From positions 197,840,565 to 197,904,564 of the forward strand of contig CM060988.1 in NCBI GenBank assembly GCA_030765065.1: a stretch of DNA of 64,000 nt, given 5' to 3'. Origin of the DNA: Deroplatys truncata. Taxonomy: Eukaryota > Arthropoda > Insecta > Mantodea > Mantidae. The position numbers and the translations under genes were made by a program. Below the pieces are notes generated by a model. That model saw only the letters and a list, made by a program, of their open reading frames with translations, was not told the DNA's origin and did no database searches. How positions within the stretch are numbered: the stretch's first letter is position 1; every line of letters starts with the position of its first letter. Shown here piece after piece: positions 1 through 64,000 of the stretch.

Positions 1-1483
1 ACTCGTACCAAACTGTGTTTTTAGATAATTTGTTGCAAAATATTGGCATTGAAACAGAACGACACACCTTACATAATCGAACATCCACCATTTTATATCA
101 GAATTGTGGATTTAATCTTACCGGCCGTGTGTATTGACAATCTTCTGATGTTGGAAGCCAAGGGACCTAGGGAAAACACGGGATCTTATATATCGAAATG
201 CAACCCGACAGACGCTATAAATAAGCTGGGTGACGTATGTATTAAAACTAAAGAAATTATCTGTTTCAGACCAGTTTAACACAGGAGTTATACTCTAAAG
301 ATATTTGCTGGCATTGGCCTTCTGTTCAGAAGCAATACCCATATTTATACCCCTGGTAGTAATGTTTAGCGAAACAGGTTGACAGCTCAGAGAATATTAG
401 GATTCGCTTCCCCGCTAGTAGTGGCTGTGTCTCCAGGGAAACACCCGCCCAGTTCAAACAGAAAACACGGGAAATTCTTCATTGAAACTTTTAGAAAACC
501 TGTTTACATTGGCTAATAGTAATTATTATTTATGTCAGAAGAAAAATCTTGTCTGAATTTGTTACGGGCTTAACAAGATTCCAAAACAGGTTTTGATTTC
601 CATTGTAAAGTGGTATCTTGTGTTTCTGTATCTTATGGTTCCATAATATATCGGTTCAACAAATGCCAGTTATTAATGGTGAATGATAAATTAATTTAAA
701 AAAATTGTCGTATTCAAATTACTTAATATTTGAATTTTATATATATACATATATAACATTTTCGTAACCTCTGTCCGATGATACATTTACTGCGTAGGAA
801 GCAAGCAGCTCAGACACGTGTAGCAGTTTGAATGTGTCAGTACTAATTTTCATACTGTGAAAAATGGACCCAAGTCCTCCTCTCCGTGCATATTCATGAT
901 ACGTGGCAGCACTGTATGTAATGCATAATACAATCAGCTCATGTTCAAATCATAATCACAGTACGTGGAGAGCTGTTAATTCAGTTTACGGCTGCTACTA
1001 TACTTTATAACCTATTATCAGCATTATGGGGAAAATTAAGAAACAGAGTAATCAAAAAACATCCAAAATGAAGTGTGTCAAAGAAGCATTGCTGAAAGGT
1101 AGATCTCGTATAAGTGCATACACTGAGAAAGAAACTGCTGCAAAAAAGGAAGAAGAAAACTGGTGCTAACAGCAAATGTAGTATGAAGTATTATTTTAAA
1201 ATAAATGAAGACTCTCGAAACCATATTTAAGACGACTTTTTAAACATAAAGTGTAAAATCAGTCAAGACCTACACATACAAAGAGTGCTTGAGCTTAGGG
1301 AAGGTAAGCAAAAGCGACCAAAGAGGGAGAAGAAAGTAAAGGAAGGAAACCCTCGTCTAGGTATTTTGTGTTGGATAGAAGTATCCGTAAGACAGTAAGC
1401 CTCAAGGCTTTTCTTAGCATATATGCTGTTAGTAAAAAGAGAATATTCAGATTTACTCAATTTCTCCTGGTAGGTGAATTACC
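1..1483. repeat. Direct repeat, copy A (partner at 62522-64000)
   Basis: This stretch is repeated in the same orientation about 62.5 kb away, with only scattered substitutions and small indels. The repeat may begin left of the window, since position 1 already lies inside or at its edge. It includes a 78-codon open frame at 43-279, also open in copy B with one visible residue change (Leu to Pro), which I do not recognise. It also includes the first part of the decayed gene that starts at 1026. The simplest reading is two recent copies of one transposable element, each carrying the same 5' region. A segmental duplication is the alternative. Confidence 0.9.
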
Positions 1484-1694
1484 TCAAGATAAAAGAGGTA
1501 AGAATCCTTCAACCAATCAGCTACCTGTGAATTCTTTACATCGATTGATGAACATATTCAAACTTTTCCATTGAAAACATCACATTATGCTGGGAAAGAA
1601 ATTACATACCTTGATGCTTCTGTAACTACAACACATAGCCTATTTATGCAGAAACATACAGACCACAATCTGAAATAAGATTTCTATAGAAAAT

Positions 1695-2066
1695 TCATTC
1701 ATTCATTATCTGTTTACCCTCCTCTTATGTAGGACTTACACCCCCCAGGACTTACAAGTGGGTGCCTGGGGTCAAAGGCCCGTCGAGGAGCAGACACTCA
1801 TGGATCAGACAGAACATCCAGGATGGGTGATCAACCCGATGCCTAGTATGGGATGAAGGAAGTAGATGAAGCGAAATGTTGGTGAAATGGATGAAAGGAA
1901 AGGTGATGATGGAGGAGTTGGTGGTATGAATGGCGGGGGAAACCGGAGAAAACCCGCCCAGACGCCGCTTCGTCCACCACAAATCCCACATGGAGGTCCC
2001 TGGGATTGAACCTGGTCCGCCTCGGTGGGAGGCGAGTGGTCTAACCACTCGTCCATGGCGCCACCA
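1695..2066 (-). mobile_element. tRNA-derived SINE with 14-bp target duplication
   Basis: The insert is flanked by perfect copies of TTTCTATAGAAAAT at 1681-1694 and 2067-2080. Read on the minus strand it starts with a tRNA-like head: GGCGCCATGGACGAGTGG carries an A-box-like element and GGTTCAATCCC a B box. It ends in a (GAAT)n tail next to 1695. It splits the codons of the FYRKYF block of the surrounding pseudogene, so it arrived after that gene sequence was laid down. The spurious frames within it do not encode anything. Confidence 0.93.
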
Positions 2067-3046
2067 TTTCTATAGAAAATACTTTCATGAAAACTTGAAG
2101 CTTAACTTCAAATCCACAAGAGAAGAGCAAGGAAGTTGCATAATTTCCTGAAAAGTACTTGCAACATAATTCAGTGGTTGTATATGTATGGACTACATGC
2201 AAAATTTGCCACTATCATCTATTCCCGTTCAAGAGGTGTTCTATGTGCACCAAGTGTGGCTATTTGCCTTCTGTTTACATGAGGTAAAAACTGACATCTG
2301 TGTCATGTATGTCTACCATGAAGGCAAGCAAGGACTGGTGCCAATGTAGAGGTTTCATTGTTATACAACTATATTCAAGAACATGTGTCTGAAACAGTTA
2401 CTGATCTACATTTATTTGCAGATTCTTGTCCTGGTCAAAACAGGAGTCACACTCTTCTAAGGTTGTGCTTAGGTTTCATTGCGTCTGGCAGATTAAAACA
2501 TATTACATATAAGTTTCTTGAAAGAGGCACTCGTGCTTACCTTGCAACTGGCACTCTGGAGTGTTCAAGCAGAAAGAATGTACATTCCTCTTATTATGTG
2601 CAAATCATCTGCAATACAAGGGAAAATGTTTTTGTTAAGATGGTGAAGACAGAAGATATCCGTGAGTTTGACAAATGGTGGTGAAATGGTAGTGAAACCT
2701 CAAATGCCTTATATGTGCTCTAGATTCATAAACATTAAGTTCTGTACAGACTATTTTGATTTCAGATCATAATTATGAGTAGAAAACAACCTAGTCAGAT
2801 CTTGAAACAATTTAAAAAGGCATGATAGTAATCCGTGTTCAAAGGCAAAGTGTACACATAATTACTAAATAACATAAAATTATGTACAGCAATGTTGCTC
2901 CTTATACCGTTTTCCTTAGTGTCATATTGTGGTTTTTATAAAGTATTTTGCTTCCCCTGAAAAGCTGCATAAAGTGAGTTAGTCCCTTTCACCTCAGTGT
3001 GATGTATATATACACATACATTAACTGACATTTTTTACACCCAAAA

Positions 3047-3120
3047 AAATCCATCAGCCTCCGCCGGGTTTGAACCCATGACCTTGGGAACTAGAGGTTA
3101 GCACCATGGAGGATGACATA
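3047..3120 (-). mobile_element. Short tRNA-like SINE fragment
   Basis: Minus-strand sequence contains a B-box-like GGTTCAAACCC preceded by a tRNA-like T-arm and anticodon-like region. It is followed by a short T/A run. There is no complete cloverleaf, so this is a SINE or tRNA-pseudogene fragment rather than a tRNA gene. Confidence 0.5.
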
Positions 3121-3731
3121 TTATCTGTCTACAATACACATACAGTTGAAACTGCGTGTAGACTTTACTCGGAAAATTACAGTTGTGAATGACAATTATA
3201 CTGTGACAGTCTGCGCTATCAAAAAACAAGTTGTAAGCACTCATGTTTGATGTGAATGCTGCCAACAATAACAAAATTTGTAAATGCATGTGCTTTAGCA
3301 AAAGAAATTCATTACAGTTATGACTTTGGTGGAAGGTAGTACTGTGTCTTGCATTTGTAAAATAATAAAATACTGTAAACTTTTGTAAACTGTGAGTGCT
3401 AAACACTTGAAATTAACAATACACCACTTTCAAAAAGAAAGTGTGGTTTTAATAGTGACCTACAAAAGGAATACACATACAACCCGTTATGTCCCAGAAC
3501 TATTTTCTTATGAATTGCTATGGGAGTCCTTAGGAATATAAACATCTTACTCATTTGGTTTTCCTCCCCTAGATGTGCCCAAACAGTGGTGCTGCCATAT
3601 GGCATCGCTGGATCATAACGGGAAGAAAAACTGTATAGAGTATAAAACTATTATATTTACTTACTTATCGAATACCATGCTGTTTATTAATACAGCAAAG
3701 CTTATGAAATGGTTTAACATTAATTTAACAT

Positions 3732-3972
3732 GGAATTAATTGTTCTTTCACACAAGCCATGTGTTGGACAGGGTTGGAAATGTAGAATCAGATGACTGAA
3801 AAATTCAATGCCATAGCCGGGATTTGAACCACGGATCTCCCGGTCTCTGTTCGGTTGCTCTAACCACTGAGCTACCGTGGCATAATGCCGACACGACATT
3901 AAATTCTCCAACTGATTCGCATTTTTCCTGGTAAACCACAAGGAGGTCTCAAATTGTATTGACATGACATCT
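3732..3972 (-). mobile_element. tRNA-derived SINE (same family as 10747-11140)
   Basis: On the minus strand this reads: head (AATACAATTTGAGACCTCC), a tRNA-like body with A box TAGCTCAGTGG and B box GGTTCAAATCC, then a tail including CCAACCCTGTCCAACACATG and a terminal CAATTAATTCC. The same blocks recur at 10747-11140, 32318-32392 and 61829-61962. I could not find a clean target duplication here, so the outer boundaries are approximate. Confidence 0.85.
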
Positions 3973-4212
3973 CAATAAGTATTGTTACGATGAGGCAGAA
4001 TTTTATGAGTTGCAGACCATAAGAGCTGGGCACAATAGAAGAAATCAAGCAGAGGAATTAGCATTACAACCTGTCCATGACGGTCCCCTGCCAGTCACCA
4101 AGAGAAACTATCCGATCTGAAAGAGTTATGCCAGAAAGAGATAGTTCCACAGAAGTACCATCAGTTTTATTCCTCACTTCACTCCCATTGCAACAGTGTA
4201 ATATCAATGTAA

Positions 4213-6045
4213 TTTTGTTTACCATTTATTTTATGCTTTAATAAAAATGTCTTACAATAACAAAGCGTGAGCAGTTTCATTATAAGATTGCAATAACCAT
4301 AGAGTCGCAGCAGGAAATCGTAATTAATTTAGGATCAAAGAGACGTAACTACAGCGCATTTTATTAAAATATTAAATATCTGCTTAATAGTTGATTATTA
4401 CAAACTAAATATCAGCGCCAATCATTGGACAAATGAACTAGGTTATTGAATTTCATAACAAAGTTTGTGTTCAGCGATGCTAATATACATATAGCATCAC
4501 CACAAACTTAAAGACTTAAATATCTAAAAACATGCATTCATGTAGTTACGTCAGTCTGATCCTATGGTAGCGATTTATGCATAGAAAACACTAAACTTTC
4601 AGCTAATATTTCAAGTATTGCTTGTAAAGTAAAGCTACTGTGAGTATCTTAACTTGTTGTGGAGCATGGATTGATGTTGCTGAAGTAAACAACACATGCA
4701 ACCTATTGTTGCTAGGATGATGTAATTGTTACCATTGAAGGAGCATATGCTTCACTAAAGTGAAAACGTATGTTTATGACATGTATTTAAGTTATAAATA
4801 AAACTGTAAGATTCAATTAAATTAAACATCTTTATAAATTTAAATGTAATTTGGGGAGGGATGCTAAATTGTCTCTTCCTGCACTCTCCTCTTTTGTATA
4901 TACATATATATAATACTAGAGAATGTGATTTATTAGGTATTCCTATAAGAACAGCTGTTAATCATCATCTTTATATGGACATTAAAGCTTATACTCAGCT
5001 CTTAGTCTCATTAAAGCGTTTAAAATTGCCACATTTTCATGTGGGAATTCCTACAAAGACAATATAAAACTGGCTAAACACAGAAATGGTAAAACAGGGT
5101 GAATGCCAGAACATAAACAAATTTAGGGCAATAAAAAACCAGATTCCATTGCAGGATATACCAAATGTAAATGGATCAGGTTTTGGAATTCCCTTATGCT
5201 GCATCAAACAGTTTCACACATTTAGTGGATTATGCAAAAATATGAAGTTTTGGATTAGAGTGGAAGTGAACAAGCACATTAGCTAAATGTTGAATGAGCC
5301 ATGATTTCTGGTAACAGAAAATCCTTCGAGACCTTGCAGAACCTGAAGAAAACTGTGATAATGGCCTCTTGAGAAAGGAGATACTAGACTTGTAGAAGGT
5401 ACAAACGCTTTAGTATCTTTAGCTAAAAACTTGTTTACAAGAAATCAGCCAAATATTCCTTACCTTATGAAACAAGATGACTTTAAAACTAGAACTAGTG
5501 GAAATTTTAAATATACAACAAACCCAAGATTATGGTATAAGAATGCAACTAAACTGTTCCAAAGGAAATAACATCCTGGTGAACATTTTGATATTTAAAA
5601 CGACATATAACTTCTGTACATTTACATAACAGCCAGCTTGATCAAAATGATGAGACAAATACTAGAACTTTAAAATAACTTTCACAAGTCAACAATTTGG
5701 AATTTCTTCTGTCAGTTATGGTGCAGACATATACACTTCTTGCAACTGCATTTATGGAAAAGACAGTCATGTTTTATTGCAAATAGTTATTTTGATACCT
5801 TGCTATCAATTAAATATATTTGATATTTTTTGTACAAAAAAAACAAAATTGAAATATTCATTAACAACTATAAAAACAGTTTTCAAATTTAAAGCAAATA
5901 CAGATCAGTGTAAAGATTTACATAGTATAGTAAATATATGACAAGTATTAGGAGAAAAACAAAGTAACACAAAAGATGATCAAACAATTTGGAAATACTG
6001 CTGATGAGTTAGTAATAGCATGATATATACACTTTGTATGAGGAG
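4213..6045. other. Gene-poor AT-rich stretch
   Basis: No recognisable gene is seen. Two short open frames (4861-5067 and 5086-5286, plus strand) have no motif I can identify and lie close together, so they could be remnants of a single decayed reading frame. The last bases, ending GAGGAG at 6045, are the target-site duplication of the giant palindromic element. Confidence 0.5.
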
Positions 6046-6062
6046 AGTAGTATAAGTCCCGG
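6040..6062. repeat. Left terminus and 6-bp target duplication
   Basis: GAGGAG (6040-6045) is followed by the inverted terminal sequence AGTAGTATAAGTCCCGG starting at 6046. Removing the element and one GAGGAG would join TTTGTATGAGGAG to TAACTTTTT, which is a plausible empty site. Confidence 0.85.
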
Positions 6063-6200
6063 ATGAGCCAATTGGATTAACGATAATCCTGCCGCTAGGG
6101 GCGCTAGTGTCGCTGGTGTCGCTGCGTGCGACGGCGGCGGCAAGTTTGAAAAGCGCCCTGAGCGGAAGGATTATCGTTATTGCAATTGGTTCATCCGGGA
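6057..6200. repeat. Subterminal imperfect hairpin, left arm
   Basis: A 48-nt arm at 6057-6104 pairs imperfectly with 6153-6200; both ends read TCCCGGATGA or its inverse with one or two differences. The centre is GC-rich (GTCGCTG repeats and CGGCGGCGG). It begins 11 bp inside the element terminus. It may be the true terminal structure or a small hairpin transposon captured before the arms were duplicated. The left copy carries an extra GTGTCGCTG unit relative to the right copy. Confidence 0.85.
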
Positions 6201-6249
6201 CGAGTTAAAAGAATTGAGGATTAGGGTAAGGTGAAGGAAAAAGAGGAAG

Positions 6250-6272
6250 TGACGTGGAGTGTTTTGATTGGT
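6250..6272 (+). promoter_or_regulatory. TGACGT-N10-GATTGGT module 1 (left arm)
   Basis: A CRE-like TGACGT at 6250-6255 and an inverted CCAAT box in GATTGGT at 6266-6272 are separated by exactly 10 nt. The same pair with the same spacing occurs at three other places in this arm. Function is inferred from motif identity and fixed spacing only. Confidence 0.5.
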
Positions 6273-6426
6273 TCGTTAATTCGGGTGGAAGATGAAGGAA
6301 GGAAGATGAAAGAGTATGGAGGTCACGTGATGGAGAGGAGCGGGGTGGCGAGGTGTTGTCTGTGCGGAGGTCGGGACTGAAAGAGGGAAAAGATGGGGAG
6401 CGAGGGATAAAAAGTATAACAGAAAG

Positions 6427-6449
6427 TGACGTGTGAAGTTGTGATTGGT
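6427..6449 (+). promoter_or_regulatory. TGACGT-N10-GATTGGT module 2 (left arm)
   Basis: TGACGT at 6427-6432 and GATTGGT at 6443-6449. Upstream is the A-rich GGGATAAAAAGTAT. Further ATTGG motifs follow at about 6469, 6500 and 6523. About 150 bp downstream is a consensus splice donor, AAAGGTAAGT, at 6575-6584. Confidence 0.5.
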
Positions 6450-6830
6450 GGGAATAAGAAGTGATGTTATTGGTGGAAAGGAAGAAATGAAAGTTGTTGA
6501 TTGGTAAGAATAAGAGAGATTATGATTGGTGGAAAGAAAAAGGTGTGGGAGTGGGGTATGTTGGAGGTGATGGGAAAGGTAAGTTTTGCTAGCAACAAGA
6601 TTTTCAAAAGCCTGTCGAGAACTGATCAGCAATTTTTTGAACGTTGGATGCTAGTTTTCTTGAGTGGATAGAGAGATGGGGCGATATGAGATGCGGTGGC
6701 GAAAATGGGAACTAAACAAGATGGTTGAGACAAGAGGTTTAAGGACGAGGAAATTTGGAGGTTAGTGGTGAACAATGGTCGCAAGAGGTGGGGGCAAGGA
6801 GACGCGGTGGTGAGAATGGGAACTAAAAGA

Positions 6831-7456
6831 AGATGGCGGTAGCAAGAGCTTAGAAGAGCAGATTTTGAGGTTAAAATAGTGGGAACTAAAAATGGCGGAG
6901 GGTCTGCGACAAGGAGATGCGGTGAGAACTAAACAAGATGGCGGTCGCAAGAGGAGGGTAAGGAGATTTGAGGTTACAGTACCAAAACACGAAAGGATAT
7001 ATTCCTACGCCAAGCAGGTCCGAAAAATAATTATGCGTGTGGTACTTACCTGTTACTGGTGTGGATGCGTCACCAAAAGCGCAGCAGCTTCACGCGACGC
7101 GAAAAAATAAAAGCAAACTGTTTTTGAAAATGCTTAACCAGCTTTAAGATCAACCAACATCACTACGCACTGATATACCTAGGTTTTTTAAAGCGGTACA
7201 GACGCCCTTTGCAGAGACGTAATTTAACTATACCAAAAACCTGGTACTGGACCATCGTGATGGTCGCTAGCGTACGTAGGAGCAGGGTTCTCATAGCCGG
7301 TCGAAAGCGGTCAAAAAAGTGTACGACGTAGGTGTTCACAGTAGCTGCTGTCGAGTCAACCGTCGAGGTGTGAATGAACGAGATCTGTTCTTGCCGGCAA
7401 TCTGGTTGGGAGATGAGAGGCGCGGTGGTAAAAATGGGAACTAAATAAGATGGCGG
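6831..7456 (+). promoter_or_regulatory. Cluster of ATGGCGG sites (YY1/Pho-like) in repeated modules
   Basis: ATGGCGG occurs at about 6833, 6892, 6938 and 7450, three times as AGATGGCGG and once as AAATGGCGG. It usually follows the phrase GGGAACTAAA or GAACTAAA. The vertebrate YY1 and Drosophila Pho proteins bind a GCCAT core, whose complement is ATGGC. The phrase-plus-site repeats look like a degenerate tandem module. All sites are mirrored in the right arm. Binding is an inference from the motif. Confidence 0.4.
7041..7052 (-). promoter_or_regulatory. Consensus splice-donor-like site
   Basis: The minus strand reads CAGGTAAGTACC, an excellent 5' splice-site match, and the same site is kept on the plus strand of the right arm near 24695. 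No exon can be proven, so this is only a candidate. Confidence 0.3.
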
Positions 7457-7561
7457 AGGCATGAAGTTGAGGTTAAGGAGCGGTGAGGTGTTGTCTGTGC
7501 GGAGGTTGGGACTGAAAGAGGGGAAAGATGGCGAACGAGGGATAAAAAGTATAACAGAAAG

Positions 7562-7584
7562 TGACGTGTGAAGTTGTGATTGGT
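7562..7584 (+). promoter_or_regulatory. TGACGT-N10-GATTGGT module 3 (left arm)
   Basis: TGACGT at 7562-7567 and GATTGGT at 7578-7584, inside the second copy of the internal duplication. The donor-like AAAGGTAAGT follows at 7711-7720, the same distance as in module 2. Confidence 0.5.
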
Positions 7585-7779
7585 GGGAATAAGAAGTGAT
7601 GTTATTGGTGGAAAGGAACAAATGAAAGTTGTTGATTGGTAAGAATAAGAGAGATTATGATTGGTGGAAAGAAAAAAGGTGTGGGAGTGGGGTATGTTGG
7701 AGGTGATGGAAAAGGTAAGTTTTGCTACCAACAAGATTTGCAAAAGCCTTTCCAGAACTCATCAGCAATTTTAAATAAC

Positions 7780-9000
7780 TAGTGTTTCGGGGTTTTCTCT
7801 GGTTGGTAGACGAATGCAAGCTGTTTCTGCTTTTTCATAGGTTTTCCCAAAATTGAAAATGCATATATATTGTAACACAAATGTGTGCAGTGCAAAAGAA
7901 AATAAAAATTAAATAGGCACACACACACACACACACACACCCTTGCAGTTGCCATACTTATATTATTCGTCTTTTCCTTTTTTTCTTTTTTTCTTTTTGT
8001 TTTTTCGTTTTTTTAAAAAATAACTAGTTTTTGGGGATATTCTGTGGTTGGTAAACGAATGCAAGCTCTTTCTGCTTTTACATAGGTTTTCCCTGGTTGG
8101 TAGGCGTTTTCTGTAGTGGTTGACGAAGCCGTTTCTAATTTTCGAGGTTTTCTCAGGTTTTTAGTGGTTGTCCCTGCCCGGTAGGCAAATGATGAAGTTT
8201 TTCTATAATGTCGTCGTTTTGGCTTGTGGCGCACGGATACTAGGCACATACTCGCACACACACACACCCTTGCAGTTGCCATACTTATATTATTCGTCTT
8301 TTCCTTTTTTTTCTTTTTTTTCTTTTTGTTTTTTTGTTTTTCGCTTTTTAAAAAATAACTAGCTTTGGGGGTTTTATGTGGTTGGTAAACGAATGCAAGC
8401 TCTTTCTGCTTTTTCATAGGTTTTCCCTGGTTGGTAGGCTTTTTCTGTAGTGGTTGACGAAGCCGTTTCTAATTTTCGAGGTTTTCTCAGGTTTTTAGTG
8501 GTTGTCCCTGCCCGGTAGGCAAATGATGAAGTTTTACCCTTCGGCGCACGGATACTAGGCACATACTCGCGCGCACACACACACACACACATTTAATAGT
8601 AGCGTGTAGCAAACTGTTTTTGAAAAATGCTTAACCAGCTTTAAGATCAACCAACATCACTACGCACTGATATACCTAGGTTTATTAAAGCGGTACAGAC
8701 GCCCTTTGCACAGACGTAATTTAACTATACCAAAAACCTGGTCGCTAGCGTACGTAGGAGCAGGGTTCTCATTGCCGGTCGAAAGCGGGCAAAAAAGTGT
8801 ACTATCTTGTTTTCATGGGTTTTCCAGATCGGTAGGCGTTAGAATACTCTTAGAGATTTTTTCAGGTTTTTCGCGGTTGTCCCTGTCCGGTAGGCAAATG
8901 ATGAAGTTTTCTATAATGTCGTCGTTTTGGCTTGTAGCGCACGGATACTAGGCACATACTCGCACACACACACACACACACACACACTATAATAGTAGCG
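7780..9000. repeat. Tandem ~300-bp blocks ending in CA microsatellites, left arm
   Basis: Partial units begin near 7780, 8023, 8345 and 8810. They share AAACGAATGCAAGCTCTTTC, then GTTGTCCCTGCCCGGTAGGC, then GGATACTAGGCACATACTCG and a (CA)n run. The motif GTTGCCATACTTATATTAT recurs at about 7947 and 8275 and again beside the palindrome centre. A block at about 7120-7310 (AACCAGCTTTAAGATCAACC onward) is also repeated at about 8630-8800. Open frames here are by-products of repetition. Confidence 0.85.
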
Positions 9001-9029
9001 TATAAAAAAATTTAACAAACCGTAGATTT

Positions 9030-9720
9030 TCAAGGAAATTCGCACACCGCAAACTAGCCGTTTAGTGGAAGAAATTTCGTTATTTTTACTGTCTTAAAAA
9101 TGGCTCTAACCCTTTTGATTACGGTACGGTATGTTTAAGATATCTGCATGACAAATAAAATGTATAACTTCAATTTTCTGGGAATAGCTGTGAAGTAGTC
9201 TCATTGTGAATGTCTTTTGTACAACTGTTAAACCGTAGGAAACGAAGCCTTACTGTACAAGAACTGTACAAGAACGTTAAAGCACACAATTTATGTGTAT
9301 TATTATTATTATTATTATTATTATTACTTTGTGGCGTTGTCTATTTACAAAGTTTCCATGTTGATTTTAATGTTTAAAAGCTTTAGACCTTTCTCACTAA
9401 AACTCGTCATTCTTTTAACTTTTCTTTTTTCATTTTCATACAAAGAGAACGGAATTTCACAAGTGAAACAGTACTGTGATAACGATACCAGCAAACTAAT
9501 TATTATTCACCCACTGAAACACATAAAAACAATAAGTAATAATCACAGGCCCAGTTTGTGGGTATTTAAATGAAACAACATGCACAATACAAGCCAATTA
9601 TGTAATGAGTTGAAATGTGCAAATCCATAGATGTATTTCTGGTGAAATCCCGGTATGGAATTTTTGAGTGCAATGCAATTCCTCCTGTATCCGCTATGTA
9701 CGTGGTAGAGAAAGTAAAAA
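9030..9720. repeat. Diverged copies of a dispersed repeat, left arm
   Basis: The stretch 9030-9290 resembles the interior of the repeat intact at 31356-32193 (ATGGCTCTAAC, AAATAAAATGTATA, AACTGTTAAACC). The stretch 9600-9720 resembles its start on the opposite strand (CTACCACGTACATAGC, complement of the CTCTACTACGTATAG end). Both are clearly older than the copy at 12106. Confidence 0.65.
9299..9327. repeat. (TTA)n microsatellite, left arm
   Basis: About nine TTA triplets. The mirror tract in the right arm (22372-22447) is more than twice as long. Confidence 0.95.
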
Positions 9721-10449
9721 TAGTTACAGTGACTATACAAATGTAACAATAGAGAAACCCACTTGAAGAAAAAACGGAATAAAAATAACAAGGCGTCAGA
9801 CTCAACTTTCGCGCCATTCTCCGAATATCTGAGAATATTCTTAATATGAGACAAGCATTTTACCTTAAGCAAGTAGTTTTAATCTTACTTTTATGAAAAT
9901 CAGAGTTTTCTCTATATCCTTTATTTGTGACAACAACGCTAAGTTTCGAGCTAGCTATACTCACTTTTCTTGCAACTATATACGTTTAAACTAATATTAA
10001 CAAATTTCTCGTAATCCCAGAATTTATTAATCATAGCTGTAATATTTTTCACAACTGCATGCAATAATATTGATTTAGGGGCTTTTAGTAATTTGCTATT
10101 CGTTCTAAAACCTTTTATATTGTCAAGCTGGACAACTGTGGACCTGTGCATCCTATAAACATTCACAACATTAGTATAAACTTCCCTACAGAGTTTTATA
10201 TACAATTTTACAAGTTGTTTTAAGAAATTGTTAAATTTCGGTACCGAAAAAAAAAATAAAGATACGGTTTTCCAAAGATTTCGAAAGAACTAGGTTGCTG
10301 TATCAAAATTTCCTTGTTACAAATTGTGCATTTATTTCTTAAGGAAACCAGGAATACAGATTTTTTATAAATTTAGCGTGCACCGATCTATAGTTTTAAC
10401 TTTTACGCCTACGTTTCTCGTCAATAAACACCATTGCTGAAGAGGTTGG

Positions 10450-11400
10450 TATTTCTACTGTCTCTACCACGTAAAATAGTAGGTAGAGGAGGTATGCATT
10501 GCATCCAATTATTCAATATTGAGATTTCACTGGAAAACTAAATACTTGTTTTGAGGTCCCCTGAATAAAAAACATTTTTAGAAAATTCTGTGTGTATGCG
10601 TCAGAGCAGCATAACTCAAAAACGAAAAGTCGGATAAATACTAAACTTGGTATTTAGGTTGAGTACCTTCCAAAGATACGACACAGAGATTTTCAAGAAA
10701 GTCCCTCCACCCCAAACTACCCTTTACATGAACTATTTTCCGAAATGGAATTAATTGTTCTTTCACACAAGCCGTGTGTTGGACAGGGTTGGAAAGGAAG
10801 AATCAGATGACTGAAAAATTCAATGCCATAGCCGGGATTTGAACCCTTGTGTGAAAGAACAATTAATTCCATTAATTGACCTAATAGTGGTTGCAACTAT
10901 AAAGCCCGGAACTTAAAGTACTTACAATAAATGTAAGTCGCCATTGGGGTATGGCATCTCAATACAATTTGAGATCTCCTTGTGGTTTACCGGGAAAAAT
11001 GCGAATCAGCTGGAGAATTTAATGTCGTGTCGGCAGGTTGCCATGGTAGCTCAGTGGTTAGAGCAACCGGACGAAAACCGGGAGATCCGTGGTTCAAATC
11101 CCGGCTATGGCATTGAATTTTTCAGTCATCTGATTCTTCCTATTTTCCGAAATGTTTTATTTTCTAAAACTGTCTCTGACGATTTTAATTACAACACCAT
11201 ATATTAAAGACATTTATATGAAAAATAAAATGTATATCTTGAATTTTGTGGAAATAGCCTGTGAAGTCCTCTTGATTCGGAAGAAATTTTCTATGATCTT
11301 GTATAACTGCTAAGGTTTGAGGAAAACATACAATACAAAAAATTTAGATCTCTTTAAAAACACACACAATTTATTTGAAATAACTTTTTTTTGTGACGTC
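10450..11400 (+). repeat. Older copy of the dispersed repeat (interrupted by the SINE)
   Basis: CTCTACCACGTAAAATAG, ACTCAAAAACGAAAAGTCGG, ACCAAACTTGGTATTTAGG-like text and CCCCAAACTACCCTTTACATG align in order with the repeat at 31356-32193 but with many differences. No reading frame is conserved. Confidence 0.75.
10734..11153 (+). mobile_element. SINE insertion present only in the left arm (10747-11140)
   Basis: A 394-bp insert lies between perfect 13-bp copies of TATTTTCCGAAAT (10734-10746 and 11141-11153). The right arm shows the uninterrupted site near 20955. The insert is composite. It opens with an inverted tail and half of the tRNA-like body, then has a second inverted tail block (10852-10876). 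An unrelated spacer comes next, then a forward SINE. The forward tRNA-like body at 11040-11111 folds as a cloverleaf, with acceptor GCCATGG/CTATGGC and an anticodon loop that could read GAA. Because it is embedded in a SINE with a target duplication, I do not call it a tRNA gene. Confidence 0.93.
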
Positions 11401-12105
11401 AGCCATTTCCGAGATATCTGTTATAAATGGTTCGAATTGTACAATGCTTAGCCATTCTTTTTTAAAGGCATGCCGCTTTCCAGTTCTTGCTCGCCATGTT
11501 GATGGAAAGAATTTAGAATTTTCGCGTTCACTTCACTTCTTTCAAACTTCGAAAAAATCATATAAATGGTTGTTTCACGTCATAATAAGCCTTCATATAC
11601 CAAAACTACTGAGTTTTTTTTCGTACTCACCTATAAGAGATAGAGGGTAGAGGTCATACGAACGTAACACTTGAGAATTTTTATTCTGCAGTTGGTGTTA
11701 CTCCTTAGAAAGGAAGTATCTGCTGATTCTATTTAATTCTTACATTTTACATAACACGTATGCACGGCACAACACAAAAACACTACACACGACACTCATA
11801 GTTTTAAATATTGCACTAGTGGGGGTGCAAGCTGAACCACCATTAACAACAGGTAGCAAGCGTTACAGTTCTGCTCACTTTAGTATCGGAGAAAACAGTA
11901 AAAAAGAATCATTCTCATGTGCAGCACTGCGTGCAAAGACCGTGTGCTGATGTGTGTGTAAAATGAGCGTGAGAAACGGATGTTCGTCAGCGATAAAATC
12001 TTTTAAATGCAGTTTTATTGTCGATGGTAGGTATCGTGCAGTGGTGGATCGTGACAGGAAATGCACTGCAAATGACTGCGTTTTACGTTTCTAGTTTTGT
12101 TTTTT

Positions 12106-12930
12106 ACTTTCTCTACTACGTATAGTAAGTAGGGGAAGTATTGTATTCCACCCAAAAATTCGATACCGAGATTTCACCGGAAATACATGTTTTGACACCC
12201 CCTGAATCCAAAAAAAATCCATTTTTGGAAACATGTCCGTGTGTGTGTGTCTGTGAACAGCATAACTCAGAAACGAACAGTCGGATAAGCACCAAACTTA
12301 GTATTTAGGTTCAGTATCTTCCAGAGATGCGACACGAACGTTTCCAAGATAATCCCCCCAGACATCCCTTTACATGGAACATTTTTCGAAAATTTTAATT
12401 TTCTCAAAAATGGTTCTAACGATTTTGATTAAAATATCATATGTTCAAGATATTTTCAAGACAAATGAAATGTATATCTCGAATTTCCTGGGAATGTGTC
12501 CAAAAGTATTCTTTATTGTGAACGATTTGCATAACTGGTAAACCATAACAAATGGACAAAATTTTACTACACAAAAAATGCGTTAAAATACACAATTTAT
12601 GTCATATACATTTTTTTAGTTGAGTGAACCATTTTCGAGATATTGCTTGTTATTTCCTTAAATTTTCCAATACTTATACTTTTTCTCAAATTCGTTATTT
12701 AATTTTTTATGTCCTGGATATGCAAACAGAATAGAATGCGCCACATAGCAACCAGCGCTTAAACGATTTGACTATCGCTTATAACCTACCATGTTCCCCT
12801 TGCATCTACAAGAAATTAGCAATAAGATTGACATTTCGATATCTCGATTAACATGAAGTAGATGGAGAATAAGCGTTTGTAAAAATAGTTTGTACAAGAG
12901 TAGAGAAAGTCATGTGAGTGTAACACATCA
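12106..12930 (+). repeat. Well-preserved copy of the dispersed repeat, left arm
   Basis: Starts ACTTTCTCTACTACGTATAG and ends GAGTGTAACACATCAG, matching 31355-32193 closely along its length. Inverted 12-mers ACTTTCTCTACT and AGTAGAGAAAGT lie near the two ends (12106-12117 and 12899-12910). The mirror copy lies at about 19185-20005. Confidence 0.85.
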
Positions 12931-12989
12931 GTTTATCTATAAAATCGTGCTATTTGACGTGATATAAGTTTTAGAGCAATACGCGCACA

Positions 12990-13131
12990 TGTGCGGGTGT
13001 CTAGGTTTAGTATCTTCCAGCGATGCGACACGAAGGTTTTCAAGAAAATCCCCCCACCCCAAACTACCCTTTACATGGAAGATTTTTCGAAAATTTTAAT
13101 TTTCTCAAAAATGGCTGTAACGATTTTGATT
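12990..13131 (+). repeat. Truncated dispersed-repeat copy abutting the satellite
   Basis: A further partial copy (TTTAGTATCTTCCAG through CTGTAACGATTTTGATT) stops abruptly at 13131, where the 76-bp satellite begins. The full copies continue AAAATATCAT at that point. The same junction is preserved in the right arm at 18969-18970. Confidence 0.8.
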
Positions 13132-15433
13132 GCAGCTTCGATACGTGTCCACGGAGATCTTAGTGCTAGGCAACTATACCTGTTTCTATACGTGAACGGC
13201 AGATTGCAGCTTCGATACGTGTCCACGGAGACCTTAATGCTAGGCAACTGTACCTGTGTTTACATACGTGAACGTCAGATGGCAGCTTCGATACGTGTCC
13301 ACGGAGACCTTAGTGCTAGGCAACTGTACCTCTGTTTCTATACGTGAACGGCAGATTGCAGCTTCGATACGTGTCCACGGAGACCTTAGTGCTAGGCAAC
13401 TGCACCTCTGTTTCTATACGTGAACGGCAGATTGCAGCTTCGATACGTGCCCACGGAGACCTTAGTGCTAGGCAACTGCACCTCTGTTTCTATTTGTGAA
13501 CGGCAGATTGCAGCTTCGATACGTGTCCACGGAGACCTTAGTGCTAGACAACTGTACCTCTGTTTCTATACGTGAACGGCAGATTGCACCTTCGATACGT
13601 GCTCACGGATACCTTAGTGCTAGGCAACTGCACCTCTGTTTCTATACGTGAACGGCAGATTGCAGCTTCGATACGTGTCCACGGAGACCTTAGTGCTAGG
13701 CAACTATACCTGTTTCTATACGTGAACGGCAGATTGCAGCTTCGATACGTGTCCACGGAGACCTTAATGCTAGGCAACTGTACCTGTGTTTCTATACGTG
13801 AACGTCAGATGGCAGCTTCGATACGTGTCCACGGAGACCTTAGTGCTAGGCAACTGTACCTCTGTTTCTATACGTGAACGGCAGATTGCAGCTTCGATAC
13901 GTGTCCACGGAGACCTTAGTGCTAGGCAACTGTACCTCTGTTTCTATACGTGAACGGCAGATTGCAGCTTCGATACGTGTCCACGGAGACCTTAGTGCTA
14001 GGTAACTGTGCCTCTTTTTCTATACGTGAACGGCAGATTGCAGCTTCGATACGTGTCCACGGAGACCTTAGTGCTAGGCAACTGCACCTCTGTTTCTATA
14101 CGTGAACGGCAGATTGCAGCTTCGATACGTATCCACGGAGACCTTAGTGCTAGGCAACTGCACCTCTGTTTCTATACGTGAACGGCAGATTGCAGCTTCC
14201 ATACGTGTCCACGGAGACCTTAGTGCTAGGCAACTGTGCCTCTGTTTCTATACGTGAACGGCAGATTGAAGCTTCCATACGTGTCCACGGAGACCTTAGT
14301 GCTAGGCAACTATACCTCTGTTTCTATCCGTGAACGGCAGATTGTAGCTTCGATACGTGTCCACGGAGATCTTAGTGCTAGGCAACTATACCTGTTTCTA
14401 TACGTCAACGGCAGATTGCAGCTTCGATACGTGTCCACGGAGACCTTAGTGCTAGTCAACTGCACCTCTGTTTCTATACGTGAACGGCAGATTGCAGCTT
14501 CGATACGTGTCCACGGAGACCTTAGTGCTAGGCAACTGTACCTCTGTTTCTATACGTGAACGGCAGATTGCAGCTTCAATACGTGTCCACGGAGACCTTG
14601 GTGCTAGGCAACTGTACCTCTGTTTCTATTCGTGAACGGCAGATTGCAGCTTCGATACGTGTCCACGGAGACCTTAGTGCTAGGCAACTGCACCTCTGTT
14701 TCTATACGTGAACGGCAGATTGCAGCTTCGATACGTGTCCACGGAGACCTTAGTGCTAGTCAACTGCACCTCTGTTTCTATACGTGAACGGCAGATTGCA
14801 GCTTCGATACGTGTCCACGGAGACCTTAGTGCTAGGCAACTGTACCTCTGTTTCTATACGTGAACGGCAGATTGCAGCTTCAATACGTGTCCACGGAGAC
14901 CTTAGTGCTAGGCAACTGTACCTCTGTTTCTATACGTGAACGGCAGATTGCAGCTTCGATACGTGTCCACGGAGACCTTAGTGCTAGGCAACTGCACCTC
15001 TGTTTCTATACGTGAACGGCAGATTGCAGCTTCGATACGTATCCACGGAGACCTTAGTGCTAGGCAACTGCACCTCTGTTTCTATACGTGAACGGCAGAT
15101 TGCAGCTTCCATACGTGTCCACGGAGACCTTAGTGCTAGGCAACTGTACCTCTGTTTCTATACGTGAACGGCAGATTGAAGCTTCCATACGTGTCCACGG
15201 AGACCTTGGTGCTAGGCAACTATACCTCTGTTTCTATACGTGAACGGCAGATTGTAGCTTCGATACGTGTCCGCGGAGATCTTAGTGCTAGGCAACTATA
15301 CCTGTTTCTATACGTCAACGGCAGATTGCAGCTTCGATAGGTGTCCACGGAGACCTTAGTGCTAGGCAAATGTACCTCTGTTTCTGTACGTGAACGGCAG
15401 ATTGCAGCTTCGATACGTGTCCACGGAGACCTT
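13132..15433 (+). repeat. 76-bp satellite array, left arm (~30 units)
   Basis: The monomer contains GCAGCTTCGATACGTGTCC, ACGGAGACCTTAGTGCTAGG, CAACTGTACCTCTGTTTC and TATACGTGAACGGCAGATT. Most units are 76 bp, with some 74-bp variants (CTATACCTGTTTC). Variant blocks recur: 13131-13330 reappears at 13660-13860 (about seven units), and 14260-14400 reappears at 15174-15320 (about twelve units), indicating higher-order amplification. Because 76 is not a multiple of three, open frames here rotate through the unit and are not genes. Confidence 0.97.
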
Positions 15434-15746
15434 TCGCTTCAGGTGACAAAATAACACTAGGCACTTGTGTGCCGTGGTGTAAGCCGCAATCACGGCATTG
15501 GTAGCGTGGATCACCTTGGGGCTCTCCTCGGAGTTACATCAACACCACGTACATGACCTGGTTCGTCACGGGTACGCAGGTCTGCACTACCACTTCCTCG
15601 GCGTTAAGCAGGCCCAGGAGGCGATCGTACCGGTACACCAGCTAGCACGTGGACATGTTATCGCGCTGTGGTGTTGCGTGTGCGAGGTATGGAAACTCAA
15701 GGACGCAAAACATGCACGACCGAGGGTTAAAAAGTAGAACAAGTAG

Positions 15747-15769
15747 TGACGTGGAACGTTTTGATTGGT
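15747..15769 (+). promoter_or_regulatory. TGACGT-N10-GATTGGT module 4 (core, left)
   Basis: TGACGT at 15747-15752 and GATTGGT at 15763-15769, again with 10 nt between. It is preceded by CGAGGGTTAAAAAGTA (compare CGAGGGATAAAAAGTA in the outer modules) and followed by ATTGG and AAGATGGCG motifs. The core module is therefore a diverged relative of the outer ones. Confidence 0.5.
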
Positions 15770-16000
15770 CAAAATAAGGCGATCTCTGATAGGTGGACAA
15801 ATTGAAATAACGTGATGTGATAGGCGAAAATAAAATCAAACGTGATTGGATGAAAATGACGAGAAGGAATTTGCGGTGAATTTGTGAACTAAGATGGCGA
15901 AGATTGTTTTAAAAAAAAGAAAAAGAAGACGGATAATATAAGTATGGCAACTGTAACGGTTTACAGCAAACGCGCGCAGCGCAATGCGTCACGCCGGGCA

Positions 16001-16027
16001 TCTTGCTCAATACGGTTTTTGTTTTAT
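16001..16027. other. 27-nt palindrome loop
   Basis: This is the only stretch not mirrored at the centre. It is flanked by GTCACGCCGGGCA and TGCCCGGCGTGAC, the innermost paired bases. The adjoining GC-rich stem would extrude as a very stable hairpin. Confidence 0.9.
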
Positions 16028-16255
16028 TGCCCGGCGTGACGCATTGCGCGGCGCGCGTTTGCCGTAAACCGTTACAGTTGCCATACTTATATTATCCGTC
16101 TTCTTTTTTTTTTTAAAAAAATCTTCGCCATCTTAGTTCACAAATTCACCGCTAATTCCTTCTCGTCATTTTCATCCAATCACCTTTGATTTTATTTTCG
16201 CCTATCACATCACGTTATTTCAATTTGTCCACCTATCAGAGATCGCCTTATTTTC

Positions 16256-16278
16256 ACCAATCACAACGTTCCACGTCA
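16256..16278 (-). promoter_or_regulatory. Mirror of module 4 (right arm)
   Basis: ACCAATC at 16256-16262 and ACGTCA at 16273-16278, spaced by 10 nt. Confidence 0.5.
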
Positions 16279-16591
16279 CTACTTGTTCTACTTTTTAACC
16301 CTCGGTCGTGCATGTTTTGCGTCCTTGAGTTTCCATACCTCGCACACGCAACACCACAGCGCGATAACATGTCCACGTGCTAGCTGGTGTACCGGTACGA
16401 TCGCCTCCTGGGCCTGCTCAACGCCGAGGAAGTGGTAGTGCAGACCTGCGTACCCGTGACGAACCAGGTAATGTACGTGGTGTTGAGGTAACTCCGAGGA
16501 GAGCCCCAAGGTGATCCACGCTACCAATGCCGTGATTGCAGCTTACACCACGGCACACAAGTGCCTAGTGTTATTTTGTCACCTGAAGCGA

Positions 16592-18969
16592 AAGGTCTCC
16601 GTGGACACTTATCGAAGCTGCAATCTGCCGTTCACGTATAGAAACAGAGGTACAGTTGCCTAGCACTAAGGTCTCCGTGGACACGTATCGAAGCTGCAAT
16701 CTGCCGTTGACGTATAGAAACAGGTATAGTTGCCTAGCACTAAGATCTCCGTGGACACGTATCGAAGCTACAATCTGCCGTTCACGTATAGAAACAGAGG
16801 TATAGTTGCCTAGCACCAAGGTCTCCGTGGACACGTATGGAAGCTTCAATCTGGCGTTCACGTATAGAAACAGAGGTACAGTTGCCTAGCACTAAGGTCT
16901 CCGTGGACACGTATGGAAGCTGCAATCTGCCGTTCACGTATAGAAACAGAGGTGCAGTTGCCTAGCACTAAGGTCTCCGTGGATACGTATCGAAGCTGCA
17001 ATCTGCCGTTCACGTATAGAAACAGAGGTGCAGTTGCCTAGCACTAAGGTCTCCGTGGACACGTATCGAAGCTGCAATCTGCCGTTCACGTATAGAAACA
17101 GAGGTACAGTTGCCTAGCACTAAGGTCTCCGTGGACACGTATTGAAGCTGCAATCTGCCGTTCACGTATAGAAACAGAGGTACAGTTGCCTAGCACTAAG
17201 GTCTCCGTGGACACGTATCGAAGCTGCAATCTGCCGTTCACGTATAGAAACAGAGGTGCAGTTGACTAGCACTAAGGTCTCCGTGGACACGTATCGAAGC
17301 TGCAATCTGCCGTTCACGTATAGAAACAGAGGTGCAGTTGCCTAGCACTAAGGTCTCCGTGGACACGTATCGAAGCTGCAATCTGCCGTTCACGAATAGA
17401 AACAGAGGTACAGTTGCCTAGCACCAAGGTCTCCGTGGACACGTATTGAAGCTGCAATCTGCCGTTCACGTATAGAAACAGAGGTACAGTTGCCTAGCAC
17501 TAAGGTCTCCGTGGACACGTATCGAAGCTGCAATCTGCCGTTCACGTATAGAAACAGAGGTGCAGTTGACTAGCACTAAGGTCTCCGTGGACACGTATCG
17601 AAGCTGCAATCTGCCGTTGACGTATAGAAACAGGTATAGTTGCCTAGCACTAAGATCTCCGTGGACACGTATCGAAGCTACAATCTGCCGTTCACGGATA
17701 GAAACAGAGGTATAGTTGCCTAGCACTAAGGTCTCCGTGGACACGTATGGAAGCTTCAATCTGCCGTTCACGTATAGAAACAGAGGTACAGTTGCCTAGC
17801 ACTAAGGTCTCCGTGGACACGTATGGAAGCTGCAATCTGCCGTTCACGTATAGAAACAGAGGTGCAGTTGCCTAGCACTAAGGTCTCCGTGGATACGTAT
17901 CGAAGCTGCAATCTGCCGTTCACGTATAGAAACAGAGGTGCAGTTGCCTAGCACTAAGGTCTCCGTGGACACGTATCGAAGCTGCAATCTGCCGTTCACG
18001 TATAGAAAAAGAGGCACAGTTCCCTAGCACTAAGGTCTCCGTGGACACGTATCGAAGCTGCAATCTGCCGTTCACGTATAGAAACAGAGGTACAGTTGCC
18101 TAGCACTAAGGTCTCCGTGGACACGTATCGAAGCTGCAATCTGCCGTTCACGTATAGAAACAGAGGTGCAGTTGACTAGCACTAAGGTCTCCGTGGACAC
18201 GTATCGAAGCTGCAATCTGCCGTTCACGTATAGAAACAGAGGTACAGTTGCCTAGCACTAAGGTCTCCGTGGACACGTATCGAAGCTGCCATCTGACGTT
18301 CACGTATAGAAACACAGGTACAGTTGCCTAGCATTAAGGTCTCCGTGGACACGTATCGAAGCTGCAATCTGCCGTTCACGTATAGAAACAGGTATAGTTG
18401 CCTAGCACTAAGGTCTCCGTGGACACGTATCGAAGCTGCAATCTGCCGTTCACGTATAGAAACAGAGGTGCAGTTGCCTAGCACTAAGGTATCCGTGAGC
18501 ACGTATCGAAGGTGCAATCTGCCGTTCACGTATAGAAACAGAGGTACAGTTGTCTAGCACTAAGGTCTCCGTGGACACGTATCGAAGCTGCAATCTGCCG
18601 TTCACAAATAGAAACAGAGGTGCAGTTGCCTAGCACTAAGGTCTCCGTGGACACGTATCGAAGCTGCAATCTGCCGTTCACGTATAGAAACAGAGGTGCA
18701 GTTGCCTAGCACTAAGGTCTCCGTGGACACGTATCGAAGCTGCAATCTGCCGTTCACGTATAGAAACAGAGGTACAGTTGCCTAGCACTAAGGTCTCCGT
18801 GGACACGTATCGAAGCTGCCATCTGACGTTCACGTATGTAAACACAGGTACAGTTGCCTAGCATTAAGGTCTCCGTGGACACGTATCGAAGCTGCAATCT
18901 GCCGTTCACGTATAGAAACAGGTATAGTTGCCTAGCACTAAGATCTCCGTGGACACGTATCGAAGCTGC
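16592..18969 (-). repeat. 76-bp satellite array, right arm (~31 units)
   Basis: Inverse of the left array with the same edge junctions on both sides. It is 2378 bp against 2302 bp on the left, a difference of exactly one 76-bp unit. The order of variant units is broadly mirrored but not identical. This implies unequal exchange or slippage after the palindrome formed. Confidence 0.97.
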
Positions 18970-21900
18970 AATCAAAATCGTTACAGCCATTTTTGAGAAA
19001 ATTAAAATTTTCGAAAAATCTTCCATGTAAAGGGTAGTTTGGGGTGTGGGGATTTTCTTGAAAACCTTCGTGTCGCATCGCTGGAAGATACTAAACCTAG
19101 ACACCCGCACATGTGCGCGTATTGCTCTAAAACTTATATCACGTCAAATAGCACGATTTTATAGATAAACTGATGTGTTACACTCACATGACTTTCCCTA
19201 CTCTTGTACAAACTATTTTTACAAACGCTTATTCTCCATCTACTTCATGTTAATCGAGATATCGAAATGTCAATCTTATTGCTAATTTTCTTGTAGATGC
19301 AAGGGGAACATGGTAGGTTATAAGCGATAGTCAAATCTTTTAAGCGCTGGTTGTTATGTGGCGCATTCTATTCTGTTTGCATATCCAGGACATAAAAAAT
19401 TAAATAACGAATTTGAGAAAAAGTATAAGTATTGGAAAATTTAAGGAAATAACAAGCAATATCTCGAAAATGGTTCACTTAACTAAAAAAAATGTATATG
19501 ACATAAATTGTGTATTTTAACGCGATCTACATTTTTTGTGTAGTAAAATTTTGTCCATCTCTTATGGTTTACCAGTTATGCAAAAGTCGTTCACAATAAA
19601 GAATACTTTTGGACACATTCCCAGGAAATTCGAGATATACATTTCATTTGTCTTGAAAATATCTTGAACATATGATATTTTAATCAAAATCGTTAGAACC
19701 ATTTTTGAGAAAATTAAAATTTTTGAAAAATGTTCCATGTAAAGGGATGTCTGGGGGGATTTTCTTGGAAACGTTCGTGTCGCATCTCTGGAAGATACTG
19801 AACCTAAATACCAAGTTTGTTGCTTATCCGACTGTTCGTTTCTGAGTTATGCTGTTCACAGACACACACACGGACATGTTTCCAAAAATGGATTTTTTTT
19901 TGGATTCAGGGGGTGTCAAACATGTATTTCCGGTGAAATCTCGGTATCGAATTTTTGGGTGGAATACAATACTTCCCCTACTTACTATACGTAGTAGAGA
20001 AAGTAAAAAACAAAACTAGAAACGTAAAACGCAGTCATTTGCAGTGCATTTCCTGTCACGATCCACCACTGCACGATGCCTACCATCGACAATAAAACTG
20101 CATTTAAAAGATTTTATCGCTGACGAACATCCGTTTCTCACGCTCATTTTACACACACATCAGCACACGGTCTTTGCACCCAGTGCTGCACATGAGAATG
20201 ATTCTTTTTTACTGTTTTCTCCGATACTAAAGTGAGCAGAACTGTAACGCTTGCTACCTGTTGTTAATAGTGGTTCAGCTTGCACCCCCACTAGTGCAAT
20301 ATTTAAAACCATGAGTGTCGTGTGTAGTGTTTTTGTGTTGTGCCGTGCATACGTGTTATGTAGAATGTAAGAATTAAATAGAATCAGCAGATACTTCCTT
20401 TCTAAGGAGTAACACCAACTGCAGAATAAAAATTCTCATGTGTTACGTTCGTATGACCTCTACCCTCTATCTCTTATAGGTGAGTACGAAAAAAACTCAG
20501 TAGTTTTGGTATATGAAGGCTTATTATGACGTGAAACAACCATTTATATGATTTTTACGAAGTTTGAAAGAATTGAAGTAAACGCGAAAATTCTAAATTC
20601 TTTCCATCAACGTGGCGAGCAAGAACTGAAAAGCGACATGCCTTTAAAAAAGAATGGCTAAGCATTGTACAATTCGAACCATTTATAACAGATATCTCGG
20701 AAATGACTGACGTCACAAAAAGGTTATTTCAAATAAATTGTGTGTGTTTTTAAAGAGATCTAAATTTTTTGTATTGTATGTTTTCCTCAAACCTTAGCAG
20801 TTATACAAGATCATAGAAAATTTCTTCCGAATCAAGAGGACTTCACAGGCTATTTCCACAAAATTCAAGATATACATTTTATTTTTCATATAAATGTCTT
20901 TAATATATGGTGTTGTAATTAAAATCGTCAGAGACAGTTTTAGAAAATAAAACATTTCGGAAAATAGTTCATGTAAAGGGTAGTTTGGGGTGGAGGGACT
21001 TTCTTGAAAATCTCTGTGTCGTATCTTTGGAAGGTACTCAACCTAAATACCAAGTTTAGTATTTATCCGACTTTTCGTTTTTGAGTTATGCTGCTCTGAC
21101 GCATACACACAGAATTTTCTAAAAATGTTTTTTATTCAGGGGACCTCAAAACAAGTATTTAGTTTTCCTGTGAAATCGCAATATTGAATAATTGGATGCA
21201 ATGCATACCTCCTCTACCTACTATTTTACGTGGTAGAGAGAGTAGAAATACCAACCTCTTCAGCAATGGTGTTTATTGACGAGAAACGTAGGCGTAAAAG
21301 GTAAAAATATAGATCGGTGCACGCTAAATTTATAAAAAATCTGTATTCCTGGTTTCCTTAAGAAATAAATGCACAATTTGTAACAAGGAAATTCTGATAC
21401 AGCAACTTAGTTCTTTCGAAATCTTTGGAAAACCGTATCTTTATTTTTTTTCGGTACCGAAATTTAACAATTTCTTAAAACAACTTGTAAAATTGTATAT
21501 AAAACTCTGTAGGGAAGTTTATACTAATGTTGTGAATGTTTATAGGATGCACAGGTCCACAGTTGTCCAGCTTGACAATATAAAAGGTTTTAGAACGAAT
21601 AGCAAATTACTAAAAGCCCCTAAATCAATATTATTGCATGCAGTTGTGAAAAATATTACAGCTATGATTAATAAATTCTGGGATTATGAGAAATTTGTTA
21701 ATATTAGTTTAAACGTATATAGTTGCAAGAAAAGTGAGTATAGCTAGCTCGAAACTTAGCGTTGTTGTCACAAATAAAGGATATAGAGAAAACTCTGATG
21801 TTCATAAAAGTAAGATTAAAACTACTTGCTTAAGGTAAAATGCTTGTCTCATATTAAGAATATTCTCAGATATTCGGAGAATGGCGCGAAAGTTGAGTCT

Positions 21901-22370
21901 GACGCCTTGTTATTTTTATTCCGTTTTTTCTTCAAGTGGGTTTCTCTATTGTTACATTTGTATAGCCACTGTAACTATTTTTATTTTCTCTACCACGTAC
22001 ATAGCGGATACAGGAGGAATTGCATTGCACTCAAAAATTCCATACCGGGATTTCACCAGAAATACATCTATGGATTTGCACATTTCAACTCATTACATAA
22101 TTGGCTTGTATTGTGCATGATGTTTCATTTAAATACCCACAAACTGGGCCTGTGATTATTACTTATTGTGTTTATGTGTTTCAGTGGGTGAATAATAATT
22201 AGTTTGTTGGTATCGTTATCACAGTACTGTTTCACTTGTGAAATTCCGTTCTCTTTGTATGAAAATGAAAAAAGAAAAGTTAAAAGAATGACGAGTTTTA
22301 GTGAGAAAGGTCTAAAGCTTTTAAACATTAAAATCAACATGGAAACTTTGTAAATAGACAACGCCACAAA

Positions 22371-22371
<1 letters not shown>
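18970..22371. repeat. Right-arm mirror of the dispersed-repeat region
   Basis: Inverse of 9328-13131 without the left-arm SINE. The undisturbed SINE target is readable near 20955. Mirrored open frames (for example 20044-20235 with 11875-12066, and 21493-21747 with 9951-10205) are repeat DNA with no recognisable domain. Confidence 0.85.

Positions 22372-22447
<76 letters not shown>
22372..22447. repeat. (TAA)n microsatellite, right arm
   Basis: About 25 TAA triplets against about nine or ten at the mirror position. The poly-Tyr and poly-Leu frames here are microsatellite translations. Confidence 0.97.
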
Positions 22448-22449
<2 letters not shown>

Positions 22450-22739
22450 ACATAAATTGTGTGCTTTAACGTTCTTGTACAGTTCTTGTACAGTAAGGCT
22501 TCGTTTCCTACGGTTTAACAGTTGTACAAAAGACATTCACAATGAGACTACTTCACAGCTATTCCCAGAAAATTGAAGTTATACATTTTATTTGTCATGC
22601 AGATATCTTAAACATACCGTACCGTAATCAAAAGGGTTAGAGCCATTTTTAAGACAATAAAAATAACGAAATTTCTTCCACTAAACGGGTAGTTTGCGGT
22701 GTGCGAATTTTCTTGAAAATCTACGGTTTGTTAAATTTT

Positions 22740-22757
22740 TTTTATACGCTACTATTA

Positions 22758-22795
<38 letters not shown>

Positions 22796-23960
22796 ATGTG
22801 CCTAGTATCCGTGCGCCACAAGCCAAAACGACGACATTATAGAAAAACTTCATCATTTGCCTACCGGACAGGGACAACCGCGAAAAACCTGAAAAAAGCT
22901 CTAAGAGTATTCTAACGCCTACCGATCTGGAAAACCCATGAAAACAAGATAGTACACTTTTTTGCCCGCTTTCGACCGGCAATGAGAACCCTGCTCCTAC
23001 GTACGCCAGCGACCAGGTTTTTGGTATAGTTAAATTACGTCTGTGCAAAGGGCGTCTGTACCGCTTTAAAAAACCTAGATATATCAGTGCGTAGTGATGT
23101 TGGTTGATCTTAAAGCTGGTTAAGCATTTTTCAAAAACAGTTTGCTACACGCTACTATTAAATGTGTGTGTATGTGTGTGTGCGCGAGTATGTGCCTAGT
23201 ATCCGTGCGCCGACAAGGTAAAACTTCATCATTTGCCTACCGGGCAGGGACAACCACTATAAACCTGAGAAAACCTCGAAAATTAGAAACGGCTTCGTCA
23301 ACCACTACAGAAAACGCCTACCAACCAGGGAAAACCTATGAAAAAGCAGAAAGAGCTTGCATTCGTTTACCAACCACAGAAAACCCCCAAAAACTAGTTA
23401 TTTTTAAAAAAGCGAAAAACAAAAAGAAACAAAAAGAAAAAAAAAGAAAAAAAGGAAAAGACGAATAATATAAGTATGGCAACTGCAAGGGTGTGTGTGT
23501 GTGCGAGTATGTGCCTAGTATCCGTGCGCCACAAGCCAAAACGACGACATTATAGAAAAACTTCATCATTTGCCTACCGGGCAGGGACAACCACTAAAAA
23601 CCTGAGAAAACCTCGAAAATTAGAAACGGCTTCGTCAACCACTACAGAAAACGCTTACCAACCAGGGAAAACCTATGAAAAAGCAGAAAGAGCTTGCATT
23701 CGTTTACCAACCACAGAATACCCCCAAAAACTAGTTATTTTTTAAAAAAACGAAAAAACAAAAAGAAAAAAAGAAAAAAGGAAAAGACGAATAATATAAG
23801 TATGGCAACTGCAAGGGTGTGTGTGTGTGCCTATTTAATTTTTATTTTCTTTTGCACTGCACACATTTGTGTTACAATATATATGCATTTTCAATTTTGG
23901 GAAAACCTATGAAAAAGCAGAAACAGCTTGCATTCGTCTACCAACCAGAGAAAACCCCGA
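22740..23960. repeat. Right-arm mirror of the ~300-bp blocks with GT microsatellites
   Basis: Inverse of 7780-9000, with (GT)n runs at about 22760, 23165, 23490 and 23815. Lengths of the microsatellites differ between arms. Confidence 0.85.
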
Positions 23961-24162
23961 AACACTAGTTATTTAAAATTGCTGATGAGTTCTGGATAGG
24001 CTTTTGCAAATCTTGTTGGTAGCAAAACTTACCTTTTCCATCACCTCCAACATACCCCACTCCCACACCTTTTTTCTTTCCACCAATCATAATCTCTCTT
24101 ATTCTTACCAATCAACAACTTTCATTTGTTCCTTTCCACCAATAACAACACTTCTTATTCCC

Positions 24163-24185
24163 ACCAATCACAACTTCACACGTCA
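24163..24185 (-). promoter_or_regulatory. Mirror of module 3 (right arm)
   Basis: ACCAATC at 24163-24169 and ACGTCA at 24180-24185, spaced by 10 nt. Confidence 0.5.
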
Positions 24186-25299
24186 CTTTCTGTTATACTT
24201 TTTATCCCTCGTTCGCCATCTTTCCCCTCTTTCAGTCCCAACCTCCGCACAGACAACACCTCACCGCTCCTTAACCTCAACATCATGCCTCCGCCATCTT
24301 ATTTAGTTCCCATTTTTACCACCGCGCCTCTCATCTCCCAACCAGATTGCCGGCAAGAACAGATCTCGTTCATTCACACCTCGACGGTTGACTCGACAGC
24401 AGCTACTGTGAACACCTACGTCGTACACGTTTTTGACCGCTTTCGACCGGCTATGAGAACCCTGCTCCTACGTACGCTAGCGACCATCACGATGGTCCAG
24501 TACCAGGTTTTTGGTATAGTTAAATTACGTCTCTGCAAAGGGCGTCTGTACCGCTTTAAAAAACCTAGGTATATCAGTGCGTAGTGATGTTGGTTGATCT
24601 TAAAGCTGGTTAAGCATTTTCAAAAACAGTTTGCTTTTATTTTTTCGCGTCGCGTGAAGCTGCTGCGCTTTTGGTGACGCATCCACACCAGTAACAGGTA
24701 AGTACCACACGCATAATTATTTTTCGAACCTGCTTGGCGTAGGAATATATCCTTTCGTGTTTTGGTACTGTAACCTCAAATCTCCTTACCCTCCTCTTGC
24801 GACCGCCATCTTGTTTAGTTCTCACCGCATCTCCTTGTCGCAGACCCTCCGCCATTTTTAGTTCCCACTATTTTAACCTCAAAATCTGCTCTTCTAAGCT
24901 CTTGCTACCGCCATCTTCTTTTAGTTCCCATTCTCACCACCGCGTCTCCTTGCCCCCACCTCTTGCGACCGCCATGTTCACCACTAACCTCCAAATTTCC
25001 TCGTCCTTAAACCTCTTGTCTCAACCATCTTGTTTAGTTCCCATTTTCGCCACCGCATCTCATATCGCCCCATCTCTCTATCCACTCAAGAAAACTAGCA
25101 TCCAACGTTCAAAAAATTGCTGATCAGTTCTCGACAGGCTTTTCAAAATCTTGTTGCTAGCAAAACTTACCTTTCCCATCACCTCCAACATACCCCACTC
25201 CCACACCTTTTTCTTTCCACCAATCATAATCTCTCTTATTCTTACCAATCAACAATTTTCATTTGTTCCTTTCCACCAATAACATCACTTCTTATTCCC

Positions 25300-25322
25300 A
25301 CCAATCACAACTTCACACGTCA
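25300..25322 (-). promoter_or_regulatory. Mirror of module 2 (right arm)
   Basis: ACCAATC at 25300-25306 and ACGTCA at 25317-25322, spaced by 10 nt. Confidence 0.5.
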
Positions 25323-25476
25323 CTTTCTGTTATACTTTTTATCCCTCGCTCTCCATCTTTTCCCTCTTTCAGTCCCGACCTCCGCACAGACAACACCTCG
25401 CCACCCCGCTCCTCTCCATCACGTGACCTCCATACTCTTTCATCTTCCTTCCTTCATCTTCCACCCGAATTAACGA

Positions 25477-25499
25477 ACCAATCAAAACACTCCACGTCA
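25477..25499 (-). promoter_or_regulatory. Mirror of module 1 (right arm)
   Basis: ACCAATC at 25477-25483 and ACGTCA at 25494-25499, spaced by 10 nt. Confidence 0.5.
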
Positions 25500-25548
25500 C
25501 TTCCTCTTTTTCCTTCACCTTACCCTAATCCTCAATTCTTTTAACTCG

Positions 25549-25686
25549 TCCCGGATGAACGAATTGCAATAACGATAATCCTTCCGCTCAGGGCGCTTTT
25601 GAAACTTGCCGCCGCCGCCGTCGCACGCAGCGACACTAGCGCCCCTAGCGGCAGGATTATCGTTAATCCAATTGGCTCATCCGGGA
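25549..25686. repeat. Subterminal imperfect hairpin, right arm
   Basis: Mirror copy of the 6057-6200 hairpin, 138 bp long. It lacks one GTGTCGCTG unit present on the left, an independent difference between the arms. Confidence 0.85.
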
Positions 25687-25703
25687 CTTATACTACTGAG
25701 GAG
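25680..25703. repeat. Right terminus and 6-bp target duplication
   Basis: CCGGGACTTATACTACT ends at 25697, the exact inverse of the left terminus. It is followed directly by GAGGAG (25698-25703). Confidence 0.85.
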
Positions 25704-25840
25704 TAACTTTTTAAAACAGCTGTTTTTCTCTTTTTATAAAAATCGGTTTTTAATGTTTAATTTAAACCAGTGGTGAATGTTTCAGAACAAGTCTTCTCCC
25801 ATCTTAATATATATTACAAGAAACCTTCAGTTCAGCACTC

Positions 25841-27520
25841 TTATGAGTGCAGTTCAAAACTTGAAACCTATGTGAGCTGGGCAGTTGAAAACTTGAATAC
25901 TGTATGACCTGGACACATCAAAACGTGACAAATCTGAGTTGGATAGTTCAAAACGTGATTACTGCACGAGTTGGACAATTCAAAACTATAATAATCTATG
26001 ACCTGAACACATCAAAATATGAGAACTCTATGAGCTGGATAGTTCAAAACGTGATTACGGTATGAGTTGGACAATTCAAAACTTGAATACCTATGAGCTG
26101 GACACATCAAAATGTGAGTACTCTATGAGCTGGATGGTTCAAAACGTGATTACTGTATGAGTTAGACAATTCAAAACTTGAATACTCTATGACCTGGACA
26201 CATCAAAACGTGACAAATCTGAGTTGGATAGTTTAAAACGTGATTACTGCACGAGTTGGACAATTCAAAACTATAATACTCTATGACCTGAACACATCAA
26301 AATATGAGAACTCTATGAGCTGGATAGTTCAAAACGTGATTACGGTATGAGTTGGACAATTCAAAACTTGAATACCTATGAGCTGGACACATCAAAATGT
26401 GAGTACTCTATGAGCTGGATGGTTCAAAACGTGATTACTGCATGAGTTAGACAATTCAAAACTTGAATACTCTATGAGCTGGACACATCAAAACGTGACA
26501 ACACTATGAGTTGGATAGTTCAAAACGAGATTACTGTATGAGTTAGACAATTCAAAACTTGAATACTCTATGAACTGGACACATCAAAATGTGGGTACTC
26601 TATGAGCTGAATAGTTCAAAATATGATCATCTATGAGCTGGACAATGCAAAGCTTGAATACTCTGAGCTGGGCAGTATAAAACACGAGTGCTCTATGACG
26701 TGGGCAATTCAAAACATGACACCCTTGTGATCTGGGAGTTCAAAACATGAGTACACTGTGATCTGGGAGTTCAAAACATGAGTACACTGTGAACTGGACA
26801 GTATAAAGCATGAGTGCTCTATGACATGGGCAATTCAAAACATGACTACCTTGTGATCTGGGAGCTCAAAACATGAGTACACTGTGAACTGGACAGTACA
26901 AAACATGAGTACTCTATAACATGGACAGTTCAAAAAATAAATACTTTGTGATCTGGGACTTTAAGACATGAGTACACTGTGAACTGGACAGTTCAAAACA
27001 TGAATATTTTGTGATCTGGGATTTCAAAACATGAATATTTTGTGATCTGGGAGTTCAAAACATGAGTACACTGTGAACTGGACAGTTCAAAACATGAATA
27101 TTTTGTGACATGGACAGTTCAAAACATAAATATTTTGTGATCTGGGAGTTCAAAACATGAGTACACTTTGAGCTGGGCAATACAAAACATGAATATTTTG
27201 TGATCTGGGAGTTCAAAATATGAGTACACTTTGAGCTGGACAGTACAAAACACGAGTACTCTATGACATGGACAGTTCAAAACATGAATATTTTGTGATC
27301 TGGGAGTACAAGACATGAGTACACTGTGAGCTGGGCAATACAAAACATGAGTACTCTATGACATGGACAGTTCAAAACATGAATCTTTTGTGATCTGGGA
27401 GTTCAAAATATGAGTGCACTGTGAACTGGACAATTCAAAAGCTGGGAACTCTGTCGGCTGAACAGTTCAAAACAAGCATACTCTGTGACCTGTGCACATC
27501 AAAACTTATATACTGCAGAC
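25841..27520 (+). repeat. Degenerate ~41-bp minisatellite with 285-bp higher-order unit
   Basis: Units of the form CTATGAGCTGGACA, then GTTCAAAAC, then a variable GTGATTACT-like stretch repeat for about 1.7 kb. In the first part a seven-monomer block recurs at exactly 285 bp: GAATACT...ACCTGGACACATCAAAACG starts at 25895, 26180 and 26465. The second part (from about 26640) consists of related monomers such as GTGATCTGGGAGTTCAAAAC without a strict higher-order period. Open frames inside it are by-products. Confidence 0.93.
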
Positions 27521-28737
27521 CTATTGTCAAGAGTGGTTTATTTTATCTTTCTGACTTCCTTGGCAAAAAAGAAAGTGGAGTAGATAAATCAGGCAAAGTG
27601 TACTGCTTCATTATGTGTTTGCTAGTGAGACTTTGGAGTTGAATGCAAGTAGAAGTAGCAATAAAAAGAATGGAAGACGAAGCAACAGATGAAACTGAAA
27701 ATAGGTTAGTTGTCTGCAATATCCTTATTATCATTATTACTAAATAGATATTTGTTTTGTAGGTGTAAACAGAAAAGGGGACCTTCCAGTCTGTGCTAAA
27801 TATATTCCAAATACTTTGATATAACTTGTTTAAGACTTTGATCAATTCGTACTACTGTGCAAATAGGTCGGGTTTTTTTAAGAACACAGAAGGGTCAAAT
27901 GAGAAATGTAGTTGAGTCCCATTTTTCATAAGTTGATAAATGGAAAATGTCTGTTTTCGGGAAATGCATTTTTTAAATATTGAACCAAAATACTAATTGT
28001 ATTTCATAATAAATAACATTTAAACTATGTTTTTAAGCATGTATTTGACACTTCCGTTTTCACTGATAAAATTGAAAATATATGATACAATTTCCAAGTT
28101 TTGCAAAAGTGGATATATGCAAAGCTGGATAGTCAAAATTTTAATATGCACATTCAAAACATAACTTTTTTCTTTCCTGTAATCTATTTACAGATAATGT
28201 AAGAAGGGCATGTTTATTGCTCTAGTTGCCTTTTCACATTGTTTTATAGCAGTTTGATAAACTTAAGTACAAAGTAATGAAATCTGACAAGCAGAATAAA
28301 GGGCAAAATATAAACTCAAATGCCACGATAAGTGGAAACCTAATAGTGACTTTAAACTATGCCTTTTTAAAATACTTCATCAGTTTTACGATTTCCTTTC
28401 ATTTATTCTTACTGATATGCTCCATTTTAGCAAACTAGCTACTTTACTTCCTCACTGCAGCTCTTGTGTCCTATACTGACAACAATACCTAACTTCTATA
28501 CTTGTCATAAGCCATGGTACTTCAGTAATGTATAAAATATTTACATGTAATTGAAAAGCTGTGATATCATCATAACTAGATCAGCTGCTCTGCATTTGTT
28601 TCTTCCTAAGGCTTTTGGGTTCATTGGTATGTTTGGTAGCCCATGTGAAATGCAATACTTGGCATTTCCTTATTCTTAATGAGCTTTTGAGCCAAATTTA
28701 CTCTAGATCTGGACTTCCTATCGCTTGGACACTCAGT

Positions 28738-28768
<31 letters not shown>

Positions 28769-29863
28769 ATGTTTTTAATCAACTGTATGAACTTCCATAC
28801 TAATGTTTAACAGACCACTTTTTACTGTGATAATATTCCTGCAAAAGCTGCCAGAAATGGATCATGATAATCAGAAATTTATGTCATGTGAATCTTCAAC
28901 CTGTACTGTCGCTTCTATTGGGAAGCACTTGCCTATAATACAATGTTACTCTCTCTTAGAAGTGAAACATCTTTTGCATTTTATTGCTCTGACTGGCTGA
29001 GAACAAACATCATTGGCAAAAACTCAATGTTTTCAACAACCTATAACCATGACCAAAATATCAAATTCTGATCAAACCATTACAACAGCTCATGCTTAGC
29101 AATAAGGTATAATAGATCCCTACAAAAATTAAGATTTTCAAAATTTGAGGATTTATCAACTTTCAAAAAATGCTTCTCAGTTATTTTCATCTAAAAGAAA
29201 GCCTGTAACAGAATTAACATATCTTCTTGATGTATTTGAGATTCATTACTTCTAGAAACTAAGTCAAAATTTGTTTCTTTCAGCAGACCTAAGAAGCAGT
29301 CCATTATTTACAATGTGCAATGCTTCAGTAGGAGAAATTTGAAGGTGCATGGGGAAAACCTATTGAAAACAAACGGATACTTCTCATTTACAAAGAAACT
29401 TGTAAAAGTCTTTGGTCAAGCCTGGGAAATACAGAACTTCCAAGTAACTAGGTTTATTCTTGAAACACTTCCAAGTTTTGAATAAATTAAAAAACTTGAT
29501 TTTCAGAAATAAATTAATGGACCCAGAGACAATTTTGTTTGCATTGGGAAACCAATTTGAATACCCAACTGAAAATATTTTCCTATTTTGAAGCAAGGAA
29601 ACAGCAGCATGGACCTGCCTACTAATCCTTTGACATTGTAGATTAAGAAACATAAGAAAGAAAGACAGTGGTCATGAAGCTATTTAAAAAAAACATGAAA
29701 AATTAAATGTTTAATAACATTGTGATTCAAACTGTACTTCAATCACAGACACTGAACATGAGAACAAATGTGAATTCCTTGATGAAGAGGTTGACTATAC
29801 CAACTATGATTGCCTTAATGGAATGGAAACATTATCATCAATGTTATGTTTCTGAGGGGTATT
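27521..29863. other. Gene-poor stretch with an (AT)n tract
   Basis: No recognisable coding sequence. A (TA)n run lies at about 28738-28767. Short open frames at 28615-28803, 28803-29000, 29384-29653 and 29707-29916 have no identifiable motif. Confidence 0.5.
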
Positions 29864-29875
29864 TACTTCATTTAT

Positions 29876-31130
29876 TAAATCAAAAGTTATGGTATTTAAA
29901 GGAGGAAATAAACTAAAAAGAGAAGAGAAATAGCAGATTGGGAGTTTAAAGTTAAAAGTTGTCAAGGAGAAGGATTATTTGGGGGTGAGGATGAGCAGTA
30001 ATGGTGAATGGGTGGCGCATAGCAGGAAGGTTATCGCTAAAGGAAAGACAGCAATGACAGGAGTAAGGATGTGCAAATATAGTTTAGAAATGCCAACTAA
30101 ATGGATAGAAAAAATGTATGAAGCATTGGTAGAAACAATAATGCTATATGCAGTAGAAATTTGGGGAGGATCTGAATTAAGCAGAAAAATAGACCAGAAC
30201 TATGGAATGTTCTGTAAAGAGTTATTGGGGCTAACAAGATCAGCACCAGGGGAAGTAGCATTAGTGGAATTAGGAAGAACAAGAAGAAAGGGAGTGATAC
30301 TGGAAAGGATATTAAAATTTTGGTTTATGTGCCTGGGAAAAGATAAAGAGGAAATTTTAAAGATGTGCATGGAACAACAAAAGAGTATGAACAATTAAAA
30401 TAGCTGGTGGACAGGGGTAGAAAAAATTATGGAGAAGATAGGAATGGGAGATATCTGGAGAACAGGAGAAAGCAACAGGAATGGTTTCTGGATAGCAGTA
30501 AGAAACAGAGTGGAGGACATAGAAAGACAAGAGATTTGGGGAAGCTTAGAAAATAAAAAGTCATTAGGGTTCTATAGATTAGTAAAAAGGAAATGGGGAA
30601 GAGAAGGGTATGTAGATTATTGTAATAGAGCAGGAAAAGAAGCGTTTGCATGGATGAAAACAGGAGAAATGTACTTGAGAGGGTTAAGAGGTAAAAAAAA
30701 TGAAATTTGTGAATTATGCGACGACAGTGAAAGCACAGAGCATTATATGAGAGAATGCAAAGAATTAGCAGAACGGAGACAAGAAGTATGGGAAGAAAAA
30801 TGGGAAAAAATGGATAGGAAAATAGTAGCAATTAAAATGCTAACAAGAAATGGAGAAAAGCAAATTAAGAATATGGGGGAGTTGTTAAAGAAAGTAAAAG
30901 AGAAATGAATTAGAAAAATAAGAGAGATAAGAAAGGTAGAAAGGCAAACGGAGGAAGGAGAAGATGGGCAAATAGGGATAAAAGGTAGTAAGGAATGCTT
31001 AGAGGAGCCAGAAGGCCAGGCAAAAAGAGCAGCATAGCTGGCAAGGAAATTTGTACATATGTTAAGTTAGTTTATAAGTGGAACATTGTAAAAAGAATGT
31101 GTAGAAAATGTACAAATAAAGTTATCTATC
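29876..31130 (+). mobile_element. 5'-truncated LINE with 12-bp target duplication
   Basis: Copies of TACTTCATTTAT flank the insert (29864-29875 and 31131-31142). The sequence begins inside the reverse transcriptase, with a KSKVMVFKGG segment and then the thumb-side motif DYLGVRMSSNGEW (from about 29970). It continues as an open frame to 30398 and, after a stop, as another at 30429-30908. The second frame ends in a C-terminal zinc-knuckle-like CELCDDSESTEHYMREC, typical of several non-LTR clades including R1-like ones. The 3' end is AAATAAAGTTATCTATC with no long poly(A). A frameshift near 29930 and the stop at 30398 make it inactive. The clade is not settled by eye. Confidence 0.9.
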
Positions 31131-31210
31131 TACTTCATTTATAACCACTTAAAATTAAAAGTAAAATATTAAATATTCACTTGCAATACTTTTACAAAAT
31201 ACTGATTTTT

Positions 31211-31301
31211 AATTTATTTAAAGGTGAGTCGGAATTGTTACACTAACATCACTTAAGTTTAATTGTTAGTGTAACAATTCTGACTCACCTTTAAATAAAT
31301 T
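31211..31301. repeat. Small perfect-hairpin repeat (MITE-like)
   Basis: A 37-nt arm at 31211-31247 (AATTTATTTAAAGGTGAGTC onward) pairs with 31265-31301 with one mismatch around a 17-nt loop. It looks like a miniature inverted-repeat element; no duplication of target bases is obvious. Confidence 0.85.
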
Positions 31302-31347
31302 CAATACACATCACTGTTTCTAGCTTCTTTTCATTACAATATATACT

Positions 31348-32201
31348 GATTTTTACTTTCTCTACTACGTATAGTAAGTAGGGGAAGTATTGCATTCCAC
31401 CCAAAAATTCGATACCGAGATTTCACCGGAAATACATGTTTTGAGAATCACTGAATCCAAAAAAAGCATTTTTGGAAACATGTCCGTGTGTGTGTCTGTC
31501 TGTGTGTCTGTGAACAGCATAACTCAAAAACGAACAGTCGGATAAACACCAAACTTGGTATTTAGGTTCAGTATCTTCCAGAGATGCGACACGAAGGTTT
31601 TCAAGAAAATCCCCCCACCCCAGACTACCCTTTACATGGAACAGTTTTCGAAAATTTTAATTTTCTCAAAAACGGCTCTAACGATTTTGATTAAAATATC
31701 ATATGTTTAAGATATTGTCATGACAAATAAAATGTATATCTCGAATTTTCTGGGAATGTCTCCAAAAATATTCTTCATTGTGAACGACTTTTGCATAACT
31801 GGTAAACCATAAGAGATAGACAAAATTTTACTACACAAAAAATGTAGATCACGTTAAAATACACAACTTATGTCATATACGTTTCTTTTGTTGAGTGAAC
31901 CGTTTTCGAGATATTGCTTGTTATTTCCTTAAATTTTCCAATACTTATACTTTTTCTCAAATTCGTTATTCATTTTTTTATGTCCTGAACATGCAAAGAG
32001 AATGGAATTCGCCACATAGCAACCAGCGTTAAAATGTTTGACTATCGCTTAAAAGCTACCATATTCCCCTTGCATCTACAAGAAAATTACCAATAAGATT
32101 GACATCTCGATTAACATGAAGCATATGGAGAATAGGCGTTTGTAAAATTAGATTGTACAAGAGTAGAGAAAGTTATGTGAGTGTAACACATCAGATTTTT
32201 A
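31348..32201 (+). repeat. Dispersed non-coding repeat with 8-bp target duplication
   Basis: GATTTTTA at 31348-31355 and 32194-32201 flanks an 838-bp sequence running from CTTTCTCTACTACGTATAG to GTGAGTGTAACACATCA. Subterminal inverted 12-mers (ACTTTCTCTACT / AGTAGAGAAAGT) sit at 31355-31366 and 32162-32173. No frame is conserved. This is the free-standing relative of the copies at 12106-12930 and its mirror, and of the older copies at 9030-9720 and 10450-11400. An 8-bp duplication fits hAT-like or related DNA transposons, but the ends do not show a standard hAT terminus, so the class is open. Confidence 0.85.
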
Positions 32202-32302
32202 ATTATTATTATGTATTATCTGTTCTACTTTTCTTTAAATATACTCTTGTTTGCTTTAATTATCTGAATATAGCATTAAAAGTAGAAACTTTAAATATTT
32301 AA

Positions 32303-32407
32303 CTTGTAAGAGGATTGGAGTTCATTGTTCTTCTACACAAGCCGTGTATGGACAGGGTTGGAAAGATAGAATCAGATTCTACCTGATTCTATCTTGTAAG
32401 AGGATTG
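32303..32407 (-). mobile_element. 5'-truncated SINE with 15-bp target duplication
   Basis: CTTGTAAGAGGATTG at 32303-32317 and 32393-32407 flanks 75 bp that match the tail of the SINE family (TTCTACACAAGCC, GACAGGGTTGGAAAGA). Only the 3' part is present. Confidence 0.9.
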
Positions 32408-33059
32408 TTTTAGTCCACCTCTTAAGCTTCTATAATGGTAGATGCCCTTCATAGGAGGGAACTGGGTGATAGGAAAGATGAATTAATAAGAAATAGCTTT
32501 TCCCTAAACCTAATACATGTAAAGCTACTAATATATCAATTAAGCATGATTAATTGTTCTGCTCTATTAACATGAATATGTTGTAAACCTAGTTAAGATG
32601 GATCTTATTCTGAATCCTTAGAAATAAAATTTACTTGGCAGCAAAAGGATCATGCTTTACTTACTCATCAAGAAGACAATGATGAGGAAAGTTGACAGGA
32701 TTTCTGTTGTGGAGTCTAGTAGCAAAAGACAGGTTCACTGTGTCACACTTATTCAGAAAATGTCTATTTATACAAAATATTTAAGATGCTGTACACCATA
32801 CAGGCGTCACAAGGAACTGATGTGATCCTGGATTTTCCTCAGGATGCTAATAAGTAAAGATGAGGCTACATCAAAGTTAAGCTTAAAGAAAATTATGAAG
32901 CGACTTTCTTGCTTAAGAATCTGACTGTTGACAATCTTTCAACATGCACTCTTTCTTTTACAGGCATAGCAGTGTGGTCTACACATAACTGTTAAGAAAT
33001 TGAATATAAGGTATTAAAAAAAGGAAGTAGGTTGCTAACATATGAAACAATGTATTAGA

Positions 33060-33300
33060 AAAGGAATTAAAAATGGTGAAAGCATTTGATTACTTAAGAG
33101 TAAGACTGAGTAGTAACAGTAGATTGGAATAAATATGGTAGGAAGGTGAATCCTAAAGGAAAATTATCCAAGAAGCAAGTGAGGGTGTGTTTAATCAACA
33201 TACCAGGAATATCTAAAAATGGTTGGAGTGCAGTGGCAGAATCAAAGATGAGAAGCATTATTTCAAATAATATAATGTCCACCAATGGACAAAATTGAAC
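33060..33300 (+). pseudogene. Possible LINE reverse-transcriptase relic
   Basis: A plus-strand frame from 33073 contains FDYLRVRLSSNSRLE, similar in layout to the DYLGVRMSSNGEW motif of the LINE at 29876. Stops follow at once. The match is short, so this is tentative. Confidence 0.4.
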
Positions 33301-35445
33301 CTGATACATTTTCATATAGTTTACGAAGTGATCTTTCATACTGTCAAGTCAGATTTTAATGAATTGTATTCAGCAACAGTGTAAATAGGTGCTAAAAAGT
33401 AGCTATAGTATCAAATTGTATCCAGACCTCTATAGTTTGTGTTTCCTATTTTATTGTGTCCAACTTTAATACTATATGAAACTGATTGGTTATTAAAATT
33501 ATCAGTAATTTCACTATAGAGTAGGATGAGTGAAGCAAAGAAGGCTAAGGTGAATAGTTTGCTATGTAAATGTTTTGGGGATGACTTGAGGAGCATAAGA
33601 GATTTAAATGTCTATGCAAATATCATTGATGCAGTTACCGCAGTAACTGACGATGAGAAAGAATTTACTGTGGCAGCTTGTGGTTGCTTAGAAGGAAAAC
33701 TATTAAACTAAATTTGAGGAGAAACCTACAAGACGGGCATTCTGAACATTTTATAAATCAAAATGTTTAACCAGATTTGGACTTAACAGTTTTGATTAAC
33801 AACTATACACAGATGCATTTAAAGAATGTAGTATTAAAGAATTATAGCAGGAAGAGAATGTGAAATGTAAATAAAATTGTTTATTCGAGTATTTTTATTG
33901 TTAATTATATATGGTTTTTAATAATATGTTAGTTTGATATAAACCTTATTAAAGCAATTGGCAGGAAGTAGAACGTCATGCACAGCCTATATATCTGGAT
34001 GTTTATTTGAAAATTTAATTGTCTATTAATTTATAATACTCTCCTATAATAATAATAATTATAATAATAATGTATTAATTATATATTTACTTTATTAGTA
34101 GCTTTTTATTTATATAATAAATCAATTATTGAATCAAAGCATATTAAGTTCAATACATTTTCCTTAAATTTGAAGAACACAATTGCAAACTACATTCAAT
34201 TTTTCATGTTCTTCAGAAGTAAACCTTAAACAGAATGACTTCACATTTTACAATTTGTGAAAAATTGCCCAGGTTAGGAGTAATCAGTTTTTTGCTTCTC
34301 CTGTAAATTGTGTTTGTGACAATATAACTTCAAACAATGCTCCTCAGATATTGTATCGAGAGGAAATTTGAGGATTATCAGAGATTCTGAACAAAACTGA
34401 TGTAATATAAAGGATGCCTTGTAAAGTTATAAGATTTATCAAAGCATCACCAAGATGAGCAGCATTGGCAGAGCAGGTAGGACAGAATTTAGGTTGGTAA
34501 GATTTGATACAGGGGGATGATAATATAATTAAAAGTTGCATGAATTTCCAAGGGGTACCTTTGCATAATAATTTGGGAAGAAACTGAAAGAAACCTTAGA
34601 AGAGATTAGCATGAGAGATGTATGACAGAAGAGAAAATAATTAAATTGGATTCTGGAAGAAGTAAGGCATAAGTTAGAAAATATTGTGATGCAGGGGCTA
34701 TAGCCAAAGCATATTGGAAGGTCGGCACCAGGCACACAGAAGGATAAACATAAATAAATTGTGTGGTTGCAATCTCGCCCACTGTGCATACACCAGAAGC
34801 ACTATCAACAATAACCAGAATCTTCTGGAAGTATCCCTCCCCAACTCCTCCAGAATGTCCAGAACATGCTAGAATGTCCTGTAGAAACCTCCAGTGGCTG
34901 TATAAGCCAGAGCATTTGGCAGCAAGGTTGATTAGTGAACAAATTGCCAAGTGTGTTTCTGCTATAACATCAGGTGCAGTTCTACAAGTGAGTTTGTAGT
35001 CACAGCATCACATAATGGCGAAAGAGAACTTGCAAAGGAGTTAGAAGAAATTAAATCTGACACAAAAGATAAAATTAATGTAGTAGAAGAGAGTCTTTTT
35101 CAGAAACAAAAACAGATAGTCTGGCAGATGAAGGCAAACAAGAGGATAATAGAAGCCAAAAGAATGAGGGTCTGGAGCTACAAGCTAAGGTAAGAAAGAG
35201 GATGATAGACGTCACAGTGGAGGCACAGCACTGTGACCTGCAACCCAAGAGCCATGCTGCAAGTGTAGAGCAGAGGTGGCGAAAACGTGACTCGTGAGTC
35301 ATTTTGACTTGTAGGCGCACGTTCCCTCTCTGCAACCGTCCATTTGATTTTCACATGCTCATGTGTGATGCAGTGCGTGTTGCATATTTGGTGACTTGCG
35401 GAAGGAAGTTGTTTTCGCCACCCTTGGTGTAGAGGATCTCACAGT
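33301..35445. other. Unassigned stretch
   Basis: AT-rich with short ATA/TAA runs near 34050. Purine-biased sequence at 34560-34700 suggests another decayed retroelement but gives no firm motif. Open frames at 33526-33711 and 34951-35193 are not recognised. Confidence 0.4.
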
Positions 35446-37900
35446 TTCAGTAGGCTAATGTAAAAACAATGAATCCAACAAAATTTGATGGTCTTGGTCC
35501 TGGGCATGTTTATGCAGCAGCATGAGGCTATTGCAACCCACAATGAATGGAAGCCAATGCAGGTTTAGGCTGCCTTACAGAAGCAAGCAGTGGATACACT
35601 TCACACTTTCCCAGCCGGAGGTTCATCCAATAATTTAATTGAACTGTTGGAGGGACGTTATAGAGAACATTGCCTTGTTGCAACTTACTGGGACCAGTTG
35701 AAGGCAAGAGTGTAACAACCAAATGCCACCTTACAAGAACTCACCATGGAGGAGGAGCAGCTGAAATACTGGGCTCTGAATGACTTTATCACCACATTGC
35801 ATATCTGGAAGGAGAGTTCATGCAGTGATTAGTAGGATAACAGACCAGGTGTTGAAACAGCAGCTTCTCCTGGGGCAAGAGTATAGCATAAATGATGCTC
35901 GGCTGAATCAGTAAAGATGACAGCCAGAAAAGTCTGTGCTGGCCAGAACTGTGACAGTGAACAAGGATAATTAAAATTGAATTATACATTACTTCTTTCT
36001 TCTTGAATTTCAAAAATGTAATTGTCAGCCACATCTTGAGACTGGAGACCTTCATACTGGTGTTGCAGAAAGCCTGGACACCTAAGCATAAATTGCCGGT
36101 AAACAAGATAATCTGTAAGAGTCAACTTGAGCAGGACTAACCTTTGATTAACCTTGGAACACTGAATAGGAACATGTCATTCGAACTCAATAGCCCAATC
36201 CTAAAAACCATGCCAGGCAAGTGGCAACCAATAGCTAAAAGGTCAAGCCGGATGAGTGTTATAGCCTTATGCATGATCTGGTCAAAGTCCAACTTACAGG
36301 GAATTCAGATGGACTTTGAGGGGGAAGCTGCACTGCCTGGAATACTTTGTATCGTTTGCTAAATTGTAAAATGCATGTCTTTCAAGATGGAGTTTCAGTG
36401 CTGGGTCTTTTATAATATTTAGTTACCTACACTTTAAGCAAAATGTCATAGTTGGCCTATGTTCAAGGAAAGAAAGGCCCAAAATGTACATAGAAATGAA
36501 AAGCTTAATGCTTTTGTAACTATATATAAATATATATTTTTTATTTTCTGAAATCTTTACTAAGTTTCACAAAGAAGTTAACAAGCAGTAAATTGAATAA
36601 AGTCTGTTCTTGTTTCTTCTTCTTGCGCATATACAATGCTTTACGTCCATTAGAAGTAACAAATTGCTATAGTACTGAACATGCTCTAAATGGCAACCAT
36701 TATAAAGGCATGCTACATGACTTGGTATCTTAAATTTGGAATGTTACTCACTAAATGAATGAATGGAATTTTATACTAGGCCAAAATTGCATGTGCAAGC
36801 TGCCACTTCCCAGACCACCAAGATACGCTGGCTTCTCTGGTGGTAATCAACCCTCGACAAATTCCTCTTCTTCATGTCCAAAGCTGCCCGGCCTCCCACT
36901 GTGGAGTGTAACTCATGACTTCATGTCCCCGTCACTAGCTCCTGTCAGGCTACCAAGCTGGGCCTACAGATGAAGAAGCAGACTGTTTCTAGACAACTCA
37001 GCCAGCGGTCTCCGTCAGTTGCATACTCGAATGCCCAGGCAAATAGCTGTTGATCTCGAATCTGTAGGCAATGTATGGCTTTTATCGCCAGCCCCTTGTA
37101 GAGATGATGATAGTTTAGGAAGTGAGCCCAAGATGGCTCAGGACACTGATATATAGCACCAATACTGAAGAGTAAATAATCTGCAACATCACTAGTGTGG
37201 AGAGATATCGCTCCCAGAGGCCCAAACTATAAGAGCTATTGGGTTAAGCTGGACTCCATAGGAGTTAGGAATGGTCTGTTGAAGTTTGGGAGTCCCCAGA
37301 TGGGAAGACTAAGGTCAAACAATTACTCGAAGAAAACCATGTTAGTGCTACCAGAGCGTACTTGAATGTTACTCAGATCATGAAAAAACTATGTCTCCAA
37401 TTCCTTTGGTTGCATCTGCAAAGTGATGTGGAAAGATGGTGCCAGCAATGCAACATCTACTTCGCAAGTCTTGGGTCCAAGACTGTAGTCAGGGACGAGT
37501 TTGGCAATATGATGTCTGGCCGTCAAAAGTCACCTAGGAGACATGATGACAAATGACTGAATGTAGGCATGCTATGACAGTCTGGCAAACAGTGCTGGAT
37601 TCCTGGAATGTGACCTCCTATGGTTCAATCATCCCATGAGGAATGAGGGGAAGTCCCTGAAGCATCAACTTCATGGGATGGCCCATACAATGTATCAGTG
37701 AACCCATACCCATATCAGTGAAGTTGTATACCACATTCAGCGTCAACACAGAAAGATGCTGAGGTGGTTCACTTTGATTACCTTGCAGCAAATCACAGAA
37801 TGACGAAAGGCTCTGAGAAGGTAGCCGAGTGACGCTGATGTTTATTCATATGGATTATCTTGATGCTTGTCACAGAATGACTAACAGCTCTGAGAAAGGG
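35446..37900 (+). pseudogene. Ruined Ty3/Gypsy-like LTR retrotransposon
   Basis: A Gag-like region lies at about 35480-35935. It has KFDG, then FMQQHEAIATHNEW, then LLEGRYREHCLVATYWDQLKA, broken by frameshifts and stops. The layout matches Gypsy Gag proteins (KFDG, F..Q.E..A..N.W, L...Y......YR..L..R). An integrase zinc-domain-like region lies at 37340-37510, with DVERWCQQCNIYFASLGSK aligning to the usual DVE.WC..C..C...K. Near 37740-37790 a frame reading HRKMLRWFTLITLQQ resembles the terminal ...KVVHFDRL motif of such Pol proteins. Reverse transcriptase and LTRs are not recognisable. It is a deletion derivative or very old copy. Confidence 0.7.
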
Positions 37901-40034
37901 GTATGTAACGCTGTGGCTTCGCACTAAGCTTTTCTGGAGGTTGGCACTAGCAGTTGGAGAGGAAAACATTGATAAGTGATGGAGTAGTGCTCTTTCCCAG
38001 CATAAACATTATTGACAAATAATCAGTACCTTACCTTCCTCCCTACCTGCTGTCTCCTGAATGTGTGAGTGTTCTTGTAGAAGCTTACACCAGCCATATA
38101 AGCCAAAGGATTTGCTAATCCGTTGAGCTGTACATGTTCCTTCACATTTCCACTGTTTCTGAAGTGATAGTGAAGACACTTTTTAAAAGGGTGCTAACAT
38201 TACAATGTAGTGCACTAGTTTACTTGCATAATTAAATTTGTCAGTGCACTTTAAACAAAGCAATGTCAGTGACAGTTTCATTACATATATCTCTCACATT
38301 CTTCAAAATAGAGAAAACTGTATTTGCAACTAACAACTTAAACCCTCTTAGTGCCATGCAACAGAATGGCCAACAGCCATTAAACAGCCAGATATGGGCA
38401 GCTTGGGTTTGAAAGTTCACCCTGTTGAATGCCAGAGCCAATTATGTGTCAACCTGCAACAACCTTCATGGTAAAACATATTTTGTGACATTGAATGCTA
38501 TTGGAATACATGCCCTTGGAAAGATTCAAAATTTTTTCCTTTACTGCTTGGTTTATAATGTTATACATCACTTTCAATAGGTAAACCACCCTCAGTCTAC
38601 GACTGTGCATTGTATGTAAAATGGCAAACAGCTTTTGTGATCTTTTTACAGCTGGTGATCATGACAAGAAGCTGTTGCAATATTTTGAGCAATGCTGATG
38701 AGTTGATGTCACATAGCAATAGTGATAGTGATTCTGATAATGGTGATATAACACACATGGCCCTAAGGCTACCACAAAAAAGAGATGTTTCAAAACTTGC
38801 AAGGAAATGATGCCGACATCACTGTCAACAACAGGGAAATTGTTTACACCATTTTACCATTCCATTGTAGATTCTCTAAGCAAATAATGTTGTCTACAAG
38901 AGAGAGCATCCACACACTTTAACTAACAAGGATAGTACCAAAAAATAGTATGTGGCATCAGGCTGTTACCTGAATAGTGTATCATGTTCCATTCACAACA
39001 AAAATCACAATCAAGAACTATGTATGTCAGGTGTGATAAACGATTCCATACCAGGTGTGCAAAATAAGTGCATATAGATAATTATATATTAACCTTCTGA
39101 GCCACTTATGTGCTACACCATTTCTGGCATAAATTTTAAAACAATCAAAATATTTTAAATGCTACTGCAATTTTCCTTGTTTATAAAGTACTATGCTTTC
39201 ATTTGCTATACCTCAAACGTTTTGAGTGCATTTTCAGTGGTGGATTTCTTAACTGATATTTTGAAAAAAGCATTTATACTACAAACAGATGTTTAAGTAA
39301 AACATATTACACCTGACATAAAATTAATATACATTATTACTATAGTGGCATTTATATTACCTGAGTCTCATGCATGAAAGGTTTCTACCAATGTGTCCAT
39401 TAAACTTAACTATTTTTATACAATTTTTCATAATAGCTACCTCCTGCTCAAAATGCTTTGGCACTTTACAACAGGTAAACGTGGCGGGCGTGTGACTTTC
39501 TCCAGCCAGCTTAAGACAGCTGATTAGATCGGCTCATGGCACTAAGAGGTTTAAATAATGAATTTATACTACAATTTCTCCATCTAAAATGAAACTTACC
39601 ACAAAACATGTAAACTTCATTGCATATCTGTAGTTAGTTAAGCTAAAGTGATAGTTCAGGACCTTATAAATTTAATTCTAAATATTAAAAACCTTTAACA
39701 GTCAGTGGTTTGGTTACAATGCAATTATATGTGATGGTAATCCTTTTTTATAAATATATTACATTTGTATGCTTTTGCACTCATAATGCACACTGTGTGC
39801 TTTCAAACTTCATAGACAATTAAAGCTCTTATTTTAAACATTATATCCATTAGCTTTTTCACCCTCATAAATCAAACTATGTTTTCTTCTTGTAAACATT
39901 AAATTTGTGTGGATTTTTTGCCTCATAAATCAGTCTCTTTTGATTTGAAAAATCTGCAAAAATTACATTCATGAGACTTTTTAAACTCATGAATTTAATC
40001 ATGAGTTTATAAATGCAATAACAGACTAATCCTC
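37901..40034. other. Unassigned stretch 3' of the zinc-finger gene
   Basis: No confident gene. A short frame at 38610-38810 with a Ser/Asp run (SNSDSDSDNGD) resembles the acidic N-terminus of some transposases, but nothing follows it. Sequence at 39860-40030 is likely zinc-finger 3' UTR, with decayed finger-like minus-strand text (for example near 39880). Confidence 0.35.
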
Positions 40035-42156
40035 TTATTCAAAAACATAGTTACATGGTATTTTACCCTCATGAATCACACCATGTGTTTTTAAATGTGA
40101 TAGCCAAGCAAAGCTCTTATTGCAGACATCATATTTGTTTGGCTTTTTGCCTTCATGAATCAAACTGTGTGTTTTCAAATCCCCTAGCTGAGTAAAGCTC
40201 TTATTGCAAACATTACATCTGTGTGACATTTTGCCTTCATGAATCAAAATGTGTCTTTTCAAATTCCCTAGCTGAGTAAAGCACTTATTGCAAACATTAC
40301 ATTTGTGTGGCTTTTTGCCCTCATGAATCAAACTGTGTGTTTTCAAAATCCCAAGTGAAGTAAAGCTCTTATTACAAACATTACATTTGTGTAGCTCTTT
40401 GCCCTCATGAATCAAACTGTGTTTTTTCAAACTCCCTAGTGCAGTAAAGCTCTTATTACAAACATTACATTTATTTGGATTTCTGTCCTCATGAATCAAA
40501 CTGTGTGTTTTCAAATGCCCTAGCTGAACAAAACTCTTACTGCAAACATTACATTTGTGTGGCTTTTTGCCTTCATGAATCAAAATGTGTCTTTTCAAAC
40601 TCCCTAGCTCAGTAAAACACTTATTGCAAACACTACATTTGTGTGGCTTTTTGCCCTCATGGATCAAAATGTGTGTTTTCAAACTCCCTATCTCAGTGAA
40701 ACACTTATTGCAAACATTACATTTGTGAGGCTTTTTGCCTTCGTGAATCAAACTGTGTCTTTTTAAATACCCTTTCTGAGTAAAGCACTTATTGCAAACA
40801 TTACATTTGTGTGGCTTTTTACCCTCATGAATCAAGCTATGTGTTTTCAAACTCCCTAGTACAGTAAAGCTCTTATTACAAACATTACATTTGTGTGGCT
40901 TTTTGCCCTCATGAATCAAACTGTGTGTTTTCAAACTGCCTAGTACATTAAAGCTCTTATTACAGACATTACATTTGTGTGGCTTTTTGCCCTCATGAAT
41001 CAAAGTGTGTCTTTTCAAACTCCCTAGTGCAGTAAAGCTCTTGTTACAAACATTACATTTCTGTGGCTTTTTGCCCTCGTGAATCAAAGTGTGTGTTTTC
41101 AAACTCCCTAGTGCAGTAAAGCTCTTATTACAAATATTACATTTGTGTGGCTTTTTGCCCTCATGAATCAAAGTGTGTGTTTTCAAATTTGATCGCTGAG
41201 CAAAGCTCTTATTGCAAACATTACATTTGTGTGACTTTTTGCCTTCATGAATTAAGGTGTGTCTCTTTAATTCTGACAGCCAAGTAAAGTTCTTATTGCA
41301 AACATTACATTTGTGTGGCTTTTTGCCTCCATGAATCAAACTGTGTGTTTTCAAAATCCCTAGCTCAGTAAAGACCTTATTACAAACATTACATTTAAGT
41401 GGATATTTGCCCTCATGAATCAAACCATGTCTTTTCATATGTGACAGCCATACAAAGCTCTTATTGCAAAGATTACATTTATGTGGCTTTATACCATCAT
41501 GAATCAAACTGTGTGTTTTCAAATTCCCTAGCTGAGTAAAACTCTTATTGCAAACATTACATTTGTGTGACTTTTTACCTTCATGAATCAAGGTATGTCT
41601 CTTCAAATCTGACAGCCAAGTAAAGTTCTTATTGCAAACATTACATTCATATGGTTTTCTACCCTCGTGAATAAAACTGTGTCTTTTTAAATACCCTAGA
41701 ACAGTAAAGGTCTTATTGCAAATATTACATTTGTGTGGCTTTTTGCCATAATGAATCAAACTGTGTGTTTTCAAATTTGATAACCAAACAAAACGCTTAT
41801 TGCAAATATTACATTTGTGTGACTTTATGCCCTTGTGAATCAACCTGTGTCTCTTCATTGTTTGCTGTAGAGTAAAGCTCTTCTGGCATATGTCACAGTT
41901 GTATACCTTCTTTTCTTCATGACTCAAATCATGCAATTTGTATGCTGATTTGCCTGAATACATATTTCCAAAGAGCTCGCATTGTATTCCTGCTTCCACA
42001 ATCAGAACTTGCTTTTTTGAAGGTAATACTGAAATACAAGCTTTACTGTTCTCAATGTTCTTCTTAGATGTATGAGAATAAACATTTTTAGCTATTTGAG
42101 ATGGGTCCACAGCTTCTACTCCAGGAGCTTGAGCACAAGTTGTATCCAGAATTAAC
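40035..42156 (-). CDS. C2H2 zinc-finger protein, terminal exon (22 fingers)
   Basis: The exon begins after a clear acceptor (minus strand TACTTTTTCAG, first exon base at 42156) and stays open to TAA at 40035, giving 706 residues. An N-terminal segment of about 80 residues precedes 22 tandem fingers of 28 residues, each of the form HKCNVCNKSFxxLGxLKTH...IH. The first finger (YNCDICQKSF) is the most divergent. The last has lost its first cysteine (NKYDVC) and is probably non-functional. The linkers read HEGKKPHKC rather than the common TGEKP. Such proteins bind DNA in the nucleus, usually as transcriptional regulators; the target is unknown. The first base completes a codon with AG from the 41-nt exon at 49541-49581. 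The GTG at 42110 is not the start, because the frame runs through it into the upstream exon. Confidence 0.92.
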
Positions 42157-44379
42157 CTGAAAAAGTATAAGTACTGTTACTAATTTGAGAAATGAGTGTA
42201 GACATAATTAAGTAATACCACTGAGAGGAAACTGGCATTCAGTTACTAAATGGAAAAATATGTCCTTGAAATTTATCCCTGATTATACCTATGAATGCTG
42301 TATTAATTAGTTGTTTATTCATAAGTAGTTCCATAAAATACTATTATTTGATACTGATTATAAAGTTTGAATTTGTCACTCAGTAGTATCTTGTGTAGTA
42401 GGTTTTTTATTTCAGAAATTCTTGAACTTTAATTGCAGAAAAACCTTTACCCTACATACCTTTATGGAATATTTATATAAAAGGTATTAAGTCAGCATAC
42501 CACACTGTTATTAGCAGCAGAAGCAATTTTTAAGAGTGCCACAACCAAGCAACAGTCACCCACCAGGCAGACCTTCCACTAGCATCACATGTGAGTTCAA
42601 GAAAGCACAATTATATACACACTGCAGCAGTCATAAGTGGTGACACAGTCAATCAAAAGTGTTCTTTGCATCCCCTTTATCATCTTTGGAACAAGGAATC
42701 ATATGACCTAAGTATCTTCCTGTAATCTGCAGTATTCCATTATTCCTTTGTTTCACTTGTAATTGTGCTGTGGTTATTGAGTGGTCAACAATTGTGGACT
42801 GACAGTCCTGCCAAGCAACAAGTTTGGAAAGTATCTGCACTGACGCTACCAGCAGAAATAGTAAAAGTGAGCTTTTGTAAACATACATTACCTTACTCTC
42901 AAGGGGTTTTTTATTATTAAACTTTCAGTTTCTGTTAGTCACATGATTTTGTTGCATTCAGGTAGGCATATTTGTTTTTATTTATAAACTTCTTTATAGA
43001 ATGGACTATTATGAAATGAACATGAAAGAATCAGGAGTATTGTTGTTGAATGACCACGAAAAGTGAAATCTGTGACCGACTTGTATTACCCAAAGCACTG
43101 CAGCACCATTGTGTGTACATTAGTATATTGTGTGTCTGTTATTTTGAAGCACACATAATATATTAACATGCTTACAATTTAAGCAGAACTAGACAAGATT
43201 TATTCTTTTATACAACCTATGTACTTAGTAATTAAAATTCAAACATATAAAATATATATTTTTCGTTTTATTGTTGCTATTTAGTTAAAATCCATATTTT
43301 TTCTAAAGCACACAAAATCTACTTCAAGTACTACTAGTAGACAACAATGCATAAACATTTTGGGGTTAGGAAGATAACCAAACTTTTAAGTCCACCACAA
43401 GCAAGCTTTATTATCCTCATGTTCATTTCCACAGAAAGATTTTTAAATACTAAATTCAATACAAACATATGATGGACTGAAATTATAGAAATTAAGAAAA
43501 AGCAAATTTCTGATTGAAACAAATGTTATCCAAGAAATCATTTACTCAATGAGCTCATTTGAGTCAAAATATACTATTTCCAAACAATAATGTTTTTAGT
43601 GAACTTTTAGGCTTGAAAAAAGTGTGAAAAAAAATAACATTTCTTAATCTTACTTTGCCTTTTTCATTACAGTGGACTTGGTGCCATTGTTGCCACCGGA
43701 TAATAGAATATAATCAGTAAACTACATCAATGAAAAGCAAATGATCAAGCAATGAATGCACTGATCACTCCTATAGATGTTGATGTACACCACTGGTTGT
43801 AAAGGTCTCTTTTCTGAAATGCTAGTACTTGTAGCTTAGCATACACATTTAGGGCAGAACAAAGCCCAAAATGTCCACATCCGTTTAAGGAAAAAGAAAA
43901 TTAAAAACAACACATTCTTTATTCTTCTTACCAAAATTTGAGCTATAACATAAAAATTGCACTGTATAAACAGATATATGCATAGATCTTGATGCCACAT
44001 TACACTATTATTGTTCAATGTATCTAGCACATACAGGTTGCAGGAGCAATATCCTGCTTCCTGTATTACAAGACATTTATGTCTTTGCTGTTGAAGTACT
44101 ATCAGCTTTGTTTTCTTTTGTGATGACAGGGATTCTTATGGAATAACATATCATTTTCATATTTTTCAGCTAATGCCAAACATTTTAAAACTGATACATA
44201 TGCTGTAAATTCTTCTCATGTTAATGAGGGCCAATCGACATATGGTGTGATCCTCATAGATATTGGAATGATGTTTCAAACCTTCTTGACATGCTAGATT
44301 AAGATGTTATTAAACACAAAAATGAGCAGTGTTAAAATTGCAAAATAATGCCAAATTAAGCTTATTGGTTTAGTTGATT

Positions 44380-45699
44380 TGCAAGTTCATATTGTCAAAA
44401 AACATTTAACCATTGTGATGATCTGCCCATGGAATAGAGGTGTTGTTTAAAGTTGTCATAGTGTTATTGCTATTACAACTATTTTAACATATTGCCAAAA
44501 GACATTTTACAACTGTGATGTATCTGTGCACGGAATAGAGCCATTGTTCTAAGCTGTTATATTGTTATTGCTATTACAACCAGTGTAACATATTGCAAAG
44601 GATATTTTACAACTGTGATATATCCGTTCATGTAGTACATTTGCCATTTTAAGCTTATATGTTGTTACTATTATTAATGCGGTATAATGTACTATAATGC
44701 AGTACAGTTACTGTTCTAAGTTATATAGTTGCTGTTATTAGTCCTAGTTCAATATATTGCCAAAACATTTTACAACTCTGGAGTCTGTTAATGGAGTAAA
44801 GTTATTGTTCTAAGTTGTTATATTGTTACTATTATTAGTCAATATATAGCCTAGACATTTTAAACTTTGGAGTGTCTACTAATGGAGTGCAGTTATTGTT
44901 ATAAAGTTTGCTGTTATTTGTTGTAGTTCAATATAGCCAACAGACATTTTAAACTCTGGAGTGACTCTTAATGGAGTGCAGTTATTGTTTTAAAGTTTAC
45001 TGTTATTTGTCATAGTTCAATATATAGCCAACAGACATTTTAAACTCTGCAGTGACTCTTAATGGAATGCAGTTATTGTTATAAAGTTTGCTGTTATTTG
45101 TTGTAGTTCAATATATAGCCAACAGACATTTTAAACTCTGGAGTGACTCTTAATGGAGTGCAGTTATTGTTTTAAAGTTTACTGCTATTTGTCATAGTTC
45201 AATATATAGCCAACAGACATTTTAAACTCTGCAGTGACTCTTAATGGAGTGCAGTTATTGTTTTAAAGTTTACTGTTATTTGTCATTGTTCAATATATAG
45301 CCAACAGACATTTTAAACTCTATAGTGACTCTTAATGGAGTGCAGTTATTGTTTTAAAGTTTACTGTTATTTGCCATAGTTCAATATATAGCCAACGGAC
45401 ATTTTAAACTCTGGAGTGACTCTTAATGGAGTACAGTTATTGCTATAAAGTTTACTGTTATTATTTGTAGTTCAATATATCGCCAAGAGACATTGTACAA
45501 CTCTGGATTATTTGTTGACGGAGCGCAGTCGTTGTTGAAAACTGTTTTTCTAATTAGTCATAATTCAATATATTGCCAACAGACATTTTAAACTCTGGAG
45601 TGTCTGTTAATGGAGTGCAGTTATTGTTATAAACTGTTACTGCTAATAGTGATAGTTTAATATATGGCCAATAGACATTGTAAACTGTGGAGTATCTGT
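44380..45699. repeat. 91-bp satellite, left part (within the zinc-finger intron)
   Basis: Units contain AATATATAGCCAACAGACAT, TTTAAACTCTGGAGTGACTC and TTAATGGAGTGCAGTTATTG. ACAGACATT recurs at 44940, 45031, 45122 and 45213, exactly 91 bp apart. Alternating TTGTTGTAGTTC and TTGTCATAGTTC variants give a 182-bp dimer in the middle. Units at the left edge are longer (about 100 bp) and more diverged. Confidence 0.95.
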
Positions 45700-47551
45700 G
45701 CAAGACACTTTCACCCAAGAGTGACATCTTACCACAAGAGAGGAAGACAAACAAAGAACTCAACAAAGAATATGAAGAAAAAATTGCACACTTGCTATCC
45801 AATGAAACCTTCAGAAAGCTGATGGACACGACCTCATATTTTCATGACAAACAGCCTCATAAAAGCTTCATCTCTACCAAACACTGTGATGAAAGAGACC
45901 TGTAGAGACAAAGCTTTGCCGCCAAGATTAAACGGGCTCCCAAAAAAAATGACAATGTATTGCTATGTCCCATTGTGAGTAGCATAGGTTTGTTACCTAC
46001 CGTATCACCAAACATCTTTCCGCTCTGCTACAACCATACATCAGTACCACAAACACACATTAGAAACTCGGACCACTTAATAAAGAAACTTAAGCACATA
46101 CGGCTAGAAGCCTGGGACAGCTTAGTGAGCTTTGGTGTTGTCTCATTATTTACCAAAGTACCGATAAAAGACGTCTTAAGTCACATTCAAGAATTATTTC
46201 CCAAGGACATCACAGAGCTCTTCTGTTACTGCCTTACAGCGAATTACTTTCAATGGGACAATTTTTATGAACAGATCAAGGGAGATGCCATGGGTAGTCC
46301 TCCAAGCCTACTTATCGCATAAGTTTTTTATGGAAAACTTTGAGCAGTCAGCACTTGCCAGCACACCTCTCAAAGCGAAGACCTGGTTATGCTACGTTTA
46401 TGATATGTTTGTGGTGTGGAAATATGAGTAAGACACCTTAGATCAATTTCTGCTGCGTCTTAACAGCTTAAATCTCAGCATACAATTTACAATGGAGGAA
46501 GAAAAAGACAATAATCTAGCCTTCTTAGATGTAAAAGTCATCAGAATGCAGTATATACAGGAAGCCTACCTACACAGATTGATGCCTAAACAAAATATTG
46601 AACCTCCACCAGGCAGAAACAAGGAGTGATAAAAACTCTCACAGAATGGGCAACAAGAATCTGTAATGAAAAATACTTGAAAAAAGAAGTTAAACATCCT
46701 AATTCTGCCTTCCAATGGCTGCATGCGGAAAGAAATCCACTATGGGCTTCATCCTAGGCGCCATACACCAAAAAAAAAAGTATTACTGCACAACAAGCAG
46801 GGCCTTCCGCCCCTACATTATAAATGTTTCCGACTGAATAGGCAAGCTTCTGCACTCATACGGGATTGACACGGTCTATAGACCAACAGATGCCAATCAA
46901 GGACTTGCTGAGATCAGCCAAAGTTAAATATCACCAACATACATCTGTAGGTGTATACAAAATGCCCTGTAGCTGTGGCAAGGTTTACATAGGCACTACT
47001 ATGCACAGCATGGCCACAAGATTGAGAGAACATGAGCATCACAGCAGATTGGGACAAATAGATAAATCATCTGTGGTGGAACATTCATTGTTATTTGGCC
47101 ATATCAGGTTCAAAGAAACCCAAGTTTTATCTTCAACTGTAAGCTACCACGCTCGACTACAGAGGGAGGCCATAGAAATTTATAAACATAAGAACAATTA
47201 TAACCAGAAAGAAGCTCTCTGTGTGCATAAAGCCTGGAGAAACACTTAGGCAAAAACAACAGACATAATAATACCTCACCAAACCCAACCACCCACTCCA
47301 AAAGATGCTAGCCAATCACTACACAGGACCTTACAGTAAGTCCTGCCCTTCTCCACTATATAAGAGCACCATCCTCCAGTCTCTACATTCAGGCTCTGAC
47401 CACAATGAATCACTTCACCTAGATGCCAAGCAATGTACTTGGTGAAACGTCCGTATCTACGGTGCCTTCTAGACCATGGCCTACAAGCCCAGATAGTAGT
47501 AATTCAATTATTAGCCAAGACGCCAGTCGTGAAAGCTTCCCTATGTACACA
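45700..47551 (+). mobile_element. Penelope-like retroelement, decayed, with GIY-YIG domain
   Basis: Plus-strand frames follow the Penelope order. An N-terminal part (45700-45905) is followed by reverse transcriptase from about 45928: NGLPKK, CPIVSSIG, NSDHLIKKLK, VSLFTKVPIKDVL, GDAMGSP. The catalytic YVDD is replaced by YVYD near 46400, and then come LSIQFTMEEE and NNLAFLDVKV. Stops interrupt at 46321, 46427 and about 46628. A final open frame (46866-47249) carries a GIY-YIG endonuclease: GVYKMPCSCGKVYIG, then RLREHEHHSR, then SSVVEHSL and a closing REAIEIYKHKNNYN. The element sits inside the 91-bp satellite. TGTGGAGTATCTGT (45686-45699) and TGTGGAGCATCTGT (47552-47565) at its edges may be a target duplication or just adjacent satellite phase. 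It is inactive. Confidence 0.9.
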
Positions 47552-48030
47552 TGTGGAGCATCTGTTAATAGGGTACATTATTGGTCTGATTTGTTATATT
47601 GTTACTGTTATTAGTCGTAGTTAAATATATGTCAACAGACATTTAACAACTCTGGATGTCTGTTAACGGAGTACAGTTATTGCTGTAAACTGTTACTGTT
47701 ATTAGTTGTAGTTCAATATATTGCCAAAAGACATTTTACAATTCTGGAGTGTCTGTTAATGGAGTAGAGTTATTGTTATAAACTGTTGCTGTTAATAGTC
47801 CTTTGTCAATATATTACCAATAGTCATTTTACAACTCTGGAGTGTCTGTTGATAGAATGCATTTATAGTTGTAAGTTGTTACTATTGTTAATCGTAGTTC
47901 AATATACTGCCAACAGGCATTTCACAACTGTGGAATATCTGTCCATGGAGTGCATTTATTGTTCGAAACTGTTATATTTTTAATTTACTTATTCCTAGAT
48001 CAGCATACTGCCAACAAAAGTTTTACAACT
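47552..48030. repeat. 91-bp satellite, right part
   Basis: The same satellite resumes directly after the Penelope element and runs for about five diverged units (GACATTTTACAATTCTGGAG and variants) before fading near 48030. Confidence 0.9.
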
Positions 48031-48334
48031 ATCCATTTTAATTATTTCCTATATAACAAAATAAATTATGTACTTTCAAGAATTTAAGTAGGGCAGTTCA
48101 TTTAGGAAATAATTTAGAGTATTAGCATAAAAGGTTCAAGCAAACATGTCGTAAATATGAAGGCCTTTCAAATTCTTTAAAAAAAATTTAGAAGGTGACA
48201 GCAATTAAATATGAAAATAATATTATCATACCCAACTAGTCCAGGGGTGACTGTATTTTGAAAACCTATAGATGTTATAATAACCAATGACTAATTTTGA
48301 AGATTTAAAGGCTAGTCACAGTGATGTGTCATAA

Positions 48335-48525
48335 TATAAAATAAAGATAGTTAAAGCTTGTTACACTACATCACTAAAATGTTTTAACTTGAACGTGTTA
48401 CGGGAGACGGTTTGCTCCCATTGTTGAGGACATGCTGACAATAGGAGCAAACCGTCTCCCAAAACGCGTTCAAGTAAGAACATTTTAGTGATGTAGTATA
48501 ACAACCTTCAACTCTCTTTATTTTA
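48335..48525. repeat. Hairpin MITE-like element
   Basis: About 84-nt arms (to 48424 and from 48437) pair with scattered mismatches around a 12-nt loop. The inner stem contains GGAGACGGTTTGCTCCCATT and its inverse. The outer stem contains CTACATCACTAAAATGTT. It lies in the large intron of the zinc-finger gene. Confidence 0.88.
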
Positions 48526-49540
48526 AATTATAATAACCACTATATAAAATAACATAAAATATTGGTTGAAGGTATCTTCATACCATGTTTACTTATTCAG
48601 AATTGAAGTTCCTTAACTTTATACAACAAAATTGTTGAATGAGAAGGGAAAATTCTTTATTCTTGTCATGATTTATTCCTAGTATTTATACCAAAAGATT
48701 CCTTACATTTCTTTTGCAGAAACCCAACTTACTGTAGGAACAGGTGCTATGAGATATGTTTATGCTAGATAGTGAACAAATTTATTGGTTCTTTTTATAT
48801 TAGTTTAGCTTTATTTAACTAGTTAGGTTATATCTGATGAGTTATTAATTGTCTGGTAAATGAAGAGAAACAGTAATCCTATGAAGAAGGAAATCACCTA
48901 AAAGTAAGCTGGAATTGTACTGATAGACTAGAGCAAATGAGGATTTTTAGCATTGCAACCAGTAATTTGTCTTACATGCAAAGAGAGGTCAAGGCAGAGG
49001 CTTTCTCTCAAAGCCTGGAACATCCATTTAGCAGCTCTGAACAGAGAGTTCTATACTAGACCTCAAGGTAGATAATATTTCTCAAAGCATGTCTACCATA
49101 ACTTAAACTGATGTTAAAGAAATGAAATACATAATTGTCATCCCGTTACACCTACTATTCAGGTTTCTGTATTCTGTAAGCAGTTGTAGTTTGAATATTC
49201 AATTTATCTGTCACCTTCAATGAAAACACACTGATATATTAACCTTATGAACACTTTAATATGTATCTTATGGCGGCATGCCATCTTCCCCACTTTGTAA
49301 GCATTACAGCCATATCTCTTTATGACAATCAGTAAAATTGTGAATGAAAACTAAGATCTACTATAATTCCCATTCTTGGTAATAGCAACACAAATATCAC
49401 TGATGTCTCACGAGAAAGTACAATATTTTTATAACAAGCTTAAATCTATTTACTTGGAAAGGTTGTAAGCAGTAACAGATATTAGATGAAGAAATCAAGT
49501 TACAAAGTAAGTTGTAATATTTCCTATTTGGAAGCCTTAC

Positions 49541-49581
49541 CTATGTGAATGTACTGATTGCAAGTTCTCTGCCTTCTCGTC
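49541..49581 (-). CDS. 41-nt microexon of the zinc-finger gene
   Basis: On the minus strand a pyrimidine-rich acceptor (TTTTTTACAG) precedes 41 nt and a donor (GTAAGG) follows. It encodes DEKAENLQSVHSH plus two bases, AG. The upstream exon ends in phase 0 and this exon starts in phase 0. Its trailing AG joins the G that opens the exon at 42156 to make AGG, leaving the finger frame open. Joining the two large exons directly would instead run into a stop, so the microexon is required. No transcript evidence is available here. Confidence 0.75.
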
Positions 49582-50399
49582 CTGTAAAAAAGTAACTCCT
49601 GTTTTATTTTTTAAAAAAGTATTTGCATAATCATGCATTTTTATGGTAATTCATCTTCAGTATGCAGAATTAAATATTTTTTCCTATAAGGAATATTAGT
49701 AATATTGAAAGTTCTCTTTAAAAATGCATTAAGAAAATGATTTAAAATACTGATAGTTATTATTTATATAGTAATTTAATTAAGTTAGGCAGTTAACTAA
49801 ATGATTCACATAACAAAGTGTGTCAAAGGTTTGAATTGAAAAGACTTGGTCTTAACTTTAACAGAACTAATATAACAAGGTTATTTACTTATAGTTCAAA
49901 CAGCAACTCAGAAAATAATGAAAGAAGTATTAAAAATCTAATGTAGGTTGTTTGCTTATAGATAACCACTTAAGTTGGAAATCACACTTAACTTACTCAA
50001 CCTGACAAAGATTAACAAAACAAAGAATAACATAATGAAGACAAAACAAATATGACACAGTAAAAGAACAGTGGAGCAAATAATAAATTAATACAAGATA
50101 CAGACAATATATAATGAATACATAGTTTTAAAATTTAGGGTAATGACATGTCTTAAAAGACAATCAAGTTGTAACATAATTAGGATTTTTTGCAACATAC
50201 ATCTGGCAATAATGTAACTGGCATTAAAGGTCATATCAGCAAGTCTCTATTTAGTTGTCATTATTATTACCTCTATGTATCAAAGTATTTAGTTACATCA
50301 TAAATTCTTTCATACACTGATTTTTTAAGACAGGAATGAATAATCATGACGCGTAATGATCACTTTAAATTGTAGCTATAATTTATTCTGCTAAATTAC

Positions 50400-51156
50400 C
50401 TTGTTTTCACTCTGCAACAAAATTTGTGAAATTGAGGCTTCTGATTGACCTTGTGTTTCAGTTGATAATCCTTGAACATTTGCTTCACCATTCTCATTGT
50501 AAATTATAAATTCTTTCTTTAGCTTCTTTACAACATCTGCAGAAAAACACTTCTCTTCGTGAAAACCAATACCGAAAGCAGAAGCCCTCTGTTTTGATTC
50601 TGTATTATTGTTGAATTCAAAATCACTACCACATGTGGCAGCATCATCCTTAAGTCTATTTTCAAAATCTGTGGAAAAACACACTCTGTCATTTGGTAAG
50701 ACTGTGTCTGAAATATCAACTTCTTCTTTGATGTTTATTTTGTGGTCCATTTCAAAATCATTTGTACTTGTTATACTATCGCTTCCATAATTTCTCTCAT
50801 GATTCAAAGAGCAGAGTTCACTCTCATTTGTTAAGCCTGTGTTTAAACTGTCAAGCTCTTCTTTGATATATATTTTGTGGTCCATTTCAAAATCATTTGT
50901 ACTTGTTATACTATCGTTTCCATAATTTTTCTCATTATTCACAAAGCAAAGTTCACTCTCATTTGGTAAACCTGTGTGTAAAATATGAACCTATGCGATG
51001 TTTATTTTCTTAAGCATTTTAAAGTCATATTGATTTGTGGTATCACCGCTCCCAAATTACTTTCAGGATTTGAGGTTGAAAAGTCTTTGCCATTCAGTAT
51101 CTCTTCTTCTACAAGATCAACTTCTGTAACTTTTGTTTTGCTATCTATTTCACAGC
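50400..51156 (-). CDS. Upstream exon of the zinc-finger gene (acidic repeat region), with two lesions
   Basis: The acceptor TTTTTCTACAG ends before 51156 and the donor AACAAG|GTAATT follows 50400. The exon encodes about three tandem copies of a 40-residue acidic unit of the type NYGSDSITSTNDFEMDHK followed by INIKEE. It continues to EASISQILLQSENK at the splice site. The 5' unit is damaged. Compared with its sisters it lacks one A (GGAGC where GGAAGC is expected, near 51055), shifting the frame. It also has an in-frame TAG near 51000. Translation could still begin at the ATG at 50885 (MDHKIYIKEEL), giving about 880 residues through the three exons. KEE-type motifs in such N-termini resemble sumoylation sites. 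No exon further upstream is established. Confidence 0.7.
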
Positions 51157-51459
51157 CTGTAGAAAAACAAAAGTAAATTTCTGTTATCAAGGTTTACTTT
51201 GCACTAAAACCACACAAATTAATACTATTGTATGAACTCAAAAGCAATTAAGTTGAAAATGATGAGGAAGGGTGAAAAATAATTAAGATTATAATTCTTC
51301 AAATGCTGTAAGTGTCAACATTTACATGGCTAGAATTTCTGCTCTGAAATATGTTTGAAACAACAATTCTCCTCTCAAATATGCTACATTATTAAAAATG
51401 GAGTTTATATTAATTTCAAATGGAGGTCAGTAGCATTAATTACAACGAGAAACCATAGA

Positions 51460-51660
51460 TTCAGGTAACCAAGGTTACTATGGCTCGGACCATGAAGGGA
51501 GATCTGCAGTTCAAATCTGGCATGAATGTCCTCCCTGACTGAGGTTTTCTCCAGCTCTGGCTCAGGGTTGGGGAAGGGGATTTAAAAATCCTTTTTTCAG
51601 GTTTTCCTCAGACCTAATAACTCGCAAATACCTGGGAGGTACCCTGCATAAATTTCCTAT
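51460..51660 (+). mobile_element. Degenerate SINE-like sequence
   Basis: A B-box-like GCAGTTCAAATCTGG and a following GGTTTTCTCCAGCTCTGG / GGTTTTCCTCAGACC pattern resemble insect tRNA-derived SINEs. No boundaries or target duplication can be defined. Confidence 0.35.
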
Positions 51661-52534
51661 CTCAATTATCATTTTATTTCGCATATTATCAGTGTCAACT
51701 GCCAAGTGTATAGATTTGCAATTAATGACTGTAACCATGTAAATGGGAAAATTAGTAATAATTCCACTAACTATTTTCTATTAACTTAACGAATATGAAC
51801 ATTATGAGGTGCCCAGAACATTTGCACACACAAAAGCACATTTTCTATATGAACAGCATTACTAAAAAATGAGAAGAGGATAAACACAAAATTTTGTACT
51901 TAAAGGCCCTGTCCACTTCCTAAACACCTATTTGTATTACTCGTTACTAAGAAAAGTATCACTGAGAGAACAACAACACAAAAAACTGTATATTTGTATG
52001 ATGTTCAGAACGCTGTTTATTACCTGCTTATACCAGCACGTGTTGCAAGTGACAATGTCTGTGTAGCCGCTTAGGCAGACATTCTCAAGTATTGTGTCTA
52101 CTGCTAAGTGAATGTTTGCATTATGTTTGTTGGTGTATATTTAGGCATTATGGGCAGTTTGAACCACCATATCTTGAAGTATATTAGATTAATTCATACA
52201 AAGCTTTGGGAACAAACAAAGTGTAGTGTAGTAAACAAAATAAGAGAATGACTTGCAGAAAAAAATGGTAGTTACACACATTTTGAAGCTGCTGCTAATC
52301 GAGCCACGGAATACCTCAATTAAAGTAATAAATATGTTCAGTAAATGTTTATATTTTGCCATGAATTCAAGGCAAAGAAATTTGTGAGTTTTGCCTGTAT
52401 TATTGCTTCACCTCTCTAAAATCTACTGAACCTGATACACCTCGGAACTTCTATCTCTGTAGCAATACGTGTGGGGACATTTACAGCTATAGGGATACTT
52501 TGTTACAATTGGAATGTTTTTTTCACAGTAGTTA

Positions 52535-53570
52535 TTACTTCTTGCAATATGTTTTTCTGCCATTTATATCTTTTCTTTTCACGATGACCCAGTTTTTAGC
52601 TGCCTTCAAATATCTTAATTTATCACCAGTTACATTCCTTCCAGTATTTTCATTGTAGTCTAAAATAGCCAGTATTGTACGCAAAACCATTCCTTCAAAA
52701 CCGAGGTGACTTCTCGTGTGTTTATATTTTAATGCAAGATTATGAAAATACTTTAAACTTCCAGTGTGGCAATAATGTTTGGTAGGATTTAAATTCTCTA
52801 TATATGAGGTTTCATGTATTACTGACAACAGAAGTCTGTAATCATGGGAGTTCTTTCTTATCCAGTATGATGTTTAATTTAATCCTCTGTCAAGTCATCA
52901 GGCTCACATTTATTAATAAACTTATTTCCACACCATAACATCACAATTGCAGCCATGTTTCAAAATAGATTTGAATTTTTCAGTAACAACTTCTTCCTCT
53001 CCCTGCAAATTTGAGTTGACCACCATATATGATTATTAATACATATTTTTATTTCCATTCATGTACAACTGTGATTTACTTTCAATTGTTTTTAGCTTCT
53101 TTTGTAAAGATCTGGTTATGTGCTGTATATCAAACTCAGGCTCTGCTCTGTGTTAGGAAACCTATTATATATTGACTACCTTATTCTGCCAGATTTTCTA
53201 TTCTCCAGTAATAGTACCTTTCTGCAACACAACAAAATCCAACATTTTCCCATTGTTCCATCCATTGCTATGTATGTTACATACTTGGAACAGAACCCAC
53301 GGCTGTTATACCGGCCATCAACAGCTATCCAGACTTTGTCGTAATAATTTTGAACTGTTCATCCTTCTGTTGACCCCACAAGTTCCTAGTTCCGGGCCTG
53401 ATGTAAGTTTGTACTAATCTATAAAATGTATGGTGTCCCAGAGTCACTAAATCTATTGTTTCACAAATATGTTTAAAAAGCATAAACCTATTCCGTTCAT
53501 ATATAGAGATATACCTAATCATAATGTACAGTGAAGATTGTCTATTCAAATGTTCCTGCGAACTCCACAC
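52535..53570 (-). pseudogene. Decayed gene of a widespread transposon-associated family
   Basis: Minus-strand text near 53345-53250 reads KVWIAVDGRYNSRGFCSKYV then YIAMDG, like the DGRxDSPGxSAKYxTYxxMD motif. Further 3', 52828-52535 carries HYCHTGSLKYFHNLALKY, then FEGMVLRTILAILDYNEN and a closing WVIVKRKDINGRKTYC. These match the C-terminal HTGxLExYHSLxxKYxPKR...GM.AR..LA.LD.N block of the same family, known to me as long uncharacterised proteins multiplied in fish and invertebrate genomes. Frameshifts separate the blocks. Its biochemical role is not known to me; a transposase-like function is only assumed. Confidence 0.65.
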
Positions 53571-54649
53571 AGTTTTGTAAGCTGCTATGCACTCAGTTTC
53601 AACTCATAACCTACATGAAGGTTTATAGCTCTAACCATCTTACAAAATTATGTACAAAATACAAAAGACATTGTATTCTTCATTTCCTCTTTTCCGACAA
53701 ACACATCATTTTCCATTGCCTCATCCGTGTCACACAGTCATCATCTGATAGTGTGACTGCTTTATCTGAAGTCAAAGAGTCATAATAATCCTCGCTTTAA
53801 GCTTCAAAACATCTGTATACTTCACGTCCCATTTCACAATGAATAGTAATTTCCAACAAACCCTTATGTTGCTGTGTTTGTTCATTTTCTGACTTTTCTA
53901 TATTTTATCAGGTTCACTTTGATTTACATTTTCATAACTTCGTAACACTGGAAACTAGTAGGTACTTGCTTCTGATTCCAAAATGGCTTCATGTACAAAT
54001 TTTTGTTTTTTCTGAGATAAGCACAGTCTTCCTTTTTTCTTTTTAATGATGAATCTGACTTTCTCTGTCCCCTCAGATTCCAAAGACGAAACAGTCTTCT
54101 TTTTTAAAACTCTATAATTTAGTTTTAAGAAGAGGGGATTTTAATACACAAGATTTGTCATATTCGTATTCAGTAAAATACTGAAAACTTGCTTGGAATT
54201 AAGTCTTGATGATTAATCCTTTTAATCACGAATTATATCACTTCCATTATCTTTCTCCACTGGGGAATTTATGAAAACTTACATTACTGCACTATGTTCA
54301 GAATGAATATATACCCGAAACACAATGTAATCATAGTTTTATTTTAAAATAGTGAGCACAATGCACTGCAATACTGTAACTATGTTGCGAGAGCTGTGTG
54401 CTACAACTGAATGGCTACTCTGAGCACAAATGTGACATCATTGCAGTATGGTGGGAAAACTTCAACAGTGGATTGCTTGAGAACTAGTCATGCTACCTCA
54501 CTGGATTTTCTATATACTTATTTTAAAAAATTAATCTTTTCAATTAATAAAATTTGAAATTTAAGTAGACAGGGCCTTTAAGTCATACATTGTTAAGAAT
54601 TTCAGAAAGAGATTTTACACAAAATCCTCCTACCACAAACAACCATTTA

Positions 54650-57038
54650 CGAGGGCTGTCCCAGAAGAACCTGACCTAACAAAGAAAACACAAAATTGTT
54701 TGGAAAAACATCTTTATTTCTTTACATAGTTTCCTTTCAGCTCGATACACTTTTCCTAGCGATGTTCAATAGCTTCAATTCCCTGTTTATAGTGAGCAAT
54801 GCTGAGCTGTGAAAAACAACTATCAACTACAGACTCGTCCACTTCATTGTTGGCAAATCTTTTATTATCAAGCCATTTCTTAAACTTTGAAAACAGAAAA
54901 TAATCAAGGGGGCTAAATTTGGCAAATAGGGTGCATGAGGAAGCAATTCAAACTTTAACTCATTGATTTTGGCCATGATGATAATGGGTGTGTGAACTGG
55001 TGCATTGTCTCGAAGCAACAACAGTTTCTTTTGTGCCAAAAGAAGCCTTTTTTTCCTGATTTCAGCACTCAAACACTGCAATAAGTTTGCATAATAGTAC
55101 CACTGATTGCTTTTGGCTTTTTTAAGATAATCAATGAAAATTATCACATGCTCATCCCAAAACACTGACACCATATCCTTGCCTGTAGATGGAACTTTCT
55201 TCGCTTTCTTTGGTAGCTCATGAAAGGAGAACAGAAGAAAATAGAGAGGAAGCTCCAACAGCCATGGAGGAGGAAGAGGAGCTAACATTGGTAGCAGCAG
55301 CGGGGCGGGAAGAGATGAAAAGGAGGAGAAGTGGGGAGAAGCTGAGAGAACAGTTGACTGCAGTAAGAAATGCATATGCAGAGGGAAACAGCCATGAAAG
55401 GAGTACAGAAGAAAATAGGGAAGAAGAAACAGTAGCTAGGAGGGGAGGAGGAGGAGTTAACATTGGTTGCAGAGGTGGGGCAAGGAGAAATGCAAAGAAG
55501 AAGTGGGGAGAAGCCGAGAGAACAAATGATTAACAGCGCAGCAAGAAATACGTATGCAGAGGAGCGAGTGACACAAGCAAGAAGTGGGGAAGTAATAAGA
55601 GTGAGAAAGGTCAGTAAAGCGGAAGATATTGCAAGAAGGGGGGAGGGTATAAAATAATAAGATTTGAGAGAAGGGAGGGTAATGCTACAAGAGAAGGAAG
55701 GTGTCAACCTGGTATCCAGACGTACTAGACTCAGAAAAGCAATGGAGAAATTTACGTATCAGGAACAAATAGGGAAAGGAAGTAAATTGATATGCAAAAA
55801 GAAAATAGGAGTAAGACAGGGATGTAAACTGAGTTCATATTAGTAACCTATTCATAGATGATATATTAGGAGTAAACAAATAAGAAATTAGCATTATCCA
55901 GTAATAAGAGATAAGGAGATTACAGGTACAGGTTCATTATACACAGACAATTTTATGGTAGGCACCATATTGTTGATAGAGTTATAAAAGCAATAAATTA
56001 AATTCAAGAAAGTGTGAAAAATGGGGAATTGGGGTAAATATCTTAAAGATGACTGACTGAATAAAAGGCATTAAGAAACAAAACCAGGGACTTGAGAGAA
56101 TAATAAGGAAGGTAAAGGGAAGAAAATGGTATAGAGAAGCAAGGGCCACTTAGTGAGCAAAATGGCCAGGGAGCCAAGCAATCTGACTGGCCCAATAAGA
56201 AAACAAGCACCAGACAAATTGTACAATAGATGTAGGGGTATAAACGAATATACATGATATGTATTGTAAACATGTAGAACAAATTGTACAATAAATCCAT
56301 TCATTCAGTCTTTGGAGCCAATCCTGCACTTTCAATCCACTGTTTTGACTGTTCCTTCATCTCAGGTATGAGGTATTGGATCCATGTTTCATTTACAGTT
56401 ATGAACTGATGCAAAAATTTGGCATTATTGCAACGAAACATTGCCAAACCCTCAATTGAAACATTCTTACGATGCTGTTTTTGTTTCATTATGAGTAAAC
56501 GCGGCACCCCTCTTGTGCACAGCTTTCTCATGTCAAAATTTTCTGTTAGTATGTGATGTACAATACTTTTCTGAAATCCCTATGATGTCTGTAAGCTCGC
56601 ACACTTTCAGTCAGTAGTCATCCAATGCCATTTAGAGGATTTTCTTCAAAATTTCTGGTATGGTCACCTAATTTGGTTGACCACTGCAATGTTCGTATTG
56701 ACAGCTTGTATGAGCTCGCTTAAACTCTGCCATTCAATATTTTATTGTTGTAAATGGAGACTGTCCCAGAGTAGAATCTAACTCAGCTTTAATATTAGTT
56801 GGACTAAGACATTTTTAATGAAAGTATTGTATCACATAATGATGACTAGTTTTATTCATATTTACAAATTTGCTGAGACCGATTGCTATTGTTGGCTGCC
56901 AAACAAATACTAAAGAATGTAGCACTGTTAAACTTCAAACCTAAGTTTTATAAGGTTGGTACCTTCTATCATAGTCATTTGTTTGAAACAACAACCACTA
57001 TCTATACATCACGTCGGGTACTTCTGGGACTGCCCTCA
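54650..57038 (-). mobile_element. mariner DNA transposon, decayed and interrupted by a LINE
   Basis: Terminal inverted repeats CGAGGGCTGTCCCAGAAG (54650) and the inverse of TGAGGGCAGTCCCAGAAG (ending 57038) are each bordered by TA, the mariner target. Without the nested LINE and its duplication the element is about 1287 bp, the usual mariner size. The minus-strand transposase is recognisable from SPTNIKAELDSTLG and WMAEFKR-like helix-turn-helix text near 56750. It continues through ITVNETWI and FWDEHVIIFIDYL to DNAPVHT and HAPYLPNLAP. The usual catalytic D of the last block (LAPSDY) is lost, reading LAPLII here. Frameshifts and stops add to the decay. Confidence 0.93.
55207..56315 (+). mobile_element. 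LINE fragment nested in mariner, 7-bp target duplication
   Basis: TCTTTGG at 55207-55213 and 56309-56315 flanks 1095 bp. Removing one copy restores the mariner codons (APK|KAKKVPSTG). The insert's plus strand is strongly purine-rich, with a tandem duplication (about 173 bp, from 55223 and 55396) encoding RTEENREE-like text. From about 55785 it has reverse-transcriptase remnants: IGVRQGCKLS, then LFIDDILG, then SLYTDNFMVG, a damaged form of the YADD catalytic box. The 3' end is ACAATAAATCCATTCATTCA. It is a 5'-truncated, internally deleted, inactive copy. Confidence 0.88.
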
Positions 57039-60000
57039 TACATCAGTACACTTTTGTTCCTTTTTAATTTTCCCAAAATTAGCTCACAATTTTTATTAAA
57101 GCTCATCTTTTTTAATTTTGACACAAAATATTTTGGAGAACCCATGTATTACTATATTTACATAAAGAATGAAACATTAGTTGCAAATTATATGTAAATT
57201 GTATGCAAAATCCACTTGTAATTGATATATTTTAATCATTTTTTATTTTCTCAAGAACACCTATAATAATTTGCATTCAAATACTGGATTTTTATTTATT
57301 TTTATGCATATTCTGTGAATAGGCCTACCAAGTCCACCTCATTTCCATTGAATTTAAATCTCTTAAGTTTTAGTTTCAGAAACATTCACCTTCATACCTG
57401 TAGAGTTATGTCATCGAAAAGTGATGTTGTATCTAAGAGGAACCTTCGAAAACATGTAAGTTAAGTCATTTTACAACTTATTGTAAGCAGTTCCTTAGTT
57501 CGAAGATGGAAACAAAGCCACTAAATTCTAAAATGGTGGCTGATTTTAATCTTTTTATGCAAGTAATTAAAACATATGTTGTCAAAGAACTGTGATTCTT
57601 TTGTCATTAAACTGTTTTGTGTTAATCTGCAGTATACAAACTTGTTAAATAAAATTGCCAGTAATTTCATAACTTTGTTTATAGTTATTTATCGGATAAC
57701 ACATTCGCATCCACTGGGCAGGAAGATACGATGCTGTACATGCTCAAATAAAGACTTACCGATTATCTGAAAGTGTTATCTCTTATAATACTGAGCAACA
57801 ACAATCTGAATGAAAGAAATGAAGTTGTTAGTCTACAGAAAGCACTCAAATCTTTCAGATTTGTTTTACTCGTGGTCATTCAGTGTAAGATAAATATTGC
57901 CTCCAAGCAGAATTACTAAATATAAATGCCACCTATAACCTTTTGGGCTGTGCTCATTTCCAGATAAATAATCTTTCCATTTATTAGTTATAGAGGCAGC
58001 CAAAGTCTGCCCATAATGACACGAGTTTTTAAACAAGAGCCTCACTAAGGTGAAATGTCACTTTGATGAGCTTTATGAAGATCAGATTCACTGAACCAAA
58101 ATCAGGTATTAACGTGAGATATTATCCCATGATGGATACTATATGCTCACAAACTTGACAACAGCTTGAAGGGCATTCAGTTAGTAGTACATACATACTG
58201 TATAATTCAACCCTTCTTTTTTGCTTCTACCAATGATCAACAAGAGAAGGAAGCTGAACATTTTTGAAATCTTTTTCTGAAGATACAACAGCATTGTTTA
58301 TACCACAAATATTATCACTTATAAGTTCCTTCACCTTAACATTAATAATATCACGGAAGTGAAACACTTTGTAATCTACTGTTGACTGAGCATAATTGTT
58401 TGACATTTGACTATCCTGATGTATGCACTGCTTCATGTATGTACCTAACTATTCCCAATATAGTGAGGACAGAAAGCCGAAACATCATATTGTAAATTAA
58501 AACTGACTAAAATGTACCTTAGACATCTTGACACAAGCATGTACAATTTGTTTTTCTCTATTGTCAACAGCAAAAGAAAAAGGCGTGAAAGATTAACTTG
58601 TTAAGTTATGGACTTCTATACCTATATGTAACCCAAAGAGAAAGCTTTGGAGTTTCAGGTTGTAATCATGTTTTATTGACGAATAAATCATTTATTTTAC
58701 CGATAGGAGGAAAGTCTTAACTTTAACTTTATCATATTTTGGTTTTTATATTTTATTACTTTAAATTGTCCTTTTAAAACTGTTTAACATTTACACTATA
58801 ATAATGTTTGCTAGTGATGTAATGCAATTAATTAAAGCATGTAAGATTAAGTTTGTATTTATGTTGAAAACTATTTTGGGTATTGGTTGCATATAGACTT
58901 AATATTAAGAGACTAAAGATTATTGATTTAAGGAACCAAAATGCATATAAGGGTGACTTCAAGAGGTGAGGTGAAGTAAAGTGACAGTTTCTTAAATACT
59001 CAATTGTATACAATAGGTCAAAGAAGTACTCCATTTTGTTTACACTCCACATGAGCAGTTGAAATCGTCAACCGAACTGTATTACTGTAATCTGCAAAAA
59101 TAGCAATGTCTTTATTACTTCGTTAACACACTCATTATAAACTTAAGTATATGCATCATCATTAAAGAGAAGATTAAGGGAAGTGGCTAAATGTCATTCT
59201 CATGTCATTCACAGTGTAATTTCTCATATCATACCCGTTATTTGAAACCAATTCACATACATACACAGTAAATTAACCCTTATCTTAGGTAAATCTTAAA
59301 GCCAGAACACACTGTTAGTTCAATGTGGCTCCCTACAGCCTCACAGTCTACACTAGCGGCATACTCATTTTGATCTCACTATGTTTTTCCTCAAACAATG
59401 ATGGCTCTTAAGGATCAACTGCATTAGCCAACAAGTTATGTAAGAATCAAGACCAAAATAATACCTATTTGATCTTGTTGCAACGATAAGAGAGTGCCTA
59501 ATATTTTATACAAATGCAATGTTAAATCAAGCAATTCATATCTTATTATTTTATACTACTGTACTTTAAATTTGAAAAACGAGGTATAAAGTATACCTAA
59601 CATGATTACTCTGATTTATAATTTAAAGCCTATATGATTTAGATATAAAACTCCTTAATTCAAGTTTGGCAATAACAGTTAGGGCTCCAATTGGAATCTT
59701 TTGTACTGCGACTCTGAGAAAATAGCTATGCCACTGTTTGGTGTGTGTTAAAACTAAGAGTGCATTATACTGCTATGCTGCAGTAAAACTTGCAACAAAG
59801 AAAGCCTTAGTTTATACACAATGAAACACTCAAGGTAATTTTATTTAATATATGCTTAAAATGGGTGCAAAAATCACTATTGTGCTAAATTTTAAAAATT
59901 CTAAAACAAGGTATTCTTCAAGGGTAGCTGGTGACTCTGAACTTTCGTGGTTCACTAAGTCACAAGCACCTGTAATTTCAATTTATTAAAGTAATAAACA

Positions 60001-60051
60001 CTGTACTATCAATTTTGCTTTAAAATAAAGCAGTTATATCAAACACCAGAA
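57039..60051. other. Gene-poor stretch
   Basis: AT-rich sequence without a firm gene call. Open frames at 57576-57770 and 58828-59052 are unrecognised. The minus-strand frame at 58227-58436 is listed separately as a possible exon. Confidence 0.4.
58227..58436 (-). CDS. Possible remote relative of the zinc-finger upstream exon
   Basis: The 69-codon minus-strand frame contains INVKVKELISDNICG and then VVSSEKDFKN. These line up loosely with INIKEEVDISDTVLP and CFSTDFENR of the exon at 50400-51156. It could be a further 5' exon, a relic of a paralogue, or chance. No convincing splice sites bound it and it ends in its own stop. Confidence 0.2.
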   Translation of the reverse strand: MKQCIHQDSQMSNNYAQSTVDYKVFHFRDIINVKVKELISDNICGINNAVVSSEKDFKNVQLPSLVDHW

Positions 60052-60360
60052 ATGAATATTTTAAGATCAATAATAGGGAAGACTACAAGTGATAGGATAA
60101 GAAATTTGAATGTAAGGTATCAGTATGAAATAACCAATACTAACAAATTTGCGACAAGAAGAAGAAAGCAATGGAATTATCATATTACAAGAATGAAAAA
60201 TTATAAACTGGCAAAAATAGCCAGGGACATGAAGCCATTAAAAAAAAGAAGTATTGGAAGGCGACAGAAAAAATGGTGAGAACTGCAGTCGACATCTAGT
60301 GAATCTCTAGGATAAAGCATGCAGGAAAGCAGGTTGTTAACCTACATAACAGACAAAGAA
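60052..60360 (+). pseudogene. LINE 3'-terminal fragment
   Basis: The open frame 60052-60279 reads NILRSIIGKTTSDRIRN, then QWNYHITRM, then RSIGRRQKKW. This matches the tail of many LINE ORF2 proteins (RxxYGxTxxDRxRN ... RWxGHVxRM ... GRRxxGRPxxRW). It is followed after a stop by CAAAGAAGAAGAAAT, typical of such 3' ends. Everything upstream is missing, so it is a 5'-truncated copy. Confidence 0.75.
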
Positions 60361-61815
60361 GAAGAAATGTCATATATTAACAATTAAGCACTTTCAAATG
60401 ACATCAGCATATCGTTATAAATGTGTATGTAAGTGTGCTGTTATTATAAGCCATGCTTTTGGGAAAGTCATGAAGATACTACATATCATTTACACCATTT
60501 TTATCCATGGCTCTTCAGGCTCCAAATAAAACTCAAGGAAAGCAAAACACGGCACTTTAACACCCCATCCAATCATATTCTCATACACATCACTGATAAA
60601 TACCAATTAAAAAATTATTTTTGTTTTCATAGCTGTTTTAATTTGGTGTAGGTTCACCAAGATGTTTAATTCCCTTTTCCTTTCAAGTTTAGTGTTGAAA
60701 AATATTATGCCAAAAGAGACTGAATTCACTGTTTCTCCATAAAGCACCGTTTACCTGTACTTTACTGTAATTCACCAATTCAAACACAGTATAACTATGT
60801 GCAACGTAATGTTCAGTATATGGATAACTGGAAGTGAGGCAAACATTTACTATAAAACCAATAGACGATGCTGTTTATGCAACGAAAATCAAAGTGATCA
60901 TTCTATTCCATGCTGACTAGTAGGTTAATCAGTAAAATGCAGTCTTATGTCCCGTACTTCCCCAGCTCTACGCTTACCATATGCCACAGATTTTGTGGAC
61001 TGTCCGCGATTTTATGTTAAATAAAAACGTCCTGGCTAAAAAGACAATAGCTCACAATTTTTACTATATTTGAACTCAGCTTCAATGCACTTAATGTTTT
61101 TTGGGAGAGCACAATGATAACAGTTTTGAGAATTTGTTATTACTAAGAAATGAGTTGCCTTCATCCATAATTGCATTTCTAATGAATGGTATCCAGAGTT
61201 GCCAAAAATTGAGGGATATTATTTCTCTATTCCTGGTCATAAAACCAATGTAGAGGAGTTTTTTTCCCTCATGACTGTTCAGTGGACAGCAGAAAGGAAT
61301 AGCTTAAGAGTAATAGAATGCTGCAAATGCAATATGAAAAACATAAGCTAGAGTGAGTTTCATAAGCTTATTGTGAACAATACCAAGTTCCTTTCTTCTG
61401 CTCCAGGTTCTGAGAAATATGTCTGGTATAAAAACTTAAATGTTGATAGTGAATATATTTTTGATTATTGTGTGCTTACTTAAGTTAAAATTCAATGTAG
61501 CAATCCTTCCAAAACTCTGAATTGTTAATTAAATGCACATTTCTCCTACATTAGGGTTCCTTGTTCCTCAAAACTTCATTTCCTGAAATCGATTAAACGG
61601 TAAAAAATGTCCTGGTTTTGGCATATCAGATTATGGCAACCCTACCCAGCATACACCTCTGTGCGGCATTGCTTCAGCATACCCTGTACCTAGGCAATAT
61701 ATGACTATGTGTAGCAGCCAGGAATGCACTATTTGGAACCGGCATACAATATACCACCTGTCGAGTTCCACTACACAAGATCTAGTCAGAACGAAACTGA
61801 AAATGTACATATAAA
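60361..61815. other. Unassigned stretch
   Basis: No recognisable gene. A short frame at 60433-60651 is not identified. Sequence near 61150-61630 reads like old decayed coding DNA but yields no motif. Confidence 0.4.
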
Positions 61816-61975
61816 CAATAGTTATTTATAAAGGTAGAATCAGGCAATTGAAAAATTCAATGCCATAGCCGGGATTTGAACCACGGATCTCCCGGTCAGT
61901 CGCCTGGTTCTACTTCTCCAACCCTGTCCAACACATGGCTTGTGTGGAAAAACCAATAATTCCAATAGTTATTTA
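61816..61975 (-). mobile_element. SINE fragment with internal inversion and 13-bp target duplication
   Basis: CAATAGTTATTTA at 61816-61828 and 61963-61975 flanks 134 bp. The left part is the tRNA-like half in minus orientation (GCCATAGCCGGGATTTGAAC). From about 61900 the tail block runs in the opposite relative orientation (CCAACCCTGTCCAACACATG). This is the arrangement expected from twin priming or template switching during insertion. Confidence 0.9.
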
Positions 61976-62049
61976 CATTAAAGGAAAAAACAGGATATGG
62001 TTGTTTCACGAACGTGCCACCATATTATGAAGCCAACCTTTGCATCACT

Positions 62050-62240
62050 CATCGTGCTAGCTTCCAGTTACCGAGGTGGTGTGTTCAAACCACGCCAAGA
62101 GCGATGGATTTTTTCGGGCATAAAACTCCTTAGTATGGCCTCCTTCGCAATGGAACTAAAGCTGGTAGTCCCGTGTCGTAGAGATTTACGGCACGGAAAT
62201 AAACCTCAAGTCTGATAAAGCCGAAAATGGAATGGGACGC
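62050..62240 (+). mobile_element. Second SINE family, degenerate copy
   Basis: A B-box-like GTGTTCAAACCACGCC is followed by GGCCTCCTTCGCAATGGAAC, TAAAGCTGGTAGTCCCGTG and TCGTAGAGATTTACGGCACG. This arrangement resembles known insect tRNA-derived SINEs. There is no clear target duplication. Confidence 0.55.
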
Positions 62241-62521
62241 TAAGAACTATAGCAGTTAAAGAGCGTCCATAAATAAAATCCTATTTTTGGTATTCATCCA
62301 TTATAATTCTCATCGGTTAGCGTTTCGGTAGCTACCCCTACTTAAACAAAACATAAGCCCGAATGGGAATATTCTTCAGAATTGACTCATGCATGAAGAT
62401 TAACATATACCTGAAACTGCAATTACCTGTATAGTCACTGCAATTCCATATCGCCGTATTAAATTAAGGTCTACCACATATTCAGTTGACCAATCTAACA
62501 AACACGTTCAGTTAACAAACT

Positions 62522-64000
62522 ACTCGTACCAAACTGTGTTTTTAGATAATTTGTTGCAAAATATTGGCATTGAAACAGAACGACACACCTTACATAATCG
62601 AACATCCGCCATTTTATATCAGAATTGTGGATTTAATCTTACCGGCCGTGTGTATTGACAATCTTCCGATGTTGGAAGCCAAGGGACCTAGGGAAAACAC
62701 GGGATCTTATATATCGAAATGCAACCCGACAGACGCTATAAATAAGCTGGGTGACGTATGTATTAAAACTAAAGAAATTATCTGTTTCAGACCAGTTTAA
62801 CACAGGAGTTATACTCTAAAGATATTTGCTGGCATTGGCCTTCTGTTCAGAAGCAATACCCATATTTATACCCCTGGTAGCAATGTTTAGCGAAACAGGT
62901 TAACAGCTCAGAGAATATTAGGATTCGCTTCCCCGCTAGTAGTGGCTGTGTCTCCAGGGAAACACCCGCCCAGTTCAAACAGAAAACACGGGAAATTCTT
63001 CATTGAAACTTTTAGAAAACCTGTTTACATTGGCTAATAGTAATTATTATTTATGTCAGAAGAAAAATCTTGTCTGAGTTTGTTACGGGCTTAACAAGAT
63101 TCCAAAACAGGTTTTGATTTCCATTGTAAAGTGGTATCTTGTGTTTCTGTATCTTATGGTTCCATAATATATCGGTTCAACAAATGCCAGTTATTAATGG
63201 TGAATGATAAATTAATTTAAAAAAATTGTCGTATTCAAATTACTTAATATTTGAATTTTATATATATACATATATAACATTTTCGTAACCTCTGTCCGAT
63301 GATACATTTACTGCGTAGGAAGCAAGCAGCTCAGACACGTGTAGCAGTTTGAATGTGTCAGTACTAATTTTCATACTGTGAAAAATGGACCCAAGTCCTC
63401 CTCTCCGTGCATATTCATGATACGTGGCAGCACTGTATGTAATGCATAATACAATCAGCTCATGTTCAAATCATAATCACAGTACGTGGAGAGCTGTTAA
63501 TTCAGTTTACGGCTGCTACTATACTTTATAACCTATTATCAGCATTATGGGGAAAATTAAGAAACAGAGTAATAAAAAACATCCAAAATGAAGTGTGTCA
63601 AAGAAGCATTGCTGAAAGGTAGATCTCGTATAAGTACATACACTGGGAAAGAAACTGCTGCAAAAAAGGAAGAAGAAAACTGGTGCTAACAGCAAATGTA
63701 ATATGAAGTATTATTTTAAAATACATGAACTCTTGAAACCATATTTTGGACGACTTTTTAAACATAAAGTGTACAAACAGTCAAGACCTACACATACAAA
63801 GAGTGCTTGAGCTTAGGGAAGGTAAGCAAAAGCGACCAAAAAGGGAGAAGAAAGTAAAGGAAGGAAACCCTCGTTTAGGTATTTTGTGTTGGATAGAAGT
63901 ATCCGTAAGACAGTAAGCCTCAAGGCTTTTTTAGCATATATGCTGTTAGTAAAAAGAGAATATTCAGATTTACTCAATTTCTCCTGGCAGGTGAATTACC
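62522..64000. repeat. Direct repeat, copy B (runs off the window)
   Basis: Matches 2-1483 in the same orientation with few differences. These include CATCCGCC for CATCCACC, CTTCCGATG for CTTCTGATG, and small indels after 63570. It again carries the 78-codon frame (62564-62800) and the start of the transposon-associated gene (MGKIKKQSNKKHPK). The copy continues beyond the window, so whether it holds an intact gene, and whether it lacks the SINE of copy A, cannot be seen. Confidence 0.92.

What the first reader, a model, noticed from the sequence alone, without database searches (positions are those of the whole stretch)
6046..25697. A 19.65-kb near-complete palindrome that is itself a mobile element
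Arms of about 10 kb meet at a 27-nt loop, yet the whole unit ends in matching AGTAGTATAAG termini flanked by a 6-bp duplication. Very large inverted repeats are usually segmental events; here target duplication says the palindrome moved as one unit. I know of no described insect element with this architecture.
Basis: seen in the sequence. Interest (0 to 1): 0.92.

Follow-up and report, generated by a model that had tools for sequence, protein, structure and literature searches.

The report
Palindromic gene-less Maverick-like mobile element
A 19.65-kb stretch of an unnamed, probably animal, chromosome is one giant palindrome with the end sequence and the 6-bp insertion scar of the virus-like Maverick transposons but no recognised genes, which suggests a hairpin-shaped passenger that moves with borrowed enzymes.

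Summary
In detail: 6046-25697 (19,652 bp) is a palindrome with a 27-nt loop, perfect AGTAGTATAAG/CTTATACTACT ends and a GAGGAG duplication. The arms differ at 99 of 9,520 aligned bases. A tRNA-derived insertion with a 15-bp duplication sits in the left arm only, and the right arm keeps its empty site, so an assembly artefact is very unlikely. CpG observed/expected jumps from about 0.30 in the flanks to about 1.03 inside, which marks a recent or unmethylated unit. No Maverick gene was found in the left arm. Most likely it is a gene-less Maverick derivative, made palindromic by template switching during protein-primed replication and inserted by a helper's integrase. The duplication alone does not prove that the palindrome moved as one unit; palindromization in place, or another transposon superfamily, stays possible. 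No source genome was held, so no second copy could be sought.

The parts
6040..6045 (.). left target-site duplication GAGGAG
   Evidence: read directly; chance estimate
6046..6056 (+). left terminus AGTAGTATAAG, 5'-(AGT)2 end motif
   Evidence: motif in vertebrate Mavericks per PMC8097293
6056..6201 (+). subterminal imperfect hairpin, 50-nt arms 88% complementary, starting 10 nt from the tip; mirrored at the right end
   Evidence: 6046-6215 folded as DNA gives -63.1 kcal/mol, z -13.9, 0 of 200 shuffles as good; right end folds at -52.4
6046..9020 (+). outer module of the left arm: GC 0.43, GC skew +0.29, internally repeated (6347-6636 = 7482-7772; 7914-8201 = 8241-8535; 7112-7324 = 8608-8802), with AGTGACGTG, TGATTGG and AAGATGGCG motifs
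9021..13127 (+). AT-rich block (GC 0.345) with one full and several partial or diverged copies of an interspersed repeat that also lies in the flank at 31347-32198
10733..11139 (+). 407-bp tRNA-derived, SINE-like insertion (one copy of its 15-bp duplication CTATTTTCCGAAATG included; second copy at 11140), absent from the right arm, whose single, empty site is at 20953-20967
13128..15433 (+). 76-bp tandem array, 30.4 copies (left arm)
15434..16000 (+). central module of the left arm: 15663-15855 is a 68% copy of the outer module (7480-7670) in the same orientation; 15911-15960 matches 7939-7991 and 8266-8318 (85%) in the opposite orientation
16001..16027 (.). 27-nt loop between the arms
16028..25697 (-). 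right arm, reverse complement of the left arm, 99 mismatches in 9,520 aligned bases
16592..18973 (-). 76-bp tandem array, 31.4 copies (right arm)
25687..25697 (-). right terminus, (ACT)2-3' end
25698..25703 (.). right target-site duplication GAGGAG

Best explanation
A non-autonomous derivative of a Maverick/Polinton (a virus-like transposon that encodes a protein-primed DNA polymerase and a retroviral-type integrase). Shown: Maverick-type ends, 6-bp duplication, size within the vertebrate Maverick range, no recognised genes in the left arm, end-to-end symmetry. Inferred: during protein-primed copying of a parent element the growing strand switched to its own displaced or complementary strand, giving a molecule with the same half, and the same replication end, at both tips. 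If such replicons need only their ends in cis, the symmetric molecule could be copied and inserted by enzymes of an intact Maverick. It then entered this chromosome recently as one unit, and a SINE-like element later hit one arm.
For: Ends 5'-(AGT)2//(ACT)2-3' with a 6-bp duplication, the commonest end type in vertebrate Mavericks; 19,652 bp against 12,723-24,620 bp for intact vertebrate Mavericks (PMC8097293). A 2023 paper gives 6 bp for Polinton; IS3EU and GingerRoot, also 6 bp, end in TA..TA or TG..CA (PMC10045372 passages). CpG observed/expected is at least 0.91 in all 34 overlapping 3-kb element windows, against a mean of 0.30 and a maximum of 0.68 in 77 flank windows. Arm divergence is not higher at the ends: 9 of 1,437 in the outer 1,447 bp against 62 of 5,209 in 7493-13127, p 0.08 in the direction of fewer. 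No exact or one-mismatch end motif lies near the centre.
Against: No Maverick gene or remnant: 100 stop-free stretches of at least 40 aa in the left arm, array interior skipped, gave only marginal Pfam and PHROGs matches, best E 0.0006. The family evidence is therefore end motif plus duplication in one copy. The motif statistics are from vertebrates; one wasp polintovirus is reported with GTGTGTGT at its tips (PMC4061559), though an earlier paper on the same wasp found no terminal repeats (PMC2646287). MuDR-type transposons (4-10 bp) and LTR elements (3-6 bp) also span 6 bp in the same 2023 paper. Arms of 9.7-10 kb far exceed the 46-1,447 bp repeats of vertebrate Mavericks. Template switching is inferred, not seen.
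Confidence: 0.48

Rival explanations
1. An ordinary Maverick-type element inserted here, and one half was later copied over the other in place (break repair through its terminal repeats), so the palindrome itself never moved.
For: The Galileo paper proposes this mechanism for terminal-repeat expansion and says that inverted-repeat expansion has been reported for Polintons (PMC3573991 passages). The duplication and ends would look the same.
Against: Terminal repeats older than the palindrome should be more diverged than the inner arms; they are not (9 of 1,437, against 62 of 5,209). A conversion tract reaching the very tip would hide this. Arm differences show only a weak, non-significant excess of CpG transitions (8 of 858 CpG-site positions against 41 of 8,662 others, odds ratio 2.0, p 0.08) although the flanks are strongly CpG-depleted; this hints that some divergence arose before arrival, or that the element is unmethylated.
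Confidence: 0.22
2. A foldback-type cut-and-paste DNA transposon of another or undescribed superfamily (for example MuDR-like), moved in trans by its transposase, whose ends resemble Maverick ends by chance or convergence.
For: [quoted passage not shown] No Maverick gene found. MuDR and its relatives are given 4-10 bp duplications.
Against: Galileo copies have 7-bp duplications (implied) and repeats up to about 1.26 kb. AGTAGT..ACTACT together with 6 bp fits none of the eukaryotic superfamilies whose termini are stated in the passages I saw; the ends and usual 8-10 bp of MuDR elements are recalled only.
Confidence: 0.25
3. An assembly or fold-back read artefact.
For: Giant palindromes are a known artefact class (recalled); no reads were available.
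Against: 99 substitutions and 25 indels between the arms; a SINE-like insertion with its own duplication in one arm and the intact target in the other; a different right flank and a flanking duplication.
Confidence: 0.03

Closest known systems
Maverick/Polinton elements (vertebrate set in PMC8097293)
   Same: (AGT)2//(ACT)2 ends, 6-bp duplication, size range, terminal inverted repeats
   Different: no polymerase, integrase, capsid, ATPase or protease gene found; the inverted repeats cover the whole element instead of 46-1,447 bp; a strong subterminal hairpin and 76-bp arrays, not mentioned in the parts of that paper that I read
Foldback and Galileo elements of Drosophila (PMC3573991 passages)
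   Same: long, internally repetitive inverted repeats; gene-less copies made of two repeats
   Different: 7-bp duplication in Galileo (implied in the passages), repeats at least seven times shorter
Symmetric adenovirus recombinants and palindromic defective genomes of protein-primed replicons (recalled, no paper read)
   Same: same terminal replication end at both tips of a palindromic molecule
   Different: those are extrachromosomal viral DNAs; this one is inserted with a target duplication
IS3EU and GingerRoot (PMC10045372 passages)
   Same: 6-bp duplication
   Different: TA..TA or TG..CA ends

Membership tests
Maverick/Polinton | 6-bp target-site duplication | tested here: met
   GAGGAG on both sides
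Maverick/Polinton | 5'-(AGT)2//(ACT)2-3' end motif (commonest in vertebrates) | tested here: met
   AGTAGT at 6046-6051, ACTACT at 25692-25697; motif; a wasp polintovirus differs
Maverick/Polinton | terminal inverted repeats, total size about 12.7-24.6 kb (vertebrates) | tested here: met
   19,652 bp; but repeats of 9.7-10 kb are far above the published 46-1,447 bp
Maverick/Polinton (autonomous) | protein-primed DNA polymerase, integrase, ATPase, protease and capsid genes | tested here: not met
   Pfam and PHROGs on 100 left-arm stretches: none. Hence at most a gene-less derivative
Maverick/Polinton | protein-primed replication from the DNA ends | not testable with these tools
   needs extrachromosomal DNA and biochemistry
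Maverick/Polinton | sequence relatives with intact genes and the same ends | not tested
   no genome held; three exact patterns gave 0 hits in IMG/VR and two gave 0 in the GTDB genomes, but these are collections of viral and prokaryote contigs
Foldback/Galileo | long internally repetitive inverted repeats | tested here: met
Foldback/Galileo | 7-bp duplication (Galileo) | tested here: not met
   6 bp with perfect ends; 7 bp only with imperfect ends (Galileo's 7 bp implied)
IS3EU/GingerRoot | TA..TA or TG..CA termini | tested here: not met
   AGTAGT..ACTACT
MuDR-type (MULE) foldback element | duplication of 4-10 bp | tested here: inconclusive
   6 bp lies in the stated range; 8-10 bp is usual (recalled); no transposase match

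The most novel reading that the evidence does not exclude
A self-annealing satellite lineage of Mavericks: each single strand folds end to end into one duplex of about 10 kb closed by a 27-nt loop, both tips carry the same replication end and a terminal hairpin, and the molecule spreads as a palindrome by parasitising Maverick polymerase, integrase and perhaps capsid.
Probability: 0.2. Interest if true: 0.85.

Novelty: new variant of a known kind. Interest (0 to 1): 0.66.

Why it matters
Gene-less, wholly palindromic Maverick derivatives did not turn up in the searches made here (six exact phrases for non-autonomous, nonautonomous or palindromic Polinton/Maverick: 0 papers; Polinton with non-autonomous and palindrom: 14 papers listed, none on this by title and start of abstract). 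Those searches cover only the open-licence library held here. If real, it would show that Mavericks can mobilise DNA carrying only their ends, would give a natural product of template switching preserved in a chromosome, and would offer a way for giant palindromes to arise and spread without segmental duplication. Other copies in the source genome would test this directly.

Tried and rejected
Two elements inserted head to head: thought unlikely. Near the centre there is no exact or one-mismatch end motif, only a two-mismatch one at 15733-15743 (mirror 16282-16292), in a search where 25.9 matches are expected by chance. The larger module copy near the centre lies in direct, not inverted, orientation to the outer one (68%); a 50-bp piece beside it is inverted, so this is not a clean exclusion. 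Parvovirus-like flip of the hairpin apex between the ends: tested, same orientation in both arms (alignment score 34 against 7), no sign of it. Capture of old host DNA as the AT-rich middle: weakened, because that block's CpG observed/expected is 0.98 while the flanks are depleted; the related repeat in the flank at 31347-32198 is also undepleted (1.00), so it looks like a young repeat. Paralogous empty site in the window: none found with the joined flanks, apart from each flank itself and partial matches of the right flank to the neighbouring tandem array. An apparent excess of differences in the outer 402 bp (9 of 396) came from gap placement in the hairpin; a second aligner gives 3 of 393, and 9 of 1,437 instead of 17 of 1,441 for the outer 1,447 bp. 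Collection scans with short exact patterns: 0 hits in IMG/VR and in the GTDB genomes. Not scanned for domains: the right arm, stretches under 40 aa, and stretches starting within 13211-15349.

Papers: PMC8097293 (passages, and section 7 in full); PMC10045372, PMC4061559, PMC3573991, PMC6035795, PMC6431247 and PMC2646287 (passages only). All others were seen only as listings with starts of abstracts; one search listed none. Three look-ups were not held. Adenovirus symmetric recombinants, the 9-bp duplication of Foldback, and the ends of further superfamilies are recalled.

Full report
Observation. The window was compared with itself and the two halves were aligned. The stretch 6046-25697 is 19,652 bp long. 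Left arm 6046-16000 and right arm 16028-25697 are reverse complements with a 27-nt loop at 16001-16027. Of 9,520 aligned bases, 99 differ (1.04%), and there are 25 indels, of which the largest are a 407-bp insertion, one 76-bp array unit and a 48-bp TAT tract. The ends are AGTAGTATAAG and CTTATACTACT, flanked by GAGGAG on both sides. Of 44,336 position pairs at this spacing in the window, 13 have equal flanking 6-mers, and one of these, the element, also begins with AGTAGT or AGAGAG.

Very unlikely to be an artefact. The left arm holds a 407-bp insertion that contains a full-length tRNA match (Rfam, 56.2 bits; ARAGORN tRNA-Phe). It is flanked by a 15-bp duplication CTATTTTCCGAAATG at 10733 and 11140; the right arm has that 15-mer once, at 20953, with the same surroundings. 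So the palindrome already existed when this SINE-like element, whose relative lies in the left flank at 3730-3970, hit one arm. Arm differences are balanced between transitions and transversions (49 and 50).

A compositional island. CpG observed/expected averages 0.30 (sd 0.12, maximum 0.68) in 77 overlapping 3-kb windows of the flanks and 1.03 (minimum 0.91) in 34 inside the element, and the kilobase profile steps at both ends. TpG plus CpA is raised in the flanks, as expected where methylated CpG decays (inference). The whole element, including its AT-rich block (0.98) and left array (1.03), lacks that decay, so it is a recent arrival or an unmethylated unit. The flank bins with the highest CpG also hold repeats: 31347-32198 (1.00 for the repeat itself), and the repeat at both window ends (bins 0.79 and 0.44 on the left, 0.96 and 0.57 on the right).

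Anatomy of one arm. An outer module (6046-9020; GC 0.43, skew +0.29) is internally repeated. It starts, 10 nt from the tip, with a hairpin that folds at -63.1 kcal/mol as DNA, z -13.9, 0 of 200 shuffles as good. AGTGACGTG occurs 4 times and AAGATGGCG 5 times in the left arm and neither occurs outside the element; they resemble CRE and YY1 promoter motifs (recalled). An AT-rich block (9021-13127) holds one full (12098-12934, 89% identical) and several partial or diverged copies of the repeat at 31347-32198. A 76-bp array (30.4 copies left, 31.4 right) and a central module follow. The array differs less between arms (9 of 2,306) than the outer module and AT-rich block together (p 0.0005 with the counts; p 0.002 after correcting the gap placement at the tip), which fits local homogenisation. 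The centre outside the loop differs most (11 of 564).

Coding capacity. No ORF of 200 aa or more (start to stop) lies in the element. One hundred stop-free stretches of at least 40 aa from 6046-16012 were scanned; those starting within 13211-15349, the array interior, were skipped. Pfam gave 4 families and PHROGs 2, one member each, best E 0.0006 (ten of the longer stretches also): nothing convincing and nothing from Mavericks. The right arm was not scanned because it is a 99% copy.

What it is. Vertebrate Mavericks most often end in 5'-(AGT)2//(ACT)2-3'; intact ones carry 6-bp duplications and measure 12,723-24,620 bp with repeats of 46-1,447 bp (PMC8097293, passages and section 7). The element meets the ends, the duplication and the size. 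A 2023 paper gives 6 bp for Polinton; IS3EU and GingerRoot, also 6 bp, end in TA..TA or TG..CA; MuDR and its relatives are given 4-10 bp and LTR elements 3-6 bp (PMC10045372 passages), so duplication length alone does not settle the class. Against: no gene, one copy, motif statistics from vertebrates only, and a wasp polintovirus with GTGTGTGT tips (PMC4061559; an earlier paper found no terminal repeats on the Maverick-like genes of that wasp, PMC2646287). I file it as a probable gene-less Maverick derivative, not as a proven Maverick.

How it probably works. [quoted passage not shown] A symmetric molecule with one end at both tips has both replication ends and integrase sites and would need no genes if an intact Maverick were present (inference). 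Template switching onto its own strand during such replication would give this palindrome with a short asymmetric loop; adenovirus symmetric recombinants are the recalled parallel. The rival is copying one half over the other after insertion, as proposed for Galileo, in a paper that also says inverted-repeat expansion has been reported for Polintons (PMC3573991). Terminal repeats older than the palindrome would be more diverged than the inner arms; they are not (9 of 1,437 in the outer 1,447 bp; 62 of 5,209 in 7493-13127; p 0.08 towards fewer). Arm differences show a weak, non-significant CpG-transition excess (odds ratio 2.0, p 0.08), while the repeat pair at the window ends shows 6.5 (p 0.02; 3 of 68 against 10 of 1,411) and the flank repeat against its copy in the arm 2.4 (p 0.11). 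This hints that part of the arm divergence predates arrival, but the numbers are small and an unmethylated element would look the same. None of this excludes in-place conversion reaching the tips.

Limits. No genome was held, and the collections scanned are of viral and prokaryote contigs, so mobility rests on one insertion.

Noticed in passing
1-1483 and 62522-64000: A 1.48-kb direct repeat at both window ends, 98.6% identical, with more CpG than most of the flanks (bins 0.79 and 0.44; 0.96 and 0.57); probably a young interspersed repeat.
   Followed up: partly
31347-32198: Repeat of about 850 bp (CpG o/e 1.00), by eye with 12-bp subterminal inverted repeats ACTTTCTCTACT/AGTAGAGAAAGT and a short 3' hairpin, related to copies inside the palindrome arms.
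   Followed up: partly
40035-42110 (-): 691-aa ORF made of many C2H2 zinc fingers on an 84-bp period.
   Followed up: partly
54830-55435 (-): Relic of a mariner-type transposase (Pfam Transposase_1, E 5.7e-10).
   Followed up: no
45906-47246 (+): Two frames that look like a Penelope-like retroelement with a GIY-YIG-like stretch (by eye and recall; Pfam gave only a marginal Gag_p24 match, E 0.0027, for the first and none for the second).
   Followed up: no
25850-27492, 44720-45693, 47600-47974: Tandem arrays in the flank; the first begins about 150 bp from the element's right end.
   Followed up: no
flanks 1-6045 and 25698-64000: Strong CpG depletion (about 0.30) with raised TpG/CpA, which suggests heavy genome-wide DNA methylation in the host.
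   Followed up: no
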